Below are positions 1-64,000 of a stretch of DNA of 64,000 bases, piece by piece. The stretch is from Robiginitomaculum sp. (GTDB lineage: Bacteria > Pseudomonadota > Alphaproteobacteria > Caulobacterales > Maricaulaceae). The stretch covers positions 1-64,000 of the forward strand of contig JAJFFO010000018.1 of assembly GCA_021776615.1 (NCBI GenBank), given 5' to 3'. The notes beneath the pieces are model-generated. The model saw only the letters and a list, made by a program, of their open reading frames with translations. It made no database searches and had not been told where the DNA came from. Position numbers and translations under genes: made by a program. Within the stretch, counting starts at the first letter, position 1. Each line of letters begins with the position of its first letter.

Positions 1-40
1 TCCTTAGCGTACCATGGGAAGAGCGCCGCTAGCGCGCCCG

Positions 41-829
41 CTAAATTGCCCGCTCGACCAACATTTTCTTGATCTCGCCAATGGCTTTTGCCGGGTTGAG
101 GCCCTTGGGGCAAACTTGCGTGCAATTCATAATGGTGTGGCAGCGATACAGCCGGAACGGATCTTCAAGCGCATCAAGGCGCTCGCCGGTGGCTTCGTCG
201 CGGCTGTCAATCAACCACCGATACGCCTGCAAGAGCGCCGCCGGGCCAAGATAGCGATCGCCATTCCACCAATAGCTTGGGCACGCGGTTGAGCACGACG
301 CGCACAATATGCACTCATAAAGCCCGTCCAGCTTTTCGCGGTCTTCAATGGCCTGTTTCCATTCCTTATCGGGCGCTGGCGTGGTGGTCTTGAGATAAGG
401 CTGCATGGCCGCATGCTGGGCGTAAAAATTGTTCAAATCCGGCACCAGATCCTTAACCACCGCTTGGTGCGGCAAAGGCGAAATGGTGACCGCTTTGGAT
501 TTGATATCTTCGAGGGGTTTGGTGCAGGCAATGGTATTGCGCCCGTCAACATTCATGGCGCAGGAGCCGCACACACCCTCGCGGCAGGAGCGCCTGAAGG
601 TCAGTGTCGAATCCACATTATCCTTAATATGGATAATCGCGTGCAACACCATCGGCCCAAATTCACTGGTATCCAGCTCAAAAGTATCCCAATGCGGGTT
701 TTCACCACTGTCCGGGTCGTACCGATAAACCTTGAACGTTCGCAACTTCTTGGGATCAGCACCTTTTGGCGCAGGCCAGTGCTTGCCTTTTTTGATCGTG
801 GAATTTTTTGGAAGCGCTAGTTGAACCAT
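41..829 (-). CDS. sdhB: Succinate dehydrogenase iron-sulfur subunit SdhB
   Basis: This is the iron-sulfur subunit of respiratory complex II, which passes electrons from the SdhA flavin to ubiquinone at the inner membrane. The 262-residue protein carries the 2Fe-2S motif CREGVCGSC in its N-terminal half. Further on are the 4Fe-4S/3Fe-4S motifs [12 protein letters not shown] and [14 protein letters not shown]. The reading frame stays open 96 bases upstream, but that extension lies inside sdhA. The ATG at 829 begins the usual N-terminus MVQLALPKN and sits one base after the sdhA stop. It is the last gene of the sdhCDAB operon visible here. The 40 bases between its stop and the window edge show nothing recognisable. 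Confidence 0.97.
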
Positions 830-830
830 C

Positions 831-2612
831 TCAATACACCCGTACTGCCGGTTGGATATAATCAATTTCGTCGGTGAGCGTGTAGGTATGCACGGGCCGA
901 TAATCGAGGCTGACCTTACCGTCAAAATCTATAACGCCCAATGTGTGCTTCATCCACTTCTCGTCATCGCGGTCAGCAAAATCTTCGCGCGCGTGGGCAC
1001 CGCGACTTTCCTCGCGCGCCAGTGCACTATTGATCAAAACCGTAGCCTGACTAAGAAGATTATAAAATTCCAGACTTTCAACCAGATCAGAATTCCAGAT
1101 CATCGAGCGATCCGAGACCTTCATTTCTTTAGTCTTTTCCCACAATGCATCGAGCTTTTCTTTGCCCTCGGCCATAGTTTCGCCGGTGCGGAATACCGCG
1201 GCAAAGTTTTGCATGATGGTTTGCAATTCAAGGCGCAAATCGGCGGTGCTGATCGTGCCATTGGCATTGCGCACCGCATCAAAACCTTTAAGCGCGGCAT
1301 CGCTGGTCACGTTTGACAAATCCCGTTGACGCGCACCAGGTTTTAATATTTCGGCGCAGCGTTGCCCGGCGGAGCGGCCAAACACCACGATATCCAAGAG
1401 CGAATTACAACCAAGCCGGTTGGCACCATGCACAGAAGACGATGCCGCCTCGCCCGCCGCAAAAAGGCCCGTTACAATCGCGTCCGGATCACCATCTTTG
1501 GGGCACACAACTTCGCCATGATAATTGGTCGGAATACCGCCCATATTATAATGCACCGTTGGCAGAACCGGAATTGGTTCTTTGGTGACATCAACGCCGG
1601 CGAAGATTTTGGCGCTTTCGGAAATGCCCGGCAGGCGCTTGTGCAACAAGTCCGCCGGCAAATGATCCAGATGTAAATAAATATGATCTTTTTTCGGACC
1701 AACACCGCGGCCTTCGCGGATTTCTATGGTCATGGCCCGGCTGACCACATCGCGGCTGGCAAGGTCCTTGGCCGTCGGCGCATAGCGCTCCATAAAACGT
1801 TCGCCTTCGGAGTTGACCAGATAGCCGCCCTCGCCCCGCGCGCCCTCGGTAATCAACATGCCGCCGCCATAAATGCCGGTGGGGTGAAATTGTACAAACT
1901 CCAAATCCTGCAAAGGCAGGCCAGCGCGCAACACCATGCCGCCGCCATCACCGGTACAAGTATGGGCAGAAGTGCAGGAGAAATACGAGCGACCAAAACC
2001 GCCAGTGGCCAAAATCACCGCTTGCGATTTGAACCTGTGCAAGGTGCCGTCATCAAGCTTCCATGCCAAAACACCGCGGCACTCGCCATCTTCCATTATC
2101 AGATCGAGCACGAAATATTCGATAAAAAAGTCGGTCTGCGAACGTATGCATTCGCCATAAAGTGTGTGGATCAGCGTATGGCCGGTACGATCAGCGGCGG
2201 CGCAGGCACGCTGCGCCGGGGTTTTACCATAATCCTTCATATGGCCGCCAAACGGCCGTTGATAAATCTTGCCATCTTCGGTGCGCGAAAACGGCATGCC
2301 CCAATGTTCAAGCTCATACACGGTTTGCGGCGCTTCGCGGCACATATATTCAATACTGTCCTGATCGCCGAGCCAGTCAGAGCCTTTGACCGTGTCATAC
2401 ATATGCCACTGCCAGCTATCTTCCGACATATTGCCCAAAGAGGCGGCAATGCCGCCCTGCGCGGCCACCGTGTGACTACGGGTTGGGAATACCTTGGTGA
2501 TACACGCGGTTTTCAAACCACCTTGCGCTGCGCCCAGTGCCGCCCGCAAACCTGCGCCGCCCGCGCCCACAACAACCACATCAAAGGTGTGGTCGATCCA
2601 CTCATTCGCCAA
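831..2612 (-). CDS. sdhA: Succinate dehydrogenase flavoprotein subunit SdhA
   Basis: This is the catalytic flavoprotein of complex II, oxidising succinate to fumarate with covalently bound FAD. The N-terminus shows the dinucleotide-binding motif [12 protein letters not shown]. It is followed by [13 protein letters not shown], which contains the FAD-attachment histidine. [21 protein letters not shown] and the C-terminal RPVHTYTL are also typical. I chose the TTG start at 2612 (593 residues, [14 protein letters not shown]) because a GGAGG Shine-Dalgarno sequence lies 8 bases before it. The longer frame starts at another TTG (2627) whose codons would contain that same GGAGG. With this start the gene follows the sdhD stop by four bases. 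Confidence 0.96.
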
Positions 2613-2616
2613 GGCC

Positions 2617-2997
2617 TTAACCTCCAAAACTGATTTTAATCAGCGCATAAACGGCTATCAGCCACAGCACCAAAGCAAAAAAACTGCTCAAAAGCAGGGC
2701 CACCACCCGTCCAGGTCCATCCAGATAGTCCTCAATAACCGTTTGCAGCCCAAGACGCATATGCACGACCATGGCGCTTACGGTGAGAAAGGTAATAGCC
2801 GCTCCAAATGGCGAGCCAAGCCACGCCATCACGCCATTATAGCCCGAGGTAAAACTGGAAAGGAATTGAAACAAAAACAAGGGAATGAGAACAAGCAAAG
2901 CAATGGCGGTGACACGCTGTTTGATATAATGGCCAACCCCGTGATGGGCAGATCCAAGACCGGTTACGCGCTTGCGCGCTGTAGGTTCAACACGCAT
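2617..2997 (-). CDS. sdhD: Succinate dehydrogenase membrane anchor SdhD
   Basis: This small hydrophobic anchor subunit of complex II is 126 residues long with three predicted membrane helices, at roughly residues 30-50, 60-80 and 97-120. The N-terminal [19 protein letters not shown] and the central [10 protein letters not shown] segment, with a candidate haem/quinone-site histidine, match alphaproteobacterial SdhD. It starts three bases after the sdhC stop and is followed closely by sdhA, so translation is probably coupled. Membrane anchors diverge fast, so the identification rests on operon position as well as motif. Confidence 0.93.
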
Positions 2998-3000
2998 GGC

Positions 3001-3429
3001 TCAGCCTGCCCCCTGCAACTGGTTCGGCAAAAGATCAAGGCCCCAATAGGCCGTTACCCAAATTGCGATGGTCAGCACCAATGACAGCAAAATAGCTATC
3101 CATGCGGTGCGATTGGCCATGCCTTTTTCAAAACCATGCCCGCTATCCCACAACAGATAACGAACGCCGTTCAGCAAATGAAAACAAAGTGCCAGCGTAA
3201 AACCAAACAGCACCAGCCGCCCCGGCCATGAAGCCATGATATGCATCAGTTTTTCATAAGTTTGCTGTCCTTCAGCGGCAGCCGCAAGCCACGCAACCAG
3301 AACAAACACACCAGCGAAAAGCGCAACGCCTGCAGCACGGTGTAAAATCGAAGTCAGCATGGTGACATGCCAACGCCAAACAGATGTAAATGGCGACAAT
3401 GGTCGCGGATCAGACCAACCCGAACTCAT
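3001..3429 (-). CDS. sdhC: Succinate dehydrogenase cytochrome b556 subunit SdhC
   Basis: This is the cytochrome b556 large anchor of complex II (142 residues, three membrane helices). The family motif SILHRAAG occurs near residue 28, and HLLNGVRYLLWDSGHG around residue 84 carries the haem-ligand histidine. It is the first gene of sdhCDAB, all on the minus strand and separated by only 1-4 bases. The 148 bases upstream (3430-3577) must hold the operon promoter, but I see no convincing -35/-10 pair there. Confidence 0.95.
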   Translation of the reverse strand: MSSGWSDPRPLSPFTSVWRWHVTMLTSILHRAAGVALFAGVFVLVAWLAAAAEGQQTYEKLMHIMASWPGRLVLFGFTLALCFHLLNGVRYLLWDSGHGFEKGMANRTAWIAILLSLVLTIAIWVTAYWGLDLLPNQLQGAG

Positions 3430-3577
3430 ATCCTACCCTTTATGTTTTCCAGACGACTCATAAGACGGTGGATACACCGCTACGAGCAAGGTACGGCACT
3501 TGTAATTCAAGTCAACGCACGGCGGTCACGCAAAGTGTGCTTTGCACAATAAGTTGAACAGTAGTGATCCAAGCACT

Positions 3578-4162
3578 TTACGGTGCCGGGGCGCGGTGGG
3601 TGACTTGGGTTTGAAAGGCATTGTCTTTACCACCGGCAAGAAGCGGTGCAGCATCAGCGATAGCGTCCAGCAATGGCGCAAACCAATCGGCATCGGCCTT
3701 GGAAAAATCCTTCAATACATAAGCCGTGACCTTGGCTTTATCGCCCGGATGGCCAATGCCAATACGGGCGCGGCGAAAATCCGGCCCCAAAGCATTGGTG
3801 ATGGATTTAATGCCATTATTGCCCGCCGCGCCACCGCCGGTTTTTACCCGAAATTTCCCGGGATCAAGGTCCAACTCGTCGTGAAAAACAATAACATTGT
3901 TCAACGGTAATTTATAAAAACTCAATGCTGCCTGAACGGCGCGTCCGGATTCGTTATAATAAGTTTGCGGCTTTAACAGCAAGGTTTTGAACCGCCCGGC
4001 ATCGGATGATAAAAACCCTTCGCACACCAGCGCGCTGAACTTGGCCCGCCACGGACCAAAACCGTGCACACGGGCGACCTCGTCGACAGCCATAAAACCG
4101 GCATTGTGACGATTATTTGCATATTTGGCTTCAGGATTGCCAAGACCAACAATGATCAGCAC
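3578..4162 (-). CDS. pth: Peptidyl-tRNA hydrolase
   Basis: This cytoplasmic enzyme releases tRNA from peptidyl-tRNA that has dropped off ribosomes. The 194-residue protein matches the Pth family throughout: LIIVGLGNPEAKYANNRHNAG contains the catalytic histidine near residue 20. HDELDLDPGKFR contains the catalytic aspartate, and GGAAGNNGIKS is the conserved loop. The start is GTG at 4162, preceded by GGAGG with five intervening bases. It lies 63 bases downstream of rplY on the same strand, the common bacterial rplY-pth arrangement. Confidence 0.97.
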   Translation of the reverse strand: MLIIVGLGNPEAKYANNRHNAGFMAVDEVARVHGFGPWRAKFSALVCEGFLSSDAGRFKTLLLKPQTYYNESGRAVQAALSFYKLPLNNVIVFHDELDLDPGKFRVKTGGGAAGNNGIKSITNALGPDFRRARIGIGHPGDKAKVTAYVLKDFSKADADWFAPLLDAIADAAPLLAGGKDNAFQTQVTHRAPAP

Positions 4163-4225
4163 GGGTGCCTCCCGCTTTCGCGAAAAAAGGCTATGCCAGA
4201 AAAAGGGAAGCGGTAGAGGAATATC

Positions 4226-4900
4226 TTATTCCTCGCCGCCTTCTTTTGCTTCAGCACCCTCTTCGGCTTCGCCTTCAAGTGCGAGGGCTGCTGCAGCTGC
4301 TTCTGCTTCGGCCTCTTCATCAGCTTCGGAAACTGCCGCCCGTGAACCGACCAGGGTGACAATGGTGAAGTCACGATCGGTAATGGCAGAAGTAACGCCC
4401 TTAGGCAGGGTAACCGAAGAAATATGTGCCGAATCGCCAATTTCATAACCGGTAAGGTCAATCTCAATGGCTTCCGGAATATTGCCAGCAGGGCAAAGCA
4501 GCGCCAAATCGTGGCGCACAATGTTGAGAACACCGCCGCGCTTCAAGCCCGGCGATTCTTCTTCATTGATAAAGCGCACGGCCACTTCAACTTCAATCAC
4601 CTGATCGGCGTCAACACGATAAAGATCCACATGCATGGGGCGATCAGAAACCGGATGGTATTGAATATCGCGGGTAAGCACGAGTTGCTTTTCACCCTTA
4701 TGGTCAATGGTCACCGTCTGGGCGATAAAATCACCAGCATTCAGCGCCTTAACCACTTCGTTTTCTTTAAGACTGATCGGAACATTGCCCAGATCGCCGC
4801 CATAAAGGATGCCGGGAATAACCCCCTCGCGCCGTGATTGGCGTGCGCCGCCAGTACCTGTGCGTTCGCGCACATCAACAGAAAAAACAATATCGGCCAT
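4226..4900 (-). CDS. rplY: 50S ribosomal protein L25, CTC family
   Basis: This is ribosomal protein L25 of the long CTC type, which binds 5S rRNA. The 224-residue protein has the N-terminal L25 beta-barrel (about residues 1-93, with REGVIPGILYGG), followed by the L25 beta domain (about 95-185). The tail is very acidic and alanine/glutamate-rich, about 35 residues, as is usual in alphaproteobacterial CTC proteins. The gene is transcribed towards pth with a 63-base gap. The 214 bases upstream up to recR should contain its promoter, but none stands out. Confidence 0.95.
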   Translation of the reverse strand: MADIVFSVDVRERTGTGGARQSRREGVIPGILYGGDLGNVPISLKENEVVKALNAGDFIAQTVTIDHKGEKQLVLTRDIQYHPVSDRPMHVDLYRVDADQVIEVEVAVRFINEEESPGLKRGGVLNIVRHDLALLCPAGNIPEAIEIDLTGYEIGDSAHISSVTLPKGVTSAITDRDFTIVTLVGSRAAVSEADEEAEAEAAAAALALEGEAEEGAEAKEGGEE

Positions 4901-5114
4901 CGGTCCGGATCCTTAAAATTTTTAAAGTCTAAGCTAAGCGCTCGCGCGCCACTTCCTAACTATGCGCTATCGCGCCAATTCTTAACTCCGCACTAATGCG
5001 CAGCGCAATACCCGCCAACCCATGGCGCTCTTGCAAATTTGAGCGCGGTCTATAGGCGAAGTTAGCGGACCGCGCAAGCTTCTGGCCTCATCATTTGCAG
5101 GTATCCCAGCTTCC

Positions 5115-5720
5115 TCATAGCAGCTTTCGCGCTTTAAGAGCGGCGGTCAGCGTACCATCGTCGAGATAGTCCAACTCCCCGCCGACCGGAACCCCGCGTG
5201 CAATACTGGTAATTTGCACCGCGCAATCTTTCAAAACGTCATGAATATAATGCGAAGTGGTTTGCCCATAGACATTGGCATTAAGCGCTAAAATTACTTC
5301 GCAAATGCCGTCGTCTGCCGCCCGTTCGACCAATTTTCCAATGTGCAAATCCTCTGGTCTTACCCCGTCCAAAGCCGACAAAACCCCGCCCAACACATGA
5401 TAGCGACCCCGATAGGCCCCGGCCCGTTCCAGCGCCCATAAATCGCCTACCTGTTCGACCACGCAAATCCGTTGCTGGTCGCGCCCCGGTGCAGCGCAGA
5501 TAGCGCACGGGTCGTTCACATCAATATTGCCGCATTCACTGCAAGGTTTAATCTGCCGCGCCGCCTCGCCAAGCGCTTCACCAAGTGGCACCATGAGCTG
5601 TTCTTTTTTGCGCAACAGGTGCAAAGCTGCACGGCGCGCTGAACGCGGGCCAAGCCCCGGCAGGCGCGCCATCAGCGTAATCAAGCGTTCAATTTCTGGT
5701 CCGGCGGAAGAATGCGGCAT
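5115..5720 (-). CDS. recR: Recombination mediator protein RecR
   Basis: RecR works with RecF and RecO to load RecA on gapped DNA. The 201-residue protein has the expected order of parts. A helix-hairpin-helix region carries [18 protein letters not shown] four-cysteine zinc finger reads [17 protein letters not shown] Toprim domain begins [14 protein letters not shown]. The C-terminus has [16 protein letters not shown]. In many bacteria recR follows dnaX and ybaB, but here it stands between a ClC transporter and rplY on the same strand. Confidence 0.97.
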
Positions 5721-5813
5721 AAAGTGCGACTCACCTCAACGATAAGCTTTTATGCCATTGCCTTGCCAAGGCGGCGAGAGCGCGCGTGCAATTTGCGCAT
5801 TCTTCTGGCTTTT

Positions 5814-7487
5814 CTAGCCGCTGCGTTCCTCATGTTCTTCGACCAAGCGCTGATTATAGGCCAGCAAAGCGTCCTCGCGGGAGATATAGCCGATGATTTT
5901 TTGGTCGGCGAAACGCGATTTCACCGCCGCACCATCGAGGTTTTCGGCTTTCAACAGCGCCAAAGCCTTTCCCAAATTGTCATCGGCAAACAACACCGCC
6001 CCCTCGCGGCTAATCTCTTTTTGTAGACGGCTAATCGGCGTCATAAAATCGCGCACCTTTACGGTTTGCAAAATAAGCCGTTGCGGGCCATCGCGTAACA
6101 CATAACCACGCAATTCAATCTGTTTTTGGAAAATATTGCTTTTGGTGAAAGCCTGCGTGATGACCGTCGCCAATGACACCGCCAACAACACGGCCACCGA
6201 GGCTTCGTAAGATTGGGTAAGTTCGAACACGATCAAGGTCGTCGATATCGGCGCGCCGAGCACCGCGCCAGACAACGCCCCCATGCCAACAATCGCAAAA
6301 AACGCGGGTGCCGCCGCCCCATCCCCCAATAAGGCGCTGGCCACCGCGCCAAAGGCCGCCCCGGCCATAGCTCCAAGATAGATAGAGGGTGAAAATACCC
6401 CGCCGCCAAAGCGAAACGAAAGCGAAACCAACGTGGCAATAATTTTGACGCCCACCAAGAGCAATAACAGCACCAGACCATAACCTTGGTGCAAAGCGGT
6501 GCTGGTGGCCTCATAGCCGACGCCCAGAACTTGCGGAAACACCAATCCGATACCGCCAACCAAAACTCCGCCAATGGGCGGTAAGGCCCACAATGGAACG
6601 CCCAAATCTTGCGCCAGTCGGCCGACAAAAAGCGGCCCCCGGACAATCAGTTTGATAAACACAATGGCCAGCCCGGCGCACAACAGCCCCAGCACCACCG
6701 CCGCCGGAAAATCAATCAGGCTGGCGCTGGGTACCGGCGGCATAAGAAAGGCCGGTTGTCCGCCCAAAAATGACCGGGTGACCACCGCGCCAGCCGTCGC
6801 CGCCACGGCGGTCGGGGCGATTACCCGCAAGGCATAATGACCAAGCACCACTTCGAGCGCGAATAACAAACCGGCAAGCGGCGCGTTAAACGATGCCGCC
6901 ACCGCCCCGGCAACACCGCAGGCCAGCAAGGTGCGCGCATTGCGCGCGCCAAGGTTGAGAGTGCGCGAGACAATGGAGGCCAAGGCCCCGCCCAAATGCA
7001 CCGCTGGCCCCTCGCGCCCGGCGCTGGCCCCACTGCCCAAAGATACCGCCGAGATTAAAGCCGAATAAACCGCCGGCCAAAAGCTGATATTGCCTTTACC
7101 GACCGCACGCGCCTCGATCACCTCGGCAACGCTATGTACCCGCACTTCGCTCAAGGCATCGGTGCGCTTGGCCAAAAACAAAAGCGCCCCAACCACAAAG
7201 CCGCCAATCACCGGCGCCAGCCAAACCTGCGCCCATGGCAAGTCTGCCGCCGTGCTCGCCAATTTTTCCTGAGCACTGCCATAGAAGAATTTTTGCACTC
7301 GTAAAATCGCGGCGCGAAAGCCCAACGTAGCAAACCCGGCAATGGTGCCGATAAAAGCGGCGGTCAGCCACAGCCATAGGGGGTGGTCGGCATGGTAGCG
7401 TATGCGCCGTATCAACCAGCGCCGCACAACCGGCAAGGAATGCGCAAAAATAGCGGCTTTTGGTTTGTTGGACGGTGATGTGCCCAT
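5814..7487 (-). CDS. ClC family chloride channel/transporter with a C-terminal CBS-like region
   Basis: This is a membrane protein of the ClC family (557 residues). The core has the anion-selectivity signatures GSGASAGREGPAVHLGG, with the gating glutamate at about residue 159, FNAPLAGLLFALE, and GGGVFSPSIYLGAMAG. The first signature reads GSGAS instead of the classical GSGIP. A cytoplasmic tail from about residue 480 (VRDFMTPISRLQ) resembles a CBS domain and probably has a regulatory role. Whether it is a channel or a Cl-/H+ antiporter cannot be decided by inspection. It is co-oriented with recR, 93 bases away. Confidence 0.92.
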   Translation of the reverse strand: MGTSPSNKPKAAIFAHSLPVVRRWLIRRIRYHADHPLWLWLTAAFIGTIAGFATLGFRAAILRVQKFFYGSAQEKLASTAADLPWAQVWLAPVIGGFVVGALLFLAKRTDALSEVRVHSVAEVIEARAVGKGNISFWPAVYSALISAVSLGSGASAGREGPAVHLGGALASIVSRTLNLGARNARTLLACGVAGAVAASFNAPLAGLLFALEVVLGHYALRVIAPTAVAATAGAVVTRSFLGGQPAFLMPPVPSASLIDFPAAVVLGLLCAGLAIVFIKLIVRGPLFVGRLAQDLGVPLWALPPIGGVLVGGIGLVFPQVLGVGYEATSTALHQGYGLVLLLLLVGVKIIATLVSLSFRFGGGVFSPSIYLGAMAGAAFGAVASALLGDGAAAPAFFAIVGMGALSGAVLGAPISTTLIVFELTQSYEASVAVLLAVSLATVITQAFTKSNIFQKQIELRGYVLRDGPQRLILQTVKVRDFMTPISRLQKEISREGAVLFADDNLGKALALLKAENLDGAAVKSRFADQKIIGYISREDALLAYNQRLVEEHEERSG

Positions 7488-7562
7488 GGGTTAAGCGGCC
7501 TCCATTCTGCCTGTGCAGATTTCAATGACCATACTTTTCAAAAAGCGCAGAAATTCACAAAG

Positions 7563-7592
7563 TTTTCAAGCAGTTTTTGAACGGCTTGAAAA
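7563..7592. repeat. Inverted repeat in the clc/glycosyltransferase intergenic region
   Basis: A perfect 9-base inverted repeat, TTTTCAAGC at 7563-7571 and GCTTGAAAA at 7584-7592, has a 12-base centre. It lies between the divergent ClC gene and the glycosyltransferase. No T-tract follows on either strand, so an operator is more likely than a terminator. Function unknown. Confidence 0.4.
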
Positions 7593-7714
7593 TGCATCGC
7601 CCGGCAGGGGCAATTACACACCTTGATTGCCGTCCTGTAAAAGACCCCCAAATGCGTCTCGCCATCTACCCAATCACAGGGTAAACAAGGTCACAGATTA
7701 CGATGGAGCCGCTT

Positions 7715-8827
7715 ATGCGCATCATGTTGGTTACCGATGCCTGGGAGCCACAAGTCAACGGGGTCGTGCGCACGTTAAGTCGCACGGTTGAGGAATGCCG
7801 TGCCATGGGGCATGAGGTCGAGGTTATCTCACCTTATGATGGCTATCTGACATTTCCGCTGCCGACCTATCCGGAAATAAAGCTGGCTTTATTTGCCAAA
7901 AAAGATATTCGCCAGCGCATTCAGCGCTTCGAGCCGGACGCCATCCACATTGCCACCGAAGGCACCATTGGCCAGGCAGCGCGGGCCTTGTGCCTGAAAT
8001 GGAATTGGCCATTCACCACCAGCTATCACACTCAATTTCCCGAATATGTGCATGCGCGCATGCCCCTCATACCGCTGGCACTTGGCTATGCCTTTATGCG
8101 CCGGTTTCACAATTCCGGCGGGCGCATGATGGTTACGACCGAAAGCATGCGCGATGTGCTGCTGAAAAAGGGGTTTCGCAATATTACCGCGTGGGCGCGC
8201 GGCGTCGACACAATCGTGTTCAACCCCGAATTACGCGACACCGATAATGGCGTTTATGCAGGTTTGCAGCGGCCAATTTTTGTCAATGTCGGCCGTGTGG
8301 CGGTCGAGAAAAACATTGAGGGCATGTTGGAGCTTGATTTACCGGGCACCAAAGTGGTGGTCGGCGATGGGCCGCAATTTAAAGAGCTGAAAGAACGTTA
8401 TCCGGACATTGTATTCACTGGACCAAAATATGGCGAGGAATTGGCCCGCCATTTCGCCGACGCCGATGTCTTCATCTTCCCCAGCCGCACCGATACCTTT
8501 GGTCTGGTAAATCTGGAGGCCATGGCTTGCGGCACGCCGGTAGCCTCTTTCCCGGTGCCCGGCCCCCAAGATATTATTGGCGATTCTGGTGCCGGGGCGT
8601 TTGATGAGGATTTGCGCGCCGCCTGCCTTGCCTGCCTCGAATTGGATCGCGAAACTGCGCGCCTTCATGCCCAGACATATTCGTGGACGTCCTGCGCCGA
8701 AGACTTCGTTAAAAACCTCGAAGTACCACCACAACCCGAACGCCGCCGGTTCTGGAAACGCTTAAAACGCCTGGGCGGCAAAGTGCGCCCGCGCCTGCCA
8801 AAACGCCTGCGACGCAACCGCGATTAA
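7715..8827 (+). CDS. Glycosyltransferase family 4 (GT-B fold), possible glycolipid synthesis
   Basis: This is a retaining GT-B glycosyltransferase of 370 residues. The N-terminal acceptor domain opens MRIMLVTDAWEPQVNGVVRTL, a sequence typical of the alphaproteobacterial MgtA/SqdX-like branch. The C-terminal GT1/GT4 nucleotide-sugar domain has VNVGRVAVEKN and the EX7E-type segment TDTFGLVNLEAMACGTPVA. I place the start at the ATG at 7715 because GGAG lies six bases upstream; the in-frame ATG at 7703 overlaps that site. The C-terminus is strongly basic, with many Arg/Lys, suggesting membrane-surface association. It lies convergent with a phosphate-type porin. Membrane-glycolipid synthesis during phosphate limitation is a plausible role but is inferred from neighbours and family only. 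I found no Pho box upstream of it. Confidence 0.85.
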   Translation: MRIMLVTDAWEPQVNGVVRTLSRTVEECRAMGHEVEVISPYDGYLTFPLPTYPEIKLALFAKKDIRQRIQRFEPDAIHIATEGTIGQAARALCLKWNWPFTTSYHTQFPEYVHARMPLIPLALGYAFMRRFHNSGGRMMVTTESMRDVLLKKGFRNITAWARGVDTIVFNPELRDTDNGVYAGLQRPIFVNVGRVAVEKNIEGMLELDLPGTKVVVGDGPQFKELKERYPDIVFTGPKYGEELARHFADADVFIFPSRTDTFGLVNLEAMACGTPVASFPVPGPQDIIGDSGAGAFDEDLRAACLACLELDRETARLHAQTYSWTSCAEDFVKNLEVPPQPERRRFWKRLKRLGGKVRPRLPKRLRRNRD

Positions 8828-8856
8828 CGCTTAGCCAAATTATGATCAGAGCTTAA

Positions 8857-10008
8857 TCAAAAATCGTATTGCAGGCGCATTTGCACGCCGTCTGTATCGC
8901 CTTCGCCAAATTTGGCATTGCCGCGTGCTTTGGCGTGTATGGCGTTGAACATAACCCGCACTTGGTCCAGCGGATACCAGTTCAAGCCCGCCGTATAAGT
9001 GTCCATTTTTCCGCCATTGGCGCTGGCAAGGTCGAGCGTGTCAAAACGCGCAGCAATTTCCCACGCCCCTATACCGCCCTCTGCCACATTATGCTTTGGT
9101 TTAAGACGGCCAAAGCTTCCTTTTGAAGCGCTATAATTGCGCTTTTCACCGGTGAGAAACCACCCAACCTGCACAAAATAGCCATTGAAATTATGCAGCG
9201 CGTCTTCTTGCATCCATTCGCCCTGAATGTGAAATGGCCCGTTAATATAAGCCGCTTCCAAGCCGAGCACGGTGGAGTTTTCGCCTTGATTTTTGACATC
9301 AACCAGACGCTGGGAAAGGTGAAGACGAGGTCGCGCCCGCACCCGGATTTGATCGCCATTATCGCCATCAAAGCGGCGAATGCTGGCCCCCAAATGTAAC
9401 ACTGCATCTTCACCCACAGTGGGCGCATAGGTAGCGCGGGCCGCATAACTCCACTCGTCTGACAACAAGTCTTCATGGTCATAAAGCGCGGCGTTCAAAT
9501 CATTGCCAAATACACCGGCAGCAAATGTATAATTTTCACCCTTGGTGCTTAACAAGGCACCGAAGCGACGCGAAAGCCGGAAGGCGTCGGTAACACTGCC
9601 GCGTTCCAAAAATGTGGTGAAGCGGCCAGAAGTTTGTTCATCAAGCGAGTTTGGCGTTTTTTGGTTGCCAATGGCCAGCGAAGTGTTGCTGTTAATCTTA
9701 TAAGTGATTTTCACGTCTTTGGCTTGCGGATCACGAACTTCGATATCGCCGCCATTTTGAAAATCAAATTCAGCGACATATTTCAGCCGCCCGCCTAAAT
9801 TGCCCTGAATGCCCAATCGCGCCGTGCGTGCCTCGGAAGCGGTGTTATCGTCATTCAGGCCCGCAAGATCATAATCCACATAAGCAAAATCATAAAGAAT
9901 GCGCCCGCGTGGCTTCAGCGTAAATTCGCCATCCGCCAGAGCGTCAAGTGGCGCAACCACCATCATCAACACCGATACGCTTTGTATTAATTGTCGAATG
10001 TGTTTCAC
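8857..10008 (-). CDS. OprP/OprO-type phosphate-selective porin
   Basis: This is an outer-membrane porin of the OprP/OprO family (383 residues), probably admitting phosphate or polyphosphate. A signal peptide ends near LDALA|DGEF. The mature protein is built of alternating amphipathic beta strands (for example RLKYVAEFDFQNGGDIEVRD and FHIQGEWMQED) and ends in phenylalanine (MRLQYDF), as expected for Bam-dependent insertion. The start is GTG at 10008, immediately after GGAGGG with four bases between. An upstream TTG would place the Shine-Dalgarno site inside the gene. The Pho-box array immediately upstream supports phosphate-starvation control. Confidence 0.88.
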   Translation of the reverse strand: MKHIRQLIQSVSVLMMVVAPLDALADGEFTLKPRGRILYDFAYVDYDLAGLNDDNTASEARTARLGIQGNLGGRLKYVAEFDFQNGGDIEVRDPQAKDVKITYKINSNTSLAIGNQKTPNSLDEQTSGRFTTFLERGSVTDAFRLSRRFGALLSTKGENYTFAAGVFGNDLNAALYDHEDLLSDEWSYAARATYAPTVGEDAVLHLGASIRRFDGDNGDQIRVRARPRLHLSQRLVDVKNQGENSTVLGLEAAYINGPFHIQGEWMQEDALHNFNGYFVQVGWFLTGEKRNYSASKGSFGRLKPKHNVAEGGIGAWEIAARFDTLDLASANGGKMDTYTAGLNWYPLDQVRVMFNAIHAKARGNAKFGEGDTDGVQMRLQYDF

Positions 10009-10078
10009 AATTCCCTCCAACAAAACACCACTGCCTACGCCCTTTTGGCTGGCAATGGGCGCTGTCTAGGCAGGAAAT

Positions 10079-10142
10079 ATGACACAGCAATGACATCGAC
10101 ATAACAGAAGTATGACGCCGCGACATAACAGAAGTATGACGC
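10079..10142 (-). promoter_or_regulatory. Tandem Pho-box (PhoB-binding) array upstream of the porin
   Basis: Reading the plus strand, ATGACAC (10079), ATGACAT (10090), ATAACAG (10101) and ATGACGC (10112) recur at exact 11-base intervals. A further pair, ATAACAG (10125) and ATGACGC (10136), has the same spacing. These match the reverse complement of the PhoB half-site CTGTCAT in its 7-4-7 arrangement. In the porin's direction a -10-like TAGACA begins ten bases after the last half site, the usual geometry of Pho promoters. The match is by eye; PhoB binding is inferred. Confidence 0.72.
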
Positions 10143-10144
10143 CG
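10097..10144. repeat. Perfect 24-base tandem duplication within the Pho-box array
   Basis: Two identical 24-base units lie head to tail, at 10097-10120 and 10121-10144, each starting CGACATAACAG and ending ATGACGCCG. Each unit contains one complete pair of Pho half sites, so the duplication doubles the number of upstream PhoB sites. Confidence 0.95.
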
Positions 10145-10165
10145 CCTCGCACCGCCTGCCTCCCT

Positions 10166-12121
10166 CTACATTAAGCGTTTGCGCAAAATCTGGCTCAGCA
10201 AGTCAACCAGCGTCACGGCAACAATAATGATCAACAAGATGGCGGCGGTTTTGCCATATTGGAAAGACCGGATTTGCTCGAACAAAAGCTGGCCAATGCC
10301 GCCTGCCCCGATCAGCCCCAATATGGTTGCCGAACGGGTGTTGGTCTCGAAGCGATAGAGTGCATAAGACGTCCACAACGGGGCCACTTGCGGAATAACC
10401 CCCCAAATAACCTCGTGAATTGGTCGCCCACCGGTTGCCCGAACGCCTTCAACCGGCCCCGGATCCATGGCTTCCACGGCTTCAGAAAACAGCTTGGCCA
10501 ATACGCCGGTTGTGTGCACGGCCAGCGCCATCACCCCGGCAAATGGCCCAAGACCAACGGTGACAACGAATAAGGTGCCGACGACCAATTCATTGATTGA
10601 GCGAAAGGCATCCATAATACGGCGCATGACAAACACCACCGGTGCCGGCGCGACATTGCGTGACGACAACAAACCAAAGGGAATGGCGAATATAATCGAC
10701 AGGAAAGTGCCCCATAACGCGATTTGAATGGTTACCGACATTTGCTGCAAATACAGCCAGCCTTCTTTCCAATCGGGCCGCAAGAAACCGGCGGCATATT
10801 CTCCCATCTTATCGGCATTATTGATCAGCTCCGGAGATTTATAAATCTCGGCGGCCACATAGGCCCAGATAAGCAGCGATATGAAAAACGCCCACACCCC
10901 GGCATCGAACAAGCGCTCGCGCACCGGCTTGGCTGGTCCGGCACCGCGCGGCGCCGAGCTCCAAAAAAACATGCCGAACGCAATCAAGCCTACACTGCCG
11001 GTTAACAGCAATCGCTGCCACGGCACGGCCTGCATTTTACTGCGCGAGCTTTTATTATTGTGCGCATCAACGCCCACTGCCGTGGGCATTTCCGTATCGC
11101 CTTCGCCAACGGCATTGAGCCTGGTTTGTAGTTCTGCCAATTGCGCCGCGCGTTCTGTATCGGACAGGCTGGCATCGCTTTGAAGTTGCGACATATCACG
11201 CACAATTTCCAGCCGAATGATCGGATCAAGATGCGCGTCTGAGGATGGTAAAAACGCGCCAAAGTCCAACTCCGCCAATACTTTGCGCTGGCGCAGCAAC
11301 TCCTCCGGGCTATCGGCCCGTCGCCCATAGGTCATAAAGAAATACAGCAGTTTTTCTTTAATTTCCGGGTCCAGATCCCGTCGCCACACAATCGGGTCGG
11401 TCTGGATCAAAGGGGACTGCCACAATACCCGCACACGCGCCAGAATTTCGGGTTGCGTGCGTGCCAGACGTTTTAAATTGGTGGTGTTATTGGTTGCCAC
11501 GTCGACCAATTCGTTGGCCACCGCATAACCATTGGCCTCGTGCGTGGCGTTGGTAACATTGTTAAAGCAATCGCTCGGCACAATGCCGCGCGGCGCAAAC
11601 ACATAGGCCATCGGCATGAGTGTGCCGGATGTGGAATTAGGGTCGCCCATGGCGAAATCCACACTGCCATCGCATTCTAAAATATCGTCCAACGTTTGAT
11701 AAGGACTGTCAGTCGGCACCAGCAAAACCGAATAATATCCCGGTGCACCATCAGGATAGGTCGCTTTGGCAAACACCTCGCCATTTGAGCGGCGCACCGC
11801 CTCCAGACCCGGCTTGTTGGAAAACCAGGAAGCCTCAATACGCTCGAACCGCATGGCTTCGATCAGGCTGGCATAATCCGCCGAGAAAAACGCATTGACC
11901 TGCAAGCCAGTCATATCGCCCATATCTTTGAGGAATGGTTCCCACAAAATCGAGAGATTATCGCTCGACTCGGTCGTCAATACGCCAAAGTTCAGTTCGC
12001 GCTTGGGGGCCGGCTCGCTTTGGTCTTGCGCGGTGGCTGGCAAAGCAAAGCCCACGCCCATAACAAACATCGCCAGAGCGGCAAAAACCCACCCAAAAAA
12101 TATTGGTGTCGACCTGCTCAT
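10166..12121 (-). CDS. Fused PhnD-like substrate-binding domain and PhnE-like permease of a phosphonate/phosphate ABC transporter
   Basis: The 651-residue protein joins two normally separate subunits. After a signal-anchor at about residues 6-30, residues ~40-300 form a PhnD-type periplasmic binding domain (LNFGVLTTES, GDPNSTSGTLMP). A polar linker follows, then from ~365 a PhnE-type permease. The permease contains the EAA-loop sequence EAMDPGPVEGVRATG and the end RSATILGLIGAGGIGQLL. I chose the ATG at 12121 because it overlaps the phnC stop as ATGA and is preceded by GGAGG at proper spacing. PhnC is the partner ATPase. No separate phnD is visible nearby, so the fusion may supply both functions. 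The substrate (phosphonate, phosphite or phosphate) is not determined. Confidence 0.88.
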   Translation of the reverse strand: MSRSTPIFFGWVFAALAMFVMGVGFALPATAQDQSEPAPKRELNFGVLTTESSDNLSILWEPFLKDMGDMTGLQVNAFFSADYASLIEAMRFERIEASWFSNKPGLEAVRRSNGEVFAKATYPDGAPGYYSVLLVPTDSPYQTLDDILECDGSVDFAMGDPNSTSGTLMPMAYVFAPRGIVPSDCFNNVTNATHEANGYAVANELVDVATNNTTNLKRLARTQPEILARVRVLWQSPLIQTDPIVWRRDLDPEIKEKLLYFFMTYGRRADSPEELLRQRKVLAELDFGAFLPSSDAHLDPIIRLEIVRDMSQLQSDASLSDTERAAQLAELQTRLNAVGEGDTEMPTAVGVDAHNNKSSRSKMQAVPWQRLLLTGSVGLIAFGMFFWSSAPRGAGPAKPVRERLFDAGVWAFFISLLIWAYVAAEIYKSPELINNADKMGEYAAGFLRPDWKEGWLYLQQMSVTIQIALWGTFLSIIFAIPFGLLSSRNVAPAPVVFVMRRIMDAFRSINELVVGTLFVVTVGLGPFAGVMALAVHTTGVLAKLFSEAVEAMDPGPVEGVRATGGRPIHEVIWGVIPQVAPLWTSYALYRFETNTRSATILGLIGAGGIGQLLFEQIRSFQYGKTAAILLIIIVAVTLVDLLSQILRKRLM

Positions 12122-12945
12122 TGGGCAGCCTCCGCAGTCCAAAAGGCGTCTTCATATTCGTCGCCATAAATCTTGATAAGCGTTTTGGAATCCAGGCCAT
12201 TTGGCGGCCCATCATAAATAATCTTGCCGCTCTTTAGCGCCACCACGCGCCGACAATAGCGCATGGCATAATCCACCTGATGCAGGGACACGACCACGGT
12301 AAGTCCGTCGCGCTCATTCAGCTCTTGCAATAGCGCCATCACTTTGCGCGCTGACACCGGGTCCAGCGAGGCAATCGGCTCGTCTGCCAAGACCATGCGC
12401 GCGCGCTGCACCAAAGCGCGGGCGATCGCCGCACGCTGCATTTGCCCACCAGAAAGCTTGGAGGTGCGCCGCCCGGCAAATTCGGCCACACCAACCCGCT
12501 CCAGCGCCGCCATGGCGCGTATCCGGTCTTCATTGGGGAAAACCCCAAAAAACCCGCGCCATGTGGGGATCCGGCCCAGACAGCCGATCAGCACATTGCT
12601 AAACAGGCTAAGGCGGCCCACCAGATTGAAGGATTGGAAAATAAAACCAATATCGCGCCGCCGAAACCGCAGGCCCTTGGCAAAACGGCCATCTCTTTGC
12701 AGCTTGCGGCCAAAAATCTCTATACGCCCAGAGCCAGCATCGGCAAGTTGCAAACCATCAATGGTGCGCAGCAAGGTCGATTTGCCGGAGCCGGAGGCGC
12801 CTATTAAAGCCACCATTTCGCCGGGCATGACCTTTAAATCAGCTTTGTCCAAGGCTTTAAATTTGCCAAAAGACACGCTGGTTTTATTAACTTCCAACGC
12901 TGGCGCAGCACTGGATGGCACCTGCTTTTTCACAGACTCATTCAT
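12118..12945 (-). CDS. phnC: Phosphonate-type ABC transporter ATP-binding protein PhnC
   Basis: This is an ABC ATPase of the PhnC family (275 residues). It has Walker A GASGSGKSTLLRTIDG, the Q-loop IFQSFNLVGRLS, the signature LSGGQMQRAAIARAL, Walker B MVLADEPIASLD and the switch histidine in VVVSLHQVDYA. It overlaps the downstream PhnD-PhnE fusion gene by four bases, so the two are translationally coupled. C-, phn- or lyase-type catabolic genes are not present in the window, so the operon is transport only. The 589 bases upstream separate it from the divergently transcribed TonB receptor. Confidence 0.93.
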   Translation of the reverse strand: MNESVKKQVPSSAAPALEVNKTSVSFGKFKALDKADLKVMPGEMVALIGASGSGKSTLLRTIDGLQLADAGSGRIEIFGRKLQRDGRFAKGLRFRRRDIGFIFQSFNLVGRLSLFSNVLIGCLGRIPTWRGFFGVFPNEDRIRAMAALERVGVAEFAGRRTSKLSGGQMQRAAIARALVQRARMVLADEPIASLDPVSARKVMALLQELNERDGLTVVVSLHQVDYAMRYCRRVVALKSGKIIYDGPPNGLDSKTLIKIYGDEYEDAFWTAEAAQ

Positions 12946-13534
12946 TTGGTATTCACCCGGGTCTCCCCCACCATGTTAACGGCCCACGCTTTGGTGCAAA
13001 TCGCACCGCCACACCGATAAGCACGCCAACAGAATTGGCGCCCTTGATTTGTGGGCATTAGCGATTTTTACGGCGCGCTTTTATGCCCCCAAAAGCTTCA
13101 CGACTCGGGAGAGGAGTTTGACGCGCCGCGCGCCAAGAGCAAGGGCTAATGTGCGTGCAAGGAAGAGTTTCACATAACTGTCACAATTGCCCCACACACA
13201 AATTGACCCGCACTTGAGAATCACGCGGTGACTCAGCGCCCTAGTCACCCCATGACCAAATGTTGAAAAATCGAAAACAACGGCAACAAGGGCCAAAAAG
13301 AAAGCCTCTGCATGTCATAAATGTCACACACACTCTAAATCACCAGTGATTTTGTACATTTCTGTCCTAAAAACTTGTCATCAGTGTCGCAGTGATCTTT
13401 GCATTATTAACGAGCTCGATAATTGTCGTCTTGATCATTTGGTCAGGTTGTGCTTTTTTTATCGGTCAAACACATTATTTGTTGGGGGCCTGACAGGGCG
13501 CTTAATTTTACGCCAACCATCATGAGGGGAAATC
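12946..13534. other. 589-base intergenic region between phnC and the TonB receptor
   Basis: This divergent intergenic region has no convincing reading frame or RNA gene. It holds one Pho-box-like site (13167-13184, listed separately) and several isolated TGTCA motifs around 13313-13380 that do not keep the 11-base spacing. GAGGGGAAATC precedes the receptor ATG at 13535. Promoters for both flanking genes must lie here, but I cannot place them with confidence. Confidence 0.6.
13167..13184 (+). promoter_or_regulatory. Candidate Pho box
   Basis: GTTTCAC-ATAA-CTGTCAC fits the 7-4-7 layout of CTGTCAT-N4-CTGTCAT with few mismatches. It is a single site lying about 350 bases before the TonB receptor and about 220 bases before phnC, so which gene it would control is unclear. 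Weaker than the array before the porin. Confidence 0.35.
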
Positions 13535-16500
13535 ATGCGAAATCAAATCAGAGGCATTCTGCTATCCAGTGCAGCAATGCTCATCCCGGCCGTTGCGGTC
13601 ACATCATTGGGCACTGCCGCTTATGCGCAGCAAGTGACCTCCAACATTCGTGGTCAGGTTACTGACGCATCGGGTGCTACCGTTTCAGGTGCCAGCATCA
13701 CCATTACCGATACACGGGTTGGCTCGCGGCGCGCCCTGACCTCCGGCACAAACGGTGCGTTCGCTGCACGCAATTTCGAAACTGGCGGTCCGTACACATT
13801 AACCGTTTCCGCACCAGGTTTTCAAACCCAAACTTTGGAAAACATTTTCCTTTCACTGTCGGACACCAGTAACTTTAACCTGCAAATGCAATCCGGTGAC
13901 GACACCATCGTCGTGACCGCCAGCCGTGCCGCACAAATGGTTTCCAATGTCGCCATTGGGCCAAGCTCGGTGTTTACCACACGGCAACTCGAAAACATGC
14001 CTTCCATTAAGCGCGATATTCGCGACGTTATTCGTATTGACCCGCGGGTTGTTATTGATGACAGCAGCGAAGGCTCGATTTCCTGTCTGGGCGGCAATAA
14101 CCGCCTTAACTCCTTCACCATTGACGGTGTACGCACATCAGACGCGTTTGGTCTTAACGCTTCCGGCTTGCCAAGTCGGAACAATATGCCAATTCCGTTT
14201 GATTCAATCCGTGAAACTTCGGTGGAGTTTGCGCCATTTGACGTTCAGTATGGCCAATTCACCGGCTGTAACATCAACGTTGTGTCGAAAGCTGGCACCA
14301 ACGAGTTTCACGGCGATGCCTTCTTTGTGTTCAACAATGATGATTTGAGCGGCTCTACGCTCAAAGGTCGCAAGGTCCGCAATGAAAGCTTCTCCGACAA
14401 AAACTGGGGCGCAAGTTTTGGCGGCCCAATCATTAAAGATAAATTGTTTTTCTTCGGCTCTTATGAAGAATCAAGCGATGCAAGAACCCAAGACACCGGT
14501 CCAATTGGCGGCGGTTTTGCCAATGAATCTTTCATAACTGTCGATGAAGCAGCACGGCTCCAGAATATTTTGGAAACTCAGTATGGCCGCGACACATTGG
14601 GTATTCAGTCATCATTGCCGGTGAAAAACCGCCGCCTCCTTGGCCGTTTAGATTGGCAGATCAATGATAATCACCGTCTGGCTTTGACTTATTATGACAT
14701 CGAAGACTTGGAACTTGAGTCTGATGACTTCGGTTTTGGCGGATTTACTTTCGGCGATAATTTTGAAGAATCCGGTACAGATGCCGAATCCTACTCAGCG
14801 CGTTTGTTCTCAAACTGGACTGATAATTTCTCCACAGAAATTCGTCTTTCCCGTTTGGACACAACCGATATTCAAAACCCACAAGGTGGTGGTGAAGCAC
14901 AAGATGCCAACCCAAAACCTCGGATCGAGCTAGAAGACCTGAGCCGCAATGAGCTGGCGACGAGTGGTCCCGGCACATTCCGCAGCGCTAATGATTTGGT
15001 CAGCCAATTAGACCAACTTCGTGCCAAAGCGGTTTATACCAAAGGCAATCATACAATCTCAGGCGGTTATGAGCTTGATCATGCCGAATTCTTCAACCTG
15101 TTTGTGCCAAACGGAACCGGCACGATCACCTTCCGCGGTGTTGATGCCAACGCTGCAATCGACGCTTTGGCTGCTGGCACCGCCACGACGTTTCAAGGTA
15201 ATGGCGCGGCTTCCGGCGACATTAATGACGCGGCGGCTGATTGGAGCCGCAACATTCACACCTTGTACATTCAGGATGAATGGCAGGCGACCGACGCGTT
15301 GACGGTTACGGCAGGCATTCGCTATGACGTCTATGATCAAAGTGATAGGCCACCTCTTAACAACAATTTCTTCGCCCGTTATGGCTTTCAAAATACCGCC
15401 AATCTCGACGGTTTGAATATTGTTCAACCTCGCCTTGGTTTTACCTATGAAGGTAGCGATTGGGCCTTTGGTCAAACCTCATGGCGTGGTGGCGTCGGCG
15501 TTTTCTCCGGTGGTGATCCCTCGGTATTCTTCTCCAATGCCTTTACCAATTTTGGTAGTGGCGTTGGTGGCGCAGATAATGGTGATGCCCCATGTACAGC
15601 GGCTGACCTTCAGGTCACCGACGCTAGTGGCCAATTCACCGGCATACCAAATTGCCTAGCGGCCGCGCAAACCATTCAAGCTGGCTTGAACGCTGATGGC
15701 CGCGTGGACGCAATTGATCCAGACTTGCGCGCCCCTTCGGTTATCCGGTTTAGCGCAGGCTTTACTCACCAAACCAATTTTGGCGGCGGTGATGGCTTCT
15801 TCGACAATTGGCGGATCGACTCGGATATTATTTATTCCGACAAGCGCAATTCGTTTGATTTTGTTGATCTAACCTTGACCCCAACTGGTGTTATTACGCC
15901 GGACGGTCGTCCGCTTTTCAACGCGGTTGATCCTCTGCACGCTGGTTGTAATGCAAACTTCCTAGGCCCAAGAGCAGGCTTTAGTGGCGATGTATCTCAA
16001 GGCAGTGCCTGTGACGCCGGCGGCGATGATCAGGATATCCTCCTGACCAATGCGGTCAAAGATGGTCACGCACTGAGCATTTCGGCGCAGGCTAGCAAAT
16101 CCTTTGACGTGGTTTTGGGCGGGGCAAATTCAGGTAGCTTTGATTTCCGTCTTGGTTATGGCTATTCGGAATCAACCGAAACCAACCCTGTGACCAGCTC
16201 GCAAGGAACCTCAAGCTTTGAGGAAGTGGCACTGTCGATCATTAATAATCCACCGATCGCAAATAGCCCGGGCACCAACACCCACAACATCACCCTTTCC
16301 ACAACGCTGGAACAGGAATTCATCAAGGACTACCCAACGCGGTTCACGGCCTTCTTCCAGGCCCGTTCCGGCACCCGGTATTCTTCGGTGTTTGACAATA
16401 ACACGGCAACCAGCCTGTTTGGGGATAGTGATAATGAAGAACGGCATCTGATCTATGTTCCGACGGGTCCAAATGATCCCTTGGTTCAGTTCAATGCCGG

Positions 16501-16900
16501 GTTTGACAGCGCTGGCTTCTTCCAGTTCCTGGCTGATACCGGACTTGATAAATATGCTGGGCAAATTGCACCACGTAACGCCACCACAAATCCATGGTTC
16601 TACGATCTGGATCTGCGTTTGGCACAAGATGCGCCTGGTTTGTTTGAAGGCCATAATGTCCAATTCACTCTTGACCTGGAAAACACGCTGAACTTCTTCT
16701 CAAGCAGCGCCAATGTTTTCAAAAGTCATGACAGTGGTGACGTAGCAGAAGGTTTGCCGGTCGTTGACGCAGCCCTTAGTGCTGATGGCAGCCAGTTCAT
16801 CTATTCGAACTTCAAGCCAGGTGGCGGCGGCAACTTCCGTAACGTTTCAAGCAACCCGTCCCTTTGGGCCATTCAACTGGGTGTTCGTTACTCCTTCTAA
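13535..16900 (+). CDS. Oar-like TonB-dependent receptor with N-terminal carboxypeptidase-regulatory-like domain
   Basis: This is a large outer-membrane receptor (1121 residues). The signal peptide ends near AAYAQQ. Residues ~30-115 form a carboxypeptidase-regulatory-like beta sandwich (NIRGQVTDASGATVSGASI). Next comes a plug domain beginning IVVTASRAAQ, then a long 22-strand-type barrel ending LGVRYSF with a terminal phenylalanine. This architecture is that of Oar-type receptors, common in Caulobacterales and sphingomonads. The ligand is unknown. It is monocistronic: a strong terminator follows immediately. Neighbouring phn and porin genes and one candidate Pho box make a phosphorus-related substrate possible, but that is inference. 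Confidence 0.9.
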   Translation: MRNQIRGILLSSAAMLIPAVAVTSLGTAAYAQQVTSNIRGQVTDASGATVSGASITITDTRVGSRRALTSGTNGAFAARNFETGGPYTLTVSAPGFQTQTLENIFLSLSDTSNFNLQMQSGDDTIVVTASRAAQMVSNVAIGPSSVFTTRQLENMPSIKRDIRDVIRIDPRVVIDDSSEGSISCLGGNNRLNSFTIDGVRTSDAFGLNASGLPSRNNMPIPFDSIRETSVEFAPFDVQYGQFTGCNINVVSKAGTNEFHGDAFFVFNNDDLSGSTLKGRKVRNESFSDKNWGASFGGPIIKDKLFFFGSYEESSDARTQDTGPIGGGFANESFITVDEAARLQNILETQYGRDTLGIQSSLPVKNRRLLGRLDWQINDNHRLALTYYDIEDLELESDDFGFGGFTFGDNFEESGTDAESYSARLFSNWTDNFSTEIRLSRLDTTDIQNPQGGGEAQDANPKPRIELEDLSRNELATSGPGTFRSANDLVSQLDQLRAKAVYTKGNHTISGGYELDHAEFFNLFVPNGTGTITFRGVDANAAIDALAAGTATTFQGNGAASGDINDAAADWSRNIHTLYIQDEWQATDALTVTAGIRYDVYDQSDRPPLNNNFFARYGFQNTANLDGLNIVQPRLGFTYEGSDWAFGQTSWRGGVGVFSGGDPSVFFSNAFTNFGSGVGGADNGDAPCTAADLQVTDASGQFTGIPNCLAAAQTIQAGLNADGRVDAIDPDLRAPSVIRFSAGFTHQTNFGGGDGFFDNWRIDSDIIYSDKRNSFDFVDLTLTPTGVITPDGRPLFNAVDPLHAGCNANFLGPRAGFSGDVSQGSACDAGGDDQDILLTNAVKDGHALSISAQASKSFDVVLGGANSGSFDFRLGYGYSESTETNPVTSSQGTSSFEEVALSIINNPPIANSPGTNTHNITLSTTLEQEFIKDYPTRFTAFFQARSGTRYSSVFDNNTATSLFGDSDNEERHLIYVPTGPNDPLVQFNAGFDSAGFFQFLADTGLDKYAGQIAPRNATTNPWFYDLDLRLAQDAPGLFEGHNVQFTLDLENTLNFFSSSANVFKSHDSGDVAEGLPVVDAALSADGSQFIYSNFKPGGGGNFRNVSSNPSLWAIQLGVRYSF

Positions 16901-16921
16901 GAACTCCCTTTGGTAAAATTG

Positions 16922-16956
16922 AAAGCGCAGTCACTTGGTGGCTGCGCTTTTTTTTT
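16922..16956 (+). terminator. Rho-independent terminator of the TonB receptor
   Basis: A 13-base-pair stem (AAAGCGCAGTCAC with GTGGCTGCGCTTT, one G-U pair) closed by a TTG loop runs directly into a long T-tract. It lies 22 bases after the receptor stop codon. Confidence 0.93.
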
Positions 16957-17047
16957 GCGCTACAATTGGAGGGTAATGTTGATCTCGTAGTCCCCAATCG
17001 CCGCAGTAGAAATAGTTTCCACTATCTGTTTTTCTGGTGATCAGTGC

Positions 17048-17076
17048 TTGGGGTGTGCGCTCTGATCTGCTAATTA
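17048..17076 (+). promoter_or_regulatory. Possible promoter of the gspD operon
   Basis: TTGGGG (17048-17053), a 17-base spacer and TAATTA (17071-17076) lie 22 bases before the gspD start. This is the only sigma-70-like pair I could find between the receptor terminator and gspD. The hexamers are weak. Confidence 0.3.
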
Positions 17077-17098
17077 GATATAAGGGATGGAGTGTTGC

Positions 17099-19297
17099 AT
17101 GGTTAAGGCCAATAAAAATTTAGCGACCAGAGCCGCTATGACCATTTTTATTGGTGCCATGCTGGTTGTGCTGCCTGCTTGCCAGACCAATCCACAGACC
17201 CAAGGTCTCGAAAATCCCTTCGCGCGGGTTTTTCAAAAACCTGCCCCCTTGCCAGCGCCGCCTGCCGATCCCAACACTGATGAAACACAGACCGATGCCG
17301 CCGCGCAAACTGAGCAATCGCAGGTATTTCCGGGCACTGGCAAACGCGTTGGCAAAGCCCATTATCAGGCATCAAAAACCCCTCAAGGCGGTTTTAACGT
17401 CAACTTTCAGGATGCCAGCCTCCCCGAAGTCGTCCAAACCATTTTGGGTGACCTTCTGGAACACCCATTTATTCTGGATCCACGGGTACAAGGCAAAGTC
17501 ACCGCCGCCACCGGTGGTTCTGTCGATGAACGGGCGCTATTGGTTTTGCTCGAAACCGTGCTTGGCAATAATTCCGCCAGCCTGATTGATGAGGGTGGTC
17601 GCTATCGCATAAGCCCTGCTGGCGAAGCATTATCCGGCGGCAGTGCACGCTTCAAAAGCGCCAACGCTCCGGGGCTGGGCATTACCCTTATCCCCCTCAA
17701 CCACGTCTCGGCGACCAATATGCTATCGCTATTGGAAAGCACCATCACCCGTCCGGGCATGCTGCGCGCCGATCAGGCACGCAATATTCTACTGATCACC
17801 GGCACGGCCACCGAACGCGAAAATGCGCAAGCCGCCATCGCCGCCTTTGACGTGGATTGGCTGGCCGGCATGTCGACCGCCATTTTTCGCCTGCAAAATG
17901 CCTCAGCTGCGGATGTAATCACCGATTTGGATGTGGTTTTACAAACCGGGCAAGGCGGCGGCCTGGATGGGGCGCTACGCCTACAGGCCATTGAACGCAT
18001 TAATGCAATTTTGGCGATTGCACCCAGCATGGCCGTGTTGGAAAAGGCCAAGAGATGGATTGAGCGGTTGGACCAAGGCGGCCCGAGCGATGTCAATTTG
18101 CGCACCTATAAAGTCGATAATGGTAAAGCACTGGAAACTGCCGATTTACTCAGTCAACTTTTTGGCGGTGGTGGACAATCAAATTTTTCCAGCGCGGTCG
18201 CGCCGGGTCTGGCGCAACGCAGCGCCTCCAACACCGGGCGCAATACCAGCGCCCGTGCCCAAAGACCCAACCCGGCTGCCAACGCCAGCAGAAACAAATC
18301 CGGCGCGGTTTTAGGCAGCGGGCTGTCCAGCGCGCCACGCATTATTGGCGATCCCATCAATAACACCCTGGTGGTGCTGGCAACGCCGCAAGGCCAGCGC
18401 CTTGTGGCCCAGGCATTGCGCGAGATTGATAATCCGCCGGCCCAGGTGCTGATCGATATGGTCATCGCCGAAGTGCGACTTAATGATGTGCTGCGTTATG
18501 GCGTGCAATACTTTTTCGAAACCGGGAACATTTTCGGCATTGGCAATGGCCCTGATGGCGGCGGCGGTACTGGCGGATTTTCCACCGGGACCAGCCCGAA
18601 TCCCGCCGGCACGTTTCCGGGATTTAATCTTGCTCTCAATAAGGGCAACAGCGCCCGGTTTGCCCTTGATGCGCTGGACAGTGTTACCGATTTGAAGGTG
18701 GTTTCTGCGCCTTCGGTGGTGGTTATGGACAATCAGTCGGCGCATTTACAAGTGGGCGATCAGGTGCCGATCATTACCCGCCAATCCACCGATGTGATTA
18801 ATGTCAACGCGCCGTTGGTCAATTCAGTAGAGTTTCGCGACACCGGTGTTATTTTGGATGTCACCCCGCGCATTAGTTCTACGGGCATGGTGACCATGGA
18901 GGTTAAGCAGGAAGTGAGCAATGTCTCAACAACTGCCTCCACCGGCGATCTGACGCCAACCATTTCCAAGCGCGTATTGGAGAGCACGATTTCAGCACGT
19001 AGTGGTCAAACCATTGTTTTGGGCGGCCTTATTAGTGATTCGCGTCAGGAAGGCAAAAACGGCATACCGCTGCTTTCTGACATACCGGGTCTTGGCAATG
19101 CCTTTGGTAATACCGAAACCACCACCCAACGCACCGAGCTTTTGGTTTTTCTTACCCCGCGCATTATTGACCCCGATGACGGTGCGCAGGCCATTCTTGA
19201 CGAATTGCGTGATCGCATGACCCTGATTTCTCGCGAGGCACGGCGGCCAGACCTGTCGCAACCTGAAACAGTCAATACACGCCCCGAAACCGAATGA
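17099..19297 (+). CDS. gspD: Type II secretion system secretin GspD
   Basis: This is the outer-membrane secretin channel of the type II system (732 residues). A signal peptide ends in a lipobox-like VLPAC at about residue 28, so the protein may be a lipoprotein. Residues ~95-170 form the N0 domain (FNVNFQDASLPEVVQ), followed by N1-N3 repeats. N3 is interrupted by a Ser/Asn/Ala-rich insert. The secretin core has VLIDMVIAEVRLND, VVSAPSVVVMDNQSA, VGDQVPIITRQS and TIVLGGLISDS. The ATG at 17099 is preferred: GGAG lies six bases upstream, and the ATG at 17087 overlaps it. It heads the cluster and overlaps gspO by four bases. Confidence 0.94.
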   Translation: MVKANKNLATRAAMTIFIGAMLVVLPACQTNPQTQGLENPFARVFQKPAPLPAPPADPNTDETQTDAAAQTEQSQVFPGTGKRVGKAHYQASKTPQGGFNVNFQDASLPEVVQTILGDLLEHPFILDPRVQGKVTAATGGSVDERALLVLLETVLGNNSASLIDEGGRYRISPAGEALSGGSARFKSANAPGLGITLIPLNHVSATNMLSLLESTITRPGMLRADQARNILLITGTATERENAQAAIAAFDVDWLAGMSTAIFRLQNASAADVITDLDVVLQTGQGGGLDGALRLQAIERINAILAIAPSMAVLEKAKRWIERLDQGGPSDVNLRTYKVDNGKALETADLLSQLFGGGGQSNFSSAVAPGLAQRSASNTGRNTSARAQRPNPAANASRNKSGAVLGSGLSSAPRIIGDPINNTLVVLATPQGQRLVAQALREIDNPPAQVLIDMVIAEVRLNDVLRYGVQYFFETGNIFGIGNGPDGGGGTGGFSTGTSPNPAGTFPGFNLALNKGNSARFALDALDSVTDLKVVSAPSVVVMDNQSAHLQVGDQVPIITRQSTDVINVNAPLVNSVEFRDTGVILDVTPRISSTGMVTMEVKQEVSNVSTTASTGDLTPTISKRVLESTISARSGQTIVLGGLISDSRQEGKNGIPLLSDIPGLGNAFGNTETTTQRTELLVFLTPRIIDPDDGAQAILDELRDRMTLISREARRPDLSQPETVNTRPETE

Positions 19298-20085
19298 GTT
19301 TTATACCAAGTGCCGAACTGTGGCTTTCCCTGTTCCTTTTGCTTACTGGGCCGTTTATCGGCAGCTTCATCAGCGCCAGCGCCCAGACATGGCCCACCCG
19401 CTCAAACCTGCTTATTCGGCGTTCCCAATGCGCCCATTGCCAGCGCCCACTAACTCTTGCAGATCTCGTCCCGCTGCTTAGCTTTCTCGTCCTTAAAGGC
19501 CGGTGCCGCACGTGTAAGACCTCGATTGCGCGCCAACATTTTTTCGCCGAAATATTAAGCACCCTCATCGCCTTAAGTTCGGTATATGTGTTTTCAGGCT
19601 GGACGATGCTGGCCAGCGCCCTGTTTGGATTTACTTTGCTGTTTGCTGCCCTTGTGGACTTTCGCACACGGCTGATACCCGACGGCGCTTCGTTTTCCTT
19701 GATTGCCGCCGGACCTGCTTTGCTCTACTTCCTGCACGGCACCAATGGTCTCTTTACCGCACTGGTCGGCGCGAGCCTTGGTTATGGGGTTTTCTGGCTG
19801 GTTGCTTTTGCCTACCGCCACCTTCGCGGCCGCGAAGGTCTGGGCATGGGCGATGCCAAATTGCTTGCCGCTGGCGGCGGCTGGATGGGCCCTTTTGCAC
19901 TGCCATGGATTATTCTACTGGCCGCCTCAAGCGCTCTTGCCATTCTGCTTTTAACAAACAAAGGCAATCTTCGCGGCGACACTGAATTGCCGTTTGGCCC
20001 TGCGCTTGCTTTTGCTATTTTTGTACTTTGGCTATGGTTTGGCTGGCAGGGTGATGGTTTGCTCTTGCTGTCCCTGACCGCCTAA
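19294..20085 (+). CDS. gspO: Prepilin peptidase (GspO/PilD family)
   Basis: This inner-membrane aspartic protease cleaves and N-methylates the pseudopilins GspG-K encoded downstream. The 263-residue protein has the N-terminal segment GSFISASAQTWP and two CxxC pairs, CAHC and CRTC (zinc/methylase domain). Catalytic aspartates are in ALVDFRTRLIPD and GLGMGDAKLLA, the GxGD motif. About seven membrane helices are predicted. ATGA overlap with gspD shows translational coupling. It is the last type II gene before the polysaccharide-export insertion. Confidence 0.94.
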   Translation: MSFIPSAELWLSLFLLLTGPFIGSFISASAQTWPTRSNLLIRRSQCAHCQRPLTLADLVPLLSFLVLKGRCRTCKTSIARQHFFAEILSTLIALSSVYVFSGWTMLASALFGFTLLFAALVDFRTRLIPDGASFSLIAAGPALLYFLHGTNGLFTALVGASLGYGVFWLVAFAYRHLRGREGLGMGDAKLLAAGGGWMGPFALPWIILLAASSALAILLLTNKGNLRGDTELPFGPALAFAIFVLWLWFGWQGDGLLLLSLTA

Positions 20086-20099
20086 GGCACAAGATAATC

Positions 20100-20921
20100 A
20101 TGCCACCCGAACCAAGTCTTACTATTCGAAAAGCGCGGCCGCCGGGTCGGCTTTTGCAACTGTGGGAGCAGCGTGAAGCGCTGGGTGCGCTAACTTTCAG
20201 GCAAATCCGCAGCCGCTTTGCGCAGCCGGTTATTGGCCTGGCATGGCTTATCGTGCAGCCGGTAATACAGGCCTTGGTGTTTTCGCTATTTTTTGGCTTT
20301 TTGGTTCGCGTTCCCAGCGATGGCACGCCCTATCCGGCGATGGTGTTTACCGGCGTGGCGCTATGGTATCTGGTGTCACATAGCGCCATGGAAGGGGCCA
20401 ATACTTTTGCTTCTGCCGCGCCGCTTTTGCGTCAGACGCCACTGCCGCGGCTCTATCCGGTATTGGCGGCAGTAATGAGCGCCACCGTCGACACCTCGAT
20501 CGCGCTGATCATCGCGCTTTTTGCAGGCTTGTTATTTGGTGCCCACCCGGGCTGGCAATTGCTGAGTGCACCGTTTTTTCTACTTGCCGCCATGCTCGCC
20601 GCTTTTGGTATAGCCAGCATTCTTGCTGCCCTTTGCGGTGTATGGCGCGATGCCCGCCAACTTGTACCCTTGGGTACGCAAATGGCCATGTTCGCTTCGC
20701 CGGTTATCTACCCGACTTCGTTGATTCCGGCGCAATGGCAAAGCCTCTACGCCCTCAACCCGTTTGTCGGCATTATTAGTGGCCTGCGTTGGGCATTATT
20801 AGGGGCACCCGCTCCGAACCCCTCCCATCTTGCTATTTCTATTGCCGCCGCCATTTTCATTGGAGGGTTTGGTCTGTGGACTTTCTTCGCTTTGGAAGGA
20901 CGAGCCGCCGATGAGCTTTAA
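20100..20921 (+). CDS. ABC-2 type polysaccharide export permease (Wzm/KpsM-like)
   Basis: This is the integral membrane subunit of an ABC-2 exporter for cell-surface polysaccharide (273 residues, six predicted helices). The start of the membrane domain has LTFRQIRSRFAQPVIGLAWLI. Further on come the family segments SPVIYPTSLIP and LYALNPFVGIISGLRWALLG. The stop overlaps the start of the ATPase gene by 11 bases, so the two subunits are coupled. It sits 14 bases after gspO and is an unusual guest inside a type II secretion cluster. Confidence 0.9.
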   Translation: MPPEPSLTIRKARPPGRLLQLWEQREALGALTFRQIRSRFAQPVIGLAWLIVQPVIQALVFSLFFGFLVRVPSDGTPYPAMVFTGVALWYLVSHSAMEGANTFASAAPLLRQTPLPRLYPVLAAVMSATVDTSIALIIALFAGLLFGAHPGWQLLSAPFFLLAAMLAAFGIASILAALCGVWRDARQLVPLGTQMAMFASPVIYPTSLIPAQWQSLYALNPFVGIISGLRWALLGAPAPNPSHLAISIAAAIFIGGFGLWTFFALEGRAADEL

Positions 20922-21639
20922 CGCTATAGAAGCCCGCGCCATCACCAAACGCTTTGCCCTGTTGCGCCATGATACGCAGCGCCCGCTTTATCATCGACTT
21001 GGCGGCGAAAAGAGACAGACACGGACTGCCTTGGACAAGGTCAGCTTTTGCCTTGCGCCCGGCAAAGCCTTGGCGGTAATGGGCCGTAATGGTTCGGGCA
21101 AAAGTACTTTGTTGAAAATTCTGGCGGGAGTCATTGACCCCAATAGCGGCGAAGCTCATCTGCGCGGCCAAGTCGGCGCTTTATTGGAAGTTGGTGCCGG
21201 GGCGCACCCGGATCTGACCGGCCGCGAAAACCTGCGTCTTGTGGCCCGGCTATTGCGCGTGCCCGCCGACCAGCGCAAAGAATATTATGAGCGCACCGCC
21301 GCGTTTAGCGAATTGGGCGAAAAACTCGATGAGCCAACTCGTTGGTATTCTTCCGGGCAATATGCACGGCTCGGATTTTCCATGGCGGCGATGGCACCTA
21401 CGGATATTTTACTTATTGACGAAGCATTAGGTGCCGGCGATGCACCGTTTCAGCTCAAATGTTTTGATTTTTTCTTCGCCGCAAAGGCACAAGGCCGGGC
21501 CTTTGTCATGGTCAGTCACGCCACGCAGGTGTTAAGAGATCTATGCGATGACGGGCTGATCCTTCATGAAGGAAAGACCGTGTATACGGGCTCAGTAGAG
21601 GATGCAGTTGAACATTATGACTCTATGGCATTTTCTTGA
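20911..21639 (+). CDS. Short ABC polysaccharide export ATPase (Wzt/KpsT-like)
   Basis: This is the ATPase partner of the preceding permease (242 residues). It shows Walker A MGRNGSGKSTLLKILAG, the polysaccharide-exporter sequence GALLEVGAGAHPDLTGREN, signature YSSGQYARLGFSM, Walker B ILLIDEALGAGD and SHATQVL with the switch histidine. The frame is open further upstream, but the ATG at 20911 gives the normal N-terminus (MSFNAIEARAITKRF). It lacks the C-terminal carbohydrate-binding domain of O9a/O8-type Wzt proteins. It is therefore the short type that exports glycan without reading a terminal cap. Confidence 0.9.
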   Translation: MSFNAIEARAITKRFALLRHDTQRPLYHRLGGEKRQTRTALDKVSFCLAPGKALAVMGRNGSGKSTLLKILAGVIDPNSGEAHLRGQVGALLEVGAGAHPDLTGRENLRLVARLLRVPADQRKEYYERTAAFSELGEKLDEPTRWYSSGQYARLGFSMAAMAPTDILLIDEALGAGDAPFQLKCFDFFFAAKAQGRAFVMVSHATQVLRDLCDDGLILHEGKTVYTGSVEDAVEHYDSMAFS

Positions 21640-23917
21640 AAGCATTGTCCCGTGGGGGCACAAAAAGGGCTGGTTGCTTTGGAAAAACGGTTTGCCGCGC
21701 CCCTTGCAATGTCCGGCATGCCACACCAACGCCAACATGGCGACGCGGCGCTCCATTGCATCGCCATTCAAAAAACACAGACGCTTTGCACTCTATGATT
21801 GCCCCAAATGCGGTAGTGGGCATTTTCCCGATATCAGCGCCCCGCCTTATGAAGACAAGCATCTGGATGGTCAAAAAGACGGCTTTCTGGCAGCCAAAAA
21901 ATTCTATGTCGAGCAAGGCGCTGGATTTGACTCCATGTTCGCACCGTTTTTCTGGGCACAAAAAAATAAAATAAAATCCCTGCTGGAAGTTGGCTGCGGC
22001 TATGGGTTTTCGCTGGATTTCGCGGCCAAGGCATTAAAGTGGAATGTTACCGGAATTGACCCCTCCCACATTGCCCGCGCCGGAACGGAAGAGTTGGGTA
22101 TTTCGATCGTGGATGGCTATTTGGATCGCGACACCAAAGTGCCCGGCCTGCCCTTTGATCTGGTATATTCATCGGAGGTGATCGAACATATTGGTGATCC
22201 GGATCCCTTTATATACACCCTTGCCCATGCCGCGGGTGAAGATGGCACTATCCTGCTGACCACGCCGGATATTGCTGGCTTGCGTGCGGAGCGCCAAACA
22301 GAGGAAATCATCCCTTTGCTGTCACCAGGTTCGCATCTGGTGTTATATAGCGAAGCTGGTTTGGAAGCATGTTTACGCCGCGCGGGATTAGCGCACGTAA
22401 AAACCCACTCGACCGGCGATACACTTTACGCCTTCGCGTCCAACGCCACCATAAAAGTAGATTTCAAAAGCCCTGTCGACCCCAAAAAACTCTCGCAATA
22501 CCTTGAGACCCAAATGAAGGGCAAAGATCTTCCTCCGCACCTTATCACCGGGTTTTCTGGCCGCCTTTTACGCACTCAAACCGATACGGGAGATTACGCA
22601 AAAGCCCAAAGAACCTTTGACACTCTGCATACCCATTTGCAAAAAACCTATCACATCGACATCAAGCAGCCGGACACCGAGAAAATTACTGCCCCCGGCA
22701 ATTTAAACTTCGCAGCGTATGCAAAAAACCATCCATTTAATTTGGTTACAATACTGTATTGTGGCGGCATTCTTAGCCTGAACCACCATCAAAACCATGA
22801 CCTTGCCCTTGCCTATTTCACCGCTTGTGATCGCGCCTACCGCACTATGGAACCAGTCTTAACCGCCGCCAATACCGCCGATCTTGATAGCCGACATTTG
22901 GCCATTAATGCGGCCATGTTGCGGGCAAGTCTGACCGCGCAGAAAGACCCGCTTTGCGCTGTGGACGTCTTACTCCTGACACGGACATTTGCCGGGCAAT
23001 TCACCAATGAGCAAAATATCAATACACTATTGGAGGTTTTTGCTGGCGCCGCCAATGCTGGCCATTATGCCGCTGCGCAAAAATTGCGCGCGCCAGTCGA
23101 ACTGGCACTTGAAAACACAAGCTGTGAAAACCTGTTTGAAAGAGCTGCCGGGCTCGGACTGGCAATGCTGGCGCTTAATCGCGATTTCGACCGCACAAAC
23201 GGGCTTAAATGGTTACAATTTGCGCTTGAAAGCGCCCCTGAAGGAAAACAATGGGAGGCCATGGGCGGCGTATGGGCAACCCATGCGGCGGCGCGCGGCG
23301 TGGAATTATTATGTATTGGCGGCCAGAAGGCCTTTACCAAACAGCGCGATACTATTGCGCCTGCGCTGAAAGCCGCACCATTATCACCGAAAGATTATGC
23401 GGTCATCGAGGCGCTGGGTTTGGCTTTTCTGGACGACAACCCCAAGGAAGCGCTGTTCTGGTTTGAACAGGCGCTTAAATTCGCCGGTCCGGAACAAAAA
23501 GCCGTTACCGCAGCGCGCGTGAACGAGGCCAAGCTGCGGGTCTTCATCAATGCGGTAAACGCTGGAGAAAGTGAATATGCCGCCAATACCCGCGAGGCGG
23601 TGGTGCAGATCGCTGCCGCATCGAATGATTCCGGTCTTGGGTTTGCGCTGGCCATGGACGACCTCAATCGGCGCGCCGACCTGCAAGCGGCGGCTGAACG
23701 GTTCAGCGCCCTCGCCCGTCAGAATGCAAACCCGGATTTGGCCATACAAAGCGCCTTTCACCTTGCTTTGGTGTTGGCAAAAAATGGCGAAGTGACGCAA
23801 GCGCGCAAAACGGCCACAGCCCTCTATGCCGCGGACAATCCCGACGCCGAGCGCATTGCCGAACTGGTTGGAAACCGCGCCGCAGAACTTGACGCCGCTA
23901 TTGCTGGGGCAGCATAG
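21602..23917 (+). CDS. Class I SAM methyltransferase with zinc-ribbon start and long TPR-like tail
   Basis: The 771-residue protein has three parts. Residues 37-70 carry two CxxC pairs (CPAC, CPKC), a zinc-ribbon pattern. Residues ~125-270 are a class I methyltransferase with SAM motif LLEVGCGYGFSLDF and SSEVIEHIGDPDP. Residues ~320-771 are alpha-helical repeats that read like degenerate TPR (ALFWFEQALKFAG, ATALYAADNP). It overlaps the ATPase gene, and the start is uncertain: ATG at 21602 or 21617, neither with a well-spaced ribosome site. Methylation of the glycan exported by the adjacent transporter is a reasonable inference. A protein substrate cannot be excluded. Confidence 0.75.
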   Translation: MQLNIMTLWHFLESIVPWGHKKGWLLWKNGLPRPLQCPACHTNANMATRRSIASPFKKHRRFALYDCPKCGSGHFPDISAPPYEDKHLDGQKDGFLAAKKFYVEQGAGFDSMFAPFFWAQKNKIKSLLEVGCGYGFSLDFAAKALKWNVTGIDPSHIARAGTEELGISIVDGYLDRDTKVPGLPFDLVYSSEVIEHIGDPDPFIYTLAHAAGEDGTILLTTPDIAGLRAERQTEEIIPLLSPGSHLVLYSEAGLEACLRRAGLAHVKTHSTGDTLYAFASNATIKVDFKSPVDPKKLSQYLETQMKGKDLPPHLITGFSGRLLRTQTDTGDYAKAQRTFDTLHTHLQKTYHIDIKQPDTEKITAPGNLNFAAYAKNHPFNLVTILYCGGILSLNHHQNHDLALAYFTACDRAYRTMEPVLTAANTADLDSRHLAINAAMLRASLTAQKDPLCAVDVLLLTRTFAGQFTNEQNINTLLEVFAGAANAGHYAAAQKLRAPVELALENTSCENLFERAAGLGLAMLALNRDFDRTNGLKWLQFALESAPEGKQWEAMGGVWATHAAARGVELLCIGGQKAFTKQRDTIAPALKAAPLSPKDYAVIEALGLAFLDDNPKEALFWFEQALKFAGPEQKAVTAARVNEAKLRVFINAVNAGESEYAANTREAVVQIAAASNDSGLGFALAMDDLNRRADLQAAAERFSALARQNANPDLAIQSAFHLALVLAKNGEVTQARKTATALYAADNPDAERIAELVGNRAAELDAAIAGAA

Positions 23918-23923
23918 AAGAGT

Positions 23924-24973
23924 ATGAAAAAATTACGCCATTTCTTGCGACGCCTCTGGATGTTGTTTTTCGGCGAGCGAGAGCGCAATGACTATGTCAT
24001 GCAATATGCCAAATTCGCATGGGCATTGATTTTTGGCCGTGGCAGCTTCATAAAACAAAGCTGGGGCGAGACGCCAAACCCGCAAGAGACGCCCGATATC
24101 TGTATTTTTGTGCATTATGACAAGCACGGACTGGTCCATGATTATGTACTGCTGTATTTACAAGCCCTGCGCGATGCTGGGCGCGGTATTGTGTTTGTCA
24201 CCAATAGCCCAAAGTTTCCACAAATAGAGCGGCAAAAACTGGACGGTCTTTGCGCCAAAATACAATGGCGAAACAATAAGGGCTATGACTTCGGGGCTTA
24301 TGCAGATGGCCTTAAATCTCTTGGTAATTTTGAGAACTACCACTCCATCACCTTGTGCAATGACAGCGTTTACGGGCCATTGTCCGATTTATCGGCGGTC
24401 TATGATAAAATGGACCCCAGTGCGGCAGATATTTGGGGTATGACTGATTCCTGGGATCAGCAGCACCATTTACAAAGCTATTTTCTGGTTTTTCATAAAG
24501 CCGCCTTGGAGCATTTGGCTTTTCAAAAACGTTGGAAAAACTATATCCACGTGCCGTCAAAATCCTGGGTTATCCGCAAGCATGAAATTGGCATTACCGG
24601 CGAATTGCGCAAAGCCGGTTTGCGGGCAAAGGCGGCATTTCCCTATCGGGTTTTGCTGGGCGATTTTTTTGATCGCATGGGCGACGCATCGGTGCTCAAT
24701 GATAAGGATATATTGCCAAAACACCGTAAATTCCTGTCCCGTATTTATGAACATGCCGAGCACGGTCTCCCCTTAAATGTTACGCATTTTTTCTGGGATC
24801 GGCTGATCATAGAATTTGATTTTCCATTCATCAAAAGGGAGATTTTACAAAGCAATCCATCTGCATTACCAGGGGTTTATCGGTGGGAAAAATTCATCAA
24901 CACCCTAAGCGATTATGACACCAGCGCCATCACCCGACATTTGGAATTCACCCAGCATGGGCGGTTTATGTGA
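23924..24973 (+). CDS. Rhamnan synthesis protein F family (RgpF-like)
   Basis: This 349-residue protein matches the RgpF family (rhamnan/rhamnose-glucose polysaccharide synthesis). Diagnostic segments are ICIFVHYDKHGLVHDY, IVFVTNSPKF, NKGYDFGAYADGL, HSITLCNDSVYGPL and DIWGMTDSWDQQHHLQSYF. Members are involved in building rhamnose-containing surface glycans, but their exact chemistry is not settled. It follows the methyltransferase by six bases, and its stop overlaps the gspE start (TGATG). Transcription therefore appears continuous from polysaccharide genes into the type II secretion genes. Confidence 0.85.
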   Translation: MKKLRHFLRRLWMLFFGERERNDYVMQYAKFAWALIFGRGSFIKQSWGETPNPQETPDICIFVHYDKHGLVHDYVLLYLQALRDAGRGIVFVTNSPKFPQIERQKLDGLCAKIQWRNNKGYDFGAYADGLKSLGNFENYHSITLCNDSVYGPLSDLSAVYDKMDPSAADIWGMTDSWDQQHHLQSYFLVFHKAALEHLAFQKRWKNYIHVPSKSWVIRKHEIGITGELRKAGLRAKAAFPYRVLLGDFFDRMGDASVLNDKDILPKHRKFLSRIYEHAEHGLPLNVTHFFWDRLIIEFDFPFIKREILQSNPSALPGVYRWEKFINTLSDYDTSAITRHLEFTQHGRFM

Positions 24974-26619
24974 TGGCTGTTGATAAATATCTCGCTGCCG
25001 ACACAGACATGCACGCCTGGTTGCAAACCGCCGGACTTTCCGAAGCCGACACCGGGCGCGCTTTGCGGGCGGCGCAAGATAGCGGCGAAGCATTATCCTC
25101 AGTGGTTCGCCGCCTTGGGTTTTTGAGCGATACCGCCATTGCCCAGAGCTTGGCCATAGCCAGTGCCTTACCGTGCATTCTCGCCGAGAGTTTTGCCGCG
25201 CAAGACCCGGTTAATGGCATTGTCAGCCCGGAATTTTTGATGGCCAATAAGGCGTGCATTGCCGATGCCGATGACAGCCACGTTTTGCTGGCCATCGCCG
25301 ACCCGGCATCCGCGGATATTGTTGACTCCATTGAGTTGGCAATTGGCAAACCTGTCACCCTGGCGCTAGCCCCCTTGGCGGATATTGAGGCGGCTTTAGC
25401 GCGGTATTTTGGCGCTGCAGCCGGCCATACCAATCCTGATAACGATCACCATGGCGTCGACGATGCGGACGCCGAGCATTTGCGCGATTTGGCGAGCGAG
25501 GCTCCGGTGGTCCGTCTGGTCAATGATTTGTTCAAACAAGCTCTCGCCCACCGGGCATCGGATATTCATATAGAGCCTTATCGCGACCATTTGCGCATCC
25601 GGTTGCGCGTAGATGGAGTATTGCATGATCAGGACGCACCGCGCGCCGCCCTGACGCAATTGGTGGTGTCGCGCATCAAAATTATTGCCGGCCTCGACAT
25701 TGCCGAGCGCCGGCGGCCGCAAGACGGCCGCGCGCGCATAAGCATTGCCGGCACGCCGCTTGATTTGCGTATTGCCACCACCCCCAGTGCCCACGGCGAA
25801 AGCGTGGTTATACGGCTGTTGGAAGACCGCGACTCTGAGGTTGATTTGCATAGCCTTGGCCTTAGTGACAGGGATGAAACCCTGCTCCGCACGCGGTTGT
25901 CCGCGCCTTTCGGGCTAATCTTGGTGGTTGGCCCAACCGGCGGCGGCAAAACCACCACTTTGGCCGGGGCTATCAGCACCCTAAATACCCCGCATCAAAA
26001 AGTGATCTCCATTGAAGACCCGGTGGAATATCAAATTGATGGCGTAACCCAGATTGCCGTGCAACCGGCCATTGGCTTGACTTTCGCCAACGCCTTGCGG
26101 TCAGTTTTGCGCCAAGACCCCGATGTCATTGTTGTCGGCGAATTGCGCGATCGCGAAACCGCAGAAATTGCGGTAAATGCAGCGCTTACCGGGCATTTGG
26201 TGCTGGCCACATTGCACGCCAATACTGCCGCCGGGGCGCCAGCACGGCTCATCGACATGGGCGTCGATCCGTCACTTTTACGCTCCACATTGCGGCTGAT
26301 TTTATCGCAACGGCTGATCCGCTTGTTGTGCCAAAATTGCCGTGAAAAAGCCAAAGGTACATGGCACCATAAGGGTTGCGATCAGTGCGCGGACACGGGT
26401 TATTTGGGGCGCAAGGGATTGTTCGAATCCATTGATCTGACGCCAGCCTTATTGGAAATGATCCAACCCGATTTATCAGCATTGGAATTTGAGCGGGCGG
26501 CACGCGAAAGCGGGTGCTTGTCCTTGTCGGACGATGGCCAAGCCAAAGTGAAAGCCGGATTGACCGATGCGGATGAAATATGGCGGGTGCTGGGCGAGCG
26601 CGTGGGGAGCAAAGCGTGA
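24973..26619 (+). CDS. gspE: Type II secretion ATPase GspE
   Basis: This cytoplasmic hexameric ATPase drives pseudopilus assembly (548 residues). After an N-terminal MshEN/GspE-N domain come LVNDLFKQALAHRASDIHIEP, Walker A VGPTGGGKTTTLAG, the Asp box ISIEDPVEYQIDG, Walker B VIVVGELRDRETA and the His box LATLHANTA. A four-cysteine zinc motif (CQNC ... CDQC) near residue 455 is typical of GspE/PilB. The ATG at 24973 shares its first base with the previous stop; a GTG three bases earlier is possible. Confidence 0.95.
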   Translation: MAVDKYLAADTDMHAWLQTAGLSEADTGRALRAAQDSGEALSSVVRRLGFLSDTAIAQSLAIASALPCILAESFAAQDPVNGIVSPEFLMANKACIADADDSHVLLAIADPASADIVDSIELAIGKPVTLALAPLADIEAALARYFGAAAGHTNPDNDHHGVDDADAEHLRDLASEAPVVRLVNDLFKQALAHRASDIHIEPYRDHLRIRLRVDGVLHDQDAPRAALTQLVVSRIKIIAGLDIAERRRPQDGRARISIAGTPLDLRIATTPSAHGESVVIRLLEDRDSEVDLHSLGLSDRDETLLRTRLSAPFGLILVVGPTGGGKTTTLAGAISTLNTPHQKVISIEDPVEYQIDGVTQIAVQPAIGLTFANALRSVLRQDPDVIVVGELRDRETAEIAVNAALTGHLVLATLHANTAAGAPARLIDMGVDPSLLRSTLRLILSQRLIRLLCQNCREKAKGTWHHKGCDQCADTGYLGRKGLFESIDLTPALLEMIQPDLSALEFERAARESGCLSLSDDGQAKVKAGLTDADEIWRVLGERVGSKA

Positions 26620-27812
26620 GCGGTTTTCTCGTCAAATCAGTAGCTGCTGACGGGGCAAAGAGCGAGATTTTTGTCGAGGCCGCCGACGATTATGAAGCGG
26701 CGGCAAAGGTGCGCGCTCTTGGCCTGACCCCCCTGTCCACGCACGCTGGACAAGCAAGGCGAAAAAAACGCGCGCCGCGCGGTGCCCACAAAGCAGCGGC
26801 GCGCATTGTCCGCGAGCTTGGCGCCCTAACCGGCGCCGGCCTGACCATCGAACAAGCCTTGTCCAGTCTTGCCCGTTACGCCAGCACGCCTTTGATTGAA
26901 AATATTACCAGCGGCTTGCACGACGATGTGCGCGCCGGGACCAGTCTTGCTGATGCCTTTAGCGCCCGGCCTGAAATTTTTCCGCCGCCATTTGCACAAA
27001 TTGCCGAAGCGGGGGAAAGCGCTGGTGCCTTGCCAGCTGCCTTGAGTGATTTGGCCGATTGGCAGGAAAGCCGGGCCGCCTTTGAAAGTGAGATTAAGGG
27101 CGCGCTTCTATATCCCCTGATCTTGATGGTCCTGGCACTGGTGGCGGTGGGCGGCCTTATGGTTTTTGTGGTACCGCGTTTCGAGCAGGTATTTGACGAT
27201 TTGGGAGCGGCACCGCCTGCCTTTGCCGCCACCGTTTTTGCCATTGCGCGCGGCTTGACCAGGGCAGCGCCCTTCATCCTCCTTGCAATAATCGGCATTT
27301 CAGCCTTGTCCGGGCTTTGGCTAAGAAGGCCAACGGCAAAGCGGCAGGCTTATGCAGCGGCGCATAAACTGCCCGGTCTGGGTGCGCTAATGCGGACCAT
27401 GCTGGCGGCGCGGTTTTGCCGGGTATTGGCGGTATTATTGCAAAATGGATTATCGGCAGTGCCGGCCTTTCGTCTGGCCAGCGCCAGCCTGACCGATGCC
27501 TTTGCCAAACAGCGATTAGAGGAGGCGCTGACAGAAGTGCGGCGCGGAGCTTCTTTGCCAGCTCAAATTGCCCAAGCCGAAATATTGCCGCCCTTGGCGG
27601 TCGAGATTATTCGCATTGGCGAGCAGACCGGCGAACTTGGCAAAGCCACCGAACGACTGGCCAAACTCTATGAAGACCGGCTTGAACGCGGGGCGCGAAC
27701 GGCGTTGCGTCTGGCAGAACCTGCGCTTATCGGCTTTGTTGGTTTGATCGTCGGTGTTATCATTGTTTCCATCTTGCTTGCCTTGGTAAGCGTCAACGAT
27801 ATCGGGTTCTAA
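26616..27812 (+). CDS. gspF: Type II secretion inner-membrane platform protein GspF
   Basis: This polytopic platform protein is contacted by GspE (398 residues). It has two T2SSF domains: the first around residues 60-185 (FARELG-like IVRELGALTGAGLTIEQAL, FAQIAEAGESAGALPAAL), the second around 260-390 (LAVLLQNGLSAVPAFRLA, IIRIGEQTGELGKATERLA). Three hydrophobic segments are visible. The start is GTG at 26616, overlapping the gspE stop as GTGA; longer versions of the frame run into gspE. Confidence 0.94.
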   Translation: MSGFLVKSVAADGAKSEIFVEAADDYEAAAKVRALGLTPLSTHAGQARRKKRAPRGAHKAAARIVRELGALTGAGLTIEQALSSLARYASTPLIENITSGLHDDVRAGTSLADAFSARPEIFPPPFAQIAEAGESAGALPAALSDLADWQESRAAFESEIKGALLYPLILMVLALVAVGGLMVFVVPRFEQVFDDLGAAPPAFAATVFAIARGLTRAAPFILLAIIGISALSGLWLRRPTAKRQAYAAAHKLPGLGALMRTMLAARFCRVLAVLLQNGLSAVPAFRLASASLTDAFAKQRLEEALTEVRRGASLPAQIAQAEILPPLAVEIIRIGEQTGELGKATERLAKLYEDRLERGARTALRLAEPALIGFVGLIVGVIIVSILLALVSVNDIGF

Positions 27813-27813
27813 A

Positions 27814-28260
27814 ATGGCTGTTTCGATTGCTTACAAATCCAAAAGAATATCCGGACGCGGCGGTTACACCCTGACCGAACTTCTGGTGGTGCTGGTCATT
27901 CTGGGCCTGTTAATCGGCCTTATCGCGCCGCGGTTTTTGGGTCAAATCGGCAAAGCGCGGAGCAAAACCGCCCGGGTGCAAATTTCCAATCTGGCGACAG
28001 CATTGGAATATTATCAACTGGACACCGGCACTTATCCGGCGACGTCCATTGGTTTGTCTGGCTTGCTCAGTTCGCCGCCCAATGTGCAAAACTGGGATGG
28101 ACCGTATTTAAAAACCCGCCGGGTGCCCGATGACCCGTGGGGCAACCCGTATATTTATCAGCCCGGTGCCGATGGTATTTTTATAATCCGCACACTTGGT
28201 GCCGACAACCGGGAAGGTGGAGATGGCGAAAACACCGATATTTCCTCGGCTGACGAATAG
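27814..28260 (+). CDS. gspG: Major pseudopilin GspG
   Basis: This is the major subunit of the type II pseudopilus (148 residues). The prepilin leader ends at RGG|YTLTELLVVLVILGLL, with cleavage after glycine and glutamate at position +5 of the mature protein. The C-terminal half has the GspG signature GPYLKTRRVPDDPWGNPY, part of the calcium-binding loop, and ends in an acidic tail. It lies two bases after gspF. Confidence 0.95.
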   Translation: MAVSIAYKSKRISGRGGYTLTELLVVLVILGLLIGLIAPRFLGQIGKARSKTARVQISNLATALEYYQLDTGTYPATSIGLSGLLSSPPNVQNWDGPYLKTRRVPDDPWGNPYIYQPGADGIFIIRTLGADNREGGDGENTDISSADE

Positions 28261-28696
28261 AGCCAAAGCCGGTTATACGCTGGCCGAACTTCTGGTGGTA
28301 ATGGCAATCCTTGGCCTGATCACCGCTATTATTGCGCCGCGTTTTGCCAACAATACCGACGGGGCGCAGCTGGCCTCAAGCGCGTCCATCATCCACAACA
28401 CACTACGAAGCGCCAGAATCAGCGCTTTACGCAATGGCACCAGCACAAAAGTGTTCATTGACCCTTATGCCAAGACCATCTGGCGCGAAGGGGACAACCC
28501 CATCCCCCTTAGCCAAAATCTGGAACTTTCCGCCATTGGGGCAGAAGTAGAATCGGCAGGCGATCAGATCGGCTTTCGTTTTTTTGCCGAAGGACAAAGC
28601 ACTGGCGGCGAGATAAATTTAGCGATTGGCGAAAAAACCCAAAGCATCACCATCCTTTGGGCCAATGGAGATATCCGCTTTGCCCAACCACGATAG
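28223..28696 (+). CDS. gspH: Minor pseudopilin GspH
   Basis: This minor pseudopilin (157 residues) has leader KAG|YTLAELLVVMAILGLI. The globular part matches the GspH domain, with ASIIHNTLRSARISALRNGT and the C-terminal ILWANGDIRFAQ. It overlaps the end of gspG by 38 bases. I chose the ATG at 28223, which has AAGG five bases before it; a GTG at 28217 is an alternative. Confidence 0.88.
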   Translation: MAKTPIFPRLTNRAKAGYTLAELLVVMAILGLITAIIAPRFANNTDGAQLASSASIIHNTLRSARISALRNGTSTKVFIDPYAKTIWREGDNPIPLSQNLELSAIGAEVESAGDQIGFRFFAEGQSTGGEINLAIGEKTQSITILWANGDIRFAQPR

Positions 28697-29051
28697 CGCC
28701 AAAACAACAGTTGGCTTTACGCTGATTGAAACCGTGATCGCCACCGCCTTGGCGGCCATTGGTTTCACTTTGGTATTTCAAGGGTTGAGCGGTGCCGTAC
28801 GATTGACCAATGCCAGCCACCAGACCGAGAAAGCCGTATTGGTAGCCAAATCCATTATCGCGCAAAGCATGGTCACACCCCCCGAAATTGGTCAAAGCCA
28901 AGGCATTGCCGATGGGGTTGCGTGGACCTTAAGCACCAGCCTGACCATGCAAAATGATGATGGCATGAAGCTTGTCCGCTATGACGTGTTGGCCCAAGGC
29001 AGCTTTGGTCGTCAGGTGCATTTAACCAGCGAGCGGGTGACCATCAAATGA
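28665..29051 (+). CDS. gspI: Minor pseudopilin GspI
   Basis: This minor pseudopilin (about 128 residues) has leader TTVG|FTLIETVIATALAAIGFTL and the GspI-like body SHQTEKAVLVAKSIIAQ followed by a VAWTLSTSL strand. The start is uncertain. ATG at 28665 is used here, but TTG at 28680 has GGAG nine bases upstream and gives a leader of more usual length. The end overlaps gspJ by four bases. Confidence 0.82.
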   Translation: MEISALPNHDSAKTTVGFTLIETVIATALAAIGFTLVFQGLSGAVRLTNASHQTEKAVLVAKSIIAQSMVTPPEIGQSQGIADGVAWTLSTSLTMQNDDGMKLVRYDVLAQGSFGRQVHLTSERVTIK

Positions 29052-29704
29052 GTGCCTGCCCCAAACCAGAAAGCCGCTCTGGCCTGACCTTGGCAGAAAT
29101 GATGGTGGCGCTGATTATTAGCAGCATCGCCTTGGCAATAACGGCCCAAGCCGCCGCAACATTGCACCAATGGACTACACGTCTGGACAAAGCCCATGAC
29201 ACCAATGCCGAGGCCGTCGTGCTCTATCACTTTGTCGAACGGGTGTTGTCCGAGGCCTTGCCATTATCGCGAAAAAACGAAGACGGCATGGCCGCGTTGT
29301 TTGAAGGTGACGCCAATGCCATTCGCTTTGTCCGTGCCGAGCCCGGTTATCCATCTCGCGCCGGTCTTTATCAATATTATCTGTTCGCACGAGCCACTGC
29401 CGACGGCCAATGGGATTTGGTTTTGCACCGGGAGTTATTTGGCGAGGCGGCGCAGTTTGGCAGTTTGGAAAACCCGACCGAATTGGTGGTTTATACCGGT
29501 GATGCCGCCCCGGCGTTTTCGTATTTCGGCGCGAACGGATGGCAGGGGGCATGGTCGCAAGGCGACACATCACCACAATTAGTTGGGTTTGGCATTGCCC
29601 CTTGGCCAGTGCTTAATATCAATCTTGTGCCAAGCCCGCCTGCTCCGGCAGAAACCGGCGACATCAAAGAAGACGACAACAATACCGTGGAGGCAAGCCG
29701 GTGA
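29048..29704 (+). CDS. gspJ: Minor pseudopilin GspJ
   Basis: This minor pseudopilin (218 residues) has leader RSG|LTLAEMMVALIISSIALAI and a longer globular domain with AIRFVRAEPGYPSRAGLYQ and WDLVLHRELFG, as in GspJ. It is joined to gspI and gspK by ATGA and GTGA overlaps. The C-terminus is acidic and probably disordered. Confidence 0.88.
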   Translation: MSACPKPESRSGLTLAEMMVALIISSIALAITAQAAATLHQWTTRLDKAHDTNAEAVVLYHFVERVLSEALPLSRKNEDGMAALFEGDANAIRFVRAEPGYPSRAGLYQYYLFARATADGQWDLVLHRELFGEAAQFGSLENPTELVVYTGDAAPAFSYFGANGWQGAWSQGDTSPQLVGFGIAPWPVLNINLVPSPPAPAETGDIKEDDNNTVEASR

Positions 29705-30633
29705 GGCGTGAGCGCGGCTTCATTCTATTGGCAGTGATTGCGGTGCTGACCCTTGCCGCCGCCGCCTTGGCGATGGTCAGTCTGGCGGCACGCCTTGGCG
29801 CAAAAGAAGTCAGCATTAGCGTTGATTTGGCACAGGCAAAAACCGCGCGCGAAGCTGTGCTGGCGCGCGCCGTATTTGGCCTAAGTCAGGACGCCATCTA
29901 TGCCGACGGACGCGCCTTTACTCACGGTATTAATGGGATTGAGCTGGAATACCGGGTTTTGGACGCACGCGGCTTGATCGACCTTAATCGCGCCCCGGAA
30001 GCATTATTGGCTGATTTTCTTGCCCAGTTTTTGCCAAACACGACACAGGCGGCAAGTTTGGCAGCAGCCATTGCCGATTGGCGCGATGAGGACGATGAGG
30101 AACGTCAGGATGGTGCTGAAAAGCGCCGCTATGAGAATGCCGATTTACCCGGCCCGGCCAATCAAGCCTTTGTGCATGTAAGCGAAGCGCGCAGGGTGAT
30201 CGGCATGGATGCCGCCCTGTTCGCTGCAATTGCGCCTTATCTGGTCATTACTGGCAATGCAGATGATGGCGATACTCTTCCAGACCCAGTTTACGCACCC
30301 GCGCCAATACTTGAAATTTTGGATATCAGCCCCGTGCGCCGCGAAGAGATATGGAGCGCCCGCCGGGATGGCGCACCACCAAGCACCGCGCAGAAACAGA
30401 CCGTGGGTGGCGAGACGGCAGAGGACGACGACAGTCACACAGCAAACTCCATTGCACGGCGCTTTTTACTGACGGTCGAGACCCGAAACCTCGGCGGCAC
30501 ACGCACTGCAGAACACTTTACCTTCGCAACTGGACCAGCACTCGGTGAATATGCCATTCTCTCCCGGCGCGCCGATACCGTAGGCATGGCGGCGCGCTTA
30601 TACGGCATGGACCCCAAGAATGACGATTTTTGA
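29701..30633 (+). CDS. gspK: Tip pseudopilin GspK
   Basis: This is the large minor pseudopilin that caps the pseudopilus with GspI and GspJ (310 residues). The leader is RERG|FILLAVIAVLTLAAAA and, as usual for GspK, it lacks the glutamate at +5. The helical insert domain includes LDARGLIDLNRAPEALL and IADWRDEDDEERQDGAE. The start is a GTG that overlaps the gspJ stop. The end overlaps gspL by 14 bases. Confidence 0.92.
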   Translation: MRRERGFILLAVIAVLTLAAAALAMVSLAARLGAKEVSISVDLAQAKTAREAVLARAVFGLSQDAIYADGRAFTHGINGIELEYRVLDARGLIDLNRAPEALLADFLAQFLPNTTQAASLAAAIADWRDEDDEERQDGAEKRRYENADLPGPANQAFVHVSEARRVIGMDAALFAAIAPYLVITGNADDGDTLPDPVYAPAPILEILDISPVRREEIWSARRDGAPPSTAQKQTVGGETAEDDDSHTANSIARRFLLTVETRNLGGTRTAEHFTFATGPALGEYAILSRRADTVGMAARLYGMDPKNDDF

Positions 30634-31603
30634 ACAAATACAGGATTTATGGGTTCGCTGGGCGCAGGCCTTTGATGAAGGCATTGCGCAATTGCCGGGT
30701 ATTGGCCAATGGGTGCAGCCCAAATGGATAATCCTGATCGCCGATCGCGATGGCAGTTTTTCCCGCGTCGATGGCCCCGAGGCAGGAGGCGTTTTAGCAC
30801 CAGACCACATACGAAAGCTGGGACGCCAAAATCACATTTGTTTGCGCCTTGGTAAAGGCCTTGGCCAACGCCGCGATATTTTATTGCCGCAGGCGGCAAG
30901 TCATGACCCGGCATCGGCAATTCGCTTGTCACTGGAGCAATATTTTCCGTTCCCGGCCAAGGAAACCGCCTTTGCCATTCATGGCGCCGCCCAACCCAGC
31001 GGACCACACCATAGCCAGTTTCGCGTCAGTTTTGCGCGGCATTCTGTCATCACGCAATGCAAGGAGCGTTTGCAGGCATTGGGTGTTAATCCGAAAGCCA
31101 TTGACGCCCTTGGCGAGCACGCTGATGAGTCGGTCAATGCCGATTTGCAACGCGGCACCAATATGGCAGATGGCAAAAGCGCCAGTTTCGTCCTGGCAGC
31201 CCTTTGCACCCTTCTTTTAGTTTTTGGCGGACTGGTTAGCCTGTGGTCAAACCTGTCTTTGGCACCGGCAATGACCGACGCAAGAGCCGCTAATCTCCCC
31301 ACCATCACCGCTGATCAGGCATTGCGGCAAAAGCAGGCCAAGACCACCGCACCCTCGGTTTTGCGGCTATGGCAAGCAGCGACCCAATCGCTCCCTGACA
31401 ATGCCTATGCGGAATATTTATTGTATGAAAAAGGCCGGTTACGGATAGCCGGCAAGGCCAAGGATGCCGCCAGCCTTGTCAGCGCCATTGAAGCGCAATT
31501 TTTGTTTGAGGGCACCACCTTTGCCTCCGCCTCGCTCAAGGAGGACAATGGCGAAGAGAGTTTCGATCTGGTCACCAATGTCCTTGAAGCGGCCCAACCA
31601 TGA
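30620..31603 (+). CDS. gspL: Type II secretion assembly protein GspL
   Basis: This bitopic inner-membrane protein links GspE to the periplasm (327 residues). The cytoplasmic actin-like region includes IRLSLEQYFPFPAKETAFAIH. A single membrane helix lies around residues 193-212 (SFVLAALCTLLLVFGGLVSL). A periplasmic ferredoxin-like domain follows (LRIAGKAKDAASLVSAIEA). The sequence is divergent, but position between gspK and gspM and this topology make the call secure. Confidence 0.85.
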   Translation: MTIFEQIQDLWVRWAQAFDEGIAQLPGIGQWVQPKWIILIADRDGSFSRVDGPEAGGVLAPDHIRKLGRQNHICLRLGKGLGQRRDILLPQAASHDPASAIRLSLEQYFPFPAKETAFAIHGAAQPSGPHHSQFRVSFARHSVITQCKERLQALGVNPKAIDALGEHADESVNADLQRGTNMADGKSASFVLAALCTLLLVFGGLVSLWSNLSLAPAMTDARAANLPTITADQALRQKQAKTTAPSVLRLWQAATQSLPDNAYAEYLLYEKGRLRIAGKAKDAASLVSAIEAQFLFEGTTFASASLKEDNGEESFDLVTNVLEAAQP

Positions 31604-32091
31604 GCGCCCGTCAGCGAAACTTTGCAGCACTGCTTGGTGGTGTTTTGGCCTTGGGTCTAAGTATGTTTTATGCCGCCAATGCCAGCCTGCACGCGGCGCA
31701 TATGCGGGCCGAAATCAACCGCGCTGAATTATCCAGCGACGCCCGGACACCCGATCAGGCGCTGGCACAACATTATCTGGTCCACGCACCCTCTCATGGC
31801 GCAGCCGGGGCGGCATTGCTGACACGATTGCGCCAATCTGCGCGCAATGCACAAATATCGTTAGAACGCGCAGAACCACGCGCGGCGGATGAAATTGACC
31901 CGCAAATGGTAAAAATCTCGGCGCAAATTAGCGGCAACACCCAAAACATCGCGCAATTTTTACATGAGCTGGAAGCCAGTCCACCGGCCCTTATTGTCGA
32001 GAGGGCGCGGCTGAACACGCAGGACAATGGCGACATTGCCGTCGATATTTTGATCCTCGCACGGGCGCGCTATGTCGGTGCTAATCCATGA
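31600..32091 (+). CDS. gspM: Type II secretion protein GspM
   Basis: This small bitopic protein partners GspL (163 residues). One N-terminal membrane helix (LLGGVLALGLSMFYAANA) is followed by a periplasmic ferredoxin-like fold, with AALLTRLRQSARNAQISLERAEP and IAQFLHELEASPPALIVERARL. The latter is the GspMb-type sequence. It overlaps gspL and the following gene by four bases each. Confidence 0.85.
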   Translation: MSARQRNFAALLGGVLALGLSMFYAANASLHAAHMRAEINRAELSSDARTPDQALAQHYLVHAPSHGAAGAALLTRLRQSARNAQISLERAEPRAADEIDPQMVKISAQISGNTQNIAQFLHELEASPPALIVERARLNTQDNGDIAVDILILARARYVGANP

Positions 32092-32594
32092 ACCGGCGCA
32101 TGATTTGGCAGGTCGGCGCGGCGGTCCTTTTGGCGGTGCTCTTTGGCGTGGACCGCTTTGTGCTAAATGCTGCCACCGATGAAAAACTGGCGGCGCCAAT
32201 ATCGCGACCAAAACCGATAAGCACAGAAACGTTAGGCCCCGCGGCCGGTGCCACCGGCACCATGGCTTTCCTTGCCCCTTTAAGTGATTTTAGTGAGGTA
32301 TGGACCCGACCAATCTTTACGCCATCGCGGCAAAGTGCCCCAAATGTCGCCCGGCCATTCCCGCCAATTCAAACCAATATCGCCACCGATCAACCGCCAC
32401 CATTCAGGATTAAGGGCGTTGCCCTTGGCCCCGATGGCGGCGCGGTATTGATAGCCTTAGATAGCGGCACCACCGGGCGCTATTATCTCAATGACACCAT
32501 TGAAGACTGGACAATCGAGAAGATTGAAACCGACAATATCACCGTAAGCCGCGGGATAAGCCGCTGGCTATTGCCGGTCAACACGCTCCAATAA
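32088..32594 (+). CDS. Short GspC/GspN-like type II secretion protein
   Basis: This 168-residue protein has one N-terminal membrane helix (residues ~6-26) and a periplasmic domain. The domain has SEVWTRPIFTPSRQ, then FRIKGVALGPDGGAVLIAL and a strand-rich end (GRYYLNDTIEDWTIEKIE). This resembles the HR domain of GspC, which binds the secretin N0 domain. No PDZ or coiled-coil domain follows, unlike classical GspC. Such genes are variously annotated GspN or GspC. No other gspC is present, so this is the best candidate for the link between inner-membrane platform and GspD. It is the last gene of the operon. Confidence 0.7.
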   Translation: MNRRMIWQVGAAVLLAVLFGVDRFVLNAATDEKLAAPISRPKPISTETLGPAAGATGTMAFLAPLSDFSEVWTRPIFTPSRQSAPNVARPFPPIQTNIATDQPPPFRIKGVALGPDGGAVLIALDSGTTGRYYLNDTIEDWTIEKIETDNITVSRGISRWLLPVNTLQ

Positions 32595-32610
32595 TCGCCT
32601 CTTTACATGC

Positions 32611-35600
32611 TTAAGGCGCATCGGTCCGCACCGCGAAATTGGTGGCACCGCGCACCACACCGCCGACATCTTTAAAGCGCAGAAACACCCGGTTTTGCCC
32701 TGGAGAGAAGACAATATCGCCGCTGGCATTGGCAAACACCGCAAAGGTCCGTGTCTCGCCATTTACTGAAGCGATATCCACAGTGGCCGCGGGCGGCGCC
32801 AGACATGCACCACTTACCGGATTGGTTTCACAAACAAACAGGGCCAATGGCAAACCGGAACCGCCATCATCTGCGCTTAAAGTCAAATCAGCGTCAGCAC
32901 CAAGAGCCGAGGTGGCAATTGCAGCTGCGGCAGCACCGGAAGGCCCCGGAATGGAAATCGTTCCATCACCGGTCGCGGTCAAACCAATCGTCAACATATC
33001 TGCCGGGTTTGACTGTGCAGCAGAGAGAATGAAGCTGTTTACACCAACGGTAACATTTGATGATGTGCCCTCATTGCAACTGGCCTGAATGCCAAGTTCT
33101 TGCTGGTTAAGCACCGCAGAAGGGGTGATAGCGAAGACGAAGTTTTGCACGCCATTGCTGCCGGCAATGGTAACCGGCGTGTCGGGTGAGCCGATAGGCG
33201 CATTGCCCGCATCGGTGGTCTGATAGGTAAAGCCACCTTGGAAACTTCCCGGTTCCAACCCGATGAAACAATTAGTGCCCTCAACACTGCCAGCATTGAT
33301 TACGGTCATGAAGGCGGTTGCCTGGGCGCCGACTTTCACCGAGCGCGCATAGGGCAAGACCGCCGTAACCAAATTAGGCAAAGGCGTCGCCGACGAGGTC
33401 CAGCCGAGCTTTACCAGCCCATTGGCACCTGAGACACCATCAATGGCGATATGATGATTGGTGCCGGTTACAGCGTTGAAGGTGACAAATTTCGCGTTCT
33501 GCGTCTGGGCCGGATTAGCCACCGACAATGCTCCGGCGATACCCGAACTTGGCGCTTCGGCACCAATAGGGGAAAGTGCCGCCAGCGATGAGCCAGTATA
33601 GACGCTAAGCACATTGGCAAAGTCCGACCCGTCGGTATTGAAGGTGAAGCTTCCATCTGAAGGTGCGGTCCAGTCAAACCAAATGGATTGCGCCGCGGGC
33701 GCACCGCCATGGGCTGGCTCACCGGCCTCGGCGGTGGCATTGACATTATTGCCATTGGCACTACCCGAGTTACCGGCAATCATGGTTGGCGTTGCAAAAT
33801 TATCATTCGCCGCCGCACCGGCAATGCTCACACTCAGCACCACATCGCCCGAAGCCCCGTTAAAGCCATCAACCGCAAAGAAATAATTGGTCCCAGCGAC
33901 AGTATCAAACGAGATTAGCGAGGTGAGAATGCCATTTGGATTATCCTCGTCATCATTATTACCTTTGGCGGTTAGCGCATTCAGCGCGGTGCCGGTATAC
34001 GCCCCCAAAACCGTATCAAAGCTACTGCCCGCCGTAGACACATTGATCATCGTCGAAAGCGGCGCTACCCATTTATACCAAATCGAGGCACCGCCGGCAT
34101 TGGCACCACCAATATGGTTGGGCTCATCTGGCTCTTTATCGGCATTTGCGCTCGACCCGGTAATGCTTGGCTGTATACCGGTAAGCGGCAATGCATCGGC
34201 AAAGTTATTATTGGCCAGAAAACTGGCCGAAGCGCCGACAAAGCGGGTGGCACTTTCCGCGCCAACGGCAAAGGTGATAGCCCCATCATCTGAACCAGCG
34301 GTGCCACCAAGCAGATTTTGCGCATCAATGGAAACGATAACCGTTTCCGACGCGCCGCCAGCCAACGTACCGCCGGGTTTATCCAAAACGATAAAGGGCT
34401 TATCGACACTGGCAGTCCAGTCCAAATTGCCAGCGCCATTATTGGTCAATGTGTAGGCCATGGTGCCGAAAGAGGCGGACACGCCCGCCGTGCCTGACGC
34501 GCCAAACCCATCAAACGGGGCGATGGCAAGATCGCCCGCTTCCGAACCTCCATTCGCCAGAAAATCACTGGCTAAATCCACCCGAATACGGGGCTTGGAA
34601 AGTTGGTTTTTGGTGTCCACAACCGGTTTTCCCGTAGCTTTAAGCGCATCTTCAATCTGCTGCACGGTCGCGGTCGGGTGCGCAGACCGCAAAAGCGCAA
34701 ATGCACCGGCGACGTGCGGGGTGGCCATGGAGGTGCCGCTTAAGGTCGCGCCGTAATTAATGCCCGCAACCTGTGGATAGGCTGCCAGAATGCTGACACC
34801 AGGGGCCAACACATCAACTAAAGAAGAGGAGTTGGAAAAGCCGGCAACCACATCGGATTTACTGGTCGCCCCCACCGTTATCGCCGTTGAAATGCACCCG
34901 GGATTACTAACTGCATTGGTAAAACTTTCATTGCCAGCAGCGATAACCGTGGCGACACCCGTCGTACGCAATTGGTCAATCAAACTTTTCAAAGCGTCGT
35001 TATCGCAAGCCGTTTCGCTTTCACCACCACCAAGGCTCATATTGGCCGAAGCAATTTTCAATGCAATTGTATTATCAAGGACAAAATCCAGCCCCGCCAA
35101 TTGATCTGAATCAAAAGATTGCACGCACGGCGCATCATCTTCATTGGGAGGCTCATCATCAGAGCAATCACTCGCTTTGTTAAACTTGGTAAACACCTGA
35201 ATAGCCACCAGATTAGCCCCCCGGGCAACACCGGCCACCGTGCGCGGCGTTGACGATAAGGTAAACGCACTGCCCATAGCCGTCGACGCCACATGGGTAC
35301 CATGATCACAGCCATCAATGCCTTCCGTAATGTCTGGTGTGGCCGGGTCGTCTACCGGACAATTAGTACCTGCGGGAAGACCTAGCTGCTCAACGCTCCC
35401 GTTTGGGCATAAGGATTCCGTTTCATCGTCAATGCTTTCCGCCGAAAAACAAGCAGACCCAACGACCTTACCACTCATCATTACATGATCATGGGATGAT
35501 CCGGTATCCAACACCGCGACAGCATAGTCAGCACCATCAGAGCCAGCATTCCAAACTGTGGGCGCCCCGATAAGCACCGTAGATTCATCCAAATTTGGTC

Positions 35601-36024
35601 GTGACAATTGATCCGTATAAATTTTAATTACCGCCGGGTCAGCCGCTAATTTTTCCATCTCTGAACGGGTTAAGCGCATAGCCATGGCTGGCACATTGTT
35701 AAGTATTCGAACCACAGAGGGATTATCAACAGCCTCCAGGGTTTTCTGCTTGTTATAGTTGAAAGCTTTACCCCCAAAGGTTCGCTCCAGAAGGCTTTCT
35801 CTACCCGCAGCGATCAACGTGCGCCTTGCCGTGGCGGCAACACCTGCTTTGCCTTTTGGGGTTTCTGCAGCCGGAATCGCATAATCGACAATGACCCGCA
35901 CCCGCTCACCAGCATCGGCTTTCGCCTGAGTCTTACCCGCAAGCATAATTTTTGACGATTGCGCCCAGGCTGCGGAGGCGCAAATGGTTACTATAGAAAC
36001 CAGCGTGAGAAAGCGGATAATCAT
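32611..36024 (-). CDS. Secreted S8 (subtilisin-like) serine protease with two repeats and a shared C-terminal domain
   Basis: This is an exported protease of 1137 residues. A signal peptide ends at ASAAWA|QSS. A propeptide-like region with an I9-type look covers ~30-140. The catalytic domain (~150-480) has the triad Asp173 (VLDTGSS), His241 (DHGTHVAS) and Ser432 (LSGTSMATPHVAG), with Asn365 in the oxyanion motif AAGN. Residues ~590-880 hold two related beta-rich repeats (NNFADALPLTG... and NDNFATPTMIAG...), similar to prepeptidase C-terminal domains. Residues 881-1137 form a domain shared with the adjacent metalloprotease. GGAG lies seven bases before the ATG. Export by the neighbouring type II system is inferred. 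Confidence 0.9.
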   Translation of the reverse strand: MIIRFLTLVSIVTICASAAWAQSSKIMLAGKTQAKADAGERVRVIVDYAIPAAETPKGKAGVAATARRTLIAAGRESLLERTFGGKAFNYNKQKTLEAVDNPSVVRILNNVPAMAMRLTRSEMEKLAADPAVIKIYTDQLSRPNLDESTVLIGAPTVWNAGSDGADYAVAVLDTGSSHDHVMMSGKVVGSACFSAESIDDETESLCPNGSVEQLGLPAGTNCPVDDPATPDITEGIDGCDHGTHVASTAMGSAFTLSSTPRTVAGVARGANLVAIQVFTKFNKASDCSDDEPPNEDDAPCVQSFDSDQLAGLDFVLDNTIALKIASANMSLGGGESETACDNDALKSLIDQLRTTGVATVIAAGNESFTNAVSNPGCISTAITVGATSKSDVVAGFSNSSSLVDVLAPGVSILAAYPQVAGINYGATLSGTSMATPHVAGAFALLRSAHPTATVQQIEDALKATGKPVVDTKNQLSKPRIRVDLASDFLANGGSEAGDLAIAPFDGFGASGTAGVSASFGTMAYTLTNNGAGNLDWTASVDKPFIVLDKPGGTLAGGASETVIVSIDAQNLLGGTAGSDDGAITFAVGAESATRFVGASASFLANNNFADALPLTGIQPSITGSSANADKEPDEPNHIGGANAGGASIWYKWVAPLSTMINVSTAGSSFDTVLGAYTGTALNALTAKGNNDDEDNPNGILTSLISFDTVAGTNYFFAVDGFNGASGDVVLSVSIAGAAANDNFATPTMIAGNSGSANGNNVNATAEAGEPAHGGAPAAQSIWFDWTAPSDGSFTFNTDGSDFANVLSVYTGSSLAALSPIGAEAPSSGIAGALSVANPAQTQNAKFVTFNAVTGTNHHIAIDGVSGANGLVKLGWTSSATPLPNLVTAVLPYARSVKVGAQATAFMTVINAGSVEGTNCFIGLEPGSFQGGFTYQTTDAGNAPIGSPDTPVTIAGSNGVQNFVFAITPSAVLNQQELGIQASCNEGTSSNVTVGVNSFILSAAQSNPADMLTIGLTATGDGTISIPGPSGAAAAAIATSALGADADLTLSADDGGSGLPLALFVCETNPVSGACLAPPAATVDIASVNGETRTFAVFANASGDIVFSPGQNRVFLRFKDVGGVVRGATNFAVRTDAP
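32614..33384 (-). other. Shared C-terminal domain, copy 1 (in the S8 protease)
   Basis: Residues 881-1137 of the S8 protease align along their full length with residues 444-706 of the metalloprotease at 36296. Shared landmarks, in order, are VLPxxRSxK, ATAFxTVIN, FxYQTT, G(S/T)PDTP, QNFxFxITP, VCETxPxxGAC and RGATxxAVRT near the very end. Four cysteines occupy equivalent places (domain positions 39, 103, 185, 194). I do not recognise the domain as a named family. Confidence 0.85.
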
Positions 36025-36295
36025 TACAGAACTCCATATAATTTAATATACTGACGGCAAAATGATCGGTGAAATTGGCACACACCATCTATGCCGTCCA
36101 CTGATTCCAATAAGTCAGGAATAGTTTTTGCAATTTCTATTAATAAATATACCCGCGGGCCAGAGGAAGTTTTCGATTTTTTGTTGAAAAACTAGGCAAT
36201 TGACGCAGAATCTTGTATGGTTCCCCTTGGTCGCGGCGTAACGATAACCGCCGCATGGGACAAATGCTCATACATGAGCGCCATGGGGTATTGTT

Positions 36296-38416
36296 ATGCA
36301 CCGCTATATTTTTGTGATTATCAGCCTGATATTATTGGCAAATCAACCTGCTAATGCCGGGCAACTTTGGCAGATACACGGCCAAAAAGCCGACGCTAAT
36401 AGCGTCCAAAGTGCTCCCAATAGCGCAAAAACCTTTGAAAAATTTTCCATCAGCCTCGATCAAAATAGCATATTTTCCATGAATGAGGGCGCGCAAGCGG
36501 AAATGTCGTTGCCGGGCGGGCTTCAGGTTTTTGCCCAGTTGGAGAGCATTAAGAGCCATGCACTGGGCGGAGATTCCTGGTTGGGCTGGGCCGGTGAAGG
36601 CGACAGCCGCGGCCGTATCGTCATGACCAGTGTCAATGGTTTCACCTTTGCCGCCATCACCCACAATAACAAACTCTATCTTATCGAACCGGCAAAAACT
36701 GGCGGCCATATTTTGTATGAAGCGTCCGCCGAAGGCATGATAGAACCCAGTTTTGGCGAGGACGGCGTTATACCGCCTGTGGCCTTAACCAGCGCCATTG
36801 CCGCCAAGCCACCCAGCCCAGCCAAGCCCACGGTTTTAGGAGCGCTTGGCACAGTGGATGTTGGCATTTTCTATCATGCGAGCATGCGCGATCGCTGGGG
36901 GCTTGGACTGATGGCGCGCTTGCAATTCCTGATTCAAAACTATGACACCGCTTTGCTCGATAGCCTCACCGAGGTCCGCGCCAACCTGGTGCATGTCAGC
37001 GAAATCACCGGCACCTTGGCGAAATCAAATGGTGACACACTGGACGACTTGAAGGATGGTGCATCAAATGCAGATGGTGATTTTTCCGGTGTCGCCGCCA
37101 TCAGAGCGGCCAAAGGTATTGATATCGTTACCTATATGCGGCGCTTCAAGGCTTCCACCCATTCATCCTGTGGCACCGGATTTGTACTCGGCACCGGTTC
37201 CTCGGTCATTGGCGTCGGTTCTGCGGCGTTCGGCGTCAATACGGTGAGTGATAGTTTTGATATTGATGATGAAGGTCCGGACGGTGCGCCATTACCCGGC
37301 CCCTTTAGTCTGTGTTCTATCTATACCTTGGCCCATGAAATCGGCCATAATATGGGCACCCAGCATAATCTGGCTACTACCCCCGATGATGGTGTGTTCA
37401 GCTATTCCCATGGCCACCGGGTCGAGGGCGATTTTCGCACCATTATGGGCACTGATGGTAGCGGCGGGACAACCCGCCTTGGCTTCTACTCCAACCCCTC
37501 ACTGGCAAAATGCACCGACCCCGGCGGTGCGGGTGCAACCACAGCCTGCGGCGTAGTTGATGTCGCCGACGCTGCCCGCTCCATGCGCGAACAAGGCAAG
37601 AATGTTGGCACTTTTAACGCCCCTGCCCCGCGCGTTGTATCTTCGGTCCTGCCCATCAGCCGCTCGATCAAGTCTGACGCCACCGCCACCGCCTTCGCCA
37701 CTGTGATCAACCCGGCAGGTGGCGGTACGGCCACGGACTGTATGCTTGATCTTCCCGGCGCTACGGCTGGTCAATTCAGCTACCAGACCACAAGTGCGGT
37801 CAACGCCCTGACCGGCACACCGGATACGCCAATTGATATTGCCGCTGGGGCGGCCCAAAATTTCATCTTCTCGATAACCCCGGGCGCCGTATTTGGCGGT
37901 GTGGAATCACATGTTAGCGATGACCCATTCACCAGTTCTGAATTGGCCGTTGATTTTTCTTGCACCAACCGTCAATCCGCAGAGTCTATTAGCGGGTTAA
38001 ACACACTTAACTTTGTTGCTGAAACCACCGACGTTATGGACGTAATCGCGTTGTCGGCAACCATTGGCAGCACCGGCATTGTCGAAACGGCTGGTGGCAC
38101 CGGCGTGTTCAGTGTCGCGGTCAGCAATATCGGCATAGCGGGCACGGTGACTGCATCTGGCGAAACCAGTACTGCTGCCGTACCCGCCACGATTACGGTA
38201 TGTGAAACCGTTCCCGCAACCGGGGCCTGCAAGGCACCAGCTGCTCCCACTGTCACGAAAACCCTTGCCAAAGATGAAACCGCAACTTTTGGGTTTTTTG
38301 TCACAGAAACAGCGACGATTGCCAATGATTTGGCAGCAAACCGCATTCTCGCCCTCTTTGAAGAAGGCGGTACAACCCGCGGGGCAACTTCGGTGGCGGT
38401 GCGTACCGGGCCTTAA
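36296..38416 (+). CDS. Secreted M12-type (reprolysin-like) zinc metalloprotease with the shared C-terminal domain
   Basis: This is an exported metalloprotease of 706 residues. The signal peptide ends near QPANA|GQ. Residues ~30-180 look like a propeptide. The catalytic domain (~185-430) begins VDVGIFYHASMRDRWG and has the metzincin zinc motif HEIGHNMGTQH at 347-357. A Met-turn sequence RTIMG lies at 382-385 (Met384), as in reprolysin-like families. Residues 444-706 are homologous to the C-terminus of the divergently transcribed S8 protease. The two genes share a 271-base intergenic region with no clear promoter pair. Secretion by the adjacent type II system is likely but inferred. Confidence 0.88.
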   Translation: MHRYIFVIISLILLANQPANAGQLWQIHGQKADANSVQSAPNSAKTFEKFSISLDQNSIFSMNEGAQAEMSLPGGLQVFAQLESIKSHALGGDSWLGWAGEGDSRGRIVMTSVNGFTFAAITHNNKLYLIEPAKTGGHILYEASAEGMIEPSFGEDGVIPPVALTSAIAAKPPSPAKPTVLGALGTVDVGIFYHASMRDRWGLGLMARLQFLIQNYDTALLDSLTEVRANLVHVSEITGTLAKSNGDTLDDLKDGASNADGDFSGVAAIRAAKGIDIVTYMRRFKASTHSSCGTGFVLGTGSSVIGVGSAAFGVNTVSDSFDIDDEGPDGAPLPGPFSLCSIYTLAHEIGHNMGTQHNLATTPDDGVFSYSHGHRVEGDFRTIMGTDGSGGTTRLGFYSNPSLAKCTDPGGAGATTACGVVDVADAARSMREQGKNVGTFNAPAPRVVSSVLPISRSIKSDATATAFATVINPAGGGTATDCMLDLPGATAGQFSYQTTSAVNALTGTPDTPIDIAAGAAQNFIFSITPGAVFGGVESHVSDDPFTSSELAVDFSCTNRQSAESISGLNTLNFVAETTDVMDVIALSATIGSTGIVETAGGTGVFSVAVSNIGIAGTVTASGETSTAAVPATITVCETVPATGACKAPAAPTVTKTLAKDETATFGFFVTETATIANDLAANRILALFEEGGTTRGATSVAVRTGP
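37625..38413 (+). other. Shared C-terminal domain, copy 2 (in the metalloprotease)
   Basis: Residues 444-706 of the metalloprotease match the end of the S8 protease. Cysteines at domain positions 39, 113, 193 and 202 correspond one to one with those of copy 1. Both copies end within a few residues of AVRT. There is no C-terminal membrane helix or basic tail, so this is not a PEP-CTERM or GlyGly-CTERM signal. Confidence 0.85.
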
Positions 38417-38496
38417 GATAAGGCTCATTAAATGCCGTTCGTTGCCCAGTTGGCGCGAACGGTATAGACTGCGCGCAACAGGTGATGGAGAATAAA

Positions 38497-39192
38497 ATGC
38501 GCAGTTTGGCTTCTGTATTTGGTGGTTTACTGGTCGGCTCGCTTTTAATCAGCACCGGTGCACAGGCTGAAGTGACGGTGAAAGCCATAGATACCGGCTG
38601 GAAAGTTGAGGCGAAGGAAGAACCGCTCACCGGCATTCTTCGCGCCATCGCCAAGCACGCGGCCATCAAAATCAGCGGTACCGCGAAACTGGTTGAAGAT
38701 CCAGCCATGAGCGGCGTCTATGAGGGCAGTATCGAAACCATATTGCCAAAACTATTGCGCCAGTCAGATTATGTGTTTCAGACAACCAAAGACGCAAATG
38801 GCGTCAGCCGGGTTAGCAAGCTGGTATTGCTGTCTGGGGTGAAGGGCCGCGCGCCCAGTGCACGGGCGATAAATGCGGCGCGTAAATTGCCCGATAATCG
38901 CCCCAGTGCCATGCCGCTTACCGCGCAGGAACAACAGCAAGGATCACGGGTCACCGCATTATTAACCCAGCAAGCACGGGTAAGCGCCGGGATTGAGAGC
39001 GATGCTGGGCAGGCGAATGCTGACGACCAAAGCGACACCCCAAATTCGTCTGGCATCACCCGCAATAGCGATGGCAGTTTTTCGATAAGCCCGGAAGCAC
39101 AGGCGCGTTTGGCACAAGCCAGCGCGCAAGCCAATCAGGATTTGCAAGCCTTGGTTTCGTCCATCCGGCGCAATGAATCGGATGGAAATTAG
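38497..39192 (+). CDS. Exported protein with a secretin N0/STN-like domain, function unknown
   Basis: This is a 231-residue protein with a signal peptide (cleavage near GAQA|EVT). Residues ~30-95 (WKVEAKEEPLTGILRAIAKHA ... YEGSIETILPKLL) have the pattern of the STN/N0 domain found at the start of secretins and TonB receptors. The rest is polar, rich in Gln, Ser and Asp, and probably disordered. The start at 38497 is favoured by GGAG six bases upstream. It follows the metalloprotease by 80 bases on the same strand. An STN-like domain next to a type II system suggests contact with GspD or its partners, but no function is established. Confidence 0.6.
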   Translation: MRSLASVFGGLLVGSLLISTGAQAEVTVKAIDTGWKVEAKEEPLTGILRAIAKHAAIKISGTAKLVEDPAMSGVYEGSIETILPKLLRQSDYVFQTTKDANGVSRVSKLVLLSGVKGRAPSARAINAARKLPDNRPSAMPLTAQEQQQGSRVTALLTQQARVSAGIESDAGQANADDQSDTPNSSGITRNSDGSFSISPEAQARLAQASAQANQDLQALVSSIRRNESDGN

Positions 39193-39219
39193 GGCCAGGA
39201 CCCTGGCTCAAAAACAGCT

Positions 39220-39876
39220 TTATTTTGTTCCGAACAAACGATCGCCCGCATCACCAAGGCCGGGCACAATAAAGCCATTCTCATTGAGTTTTTCGTCAAT
39301 GGCGGCGGTGATAATCGGCACGTCGGGGTGCGCTTTGCGCAAATTTTCAACCCCTTGCGGCGCCGAAAGCAAGCACACAAAACGCACGTCGCGCGCCCCG
39401 GCCTGCTTGATGCGATCAATGGCGGCAATCGCCGAATTACCGGTTGCCAACATCGGGTCGAGAGCAATCACCGTCCGCTCCGCCATGTCTTTTGGCATTT
39501 TCACCAAATATTCAACCGGCTGCAAGGTTTCTTCATCGCGATAAAGCCCCACATGGCCGACCCGCGCCGATGGCACCAGATTGAGCATGGCCCCCAACAG
39601 CCCCTCGCCGGCCCGCAATATGGAAATAAAGCACAACTTTTTGCCAAACAATTCCGGTGTCTGGGTAGTGCAAAGCGGCGTTTCCACTTCGCGCATTTCC
39701 GTGGGTAAATCCTTCATCGCCTCATAGCCAAGCAAAAGCGCGGTCTCTTCCAGCAAGGCACGAAACTCGGCGGTGCTTTTGTCTTTGCGCCGCATCAGAC
39801 TAAGTTTGTGTTGAACCAGCGGATGATTGACAATGGTGACCCCGTCATCTGCGGCAAAATTCATTCCCTCGGCCAT
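39220..39876 (-). CDS. upp: Uracil phosphoribosyltransferase
   Basis: This is a pyrimidine-salvage enzyme converting uracil and PRPP to UMP (218 residues). Clear family signatures are [13 protein letters not shown] near the N-terminus, [17 protein letters not shown] and the PRPP-binding loop [12 protein letters not shown]. The C-terminus reads [20 protein letters not shown], with the uracil-binding region. It is convergent with the STN-like gene and divergent from the amidohydrolase. Confidence 0.97.
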
Positions 39877-40045
39877 GGCGTTTCCTTTGCAAAATGATGT
39901 GCTTCCCTACTAACTTCCAGCGCCGGAGGGAAGCGGCGGCGGTGCAAATTGCGCAATATTATCGCCTATTAACCCCAACATTTCCGCTTATTAATTAGGC
40001 TTTGGCGTTGCCATCGGAAACAATGCCTTTTTTGGAGAATGGGCC

Positions 40046-41698
40046 ATGGGTGCAATTTCGCCAAGACTTTTGATGCTTGTCGCCATTATCGCGATGGGCC
40101 TTATACCTCTTGGCGCGTGGGCCAATGAACCCACCAAACACAACCTCACCCGCAATTGGTCCGACGATCAATTTGCCCATTGGCACTATCTCGCCGAAGA
40201 AATGCAGGTGCAGACCCTACACCATCAATTATCCAAGACGCACCGCCCGCGCGAATTTGTGGTGCGCAATGTCAATTTGATCGACGGCATTACGCCTCAA
40301 GCCCGCACCGGCCAATCCGTGCATGTGAAGGACGGTAAAATATTTGCCATTGGCGCAGCGGCGAAAATTACCGCGCCCGATGGGGTTTTGGTGATTGATG
40401 GCAGCGGGCGTTATTTAGCACCGGGGCTGACCGATATGCATGTGCATAATCTGGAATCCGCCAGTCAACACATACTCAATCTGGCCAATGGTATTACCAG
40501 CATGCGCGATCTGGATGGATTTGAGTTTTTATTGGCCATGCGCGATGCCATCAACAATAATCAAATGCTGGCCCCCACGCTTTATGTTTCTGGCACCATT
40601 CTGAACGGCTCGACCTTTGGCGGCTATGCCAGAAGGATCAGCACCGAGGCCGAAGCCCGGTCAGCGGTGCGCGAACAGGCGGCGCAGGGCTATGACTTCA
40701 TCAAGACCCATAACAGCCTCTCCGCGCCCATTTTCTTAGCCATTGCCGATGAGGCTAATATTCAAGGTCTGGACGTGGTTGGCCATATCCCCGTGCCAGT
40801 TAGCGTCGAGCAAGCAGTAAATGCCAATATGCGCACCTTCGAGCATTTCAAAGGCTATATTATCGACAGCACCCTGACCTTGACCGACGAAGACTATAGC
40901 GCGGCAACCCAAGGGGCAGAAGTGTGGAATACGCCGACCTTTGTCACCTATCGCAACCATTTGCGCGGCGCGGCGGCGGCGCAATTATTGGCCGATGCAG
41001 CGCAAATGCAATATGTGTCACCGCTTAGCCGCCAAAACTGGCAAAAATTTGTGCACGAAGAAGCGGATGCAACCACTAAATTGCGCCAAAACATCTACCC
41101 TCTCTCGGTGCAGGTTTTCAAAAGCCTGAGACAGAATACCGACGCCAAATTCCTGGCTGGCACAGATTCCGGGTCTTATGAAATGATGCCGCCGGGCTTT
41201 ATGCTATTGGAAGAACTCGGTATTTTTGAAAAACTTGGCATGTCGCCCTTCGAAGCCCTGCAAACCGCGACCACCGAAGCGGCGGCGGCCATGCGCCGTA
41301 CGGACGCCTTTGGCACGATCAAAACCGGTGCCCGGGCCGACCTCGTATTGCTGGAGAAAAACCCGCTAATTTCCACCGCCAATTTGTCCTCGCCCGCGGC
41401 GGTGTCAGTGCGCGGTATTTGGCTAGATCGCGCGGATATAGATGCCATGTTGGCGGGGCTGAAAACCGTGTTTATACAGACCGAAGAACGCATGGCACAA
41501 ACCGAAATTAACCCCGCCCAATTGGATGCTTTCGTTGGCCGCGCCGCAGACTTACACGCGCAAGGCTATGTGTTCCGGGACCATTATCTGGATCTGGCCG
41601 CCAGCATGTTTACGGCGCTTAACCGACCCGCGGATGCGGCCAGATTAACCGCCATGAAAACCGAAGCAGATTTCGGGTTCTCATGGTATAAGTTTTAA
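40046..41698 (+). CDS. Exported amidohydrolase family protein
   Basis: This is a 550-residue metal-dependent hydrolase of the amidohydrolase superfamily, in the imidazolonepropionase/prolidase-like branch. A signal peptide ends at AWA|NEP, so it acts in the periplasm or outside. Metal-site motifs are visible: TDMHVHN (HxH), FIKTHNS (candidate carboxylated lysine), VVGHIPV, TFEHFKG and AGTDSGSYEM (metal aspartate). The N-terminal small beta domain has VRNVNLIDGI. The substrate is unknown. The ATG is preceded by GGAG with eight bases between. Confidence 0.85.
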   Translation: MGAISPRLLMLVAIIAMGLIPLGAWANEPTKHNLTRNWSDDQFAHWHYLAEEMQVQTLHHQLSKTHRPREFVVRNVNLIDGITPQARTGQSVHVKDGKIFAIGAAAKITAPDGVLVIDGSGRYLAPGLTDMHVHNLESASQHILNLANGITSMRDLDGFEFLLAMRDAINNNQMLAPTLYVSGTILNGSTFGGYARRISTEAEARSAVREQAAQGYDFIKTHNSLSAPIFLAIADEANIQGLDVVGHIPVPVSVEQAVNANMRTFEHFKGYIIDSTLTLTDEDYSAATQGAEVWNTPTFVTYRNHLRGAAAAQLLADAAQMQYVSPLSRQNWQKFVHEEADATTKLRQNIYPLSVQVFKSLRQNTDAKFLAGTDSGSYEMMPPGFMLLEELGIFEKLGMSPFEALQTATTEAAAAMRRTDAFGTIKTGARADLVLLEKNPLISTANLSSPAAVSVRGIWLDRADIDAMLAGLKTVFIQTEERMAQTEINPAQLDAFVGRAADLHAQGYVFRDHYLDLAASMFTALNRPADAARLTAMKTEADFGFSWYKF

Positions 41699-41712
41699 CG
41701 CAAAATCAGATT

Positions 41713-43314
41713 TTAGAGCCACAATTTCAGCGCAATCGCACCCGCCGCCACGGCCAACACCATCAACGCCCACCGCCCACTTCGCGTGCGCCGCGCCTGC
41801 GCTTTGGCCAAAGCGTCGATAGCGCTGTCACTCAAACCAAAGCCTTGTGCGCGCGTATTGGCGACAATGGCAGCAGCATCCTCAATGGCTTTTGGCAATT
41901 GCTTCATCACCAAATGCAATTCGCGCAAAGTATCATAAGTCTCATTCATCAGGCCCTCGGGGCCAAGTTCGCGGCGTATCCATTGCTCCACCACCGGATT
42001 AGCGGTGCCCCACAAATCATGGGCCGGGTCCAACATCCGGGCCACGCCTTCAACCTGCACCATGGTTTTTTGCAATAACACCAATTCGGGCCGCAAATGC
42101 ATGTCGAATTGGGCGGTGACATCAAACAATTGCAATAGCAGATTGCTCATCGATACATCTTTGGCGGTTTTACCAAAAATAGGTTCGCCCACCGCGCGCA
42201 AGGCCTGGGCAAAATCATCGACGCCATATTCGCCCGGCACAAAACCGGCCTCAAAGTGCACCTCGGCAACCCGGCGGTAATCGCGGCGTAAAAACCCATA
42301 AAGAATTTCCGCCAAATACCGTCTTTGTGCCGGGCCAATGCGACCAATAATGCCAAAATCGACCATGCCCAATTGGCCGGACTTTAGCGCAAATAAATTG
42401 CCCTCATGCATGTCCGCATGAAACACCCCATGATCCAGAGCGCTATGCAAAAAGCTGGCGGTGATAGTTTTCGCCAATTCAACCCGGTCAACGCCTTCTT
42501 TGCCCAGCGCCGCTTCATCGCTAAGCGGCACCCCCACCAGCCATTGCATGGAAAATACGCGCAAGCCGGTGCGGGGCCAGTCTACCGTCGGTATGCTTAC
42601 GCCCTTATCAGTGCCCATAATCTCGAAAAGCTCCGAAGCCCCGGCAGCTTCAAGGCGCAAATCCATCTCCAGGGTCAGGGAACGCGATAAAGTGCGCACA
42701 AATTGGCGCGGCTCCATACGCCGCGATGCCGGGAATAGCCATTCCACCAACCGCGCGCCGAGCGCCATGGCCTCAATGTCTTTCTTGATCCGCAACTCAA
42801 TACCGGGGCGCAGAATTTTCACTGCCAACTTGCTGCCATCATCCAGCACCAGCGGATGCACTTGCGCCACCGAAGCGGCGGCAATGGGTGGCTCCAGCCC
42901 AGCGAATAGATATTCCCATTTATCGCCAAAACTATCTTGCAATGCAGCTTTGGCTTCGGCCATGGAAAACGGCGGCATTTTATCGCGTAAACCAGCCAAG
43001 CCCGCTGCCACTTCCGGCGATAGAATATCGCCCCGACTGGAGAGAAATTGACCAAATTTCACATAGCTTGGGCCAAGTTTTTCCAGCGCAATCGCCAGGC
43101 GCTCTCCCGGACCGGCGTTTTTATCTGCTTTATCTGGGCTATGCCGGACGACAAACAAGCGCGCAAACCGACCCAATGCTCGCGCTGGCCATGGCAATAT
43201 AAGCTGGTATTCGCGGGGCAAAATAGCGTCATGGCGCGCCAATACCCACCCCGCCCGCAAAAGCCGCCAAAAGGAAGCAAAACGTACCCGATCATCTGGC
43301 TCTAGACCAGCCAT
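41713..43314 (-). CDS. ubiB: Ubiquinone biosynthesis kinase-like protein UbiB
   Basis: This is an atypical ADCK/UbiB kinase-like protein needed for ubiquinone synthesis (533 residues). It shows the KxGQ motif in YVKFGQFLSSRGDILS, an Ala-rich nucleotide loop AAASVAQVH, AVKILRPG with the lysine, HADMHEGNLFAL and MVDFGIIGRI. A C-terminal hydrophobic helix anchors it to the membrane. It lies three bases after ubiE on the same strand, the common alphaproteobacterial ubiE-ubiB pair. Confidence 0.95.
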   Translation of the reverse strand: MAGLEPDDRVRFASFWRLLRAGWVLARHDAILPREYQLILPWPARALGRFARLFVVRHSPDKADKNAGPGERLAIALEKLGPSYVKFGQFLSSRGDILSPEVAAGLAGLRDKMPPFSMAEAKAALQDSFGDKWEYLFAGLEPPIAAASVAQVHPLVLDDGSKLAVKILRPGIELRIKKDIEAMALGARLVEWLFPASRRMEPRQFVRTLSRSLTLEMDLRLEAAGASELFEIMGTDKGVSIPTVDWPRTGLRVFSMQWLVGVPLSDEAALGKEGVDRVELAKTITASFLHSALDHGVFHADMHEGNLFALKSGQLGMVDFGIIGRIGPAQRRYLAEILYGFLRRDYRRVAEVHFEAGFVPGEYGVDDFAQALRAVGEPIFGKTAKDVSMSNLLLQLFDVTAQFDMHLRPELVLLQKTMVQVEGVARMLDPAHDLWGTANPVVEQWIRRELGPEGLMNETYDTLRELHLVMKQLPKAIEDAAAIVANTRAQGFGLSDSAIDALAKAQARRTRSGRWALMVLAVAAGAIALKLWL

Positions 43315-43317
43315 AAG

Positions 43318-44097
43318 TCAGACAGCCCAGCCAGTGTGCAAAGCAGCAACACCGCCGGAGAAATTGGTGTAGTCGACATTGGCAAAGCCCGCCTCTTCCA
43401 TCATCGCGGCAAATCCTTGCTGATCAGGAAAACGGCGAATGCTTTCCACCAAATACTGATAGCTCTCGCGATCATTGGCAAACCATTGGCCAAGGCGCGG
43501 AATGGCGTGAAATGACCATAAATCATAAGGCTTTTGTACCGCTTTATTGATCGGTTTTGAAAACTCCAGACACAAGAACCGCCCGCCGGGCCGCAAAACC
43601 CGGCGCATATCACGCAGGGCCTGCACCTTATTGGTCACATTGCGAATGCCAAAACTTATAGTCACCGCATCCACACAAGCATCCGGAAGCGGAACGTGCT
43701 CGGCATCGCCGCAGACCCAGCTCAACTGAGCCCCATCGCCGCGCTCCAAACCGGCAATAAGCATTTGCGCATTAATATCGCACACAATCGCGCGCGCCGC
43801 TTCGCCGCCGCGTCTGGCCCGCACGGCGTCGGCGCGCTGCACAAAGCGCCGCGAAAGATCGCCAGTGCCGCCGGCCACATCCAGCAATGTCTCGCCAGGT
43901 TGCGGATTGGCCCGGGCAATGACCATGTCTTTCCACAGGCGATGCACGCCGCCAGACATCAGATCATTCATCAAATCATAGCGCGATGCCACTTTATCAA
44001 ACACGCCGCGCACCATGCCCGCTTTGCTCTCGCGCTCGACCGTTTGAAAGCCAAAAGAGGCGGTGTTTGCCGCCTTGCTGTGCTGTGTCTTTTCCAT
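43318..44097 (-). CDS. ubiE: Ubiquinone/menaquinone C-methyltransferase UbiE
   Basis: This is a SAM-dependent C-methyltransferase of ubiquinone synthesis (259 residues). Motifs are [22 protein letters not shown] motif [29 protein letters not shown] and [15 protein letters not shown]. The frame is open another 39 codons upstream, but those would run through the divergent mutM start. The ATG at 44097 gives the family length. The 51-base gap to mutM must hold divergent promoters. Confidence 0.95.
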
Positions 44098-44148
44098 CGA
44101 CGCGGACCATAGCCCTCTGCGCCGCACTGCGCTATAGGGGGGCGCATC

Positions 44149-44988
44149 ATGCCTGAGCTTCCTGAAGTCGAAACCGTACGCACTGGCCTCGCCCCGATTA
44201 TGGAGGGTGCGCACATTGTTGCGGCCACAATCAACCGTCCGAATCTGCGCTTTGCCTTCCCGGCGCGTTTTTGTGCACGCCTCGAGGGCGCGGGCATTAT
44301 TGCCTTGCGCCGCCGCGCCAAATATCTGCTGATTGAGCTATCGACGCAGGAGACCCTGATTGCCCATCTTGGCATGTCCGGCAGGTTCAGCATTCTTGCC
44401 CCCGGCGGACCATTGCCGGACACCAATCCCAAACATGACCATGTGGAATGGGTGTTAAGCAATGAGCACAAAATTGTTTATAATGATCCGCGCCGCTTTG
44501 GCTTTATGGACCTAGCCGCCAACAACGCCTTGGCGCAAAACCGGTTTTTGGCGGACTTGGGGCCCGAACCTCTGGGCAATGGGTTTAGCGGTGCCTGGCT
44601 GAGAGAAGCTTTTACCGGCAAAGCGCAATCGGTAAAAGCGGCGCTATTGGACCAACGCATTGTCGCCGGGCTTGGCAATATTTATGTCTGCGAGGCGCTG
44701 TATTGTGCCGGCATTCGCCCGCAAACGCCGGCCAGCAAAATTAGCAAAGAACGGCTGGAGAAGCTGAGCAATTGTGTGCGCAAAATTATCGCCACTGCCA
44801 TCACCGCGGGCGGCTCAACCTTGCGCGATTTTGCCGCCACCGACGGGGCGCTGGGCTATTTCCAGCACCGCTTCTCGGTCTATGGCCGCGAGGGCGAAGC
44901 TTGCCTCAATAAAGAATGTGGCGAGACCATTGTGCGACTGGTGCAATCGGGGCGCTCAAGCTTTTATTGCCCCAAATGCCAGCATTAG
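44149..44988 (+). CDS. mutM: Formamidopyrimidine-DNA glycosylase MutM
   Basis: This is a base-excision repair enzyme removing 8-oxoguanine and formamidopyrimidines (279 residues). The N-terminus [13 protein letters not shown] supplies the catalytic proline and glutamate. HLGMSGRF and [10 protein letters not shown] are conserved. A C-terminal zinc finger is visible as C-x4-C and CPKC. It is transcribed divergently from ubiE and followed by the enoyl-CoA hydratase gene, as in Caulobacter-like genomes. Confidence 0.97.
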
Positions 44989-45123
44989 CGATATTGCCAA
45001 AATGTGAAACCCGTGCGGTGAAAGGGTGACGCGCGGGCAATCCTGCGCTATGTCATCGCCAAATTGTGGTGTCCGACACATGCGGCCGCGCAATGCGTTA
45101 TAACAATACCGGAACCAGCAAGA

Positions 45124-45900
45124 ATGGCATTTGAAACCATAAAGGTAAGCACGGAAGGCCGCGTTGGCCTGATCACGCTAGACCGGCCCGAGGCATTAAA
45201 CGCATTGTGCCAGCAACTTACCGAAGAATTGGCAAGTGCTCTTGAAGGCTTTGACGCGGATGCTGACATTGGCTGCGTGGTATTAACCGGCTCGAAAAAA
45301 GCCTTTGCCGCCGGGGCCGACATTAAAGAGCTGCAAGGCGGCAATTTTGTCGATCTCTATATGAATGACCCTTTCTCCAAGAGTTGGGAAGCGGTATCGC
45401 GGTTTAAAAAGCCAATCATCGCCGCCGTTGCTGGTTATGCGCTTGGCGGCGGCTGCGAAATCGCCATGATGTGCGATTTTATCATCGCCGCCGAAAATGC
45501 CAAATTTGGCCAACCCGAAATTACCCTCGGCGTTATGCCCGGCTCCGGCGGCACTCAACGTCTGGCCCGCTTTGTCGGCAAGGCCAAAGCCATGGATTTG
45601 TGCCTGACCGGCCGGATGATGGATGCTGCGGAAGCCGAACGCAGTGGGCTGGTCAGCCGCATTGTGGCCGTGGATGATCTTCTTGACGATGCCATGAAAA
45701 CCGCGACCAGCATTGCCGACAAATCTCTGCCGATAGCCATCATGACCAAGGAAGCGGTAAATACTGCTTTTGAAACAACGCTGTCGCAGGGCATCCGCTT
45801 CGAGCGGCGGGTATTCCATTCTCAATTTAGCGTGGAAGATCAGAAGGAAGGCATGGCGGCATTCGTCGAGAAGCGGGCACCACACTTCAAACACCGCTGA
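45124..45900 (+). CDS. Enoyl-CoA hydratase/isomerase family protein
   Basis: This is a crotonase-fold enzyme of fatty-acid beta-oxidation type (258 residues). It has oxyanion-hole sequences [12 protein letters not shown] and [15 protein letters not shown]. Catalytic glutamates lie in GGGCE and in [17 protein letters not shown], the pattern of true hydratases (EchA/FadB type). The start at 45124 gives the usual MAFETIKVS; the longer open frame has no family match. It precedes rpsT and dnaA, a conserved alphaproteobacterial order. Confidence 0.93.
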
Positions 45901-45917
45901 TTTAACCGCCGATAGAC

Positions 45918-45959
45918 ACACTGCGCAGTGTTGACGCCGGTGTTTGCCAAGGCTATATG
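45918..45959 (+). promoter_or_regulatory. rpsT promoter with a palindromic operator-like site
   Basis: TTGACG (45931-45936), a 17-base spacer and TATATG (45954-45959) make a good sigma-70 promoter, predicting a leader of about 54 bases before rpsT. A perfect 14-base palindrome, ACACTGCGCAGTGT (45918-45931), abuts and overlaps the -35 by one base. The leader also contains a GCGCC/GGCGC hairpin at 45983-45997. Confidence 0.68.
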
Positions 45960-46019
45960 CCCCGGCTCAGGTTAAAGATTAAGCGCCGCAAGGGCGCATT
46001 CAAATTTACGGAAACCAAC

Positions 46020-46283
46020 ATGGCCAATACCAGCTCTGCCAAACGCGCCGTACGGCAAATCGCCCGTCGCACCGCGGTTAACACTGCACGCCGTTCGCGG
46101 GTGCGGACCTTTTTGCGCATTGTCGAGGAAGCCGTACAATCCGGCAATAGCGACGCCGCACAGGCCGCTTTTAAAGTTGCCGAGCCAGAATTGATGCGCG
46201 CCGTAGGCAAGGGTGTGTATCACAAAAACACCGCCGCACGGACCATTTCACGTTTGAGCAAACGGGTAAAAGCCCTAAGCTAG
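46020..46283 (+). CDS. rpsT: 30S ribosomal protein S20
   Basis: This is ribosomal protein S20, an 87-residue helical protein binding 16S rRNA. It begins [17 protein letters not shown] and has the typical [23 protein letters not shown] end. The frame extends 21 codons upstream, but the start at 46020 gives the family length and sits downstream of the promoter. It is monocistronic between its own promoter and terminator, directly before dnaA. Confidence 0.97.
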
Positions 46284-46321
46284 AAGCTGGAATTTCTTCC
46301 AACACGGCTTTAGAAATTATG

Positions 46322-46354
46322 ACACGGTAGGATGGAAATCCTACCGTGTTTTTT
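46322..46354 (+). terminator. Rho-independent terminator of rpsT
   Basis: A perfect 12-base-pair stem (ACACGGTAGGAT with ATCCTACCGTGT) and a GGAA loop are followed by a T-tract. It lies 38 bases after the rpsT stop. Confidence 0.95.
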
Positions 46355-46722
46355 ATTGTCAGGTTTTATCCAAAACCAGCACAAATATTTAGGACGTACA
46401 CGTTCTACCATTAACCATTTTATGCCGGTATTTCTGGCAAACTTATGTCAACAAATTTTTTTATTTTTATTTTCACAGGCGCAAACCAGTTCCCTTCAAT
46501 GGGTTAACCATTGTCAACCGGCAAGTTGCAGCGAATCAGCAGTTTTGGCTTGTTGACGCCGCCTAAATCATGGCTAATTTACATCTCTCAGACATTGATA
46601 TTTTATTGAGTTTTGCGTGCCGCACGATCAGCTTAGGCTGGTACTGCATGAGATGTTATGTCTGTAAAAACAATGGGGTAGCGCAGAGATGCGTGATGAC
46701 ACTTGGGGATAAGGCGGCAATA
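46355..46722. other. AT-rich region upstream of dnaA with DnaA-box-like sequences
   Basis: This 368-base stretch between the rpsT terminator and dnaA is noticeably richer in A and T than its surroundings. It holds two 8-of-9 matches to the DnaA box TTATCCACA: TTATCCAAA at 46366-46374 and, on the minus strand, TTATCCCCA at 46704-46712. It also has an almost pure A/T run at 46453-46474 and a GGTTAACC palindrome at 46502. It must contain the dnaA promoter. It could be part of an origin, although in Caulobacter the origin lies elsewhere (near hemE). An open frame covers part of it but looks like a dnaA extension artefact. Confidence 0.4.
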
Positions 46723-48192
46723 ATGGGTGCAAGAGAAGATCAAGGTAGAAACAGCTTTCATGGGAGAGTGCCTTCTACACCAGCACAGGCTATGTGGGGA
46801 CAAGCTTGTGCAAAAGTTCAAAGAGAAATTGGTGCAGAAAAATTCGCCTCATGGGTGAAACCGCTATCCTTAGTGGATGAAGATTCAAAAGCCATACATG
46901 TAGCGGCACCAAATGCGTTTTGCTGCGATTGGGTGCGCGAAAACCTGGGCCTGAAATTGACCCGAGCTTGGCATATGTATGATCCCGATAGACGTGAAAT
47001 ATTTTTCAAAGTCAGGGATCAGCACGGTGCAGCAAATGCACAGACGGAAGATAATCCACTATTCGTGCCTGCGGCGGCAAATTCGCATTCTCCCATTGCC
47101 GCCAATGAAGCCAATAGCGGGTTTGGCACAGGCGCTAAAGACGACACCGATCAGGAGCAAGAGCACAAAAGCGCGTTTGATGATTTTGTCGTTGACGAGT
47201 CCAATGAGGTCGCCTTTGCCGTCGCCAACCAAGTCAGCCGAGGCAATACCGCCGGCTTCAACCCATTTTTGGTGCATGGCGGCTATGGCGTTGGCAAAAC
47301 CCATTTGCTGCGCGCCATTGGCGAAAGCACATTATGGTCAAATTCAAGAAAACGAGTGCGTTTTCTAACGGCCGAAGAATTTGTCTATGATTTTGTCGCG
47401 GCCATGCGCGCCAAGGAAACCCACCAGTTCAAGGCCAAAATCCGTGCTCTGGATTTACTCATTGTTGATGATTTGCAATTTCTCGCCGGTAAAGAGGCCA
47501 GTCAGGACGAATTTTTCCACACCATATGCGCCCTCTCCTCCGCTGGCGCGCAGGTGGTATTGAGCGCCGACAGCGCCCCAACCGCTTTGGCCAATCTTGA
47601 TCCACGCATTCAATCGCGCCTTAGCGGTGGCTTGGTGGTCGAGATCAAGCCTGCCAATGAGTCTCTGCGGCGGCAAATACTGGAACGTCGGATAGATGCC
47701 TTGGCCAACGAATATCGCGGCATTGCCGTGCCGGCGAAGGTCCTCGATATGATTGCCCACGAAATTTGTACCAATCCTCGTGAGCTTATCGGCGTTTTGA
47801 ATACCATGCTGGCCCGCACGGCCTTGATCGGCAAACCATTAAATGAAGATCGGTGCCGCGAAATTTTGGGGGAATTGATGCAAGACCCGACACGCAAAGT
47901 AAGCATTGCCCAAATTCAAAACGCGGTTGCCACCTATTACGACCTAAGCATGGAACAATTGCTGTCACGGCGGCGCACCCGCAATATTGTCCGTCCACGC
48001 CAGATTGCCATGCATTTGTCGAAACATTTGACCACCTGCTCATTGCCTATGATTGGCGGGCGGTTTGATGGCCGCGACCATGCCACGGTTATTCACGCGG
48101 ATAAGCAAATCACCGCCCTTATTGCCAAGGACCAGGTGCTGGCGGCCGATGTTATCGCTATTCGCCGGGCTTTGATGTCGTCTGCGGCCTAA
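46723..48192 (+). CDS. dnaA: Chromosomal replication initiator DnaA
   Basis: This AAA+ protein opens the origin (489 residues from this start). Domain I has MWGQACAKVQREIGAEKFASW. A variable acidic linker follows. Domain III has Walker A GGYGVGKTHLL and Walker B LLIVDDLQFLAGK. Domain IV carries the DNA-binding signature CSLPMIGGRFDGRDHATVIHA. The frame is open back to 46570. I chose 46723 because AAGG precedes it at eight bases and the length then matches Caulobacter-type DnaA; 46696 is an alternative. Order rpsT-dnaA is conserved. Confidence 0.95.
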   Translation: MGAREDQGRNSFHGRVPSTPAQAMWGQACAKVQREIGAEKFASWVKPLSLVDEDSKAIHVAAPNAFCCDWVRENLGLKLTRAWHMYDPDRREIFFKVRDQHGAANAQTEDNPLFVPAAANSHSPIAANEANSGFGTGAKDDTDQEQEHKSAFDDFVVDESNEVAFAVANQVSRGNTAGFNPFLVHGGYGVGKTHLLRAIGESTLWSNSRKRVRFLTAEEFVYDFVAAMRAKETHQFKAKIRALDLLIVDDLQFLAGKEASQDEFFHTICALSSAGAQVVLSADSAPTALANLDPRIQSRLSGGLVVEIKPANESLRRQILERRIDALANEYRGIAVPAKVLDMIAHEICTNPRELIGVLNTMLARTALIGKPLNEDRCREILGELMQDPTRKVSIAQIQNAVATYYDLSMEQLLSRRRTRNIVRPRQIAMHLSKHLTTCSLPMIGGRFDGRDHATVIHADKQITALIAKDQVLAADVIAIRRALMSSAA

Positions 48193-48247
48193 AGGCCAGA
48201 ATGACGCCATCAGCAAAGCTGCGCGTGAGAAGCCGTTAAACAGGGCC

Positions 48248-48281
48248 TAGACAGCCCCCCTGTTCTTGGGGAAACTGTCTA
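48248..48281 (+). promoter_or_regulatory. Strong hairpin in the dnaA-dnaN intergenic region
   Basis: TAGACAG (48248-48254) pairs perfectly with CTGTCTA (48275-48281). Inside it CCCC (48257-48260) pairs with GGGG (48268-48271) around a TGTTCTT loop. No T-tract follows, so it is not a standard terminator. It ends 30 bases before the dnaN ATG, which lacks an obvious Shine-Dalgarno site. Confidence 0.55.
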
Positions 48282-48311
48282 CCCTTCGCATCCTTGGGAT
48301 TCGCCTTCATC

Positions 48312-49427
48312 ATGAAACTGACCATAGAACGTGCTGATTTATTAAAAGCGCTTAGCCACGTGCAAAGCGTAGTCGAACGGCGCAACACCATCCCCATTCT
48401 TTCCAATGTGCTGATCCGCGCGGCGGGCGGCAAAATAAGCTTTACCGCCACCGATCTCGATATTGAGATTGTCGAGGCCGGCGCCGCACAAATCGAGCAA
48501 GAGGGTAATACCACCGCCCCGGCACACACATTTTACGAAATTGTGCGCAAATTGCCCGAAGGCGCGCAGATCGAGCTAATAAAAACCACGGATGATCCGC
48601 GCATGCAGGTTAATGCCGGGCGCTCGCGCTTTTCGCTACCGGCGCTGCCGGTGGATGAATTCCCGGTGCTTACCGCCGACGATCTTGGCCACAGCTTCAC
48701 CATGCACGCCAAGGATTTAGTGCAACTTATCGACAAAACCCGGTTTGCCGTATCGACCGAAGAAACCCGCTATTACCTCAATGGCATTCATCTGCATGCC
48801 ATGGAGGGCGACAGCCCGAAATTGCGCGCGGTGGCCACCGATGGCCATCGTCTGGCCCTGGCTGAGGTCGCCTTGCCCGATGGCGCGGCGGGGATGAGCG
48901 GCATTATTATTCCACGCAAAACCGTATCCGAAGTGCGACGTCTGCTGGACGGCGTTGATGACGATATCAACCTCTCGGTATCGGAAGCCAAAATCCGCTT
49001 TGACATTGGCAATGCGACCCTGACCTCCAAACTCATTGACGGCTCGTTTCCCGAATATGAGCGGGTTATCCCGCGCGATAATGAGCATACGCTAAAAATC
49101 GACACCAGCGTTTTTGCCGCTGCCGTCGACCGGGTGGCGACCATTTCTGTCGAAAAGTCCCGTTCCGTGAAAATGACCCTAGAAGCCGACACCCTGACCC
49201 TGACGGTCAATAATCCCGAAGCCGGACAAGCGGTGGAAGAAGTATCGGTAAATTATGATGCCGAGCCTTTGGAAATTGGCTTTAACGCGCGCTATCTTTT
49301 GGACATTTTGGGCCAGATTGAAAGCGAGGAAGCGGTATTCCGCTTTGCCGATTCGGCCGCGCCATCTTTGGTTGAGGACGATGGGGATACCGGGGCGCTT
49401 TACGTGTTGATGCCGCTTCGGGTGTGA
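48312..49427 (+). CDS. dnaN: DNA polymerase III beta subunit (sliding clamp)
   Basis: This is the processivity clamp of DNA polymerase III (371 residues, three repeated clamp domains). The N-terminus MKLTIERADLLKALSHVQSVVERRNTIPILSNV and the C-terminal ALYVLMPLRV are diagnostic. Internal VATDGHRLALAEV and LIDGSFPEYERVIP are conserved. The start at 48312 is chosen over an in-frame codon 18 bases upstream because it gives the conserved N-terminus. It overlaps recF by four bases. Confidence 0.97.
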   Translation: MKLTIERADLLKALSHVQSVVERRNTIPILSNVLIRAAGGKISFTATDLDIEIVEAGAAQIEQEGNTTAPAHTFYEIVRKLPEGAQIELIKTTDDPRMQVNAGRSRFSLPALPVDEFPVLTADDLGHSFTMHAKDLVQLIDKTRFAVSTEETRYYLNGIHLHAMEGDSPKLRAVATDGHRLALAEVALPDGAAGMSGIIIPRKTVSEVRRLLDGVDDDINLSVSEAKIRFDIGNATLTSKLIDGSFPEYERVIPRDNEHTLKIDTSVFAAAVDRVATISVEKSRSVKMTLEADTLTLTVNNPEAGQAVEEVSVNYDAEPLEIGFNARYLLDILGQIESEEAVFRFADSAAPSLVEDDGDTGALYVLMPLRV

Positions 49428-50542
49428 GTGCACTAATCGCTCTTCAACTTCAAGATTTTCGCTCCTACGCGGCGCTGGACCTGACATTGGACGAACGCCC
49501 GGTGGTGCTTTTTGGTGCCAATGGCGTTGGCAAAACCAACATCTTGGAAGCGATTTCATTTTTGGCGCCTGGGCGCGGCATGCGCCGCGTCACCATTGAC
49601 GCGCCAACCCGCCATGATTGTGCCAGCGGCGCATGGGCCGTGCATGCAGTGCTGCAACGCAAAGGTAGCGAGCCTTACGCCCTTGGCACCGGGCTTGATC
49701 CACAAAAACGCGCGCGCCGAGTCCGCATTGATGGGCAAAATGCCAAGGCCGGGGCGTTGTCCGAAATTTTACGCCTGGTCTGGCTAACCCCGGCGCAGGA
49801 CCGCCTGTTTGCCGGGCCGCGCGGTGCAAGATTGCGGTTTTTTGACCGCCTCACCTTAAGCCTGCACCCGGATCATGGCCGTGCCGCCACCAGCTATGAG
49901 CGGGCCATGCGCGATCGGCAAAAACTGCTGGACGATGGCCGCACTGACCCAGCCTGGATTGAAGCGTGCGAGCAGCAAATGGGTGCATCCGGCGCGGCGA
50001 TTATGGCAGCGCGCGCTGATACGGTTTTGCATTTACAAGAACAGATCAATGCCCGCTTTGACGCCAGTTTTCCACAAGCCGATATCACCCTTAATGACCT
50101 TTATGACGACGCCCCAATAGCCAACACCTCCGAATGCGCCGATGCGCTGAGCGCTTTATTTAGCAAAACTCGCGGGCGCGACCGGCAAGTTGGCCGCACG
50201 CTAAGCGGGCCGCACCGTGCCGATTTACAGGTGTGGTGGCGCGCCAAAGCCATGCCCGCCGCTTTATCCTCAACCGGCGAGCAAAAAGCCCTGCTCATCG
50301 GCCTTACTTTGGCCCATGCCCGCGCGGTTGCCGCCAAGGCCGACACGCCCGCGCCTCTGGTATTGCTCGATGAAGCCTGCGCCCACCTGGACCCAGACCG
50401 ACGCGCGGCGCTGATTGACGAGGTTTGCGCCATGAACGGCCAAGGCTGGCTAACTGGCACAGATCAGGCTTTGTTCGAAGCTTTTGGCAAGCGCGCGCAG
50501 GTTTTTGAAATTGCCGATGGCAGTGCGCAAAGACAACCATAA
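49424..50542 (+). CDS. recF: DNA replication and repair protein RecF
   Basis: This SMC-like ATPase partners RecO and RecR at single-strand gaps (372 residues). It has Walker A FGANGVGKTNILEAISFLAPG, the LSGPHRADL segment, signature STGEQKALLIGL and Walker B VLLDEACAHLD. The start is a GTG overlapping the dnaN stop as GTGA. The dnaN-recF-gyrB order is the ancestral one. Confidence 0.97.
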   Translation: MSALIALQLQDFRSYAALDLTLDERPVVLFGANGVGKTNILEAISFLAPGRGMRRVTIDAPTRHDCASGAWAVHAVLQRKGSEPYALGTGLDPQKRARRVRIDGQNAKAGALSEILRLVWLTPAQDRLFAGPRGARLRFFDRLTLSLHPDHGRAATSYERAMRDRQKLLDDGRTDPAWIEACEQQMGASGAAIMAARADTVLHLQEQINARFDASFPQADITLNDLYDDAPIANTSECADALSALFSKTRGRDRQVGRTLSGPHRADLQVWWRAKAMPAALSSTGEQKALLIGLTLAHARAVAAKADTPAPLVLLDEACAHLDPDRRAALIDEVCAMNGQGWLTGTDQALFEAFGKRAQVFEIADGSAQRQP

Positions 50543-50617
50543 AACATCATAAATTCAGGCGAAAAACCTGCCGCAAAACACAGCTTTTTCCTCGCTTCCA
50601 GCAGGCGCTCGGGCTAG

Positions 50618-53041
<2,424 letters not shown>

Positions 53042-53088
53042 GGCTGGCCAATAATTTCGGTTATTTTTTTAGCGCAGTGCACCAAGCC

Positions 53089-53295
53089 TCAGGCAATAAT
53101 GTCCGGGGTCAGTTGAATACCCAAATGGTGAATTTGGTCTTTTAGCACCAGTTTGCGCTTTTTCAGGCGTGCCACTTTAAGCTGATCCACACTGCCTGCG
53201 GCCACCAGCGCATCAATGGCGGCATCAAGATCGCGGTGTTCTTCACTCAGTTTCAAAAGACGTGCCTGAACGGCTTCATCCCCACTAAACTTCAT
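53089..53295 (-). CDS. DUF465 (YdcH) family protein, copy 1
   Basis: This is a 68-residue helical protein of the DUF465/YdcH family: LLKLSEEHRDLDAAIDAL, then VDQLKVARLKKRKLVLKDQIHHL. The second half has the family motif LKKxKLxLKDxI. The start at 53295 is preceded by GGGGGAAG; a longer open frame upstream has no merit. It is convergent with gyrB. Function is unknown; members are short coiled-coil proteins resembling SlyX. Confidence 0.88.
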   Translation of the reverse strand: MKFSGDEAVQARLLKLSEEHRDLDAAIDALVAAGSVDQLKVARLKKRKLVLKDQIHHLGIQLTPDIIA

Positions 53296-53500
53296 GAATC
53301 TTCCCCCAGAAATTGGTGCGATTTGGTGTTGGTACCGATGAAGGTGCAGGGCGTAAACCACGAACAAATCACCCTTGTGAAGCGCATTATGGTCCTCACC
53401 AACACCGGCGGCAAGACTTCTTTTACCCAAGAGTAAAGAAAGGCGTGACGCCGGCCCCGCCTTATGGCAATATGAGTCTTTCAAACCTTAGGAGGAGCTT

Positions 53501-53668
53501 ATGGCTGTAGATGCGCGCATTCGCGAACTTGGAAACCGGCACTCACATTTAGAAGAAAAAATCGAACAAGAACTTAGACACCCGGCCCACGACCCCCTGC
53601 GCATATCAGACCTGAAAAAACGAAAGCTCAAACTTAAAGAAGAAATGCAACATTTGCGACAGGGATAA
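53501..53668 (+). CDS. DUF465 (YdcH) family protein, copy 2
   Basis: This is a 55-residue protein, MAVDARIRELGNRHSHLEEK..., ending DLKKRKLKLKEEMQHLRQG. The LKKRKLKLKEE motif is that of DUF465, so it is a second family member next to the divergent copy at 53089. A perfect AGGAGG lies at 53490-53495, five bases before the ATG, so translation is likely despite the small size. Function unknown. Confidence 0.88.
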   Translation: MAVDARIRELGNRHSHLEEKIEQELRHPAHDPLRISDLKKRKLKLKEEMQHLRQG

Positions 53669-53799
53669 GCCCCTGCGCCGAACGCCGTAACTACCTGACA
53701 GGAGCGCGCCTCACCGCTGGTGCTTTGCCTTAATACCCTTTAGTTTATCTGCTGATTTACCGGACGCGCCTTTTAGGCGTGCCGACGGAGTGACACACA

Positions 53800-54603
53800 A
53801 TGGCAGACGAACGGGTGGTTATCGTAACCGGCGGCGCAAAGGGCATTGGCCTGGCTTGCGCGCGGCGGTTTCGCGAAAAAAAATGCAAAATTGTGCTGGC
53901 TGATATCGATACCGAAGCCGGTAAAGCTGCTGCCGACGATCTCGGTGCCGCCAATAATCATGCTTTGTTTGTCGAATGCGATGTGGCCGACCCCTTGTCG
54001 GTACGCAATCTATTCGCCGAAACCCGCTCGGTCTTTGGCCGCGTTGACGTATTGATCAATAATGCGGGCATGGTGCGGACCGGCAATATTCTCGACCTCA
54101 GTATCGAGGATTTTGATGCGGTTTTGGGCGTAAATTTGCGCGGTGCCTTCCTGGTCGCCCGCCAGGCGGCCAAACAGATGGTTGAACAGATTGAGGCGGA
54201 CGATGGCCGCGCCAGCGCTGCCCGCGCGCGCTATGCGATCATCAATATGTCATCGGTGAATGCGGTCATGGCCATTCCTGATCAACTGGCATACGTCGCC
54301 TCAAAGGGCGGCATGAACCAATTGACCAAAGCCATGGCCTTGGCCCTCGCGCCCCATGGCATTCGGGTGAACGCCATTGGCCCCGGCAGCGTTAATACCG
54401 ACGTGCTTAAAGCGGTTGCCGACAACCCCGAAGCAAAGGCCAAAATCATGAGCCGTACGCCATTGGGACATATTGCCGACCCGGATGAAATCGCCAGCAT
54501 CGCTCACTTTCTTGCCAGTAAGGATGCCAGCTATATTACCGGCCAATGCATTTACGCCGATGGCGGACGGTTGGCGCTCAATTATACCGTGACCCCAACA
54601 TAG
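53800..54603 (+). CDS. Short-chain dehydrogenase/reductase
   Basis: This is a classical SDR oxidoreductase (267 residues, Rossmann fold). It has the cofactor motif TGGAKGIG, NNAG at about 86-89, the active-site serine in IINMSSVNA, YVASKGG (YxxxK) and the C-terminal DGGRLALNYT. The aspartate-ending second strand (ADID) suggests NAD preference. The family is broad, and glucose-1-dehydrogenase-like or 3-ketoacyl reductase roles are both possible. Convergent with trcR across a terminator. Confidence 0.88.
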   Translation: MADERVVIVTGGAKGIGLACARRFREKKCKIVLADIDTEAGKAAADDLGAANNHALFVECDVADPLSVRNLFAETRSVFGRVDVLINNAGMVRTGNILDLSIEDFDAVLGVNLRGAFLVARQAAKQMVEQIEADDGRASAARARYAIINMSSVNAVMAIPDQLAYVASKGGMNQLTKAMALALAPHGIRVNAIGPGSVNTDVLKAVADNPEAKAKIMSRTPLGHIADPDEIASIAHFLASKDASYITGQCIYADGGRLALNYTVTPT

Positions 54604-54611
54604 CGCACAAA

Positions 54612-54635
54612 AAAGGCCGGCAAATGCCGACCTTT
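54612..54635. terminator. Bidirectional terminator between SDR and trcR
   Basis: AAGG-C-CGGCA and TGCCG-A-CCTT pair around a short AA loop with one mismatch. An A-tract precedes and a T-tract follows, so the hairpin can serve both convergent genes. Confidence 0.8.
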
Positions 54636-54674
54636 TTACACCCCAGCCGCTTGGCCAGTATTTTAACCCTAGTG

Positions 54675-55394
54675 TTATTCAGCTTCCTCGGGTTTTTCTT
54701 TGAACGCACCAAAAACCGAAGCTGCATCAACCGGCTTATTGGCCATTTTGCGCATTTCTTCGGCATGATCCACGACATTCTCTACCGGTTCTACCACGGT
54801 TTCCGCCGCCGGTTGCAAGGTGTCCAGATCGTCGCCGCGGGCAATGGCGGCGCGTTCATCGGCTTTGCGTTTCTTCTCGGCCGCCTTGACCACTACCGCG
54901 TCCAGATCAATTTGCGAGCACAAGGCCAGGCTAACCGGATCAACCGGCTTGATATTGCTGCTATTCCAATGGCTGCGTGTGCGCACCGCTTCAATCGTGG
55001 TTTTGGTGGTGCCAATCAGTTTTGATATTTGCGCGTCCGATACTTCAGGATGATTACGAATCAGCCAGGCGATGGCATCCGGCCGCTCCTGGCGACGTGA
55101 CAAGGGCGTATAGCGCGGGCCACGGCGTTTTTGTTCCATTTTGTCAGCATGCTTTGGGGTAACCACGAGCATGTCATAGGCGCTGTCGCCTTCGGCTTTC
55201 TCAATCTCGCTGCGGGTCAATTGCCCCGCGCCAATTGGGTCAAGTCCACGCACGCCGGCGGCAACATCGCCATCGGCTATGCCTTTAACTTCCAAAGCGT
55301 GTAATTCACAAAAACGCGCAATTTGGTCGAAGCTGAGAGAGGTATTGTCAATCAACCAAACCGCAGTGGCCTTGGGCATCAAGATAGTGGCCAT
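54675..55394 (-). CDS. trcR: Cell-cycle transcriptional regulator TrcR (DUF1013 family)
   Basis: This is a 239-residue protein of the DUF1013 family, called TrcR in Caulobacter-type genomes and confined largely to alphaproteobacteria. It begins MATILMPKATAVWLIDNTSLSF. It contains a helix-turn-helix-like region (PEVSDAQISKLIGTTKTTIEAVRTR) and DPVSLALCSQIDLD. The acidic C-terminus is variable. The start at 55394 has GGAG six bases upstream; two further ATGs precede it. An attenuator-like hairpin with a U-tract ends a few bases before this ribosome site. Confidence 0.88.
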   Translation of the reverse strand: MATILMPKATAVWLIDNTSLSFDQIARFCELHALEVKGIADGDVAAGVRGLDPIGAGQLTRSEIEKAEGDSAYDMLVVTPKHADKMEQKRRGPRYTPLSRRQERPDAIAWLIRNHPEVSDAQISKLIGTTKTTIEAVRTRSHWNSSNIKPVDPVSLALCSQIDLDAVVVKAAEKKRKADERAAIARGDDLDTLQPAAETVVEPVENVVDHAEEMRKMANKPVDAASVFGAFKEKPEEAE

Positions 55395-55406
55395 CATTTT
55401 CTCCAT

Positions 55407-55436
55407 AAAAAAAGCCCGGCGCGCGAGGCGTCGGGC
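55407..55436 (-). terminator. Terminator-like hairpin in the trcR leader (candidate attenuator)
   Basis: On the minus strand GCCCGACGC (from 55436) pairs with GCGCCGGGC around a CTCGC loop, with one A-C mismatch. Seven T residues follow (55413-55407). The U-tract ends two bases before the GGAG of trcR. It lies downstream of the candidate trcR promoter at 55488-55516, so it could attenuate trcR or end read-through from the quinone oxidoreductase gene. Confidence 0.65.
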
Positions 55437-55487
55437 GGGACGTCTGCCAGCCTGTTTGCGTGAATATTAAACAGACTTGTTACGAGC

Positions 55488-55516
55488 TATATAATCGGCT
55501 TTTGCCACAATGAAAA
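55488..55516 (-). promoter_or_regulatory. Candidate trcR promoter
   Basis: On the minus strand TTTTCA (55516-55511), a 17-base spacer and TATATA (55493-55488) give a reasonable sigma-70 match. Predicted transcription would start near 55480, leaving a leader of about 85 bases with the hairpin described above. Confidence 0.45.
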
Positions 55517-55526
55517 CACCCCTTGG

Positions 55527-56495
55527 TCAGGGAATAAGCAGGAGCTTGCCCTTATGCGCTGCAGATTCCATCTGCCGATGAGCTTTTGCCACCTGTTCCA
55601 ACGCGAACACGCCCTCAATCAAGGGCTGCACCTTATTTGCCTCCACCCACGGCCAAACTTCGCTCTCAACCGCGCGGCATAGTCCCGCTTTTTGCTCCAG
55701 GGGCAAAGGACGCAAGGTGGTGCCAAAAATATGAAGATGTTTTTGCAGAACCGGCACCATGCTGGCCTCAATTTTATGACCGCCCAAAAACGCAATAATC
55801 GCCAAACGCCCGCCTGGATTAAGCGACGCCAGATTACCCGCCATAAACGACCCGCAGACCATATCGAGCACCACATCGGCACCGCCAAAATCGCGCACGG
55901 CGACCGCAAAATCATTTTCGATGGAATTAATCGCCAGATCCGTACCCAGTTTCATTGCCAGCGCGCATTTCTCGTCGGTGCGTGCGGTGGCGAGCACCTT
56001 GGCCCCATGCGCCTTGGCCATTTGAATGGCCGTGGTACCAATGCCGCTGCTGGCCCCATGCACCAATAAAGTTTCGCCGGGCTTGAGCTGCGCTTTGGCA
56101 AACACATTTTGCCAAACGGTGAGCACGGTTTCGGGCAGAGCGGCGGCATCACGCAACGCCATGCCGCGCGGCACCGGCATGAGACAACCGGCATCGGCCA
56201 AAGCATAATCCGCATAACCGCCGCCGGGCGTCAGGGCGCATACCGCATCGCCCTTTTTCCAGCGGCTGACCTTATTGCCCACAGCCTCCACAATGCCCGA
56301 AACTTCCAACCCTAAGCGCGGGCAGGCATTGGGCGGCGGCGGGTAGAGCCCGCAACGTTGCAAGATATCGGGCCGGTTAACCCCGGCGGCGGCCACTTTG
56401 ATCAGCACCTCATGCGCGGCTGGCACCGGCATGGGTATGTCGGCGCAATACAAAACTTCTGCACCGCCGGGCTGATCAAATTGTATGGCGCGCAT
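55527..56495 (-). CDS. NAD(P)H quinone oxidoreductase, zinc-free MDR family (PIG3-like)
   Basis: This is a medium-chain reductase of the quinone oxidoreductase/PIG3 group (322 residues). It begins MRAIQFDQPGGAEVL and shows the family segments AAAGVNRPDILQRCGLYPPPP, LGLEVSGIVEAVG and the cofactor-binding LVHGASSGIGTTAIQMAKA. Zinc-ligand cysteines of alcohol dehydrogenases are absent. The start at 56495 has AAGGA seven bases upstream; the longer frame continues through the divergent promoter region. Confidence 0.9.
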   Translation of the reverse strand: MRAIQFDQPGGAEVLYCADIPMPVPAAHEVLIKVAAAGVNRPDILQRCGLYPPPPNACPRLGLEVSGIVEAVGNKVSRWKKGDAVCALTPGGGYADYALADAGCLMPVPRGMALRDAAALPETVLTVWQNVFAKAQLKPGETLLVHGASSGIGTTAIQMAKAHGAKVLATARTDEKCALAMKLGTDLAINSIENDFAVAVRDFGGADVVLDMVCGSFMAGNLASLNPGGRLAIIAFLGGHKIEASMVPVLQKHLHIFGTTLRPLPLEQKAGLCRAVESEVWPWVEANKVQPLIEGVFALEQVAKAHRQMESAAHKGKLLLIP

Positions 56496-56508
56496 AGACT
56501 TGTCCTTA

Positions 56509-56551
56509 AAATATACTGGTCCCGAAGAATTTGGGCCTAGAAATATACTGG
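56509..56551. repeat. Direct repeat in a divergent promoter region
   Basis: AAATATACTGG occurs at 56509-56519 and again at 56541-56551, 32 bases apart, between the quinone oxidoreductase gene and the DUF1192-rcdA pair. It may be a regulator site; no known motif is recognised. Confidence 0.5.
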
Positions 56552-56612
56552 CGCAAAAGCCGCACAACAGATATTATGGCGTCATCATAGCGAACCAGAT
56601 AAGGAGCGCGCA

Positions 56613-56801
56613 ATGTTTGAAGAAGAAGAACCGCGCCCAAAAGGCGAAATTGTAATGGGTGAAGATCTGTATGATTTTTCTCTGGAAGACCTGCGCGAAC
56701 GCATAGCCAAGCTTCAGGCTGAGATCGCCCGTGTGGAGCAGGCGCTTGGCGAAAAACGCAGTGGCTTGGACGCTGCAGCGGCAATCTTCGGGAAATCTTA
56801 A
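56613..56801 (+). CDS. DUF1192 family protein
   Basis: This is a 62-residue protein of the DUF1192 family, an alphaproteobacterial group of short coiled-coil proteins. The conserved core is DLYDFSLEDLRERIAKLQAEI, ending LDAAAAIFGKS. AAGGAG precedes the ATG at suitable distance. It lies 63 bases before rcdA on the same strand. Function unknown. Confidence 0.88.
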   Translation: MFEEEEPRPKGEIVMGEDLYDFSLEDLRERIAKLQAEIARVEQALGEKRSGLDAAAAIFGKS

Positions 56802-56864
56802 ACAAAATGGCAGGATTATTGCACAGCACCTGATCCAATCGATCAAAGTGATGCGAGATGAAAC

Positions 56865-57362
56865 ATGAGTGATAAACTATTTGCCGCCCGCCTTAGCGAA
56901 TTTGCCGGCTCAGAATTGTTTGCCCGTACTTTCCGTGAAGGCATGGATTTAGTTGAAGAAACAGCCGCTTATCTGGATGGCCCCGGCCGTGAAGAATCGC
57001 GCGCTTTGTCCCGCGATGGGGCATTGGCGTATGCAACCGAAAGCATGCGACTCACCACGCGACTCATGCAAGTTGCGTCATGGTTATTAGTCCAACGCGC
57101 GGTTCGCGAGGACGAAATGGGTGCCGACGACGCCCGCGCCGATAAATATCGACTGACCGATGATAATTTAAACAAGGGATTCGGCAATTCGCAGGAATTG
57201 CCCTTGGCCTTGCAAGACATTGTTGTCCGTGCCGCGCGTATTTATGAACGCGCCCGGCGACTGGACGAAAAACTGTATGGCGGCCTTCAGGAAAACACTG
57301 GCGCCAAAGCCGTATCCGAACAAATGGATCGGCTGAACGCCGCCTTTGGCCGCCGCGGCTAA
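56865..57362 (+). CDS. rcdA: Regulator of CtrA degradation RcdA (DUF1465 family)
   Basis: This 165-residue helical protein is of the DUF1465 family, the family of Caulobacter RcdA. RcdA is a ClpXP adaptor component that helps deliver CtrA for proteolysis at the G1-S transition. Family segments are FAGSELFARTFREGMDLVEETAAYLDG, YATESMRLTTRLMQVASWLL, EDEMGADDARADKYRL and IYERARRLDEKLYG. The context (DUF1192 upstream, rpmE downstream, trcR nearby) is also Caulobacter-like. A role in CtrA turnover here is inferred from the family; ctrA and cpdR are not in the window. Confidence 0.88.
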   Translation: MSDKLFAARLSEFAGSELFARTFREGMDLVEETAAYLDGPGREESRALSRDGALAYATESMRLTTRLMQVASWLLVQRAVREDEMGADDARADKYRLTDDNLNKGFGNSQELPLALQDIVVRAARIYERARRLDEKLYGGLQENTGAKAVSEQMDRLNAAFGRRG

Positions 57363-57389
57363 TCCAAATCAAACAATAGACATAACAAA

Positions 57390-57415
57390 ATGGGCGCCCC
57401 TGACAGGGCGCCCAT
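57390..57415. terminator. Hairpin between convergent rcdA and rpmE
   Basis: ATGGGCGCCC (57390-57399) pairs perfectly with GGGCGCCCAT (57406-57415) around a CTGACA loop. A TTTTG stretch follows only in the minus direction, so it is best as the rpmE terminator. It may also stop rcdA transcription. Confidence 0.75.
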
Positions 57416-57469
57416 GTGCAAATAAACTAGAGTAATGTGAAATTTAAGGGGCTAGCCCCAAACTTTGAC

Positions 57470-57691
57470 TTAGCTCACAAACCCAGCAAACTTGTCTTTA
57501 AAGCGGCTCAAGCGGCCACCGCGGTCAAGCAAATGCTGGGCTCCGCCAGTCCAAGCCGGATGGGTTTTGGAATCGATATCCAGATTAAGCGTTGCCCCTT
57601 CTTTGCCGTAGGTTGAACGGGTTTGATAGCTGGTGCCATCGGTCATAACCACATTGATCATGTGATAATCCGGGTGAATGTCTTTTTTCAT
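57470..57691 (-). CDS. rpmE: 50S ribosomal protein L31
   Basis: This is ribosomal protein L31 (73 residues), beginning [22 protein letters not shown] and containing [22 protein letters not shown]. It has no zinc-binding cysteines, as is usual in alphaproteobacteria. The start at 57691 gives the family N-terminus; 14 further upstream codons are spurious. Confidence 0.96.
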
Positions 57692-57832
57692 CGATCTAAT
57701 CCAAAATGGCTGGCTAAGCCAGCATGGGTGCAAAACGGGTCACAGGCGTATTTTGCCCGCAAGAAGCGCGGCTTATACCCCTGTGCCGCCTTAAGGGCAA
57801 GCACCTCTTGCGGTTAAAGCCGGTACCATTGG

Positions 57833-59257
57833 TTAAAATTGGAAATACACAAAAGGAGCAGCGGCCATCGGGTAAATGCTAAGGCCAAGCCCGACAGCAA
57901 GACCAGCCCCCGCCCACCAGATTTCCGGCCGGTATAGCAGCTTATGCCGCGGCCGCCAGCGCGTAGCGCCCAACCAATGGTCCAGCGCCAACACCAGCAC
58001 CACCAATAATGCCGCCAGACTTAAAGTTTGCGTGCCGCCGGTACGAAGCCCGCTCAGCGCGCCAAGTGCGGCGAAAGCGTCCGCCGTGCTATTGGCGCGA
58101 AAGATCGCCCAGCCTACCAACACCACAGCTTGGGTGGCGATAAAGCCTGCCAGCCAGCCAAACCGGCGTGGTAGTGCCAGATACGGCGGCACTTTATCGA
58201 CAAGGTGGACCATCCATATTTTGTGAATAATCAGCGCCAGACCGTGCAGCAGCCCCCACGCCACAAAACTCCAAGCGGCACCATGCCATAAGCCGCCCAG
58301 AACCATGGTCGCCAAAAGATTGCGATAATAGGAAAACCGACCGTGGCGCGACCCGCCCAGCGGAATGAACAAATAATCGCGCAACCAAAAGCTAAGCGAC
58401 ATATGCCAACGCCGCCAAAATTCGGTGATCGAAGCACTGGCATAGGGAAAATTGAAATTACGCGGAATATGATAACCAAATAGCCGGGCAATACCGATGG
58501 CCATTAGCGAATAACCGGCAAAATCAAAATAAATCTGTGCGGCAAACACCAAGGTCGCCAACACCACCGCGCCATTGGTATAGGCGTCAATATCGCCATA
58601 GACCAGATCGACCAACGGCCCGATATTATCAGCCAATAAAGCTTTATAAACAAACCCGATGGCGAAAGCGCGCAAGCCCAAAACAACGGCCTTGCGACCA
58701 AGCCGTTTCGGGCGATCCATTTGCGGGAAAAAACTGGCGGCGCGCACAATTGGCCCGGCAACCAATTGCGGGAAAAACGCAATATACAGCGCCACCCGGC
58801 TTAAGCGCACTTCCGCACTCAAAACCCCGCGGCGCACATCCGCCATATAGGAAATGGCCTGAAACACATAAAAACTAATGCCCACCGGAAGGATAATACG
58901 CAATGTCGGCATATCGGCATTGAGGCCAAGGCGGGTTAGCAACACCGCGAAGCTATCGGCGAAGAAACCGGTATATTTAAAAACACCAAGCACCATAAGC
59001 GCGGTGATCACACCAACCGCTAATGCCGTATTTTGCGCCCTCTTGGTGGCATTTGGCCGAGCCATCAACAGCGCACTTAGCCACGAAACCCCAATGACCA
59101 GAGCAATCAGCCCCAAAAAGCGCCAATCCCACCAGCCGTAGAATAAAGCGCTGCCAGCCAGCAAAATATAAAGCCGGGCCCGGGCATTACCTGACAACCA
59201 ATAGGCGGCAAACACCGCCATAAAAAACATCAAGAAGCTGAAACTGGTAAAAATCAT
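57833..59257 (-). CDS. MBOAT family O-acyltransferase (AlgI-like)
   Basis: This is a polytopic membrane O-acyltransferase (474 residues, about ten helices) of the MBOAT/AlgI group, which moves acetyl groups across the inner membrane onto exported glycans. Diagnostic segments are GWWDWRFLGL, LPVGISFYVFQAISYMADV, WRRWHMSLSFWLRDYLFIPLGGSR and GGLWHGAAWSFVAWGLLHG, with the active-site histidine. It lies nine bases after the putative SGNH partner, an AlgI-AlgJ/X-like pairing. The acceptor polysaccharide is unknown. Confidence 0.92.
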   Translation of the reverse strand: MIFTSFSFLMFFMAVFAAYWLSGNARARLYILLAGSALFYGWWDWRFLGLIALVIGVSWLSALLMARPNATKRAQNTALAVGVITALMVLGVFKYTGFFADSFAVLLTRLGLNADMPTLRIILPVGISFYVFQAISYMADVRRGVLSAEVRLSRVALYIAFFPQLVAGPIVRAASFFPQMDRPKRLGRKAVVLGLRAFAIGFVYKALLADNIGPLVDLVYGDIDAYTNGAVVLATLVFAAQIYFDFAGYSLMAIGIARLFGYHIPRNFNFPYASASITEFWRRWHMSLSFWLRDYLFIPLGGSRHGRFSYYRNLLATMVLGGLWHGAAWSFVAWGLLHGLALIIHKIWMVHLVDKVPPYLALPRRFGWLAGFIATQAVVLVGWAIFRANSTADAFAALGALSGLRTGGTQTLSLAALLVVLVLALDHWLGATRWRPRHKLLYRPEIWWAGAGLAVGLGLSIYPMAAAPFVYFQF

Positions 59258-59266
59258 CGCCTGCCC

Positions 59267-60388
59267 CTACTCACTCAGGGCTCTAAGGGCCAGTTTGGGT
59301 TGGGCCAATGGTGTGCCCAGCACCCCGGAGAGCGCCATTTGCTCCACCAACCATTGTCCATAAACCATAGCGCCGGGGGCCAATAAATGTTCCTCATCTA
59401 ACCATACTGGACCATCGAGCGCCGCTAACATTACCGGGTCAGTCGGGGCGATGCAGATGTTTTCCACCTCGCTTTCGCATACCGCTTTGACATAAGCGCG
59501 CTCGGCCCCGTCAATCACGGGCGGGAAATAATAGGCGATATGGCGCACGCCGGCCGCCGCCAGCATGGCCCGTTGATCAGCACGAAAGCTCGCACCCCAC
59601 TCAAACACGGTGCCCGGCAAAGCCGACATATTGGTCAGACCTGCAAGACGCTCCTCGGCTTTGACGGCGCGGCGCGGGACCTGTTGCGGATCGTACCCGG
59701 CCAAAGCCGCCGTATCGCGCATCCGCGTTGCTTCGTTGAGAAGGCCAATATTCAACCAGTTAATCGGCGCGTGCAGTCCCAACAAGAAAGTGTTTTTTGC
59801 CAATGAACCCATGCCGTCTGCCGCACTTTGCTTTAGCCCACGCATCGCCCAATAGGTGCCGCGCAGGTCAAATTGACCAATCACCCGTTCGGAAAATTTC
59901 GCCACTTCAAAGCCATAGGTTGGGTGGCGATCAAAGCGTTGCGACACTTCCAAGAACACCGCCTCCGGCGGCATTGGCGCGGCGCGTAAAAATTGGCGGA
60001 GGCGCAAATCACGTTCCTGCAAGCTCGCGCCCTGCAAGGCAAAATTGATAATCCGCTGCGGATAACCGCGTGCGCCAAGACGCCGGGTCAGGGCCTTATC
60101 ATCTACGGCATTGCGCGAATAGCTGGCCCCGACAAACAACACGTAAGGCGCGCGGTCATTCTCTATGGTTTGCAAAGCGTGAGCGGCGATTTGTGCATAG
60201 GGACCATCGCGCACAATACCGCCATTTTGCGCACCAAACCCGATCAGCGCGGCAGTCAGCCCCAAGCTTGCCACAAACGCAAATGCACCGCGCATCATGC
60301 CGCTCAACTTTACCTGCGGCGGACACCGCAATACAAAGCCGACTAACAGCAATACCAATCCTGCAAATATTAACTTAATAGCGAGCAT
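59267..60388 (-). CDS. Membrane-anchored SGNH/AlgJ-like protein, probable O-acetylation partner
   Basis: This is a 373-residue protein with one or two N-terminal membrane segments (residues ~1-20 and ~35-58) and a periplasmic domain. The domain has a GxS nucleophile motif (LFVGASYSRNAV) and a late DEEHL segment (PVWLDEEHLLAPGA) that fits the Asp-His part of an SGNH/GDSL triad. Similar proteins accompany MBOAT acyltransferases and transfer acetyl groups to polysaccharide in the periplasm. Overall similarity to named families is weak, so the role is inferred from motif and operon. The start may be 60388 or 60403. Confidence 0.65.
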   Translation of the reverse strand: MLAIKLIFAGLVLLLVGFVLRCPPQVKLSGMMRGAFAFVASLGLTAALIGFGAQNGGIVRDGPYAQIAAHALQTIENDRAPYVLFVGASYSRNAVDDKALTRRLGARGYPQRIINFALQGASLQERDLRLRQFLRAAPMPPEAVFLEVSQRFDRHPTYGFEVAKFSERVIGQFDLRGTYWAMRGLKQSAADGMGSLAKNTFLLGLHAPINWLNIGLLNEATRMRDTAALAGYDPQQVPRRAVKAEERLAGLTNMSALPGTVFEWGASFRADQRAMLAAAGVRHIAYYFPPVIDGAERAYVKAVCESEVENICIAPTDPVMLAALDGPVWLDEEHLLAPGAMVYGQWLVEQMALSGVLGTPLAQPKLALRALSE

Positions 60389-60458
60389 TGCTCCCCCGCA
60401 CATTCACCGGATAAGAGCCTCGCACAAAATACCTTATATTTGGTTAGGGGCCTGACCC

Positions 60459-60487
60459 TGGTGCTTGCTTTGGTGAACGAAGCACCA
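60459..60487. repeat. Inverted repeat between divergent SGNH-like and GT2 genes
   Basis: TGGTGCTT (60459-60466) and AAGCACCA (60480-60487) form a perfect 8-base inverted repeat with a 13-base centre, about 50 bases before the GT2 gene. A T-rich stretch follows on the plus strand, but no plus-strand gene precedes it. An operator is as likely as a terminator. Confidence 0.4.
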
Positions 60488-60539
60488 CAATATTTTTAGA
60501 CAGGTTGGCGCTTTTGATGTTACATGCGAATAATCGACT

Positions 60540-61547
60540 ATGAAGCAAAATTCCAAGCCCGCAGAAGTCGATGTCATTATCGTCAATTATAATGCGGGCA
60601 GCATGTTACGCGACTGCGTCGACGCGCTTGCCAAGCAGGATATGGAAAATTTTCACGCTATTATCGTGGATAACGCCTCCATTGACGGCTCCATCGCAGC
60701 CTTGCCGCCGCTTGATGCACGCTTTGAAATTATAAAACTCGACGACAATACCGGCTTCGCCAAGGGCAATAATATTGGCATCAATCATGGCAATGCGCCA
60801 TGGATAGCTTGCCTCAACCCTGATGCCTATGCAGCGCCCGACTGGCTGCGACAATTATTAGCCGCCGCCAACACCCATCCCGACATTGATATGGCCGGCT
60901 CCACGCAGATCGACTCCAATCACCGGCATTTGCTGGACGGTGTCGGCGACCTATACGCGCCCTTCGGCTTTGCCTGGCGTGGATGCTGGCATCACCCTCT
61001 TGAGTGCCTTCCACCAACCGGCGAAGTATTTGGCCCGTGCGCCGCGGCGGCGCTTTACCGGCGTTCAGCTTTTGAAAAAGCGGGCGGCTTTGATGAAGAT
61101 TTTTTTTGCTATCATGAAGACGTGGATTTGGCCTTTCGCCTACGGCTTATGGGAGGGCGAGCCATTCAGGTGCGCGAAGCCGTGGTTTATCACGTCGGTT
61201 CCGGAGTTTCCGGCGCACAATCGCCATTTGCAATTTATCACGGCACGCGCAACCGCACGTGGACCTTCGTCAAAAACATGCCATTAGTGCTGCTCTTGCT
61301 TTTCGCACCCCTGCATATTGGTTTGTCAGTGGCCTTTGTCGGGCGCGCCTTGGTAAAAGGCCAGTTCAAACCCATAATATCGGGCATTGGCGCCAGTATT
61401 GCCGGGCTCGGCCACGCGTTTCAAAAAAGACGAAAAATTCAGGCCAGGCGGCGCGTATCAGTGATCGCATTATTGGGAATGTTTACCTGGTCCTTATTCG
61501 CTTTTTTTGGTCGCGGATCCGATGTCCGGCCATGGCGACATAAATAG
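60540..61547 (+). CDS. Glycosyltransferase family 2 (rhamnosyltransferase-like)
   Basis: This is a GT-A fold glycosyltransferase (335 residues). It has the N-terminal VDVIIVNYNAGSMLRDCV, the DNASIDGS loop, LNPDAYAAPDWL (DxD-like) and a C-terminal EDVDLAFRLRLMGGRAI (ED motif). A hydrophobic segment near residues 245-275 and a basic tail suggest membrane contact. It resembles WbbL/rhamnosyltransferase-type GT2 enzymes of O-antigen synthesis. It is divergent from the O-acetylation pair, which could modify the same glycan. Confidence 0.87.
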   Translation: MKQNSKPAEVDVIIVNYNAGSMLRDCVDALAKQDMENFHAIIVDNASIDGSIAALPPLDARFEIIKLDDNTGFAKGNNIGINHGNAPWIACLNPDAYAAPDWLRQLLAAANTHPDIDMAGSTQIDSNHRHLLDGVGDLYAPFGFAWRGCWHHPLECLPPTGEVFGPCAAAALYRRSAFEKAGGFDEDFFCYHEDVDLAFRLRLMGGRAIQVREAVVYHVGSGVSGAQSPFAIYHGTRNRTWTFVKNMPLVLLLLFAPLHIGLSVAFVGRALVKGQFKPIISGIGASIAGLGHAFQKRRKIQARRRVSVIALLGMFTWSLFAFFGRGSDVRPWRHK

Positions 61548-61636
61548 AGCTCCATAAAAAGTTAACGCTAAAACCGACGGATTATCGCGTCGCCCCCCGT
61601 TTTATGCTATGAATACGCAATCAATTGGGGATTTGT

Positions 61637-63304
61637 ATGGCAAGTTCTGACGCATTAACCGCTGCGCACCGCTTCGGGCTTGGGGCGCAATTGGGCGAGT
61701 TGGAAGCCATTGCTCCTGACCCACTAAATTGGCTCAACACGCAACTCATTGCCGAGTCGTCAATATTGGACGGCGGGAGCCTGCTGAGTAGTACACAGGC
61801 CGTCTCGCTATTTTTTGATTTTCAAAAAGCCAAACGTGATGAAAAAACCAGCCAAGAAAAATTAGATCAACCCGCCGATAGTCAGGCAAATGAAGGACCT
61901 AAGCTATCCTCAAGCATTGTAGGTGCGAGCGGCAAAACACAGATACCCGTGCGCCGCAAATACAAAGCGTTTTTTGAGAAGGTTTCCGAGATAAAAAGCA
62001 CCGAAGCGCTGGCGATAAAAGACCTGAACCTGCGCACAATACACACGAAAAATGGCAAAAACCCTGCCCAAGCGACAATTTTCGGCGCGGCTTTGCCTAG
62101 TTTGGGCCAAACCACTGCCAATGAATATGCCGCCAGCGATGATGACATAGAAATCTTCATCCCGGAGAAGCTGCCCTCAAAATTACTCGCCGAGGAAATG
62201 CACGACGCATTATTCGCTGACATTGCCGCGCGGACCAGCCATGCCTCCTTGACTGACGCCTCATTTCGCGAGCGTCTGGTACGGTTTTGGAGTGACCATT
62301 TTTCGGTGGACTATACCAAGAGCCTGATAACCGTGCCGACCGCCATAACCATGGAGCGCGAGGCCATTCGCCCCCATGTCACCGGAAAATTCTACGACAT
62401 GGTGGTGGCCGTGGAGAGCCATCAGGCAATGTTGTTGTATTTGGACAATTGGACCTCCTTTGGGCCAAATTCCTGGGCCGGGTTACAATTCGGCCTTGGC
62501 CTTAATGAAAACCTCGCTCGCGAAACTTTGGAATTGCACACCCTTGGGGTTGGCGGCGGCTATAGTCAGGACGACATCATTGAATACGCCAAAGCCATTA
62601 CCGGCTGGACCATTGGCAATCCCAGTATCAATGAAGACAGTCTGGGCGAATTTGTCTTTGATCCACTATTTCACGAGCCCGGCACCCGCACCGTCATGGG
62701 CAAGACATATCCGGACACCGGGGTCGATCAGGCGCTGGGTATTTTGCAAGATTTTGTCCGCCATCCATCGACCGCCAAGCATATTGCCCGTAAATTGGCC
62801 TTTCACTTTCATTCCGACAATCCCCCACAAAGCCTGATCGACCAATTGGCCGACGCCTTCACTTTTTCTGATGGGGATTTATTGGCCGTCAGCCAAGCCT
62901 TGATCAATGCGCCGGAAATGTGGGATGGGAATTTCAATAAATTACGTAATTCCGAAGAGTTTCTCATCTCCACCTATCGCGCTTTGGGGATTAGCGGCCT
63001 CAAGCCACGAGAATATTTCAATCTTTTTAGTGTGTTAGGACAAATCCCCTTCACCGCCGGATCCCCCGCCGGTTGGCCAGACGACGAGGCCAGTTGGGCC
63101 AGTTCCACGATTATTGCCAGCCGCCTTAATCTGTCGGTGATTTTGGGCAATTTTGTGCAAAACTCACCGCTGCCGCCGGACTATGCCACCGCTTTGCTGG
63201 ACCCGGCTTTGAGCGTTAATTCGCATGACATTTTGTCCGGTGCTTTCACCAAGGCGCAGGGCTATGCGCTGATGTTGATGACCCCCGAGTTTCAAAGGAG
63301 ATAG
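61637..63304 (+). CDS. DUF1800 family protein
   Basis: This is a 555-residue protein of the DUF1800 family. The conserved half begins ERLVRFWSDHFSVDYTKS and includes AIRPHVTGKFYDMVVAVESHQAMLLYLDN, GLNENLARETLELHTLGVGGGYSQDD and KAITGWTI. Residues ~50-170 form a charged, low-similarity insert ahead of that core. No signal peptide is evident. GGGGA lies six bases before the ATG at 61637. It is followed by a DUF1501 gene after two bases; this pair is widespread in bacteria. Its biochemical function is unknown. Confidence 0.9.
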   Translation: MASSDALTAAHRFGLGAQLGELEAIAPDPLNWLNTQLIAESSILDGGSLLSSTQAVSLFFDFQKAKRDEKTSQEKLDQPADSQANEGPKLSSSIVGASGKTQIPVRRKYKAFFEKVSEIKSTEALAIKDLNLRTIHTKNGKNPAQATIFGAALPSLGQTTANEYAASDDDIEIFIPEKLPSKLLAEEMHDALFADIAARTSHASLTDASFRERLVRFWSDHFSVDYTKSLITVPTAITMEREAIRPHVTGKFYDMVVAVESHQAMLLYLDNWTSFGPNSWAGLQFGLGLNENLARETLELHTLGVGGGYSQDDIIEYAKAITGWTIGNPSINEDSLGEFVFDPLFHEPGTRTVMGKTYPDTGVDQALGILQDFVRHPSTAKHIARKLAFHFHSDNPPQSLIDQLADAFTFSDGDLLAVSQALINAPEMWDGNFNKLRNSEEFLISTYRALGISGLKPREYFNLFSVLGQIPFTAGSPAGWPDDEASWASSTIIASRLNLSVILGNFVQNSPLPPDYATALLDPALSVNSHDILSGAFTKAQGYALMLMTPEFQRR

Positions 63305-63306
63305 GC

Positions 63307-64000
63307 ATGAAAAAACCGAACAAATTATGCCTGACCCGCCGTGGCCTGCTGCAAACCGGAGCCGGGGCTTTGGGGATAAGCGCCCTTGGCAATAACCTCG
63401 CCTTCGCCGCCGGGCCGGAGGGGCGAAAACTGGTGGTCATTATCCTGCGCGGGGCCATGGATGGGCTGAATGTTGTGGTGCCTTATCTGGAGAGTAATTA
63501 TTACGCGCAGCGCCCGGATATTGCCATTATGCCGCCCGGCGAAACCAATGGCGCATTGCCTCTGGTCAATGGCTTTGGCCTGCATCCGGCATTGCCGGGA
63601 CTGGCCGATATGTTCAATAGCGGCGAAGCCTTGTTTATGCACGCCGCCAGCCCGCCTTATAATGAACGCTCGCATTTTGACGGCCAGGACGTGCTGGAAA
63701 ATGGCACCGAATCGGCGCTCGGCAGTCTCGATGGCTGGTTAAACCGCGCGTTGGTTGCGTTGGATATCTCGCCGGGCGCCGTGGGCATCGGCCAAACCGT
63801 GCCGCTGGTGCTCAAAGGCCCGGCCACGGTCTCCACCTGGGCGCCCTCGACCCTGCCCGAGGCCGACCCGGAGACCGTAGAAGAAACCTTGGAGCTTTAT
63901 GACAATGACGCCGCGCTAAAAGCGGCGCTGCAAGGCGCGATCGACATTGGCGCGGTGGTTGGCGATCTGAATTTATTGGGCAGCGGTTATGAACAAATCG
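63307..64000 (+). CDS. DUF1501 family protein with Tat signal (cut by window end)
   Basis: This is the first 231 codons of a DUF1501 protein; the gene runs off the window. The N-terminus MKKPNKLCLTRRGLLQTGAG is a twin-arginine signal, followed by a hydrophobic stretch and an AFA-type cleavage site. The mature part begins KLVVIILRGAMDGLNVVVPY, characteristic of DUF1501, a sulfatase/alkaline-phosphatase-like fold. SHFDGQDVLENGT follows later. It lies two bases after DUF1800, its usual partner, so the two probably act together. The enzymatic activity is not known. Confidence 0.9.
   Translation, partial: MKKPNKLCLTRRGLLQTGAGALGISALGNNLAFAAGPEGRKLVVIILRGAMDGLNVVVPYLESNYYAQRPDIAIMPPGETNGALPLVNGFGLHPALPGLADMFNSGEALFMHAASPPYNERSHFDGQDVLENGTESALGSLDGWLNRALVALDISPGAVGIGQTVPLVLKGPATVSTWAPSTLPEADPETVEETLELYDNDAALKAALQGAIDIGAVVGDLNLLGSGYEQI

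Follow-up and report, generated by a model that had tools for sequence, protein, structure and literature searches.

Why do two unrelated secreted proteases, encoded side by side next to a type II secretion operon, end in the same domain? The locus bears on two open questions, namely how type II systems choose their folded substrates and how the products stay at the cell surface. Starting from the window, i.e. the whole 64,000-nt stretch of DNA analysed, we describe what is apparently an undescribed module of about 260 residues, seemingly built of two Ig-like units and carried by many unrelated exported bacterial enzymes. Once exported, these enzymes may be docked by the module to a sugar polymer of a surface or matrix. 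Its presence on at least 10 enzyme families, together with a conserved small neighbour, provides matched substrates and a portable tag for both questions, and the marine genus Hyphobacterium, which has an isolate (H. indicum 2ED5), gives a direct test system.

Two proteases with a common C-terminal module

The first carrier is a secreted S8 (subtilase) protease of 1137 aa (32611..36024, minus strand; ORF and Pfam), whose C-terminal 259 residues form module copy 1 (32614..33390, minus strand). The second is a secreted M12B/Mep72-like metzincin of 706 aa (36296..38416, plus strand; ORF and Pfam/NCBIfam) with copy 2 as its C-terminal 264 residues (37622..38413, plus strand). Residues 879-1137 of the S8 protease and 443-706 of the metzincin align with 41% identity in MAFFT, and BLASTP of the two whole proteins gave a single strong segment (151 bits, E 8e-42, with a spurious run-on upstream), the remaining segments among the matches listed all having E values of 5.3 or more. 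This confirmed the homology of about 260 C-terminal residues proposed in the initial annotation; every shared landmark it named was found in order in the alignment, as were the four equivalent cysteines, and both modules terminate at the C-terminus of their proteins. The catalytic parts are of different families, Peptidase_S8 (Pfam, E 2.5e-31) and Reprolysin_4 (Pfam, E 1.1e-7). Residues 186-442 of the metzincin additionally matched the NCBIfam Mep72 model (E 1.4e-26) under that model's cut-off; compared over its full length (NF052434), the match scored 93.3 bits, where the cut-off is 645, and spanned positions 1-233 of the 573 in the profile, the catalytic part only.

The type II genes lie on the plus strand. 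The secretin GspD (17087..19297; Pfam Secretin E 1.1e-49, GspD N0) and the prepilin peptidase PilD/GspO (19294..20085; Pfam Peptidase_A24) are followed by an ABC-2 permease resembling polysaccharide exporters (20100..20921; Pfam ABC2_membrane), which we take to be Wzm-like, and by an ABC ATPase (20830..21639; assigned from its sequence, the true start probably lying inside the listed ORF), presumably Wzt-like. Within the same cluster are encoded a SAM methyltransferase with a C-terminal extension (21602..23917; Methyltransf_23 E 8.9e-20 and synteny) and an RgpF-like (rhamnan synthesis) protein (23924..24973; RgpF E 1.3e-31 and synteny). The subsequent block of type II secretion genes (24970..32594) encodes GspG (27862-28251; TIGR01710), GspK (29701-30633; GspK homologues) and GspL (30620-31603; PilN match), along with the proteins that we presume, from operon order and characteristic features, to be GspE (24970-26619), GspF (26580-27812), GspH (28196-28696), GspJ (29048-29704), GspM (31600-32091) and GspC/N (32088-32594). 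The type II block ends just 16 bases from the S8 stop codon. The metzincin gene is followed by one for a small protein (38482..39192, plus strand), a candidate partner, which has a signal peptide and, at residues ~31-117, a core resembling N0/STN domains.

The proximity of the module to a type II operon extends beyond the window: in three Maricaulales genera one type II operon, with the RgpF-like and methyltransferase genes, lies beside the carrier proteases, and the N0/STN-like gene comes next. In Hyphobacterium indicum 2ED5 such an operon, a carrier and the N0-like gene are found at L111. This synteny within Maricaulales is one inherited cluster and hence perhaps a single event. Among the genomes compared, the Wzm/Wzt pair lies inside the type II cluster only in the window.

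Position, partners and predicted fold of the module family

The family was counted on 130 complete proteins from 18 genomes, with 88/130 from Maricaulales; only part of the module matches of genomes G104-G106 entered this set, and G434 and G106, which share identical coordinates, were treated as one genome. Every protein holds a single copy (130/130), which is C-terminal in 75, directly after the signal peptide in 40 and internal in 15 proteins, and thus at an end of the mature protein in 115/130. While this fits an anchoring or targeting unit, the expectation of an invariably C-terminal module failed. The 40 copies behind signal peptides and the 15 internal ones rule out a C-terminal sorting signal and make a propeptide improbable, the two other roles suggested for it; a strict C-terminal signal was rejected with 55/130 modules elsewhere. 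On the module tree at least 18 changes of position within the protein were counted (a raw count without a shuffled control), and the copies group by lineage (13 changes versus a shuffled mean of 39.4).

The partner domains belong to at least 10 unrelated exported enzyme families, the zinc peptidases M4, M10, M12 and M64 being counted as one, and non-protease carriers include a sulfatase, a PPIase, a di-haem peroxidase and propeller proteins. A further idea, that the prodomain of the metzincin recurs in the di-haem peroxidase carriers, found no support at locus L100. A strict signal-peptide rule of our own making, used instead of SignalP, was passed by 114/130 carriers versus 106/371 other ORFs of the same loci; an earlier, looser rule was abandoned because 286/371 of the control ORFs passed it. 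Secreted proteases with C-terminal propeptides exist, and the module could likewise inhibit or fold its enzyme as a removable propeptide or intramolecular chaperone and then be cut off. For Mep72 of Pseudomonas aeruginosa, the available text of the report describes separation of the protease domain from the C-terminal domains during export (PMC4334185). However, such a role is highly improbable for a module that also accompanies non-proteolytic enzymes and so often occupies the mature N-terminus.

In the family alignment of 53 rows, R14, C194, T196, F226 and R241 are invariant. Cysteines C40 and C114 (M12 module numbering) occur together in 52 rows and are missing together from the other one, and C203 is present in 52, the remaining row having an X. 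The joint presence or absence of C40 and C114 is the pattern predicted by two disulfides, which the four module cysteines probably form. The AlphaFold2 model of the 264-residue M12 module copy is all beta (pLDDT 91.8), and its strand pattern and Ig-like PDB matches agree with a tandem of Ig/FnIII sandwiches; the module is thus most likely composed of two Ig-like beta-sandwiches. In the Foldseek search of the PDB the matches were Ig/FnIII-like, with RbmA on top at a TM score of 0.32 and generic Ig, Fab and integrin folds close behind, and therefore indicate the fold class but no function. The module profile gave six matches to PDB sequences up to E 1, the best at 0.084 and none meaningful.

In line with the initial annotation, no named family of Pfam or NCBIfam covers the module: nothing was above cut-off over the two window copies (DUF11 reached E 0.11), and among the papers listed in a literature search, mostly without subscription papers, none describes it. 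DUF11, CARDB and ASH represent an extracellular Ig-like fold class in common with the module. Among the 53 members weak matches were obtained to DUF11 (6, the commonest, best E 0.00078), ASH (5) and CARDB (2). Two observations had been named in advance as speaking against a dedicated role; internal positions did occur, whereas membership of a generic adhesive family did not. Nonetheless, the weak similarities, the generic fold matches and the variable position are all consistent with an accessory module without a dedicated partner, i.e. an Ig-like pair which spread by duplication and spaces or stabilises enzymes or adheres weakly to a wide range of surfaces. Ordinary Ig-like repeats occur in tandem, but this module never does, and a mere spacer also fits poorly with five invariant residues.

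Occurrence of the module and a possible link to type II secretion

The module was found in 2/384 and 0/397 genomes of two overlapping samples, in which scoring was confined to the six best first-look candidates of each genome and may have overlooked weak copies. Carrier genomes hold 1-35 matches each, 12-35 in several and 1-3 in some. Such expansion in a few genomes against near-absence elsewhere likewise argues against a generic accessory. Spread by plasmids was rejected, as tblastn gave no match for two module copies.

Alternatively, the secretion machine or an N0/STN-like adaptor could recognise the Ig-like tandem, and whichever enzyme bears it, at its N- or C-terminus, would be exported across the outer membrane. 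The shared position beside one operon in three genera favours such export recognition. Among 99 relatives, window-type GspK is present alongside the module in 19/20 carriers; the window protein itself served as the marker, because PF03934 misses window-type GspK and matches a different locus on C22 and Gram-positive controls. The same-genus genome G009 (81% complete) lacks both the module and GspK; it gave no match to GspG, and its single GspD match stayed under the cut-off. GspD or GspG exceeded the cut-off in 17/19 carrier genomes tested (16/18 without G111). The module contig of G111 (L008, a 'Lysobacterales' MAG) is probably misbinned. On the other hand, type II secretion is common anyway: GspG was over cut-off in 218/398 sampled genomes, among which only the window's own genome carries the module, and with this base rate type II presence was rejected as proof of a link. 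In eight genomes (G099, G100, G101, G102, G105, G106, G110 and G355) GspD or GspG over cut-off lay on contigs other than those of the carriers, which is weak evidence of separation since contigs of the distant carriers are short. A Rokubacteria genome (G103) carries the module with no GspD or GspG over cut-off. The prediction that the module occurs only with this type II system was not supported, given this genome and the differing gene order of distant type II loci, although window-type GspK accompanies it in nearly all carriers among the 99 relatives.

The small N0/STN-like protein has no Pfam match at E 0.01. Its core resembles secretin N0/STN domains, with weak PDB matches to GspD, PilQ, XcpQ and LspD, none under E 0.001. 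Three distant lineages (four with Maricaulales) have homologues of it in the vicinity of carriers, two of these at 41 and 61 bases, which supports export recognition and is at odds with a generic accessory; no homologue was found in the stretches from Pseudomonadales, Burkholderiales, Gammaproteobacteria and Methylomirabilota, as a generic accessory would predict. Against export recognition, in G106 an N0-like gene and carriers cluster on 17.9 kb in which no type II gene was found. Elsewhere on this contig a pilin-type sequence was matched weakly, at 21 bits and below the cut-off. Taken together, we consider export recognition somewhat doubtful and a generic accessory doubtful.

Glycan-type neighbours and possible docking

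When the 1138 ORFs surrounding carriers were clustered by BLAST without preselection, 16 neighbour families proved common to at least two lineages, including Wzm, Wzt, RgpF, the window methyltransferase, another methyltransferase and the small N0-like protein (G102 versus Rokubacteria). Near the carriers of G106 (L172) the RgpF-like and methyltransferase profiles matched at E 1.5e-106 and E 8.3e-75, respectively, and 571 kb of control DNA gave no match to either. Wzm/Wzt-like exporters occur near carriers in the window, L017 and L165; of the 22 stretches of G105 searched, however, L165 is the only one with one of the five profiled neighbour families, which speaks against docking. Among the matches listed for 138 neighbour ORFs of distant lineages were at least three RmlD, three Epimerase, two GT2 and two ABC2, none of which was among the best 25 of 173 families for 119 control ORFs; methyltransferase families were equally common in the control list.

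We favour, tentatively and with a probability of about 0.4, a single-copy docking module that tethers exported enzymes to a particular surface or matrix glycan. The carrier would be synthesised with a Sec signal peptide and its module would fold in the periplasm, the four cysteines probably forming two disulfides. The protein would then cross the outer membrane, for which the adjacent type II system is the most likely route in Maricaulales. Bound to such a polysaccharide through its module, the enzyme would remain close to the cells that made it, retention being the presumed purpose. The homology, the single copy and its terminal position, the signal-peptide-like start, the predicted fold class, the diversity of partners, the patchy expansion and the synteny are backed by the computational tools; the disulfides, type II export, the glycan ligand and the purpose are inferred.

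For docking speak the single copy at a mature end, the frequent signal peptides, the range of partner families, the repeated changes of position in copies that group by lineage, the RbmA fold match and the glycan-type genes near carriers. RbmA has two consecutive FnIII/Ig-like sandwiches, as predicted for the module; it differs in being a stand-alone protein of the V. cholerae biofilm matrix, and it was absent from the module-profile matches to PDB sequences at E 1. According to the available text of PMC5605196, its FnIII-2 domain binds Vibrio polysaccharide. Mep72, in the available text of PMC4334185, is a type II secreted metzincin with C-terminal tandem domains and an adjacent partner gene, BamI, an arrangement that the window metzincin may share. 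Against docking, the Mep72 processing parts the protease from the carbohydrate-binding portion and would not retain the enzyme; the Maricaulales synteny may be a single event; the glycan genes were found close to carriers in only some of the distant lineages, with small counts, and Wzm/Wzt and RgpF/methyltransferase represent different pathways.

With a single copy in each protein, many carriers in a genome (1-3 matches in some) and unrelated partners, the module resembles the CTERM signals. Carriers of GlyGly-CTERM/rhombosortase generally also have type II systems, and there too one tag serves many exported proteins (available text of PMC3237569). CTERM signals are short, C-terminal and tripartite, with a dedicated membrane protease, whereas the module is folded and stands at either end; a short signal with hydrophobic helix and basic tail does not agree with the all-beta model of 264 residues. 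The CTD of type IX secretion, found in Bacteroidetes, is likewise a beta-sandwich tag on many secreted proteins, but it is C-terminal and serves a different machine. In that system a glycolipid tethers secreted proteins to the outer membrane, according to the available text of PMC7468200. A dedicated system for exporting and displaying many enzymes in Proteobacteria, a type II counterpart of this CTD/glycolipid arrangement, with the module as a position-independent label, the N0/STN-like protein as a periplasmic adaptor to the secretin and the RgpF-like protein and methyltransferase making the attachment glycan, appears unlikely.

A homologous module on two unrelated proteases

The window encodes two secreted proteases in divergent orientation, an S8 protease (32611-36024, minus strand) and an M12B/Mep72-like metzincin (36296-38416, plus strand), and their last 259 and 264 residues, respectively, form a common domain, here called the module. 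The catalytic parts fall into different families (Pfam, NCBIfam), and the two modules share 41% identity (MAFFT) and match each other at 151 bits (BLASTP, E 8e-42). The observation made in the initial annotation, a homologous C-terminal module on unrelated proteases, was right, and it reaches further than first claimed. No Pfam or NCBIfam model matched the window copies above its cut-off, and the commonest Pfam match among 53 family members was DUF11 (6 members, best E 0.00078). Four cysteines lie at equivalent places in both copies (C40, C114, C194 and C203 of the metzincin module). In the 53-row family alignment C194 occurs in all rows and C203 in 52, with an X in the remaining one; C40 and C114 are both present in 52 rows and lost together in one, a Rokubacteria copy (L021:5453-6226) that retains the second pair.

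AlphaFold2, run on the same alignment, predicted an almost entirely beta module (pLDDT 91.8, pTM 0.87), the strand pattern of which we read as two consecutive sandwiches. Structural matches of the model support a tandem Ig/FnIII fold: among the best 50 of 1909 Foldseek matches in the PDB, V. cholerae RbmA ranked first (E 4e-7, TMq 0.32), followed by ciliary, antibody and integrin chains. Because the TM score is low, the rank of RbmA is no proof of kinship, and a PDB sequence search with the module returned nothing meaningful.

Occurrence, position and partners of the module

The module was found in 20 of the 99 relatives searched, the window's own genome (2.16 Mb, completeness 70.7%, three copies) included: 17 of 18 members of the window's genus and all three of g7, another genus of the family, which includes G023; the remaining 78 had none. 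With the 53-row profile, an even sample gave 2/384 other genomes of the class and a phylum sample 0/397 other genomes. Scanning of a contig collection revealed 31 module loci, including MAGs of Robiginitomaculum and Hyphobacterium (both Maricaulales), Maricaulis, Burkholderiales, Pseudomonadales, Rhodospirillales, Gammaproteobacteria, Rokubacteria, Methylomirabilota and others, and carrier genomes held 1 to 35 matches, fragments counted. Therefore the module is rare and scattered and, in genomes that have it, often expanded. Plasmid records gave no match to the two module copies tested. The largest expansion seen, 35 matches in the Pseudomonadales genome G105 (g3_MAG_00001; L025, L033, L150-L169), has M4, S8, sulfatase, PPIase, PKD and CAP proteins among its partners. 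At L098 (G039:C1:1287500-1296500) module fragments form two groups, one on each strand, with stops in some frames; they look like decayed carrier genes. L008, a contig of 3.6 kb assigned to Lysobacterales, has a carrier with a module 74% identical to the window's and is probably misbinned Robiginitomaculum DNA.

The surroundings of copies from 18 genomes yielded 130 complete full-module proteins (Maricaulales 88, Pseudomonadales 26, Rhodospirillales 7, Burkholderiales 4, the distant carrier genome G102 2, Rokubacteria 2, Methylomirabilota 1), after 4 duplicates, 10 proteins cut by a stretch end and 16 with a partial module were left out. Each of the 130 has exactly one module, placed within 20 residues of the C-terminus in 75, starting 17-45 residues past the chosen start, i.e. 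right behind the signal peptide, in 40, and internal in 15. A strict purpose-made signal-peptide rule was passed by 114/130 carriers versus 106/371 controls (the remaining ORFs of these loci that are 250 aa or longer); a laxer rule, which 286 of these controls passed, was dropped. In a FastTree tree the 130 modules cluster by lineage (13 changes versus a shuffled mean of 39.4), with at least 18 changes of module position (an unshuffled count). A generic adhesive module would agree with the predicted fold, but neither the strict single copy nor the patchy expansion fits it.

Sorted by partner, the carriers form 50 clusters. A Pfam scan of 38 carriers beyond the window's two (sets of 8 and 30) identified protease-type partners (S8, M12B, M10, M4, M23, M64), other enzymes (sulfatase, BD-FAE esterase, di-haem peroxidase CCP_MauG, cyclophilin PPIase) as well as Vgb lyase and PD40 propellers and the VWA, PKD, CAP, HbpS-like and DUF5666 families; no family matched 12 of the 30 at E 0.001, and among the 8 several had no match or sub-threshold matches only. 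Six large carriers (L065, L068, L071, L105, L128 and L130; frames of about 1100-1950 aa) continue past the module with some 110 residues that are homologous among them. Carriers at L027, L085, L100 and L110 have homologous parts behind it, in L085 a CCP_MauG di-haem peroxidase, and a long N-terminal part is present in L027 and L100 and absent in L085 and L110, an odd type of exported fusion. The many-to-one logic of the module matches that of GlyGly-CTERM/rhombosortase (PMC3237569) and resembles type IX cargo with a glycolipid anchor (PMC7468200); a short C-terminal signal, which defines such sorting, is absent here. The earlier interpretation of the module as a sorting, anchoring or propeptide domain was half right.

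The type II cluster and the small N0/STN-like protein

In the window, GspD, prepilin peptidase, Wzm-like and Wzt-like ABC exporter, SAM methyltransferase and RgpF-like genes are followed by GspE-F-G-H-J-K-L-M-C, the S8 gene on the opposite strand, the metzincin and a 236-aa small protein. The full order GspD-peptidase-methyltransferase-RgpF-GspE to GspC-carrier protease(s) recurs in G017, G039, G023, G107 and the Maricaulis genome G104, and in each of these genomes (L076, L087, L111, L241, L240) the metzincin is followed by the small protein. The visible part of cut stretches L118, L012, L013, L077 and L242 agrees with this order, and L099 holds the S8, metzincin and small-protein genes only. 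Among the genomes compared, the Wzm/Wzt pair lies within the cluster in the window only, and G017 has a weaker match after the small protein. Window-type GspK homologues (E ≤9e-27 accepted, next best match 5.9e-15) occur in 19/99 relatives, every one a carrier; in the twentieth carrier, G006 (77% complete), this GspK was not found. G009 (81% complete), the one member of the genus in which the module is missing, has neither this GspK nor any GspG match, and a single GspD match below the cut-off. Since only two genera are involved, the association may represent one or two events. Outside the window, its genome has two more GspG over the cut-off and a canonical GspK (C22:134010-136705 and 320780-321187), the model of which had no match in 16/17 genus mates searched. 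Ahead of GspD (13535-16900) lies a carboxypeptidase-regulatory/TonB-receptor-like outer membrane barrel, and homologous stretches on the opposite strand occupy the place ahead of GspD in G017 (L075) and G039 (L086).

In the AlphaFold2 model of the small protein (mean pLDDT 71.3, pTM 0.41), residues 31-117 form a core of the order beta-beta-alpha-beta-beta-alpha-beta-beta (block pLDDT 83-93), and beyond it come low-confidence stretches and a C-terminal helix. Its Foldseek matches are weak, none under E 0.001, and many are STN/secretin N0 structures; they include PilQ, GspD, XcpQ, LspD, BfpB and a putative anti-sigma factor and VirB7, which we take to contain an STN/N0-type domain. A profile built from Maricaulales sequences alone detected four homologues in 315 kb around distant carriers: L172 of genome G106 has one (E 2.4e-13), L179 of the Rokubacteria genome G103 has one (E 1.3e-7), and L177 of G102 has two (E 2.2e-5 and 1.2e-4). 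Control stretches totalling 571 kb, taken from five of these genomes, gave no match at E 0.01. By length alone, the probability of 4/4 near carriers is 0.016, or 0.045 counting three lineages. Two homologues share their strand with a carrier ORF 61 and 41 bases away; for those of G102 the distance is 756 and 1487 bases. The profile found no homologue in the carrier surroundings read from Pseudomonadales, Burkholderiales, Gammaproteobacteria and Methylomirabilota. Nor did it match the type II loci retrieved from carriers other than Maricaulales, which had no methyltransferase or RgpF match either.

In a rival reading, the module would be an export address that a type II machine recognises by way of the N0-like protein, which would account well for the Maricaulales synteny but fits G106 and Rokubacteria less well. 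GspD or GspG exceeded the curated cut-off in 17/19 carrier genomes tested, with neither in G103 and the incomplete G006, against a background GspG rate of 218/398 sampled genomes, and in G099, G100, G101, G102, G105, G106, G110 and G355 these genes and the carriers lie on different contigs. Within 17.9 kb, the stretch L172 of G106 combines two RgpF-like genes (E 1.5e-106 and 1.0e-79) with homologues of the methyltransferase (E 8.3e-75) and of the small protein. Four of its ORFs match the module, of which one is a fragment and one a metzincin, and no type II gene was found in it; elsewhere on its contig there is a weak GspG-type match (21 bits, under the cut-off).

Glycan-type neighbours and putative docking

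The best-supported reading is that the module serves as a docking unit for exported enzymes: the enzyme would be exported, the module would fold in the periplasm, export over the outer membrane would follow, and the module would then bind a surface or matrix glycan. Properties of two known proteins point in this direction. The second FnIII domain of RbmA binds Vibrio polysaccharide (PMC5605196). Mep72, the catalytic domain of which that of the window metzincin resembles, is described in PMC4334185 as type II secreted, with tandem carbohydrate-binding domains, binding to the protein encoded by the adjacent gene and slower autolysis in the presence of alginate.

In L017 (Burkholderiales) and L165 (Pseudomonadales) the carriers have Wzm/Wzt-like exporters as neighbours. 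For Wzm the control stretches gave no match, and the best control match of Wzt (E 2.1e-18) is another ABC ATPase. A Pfam tally covered 138/159 neighbour ORFs of distant lineages versus 119/413 control ORFs. Among the families listed for neighbours were RmlD (3), Epimerase (3), GDP_Man_Dehyd (2), GT2 (2) and ABC2 (2), along with Response_reg (5) and other unrelated families; glycan-type families were absent among the 25 listed of 173 control families, and methyltransferases were equally frequent in both tallies among the families listed. That glycan-type genes accompany carriers is suggestive, not strong. Cas12f1-like_TNB matched 2/138 neighbour ORFs scanned in the distant lineages as a group, and between the G102 carrier genes two ORFs (L177:13134-14195 and 3461-4720) resemble transposon TnpB proteins, a possible vehicle for module spread.
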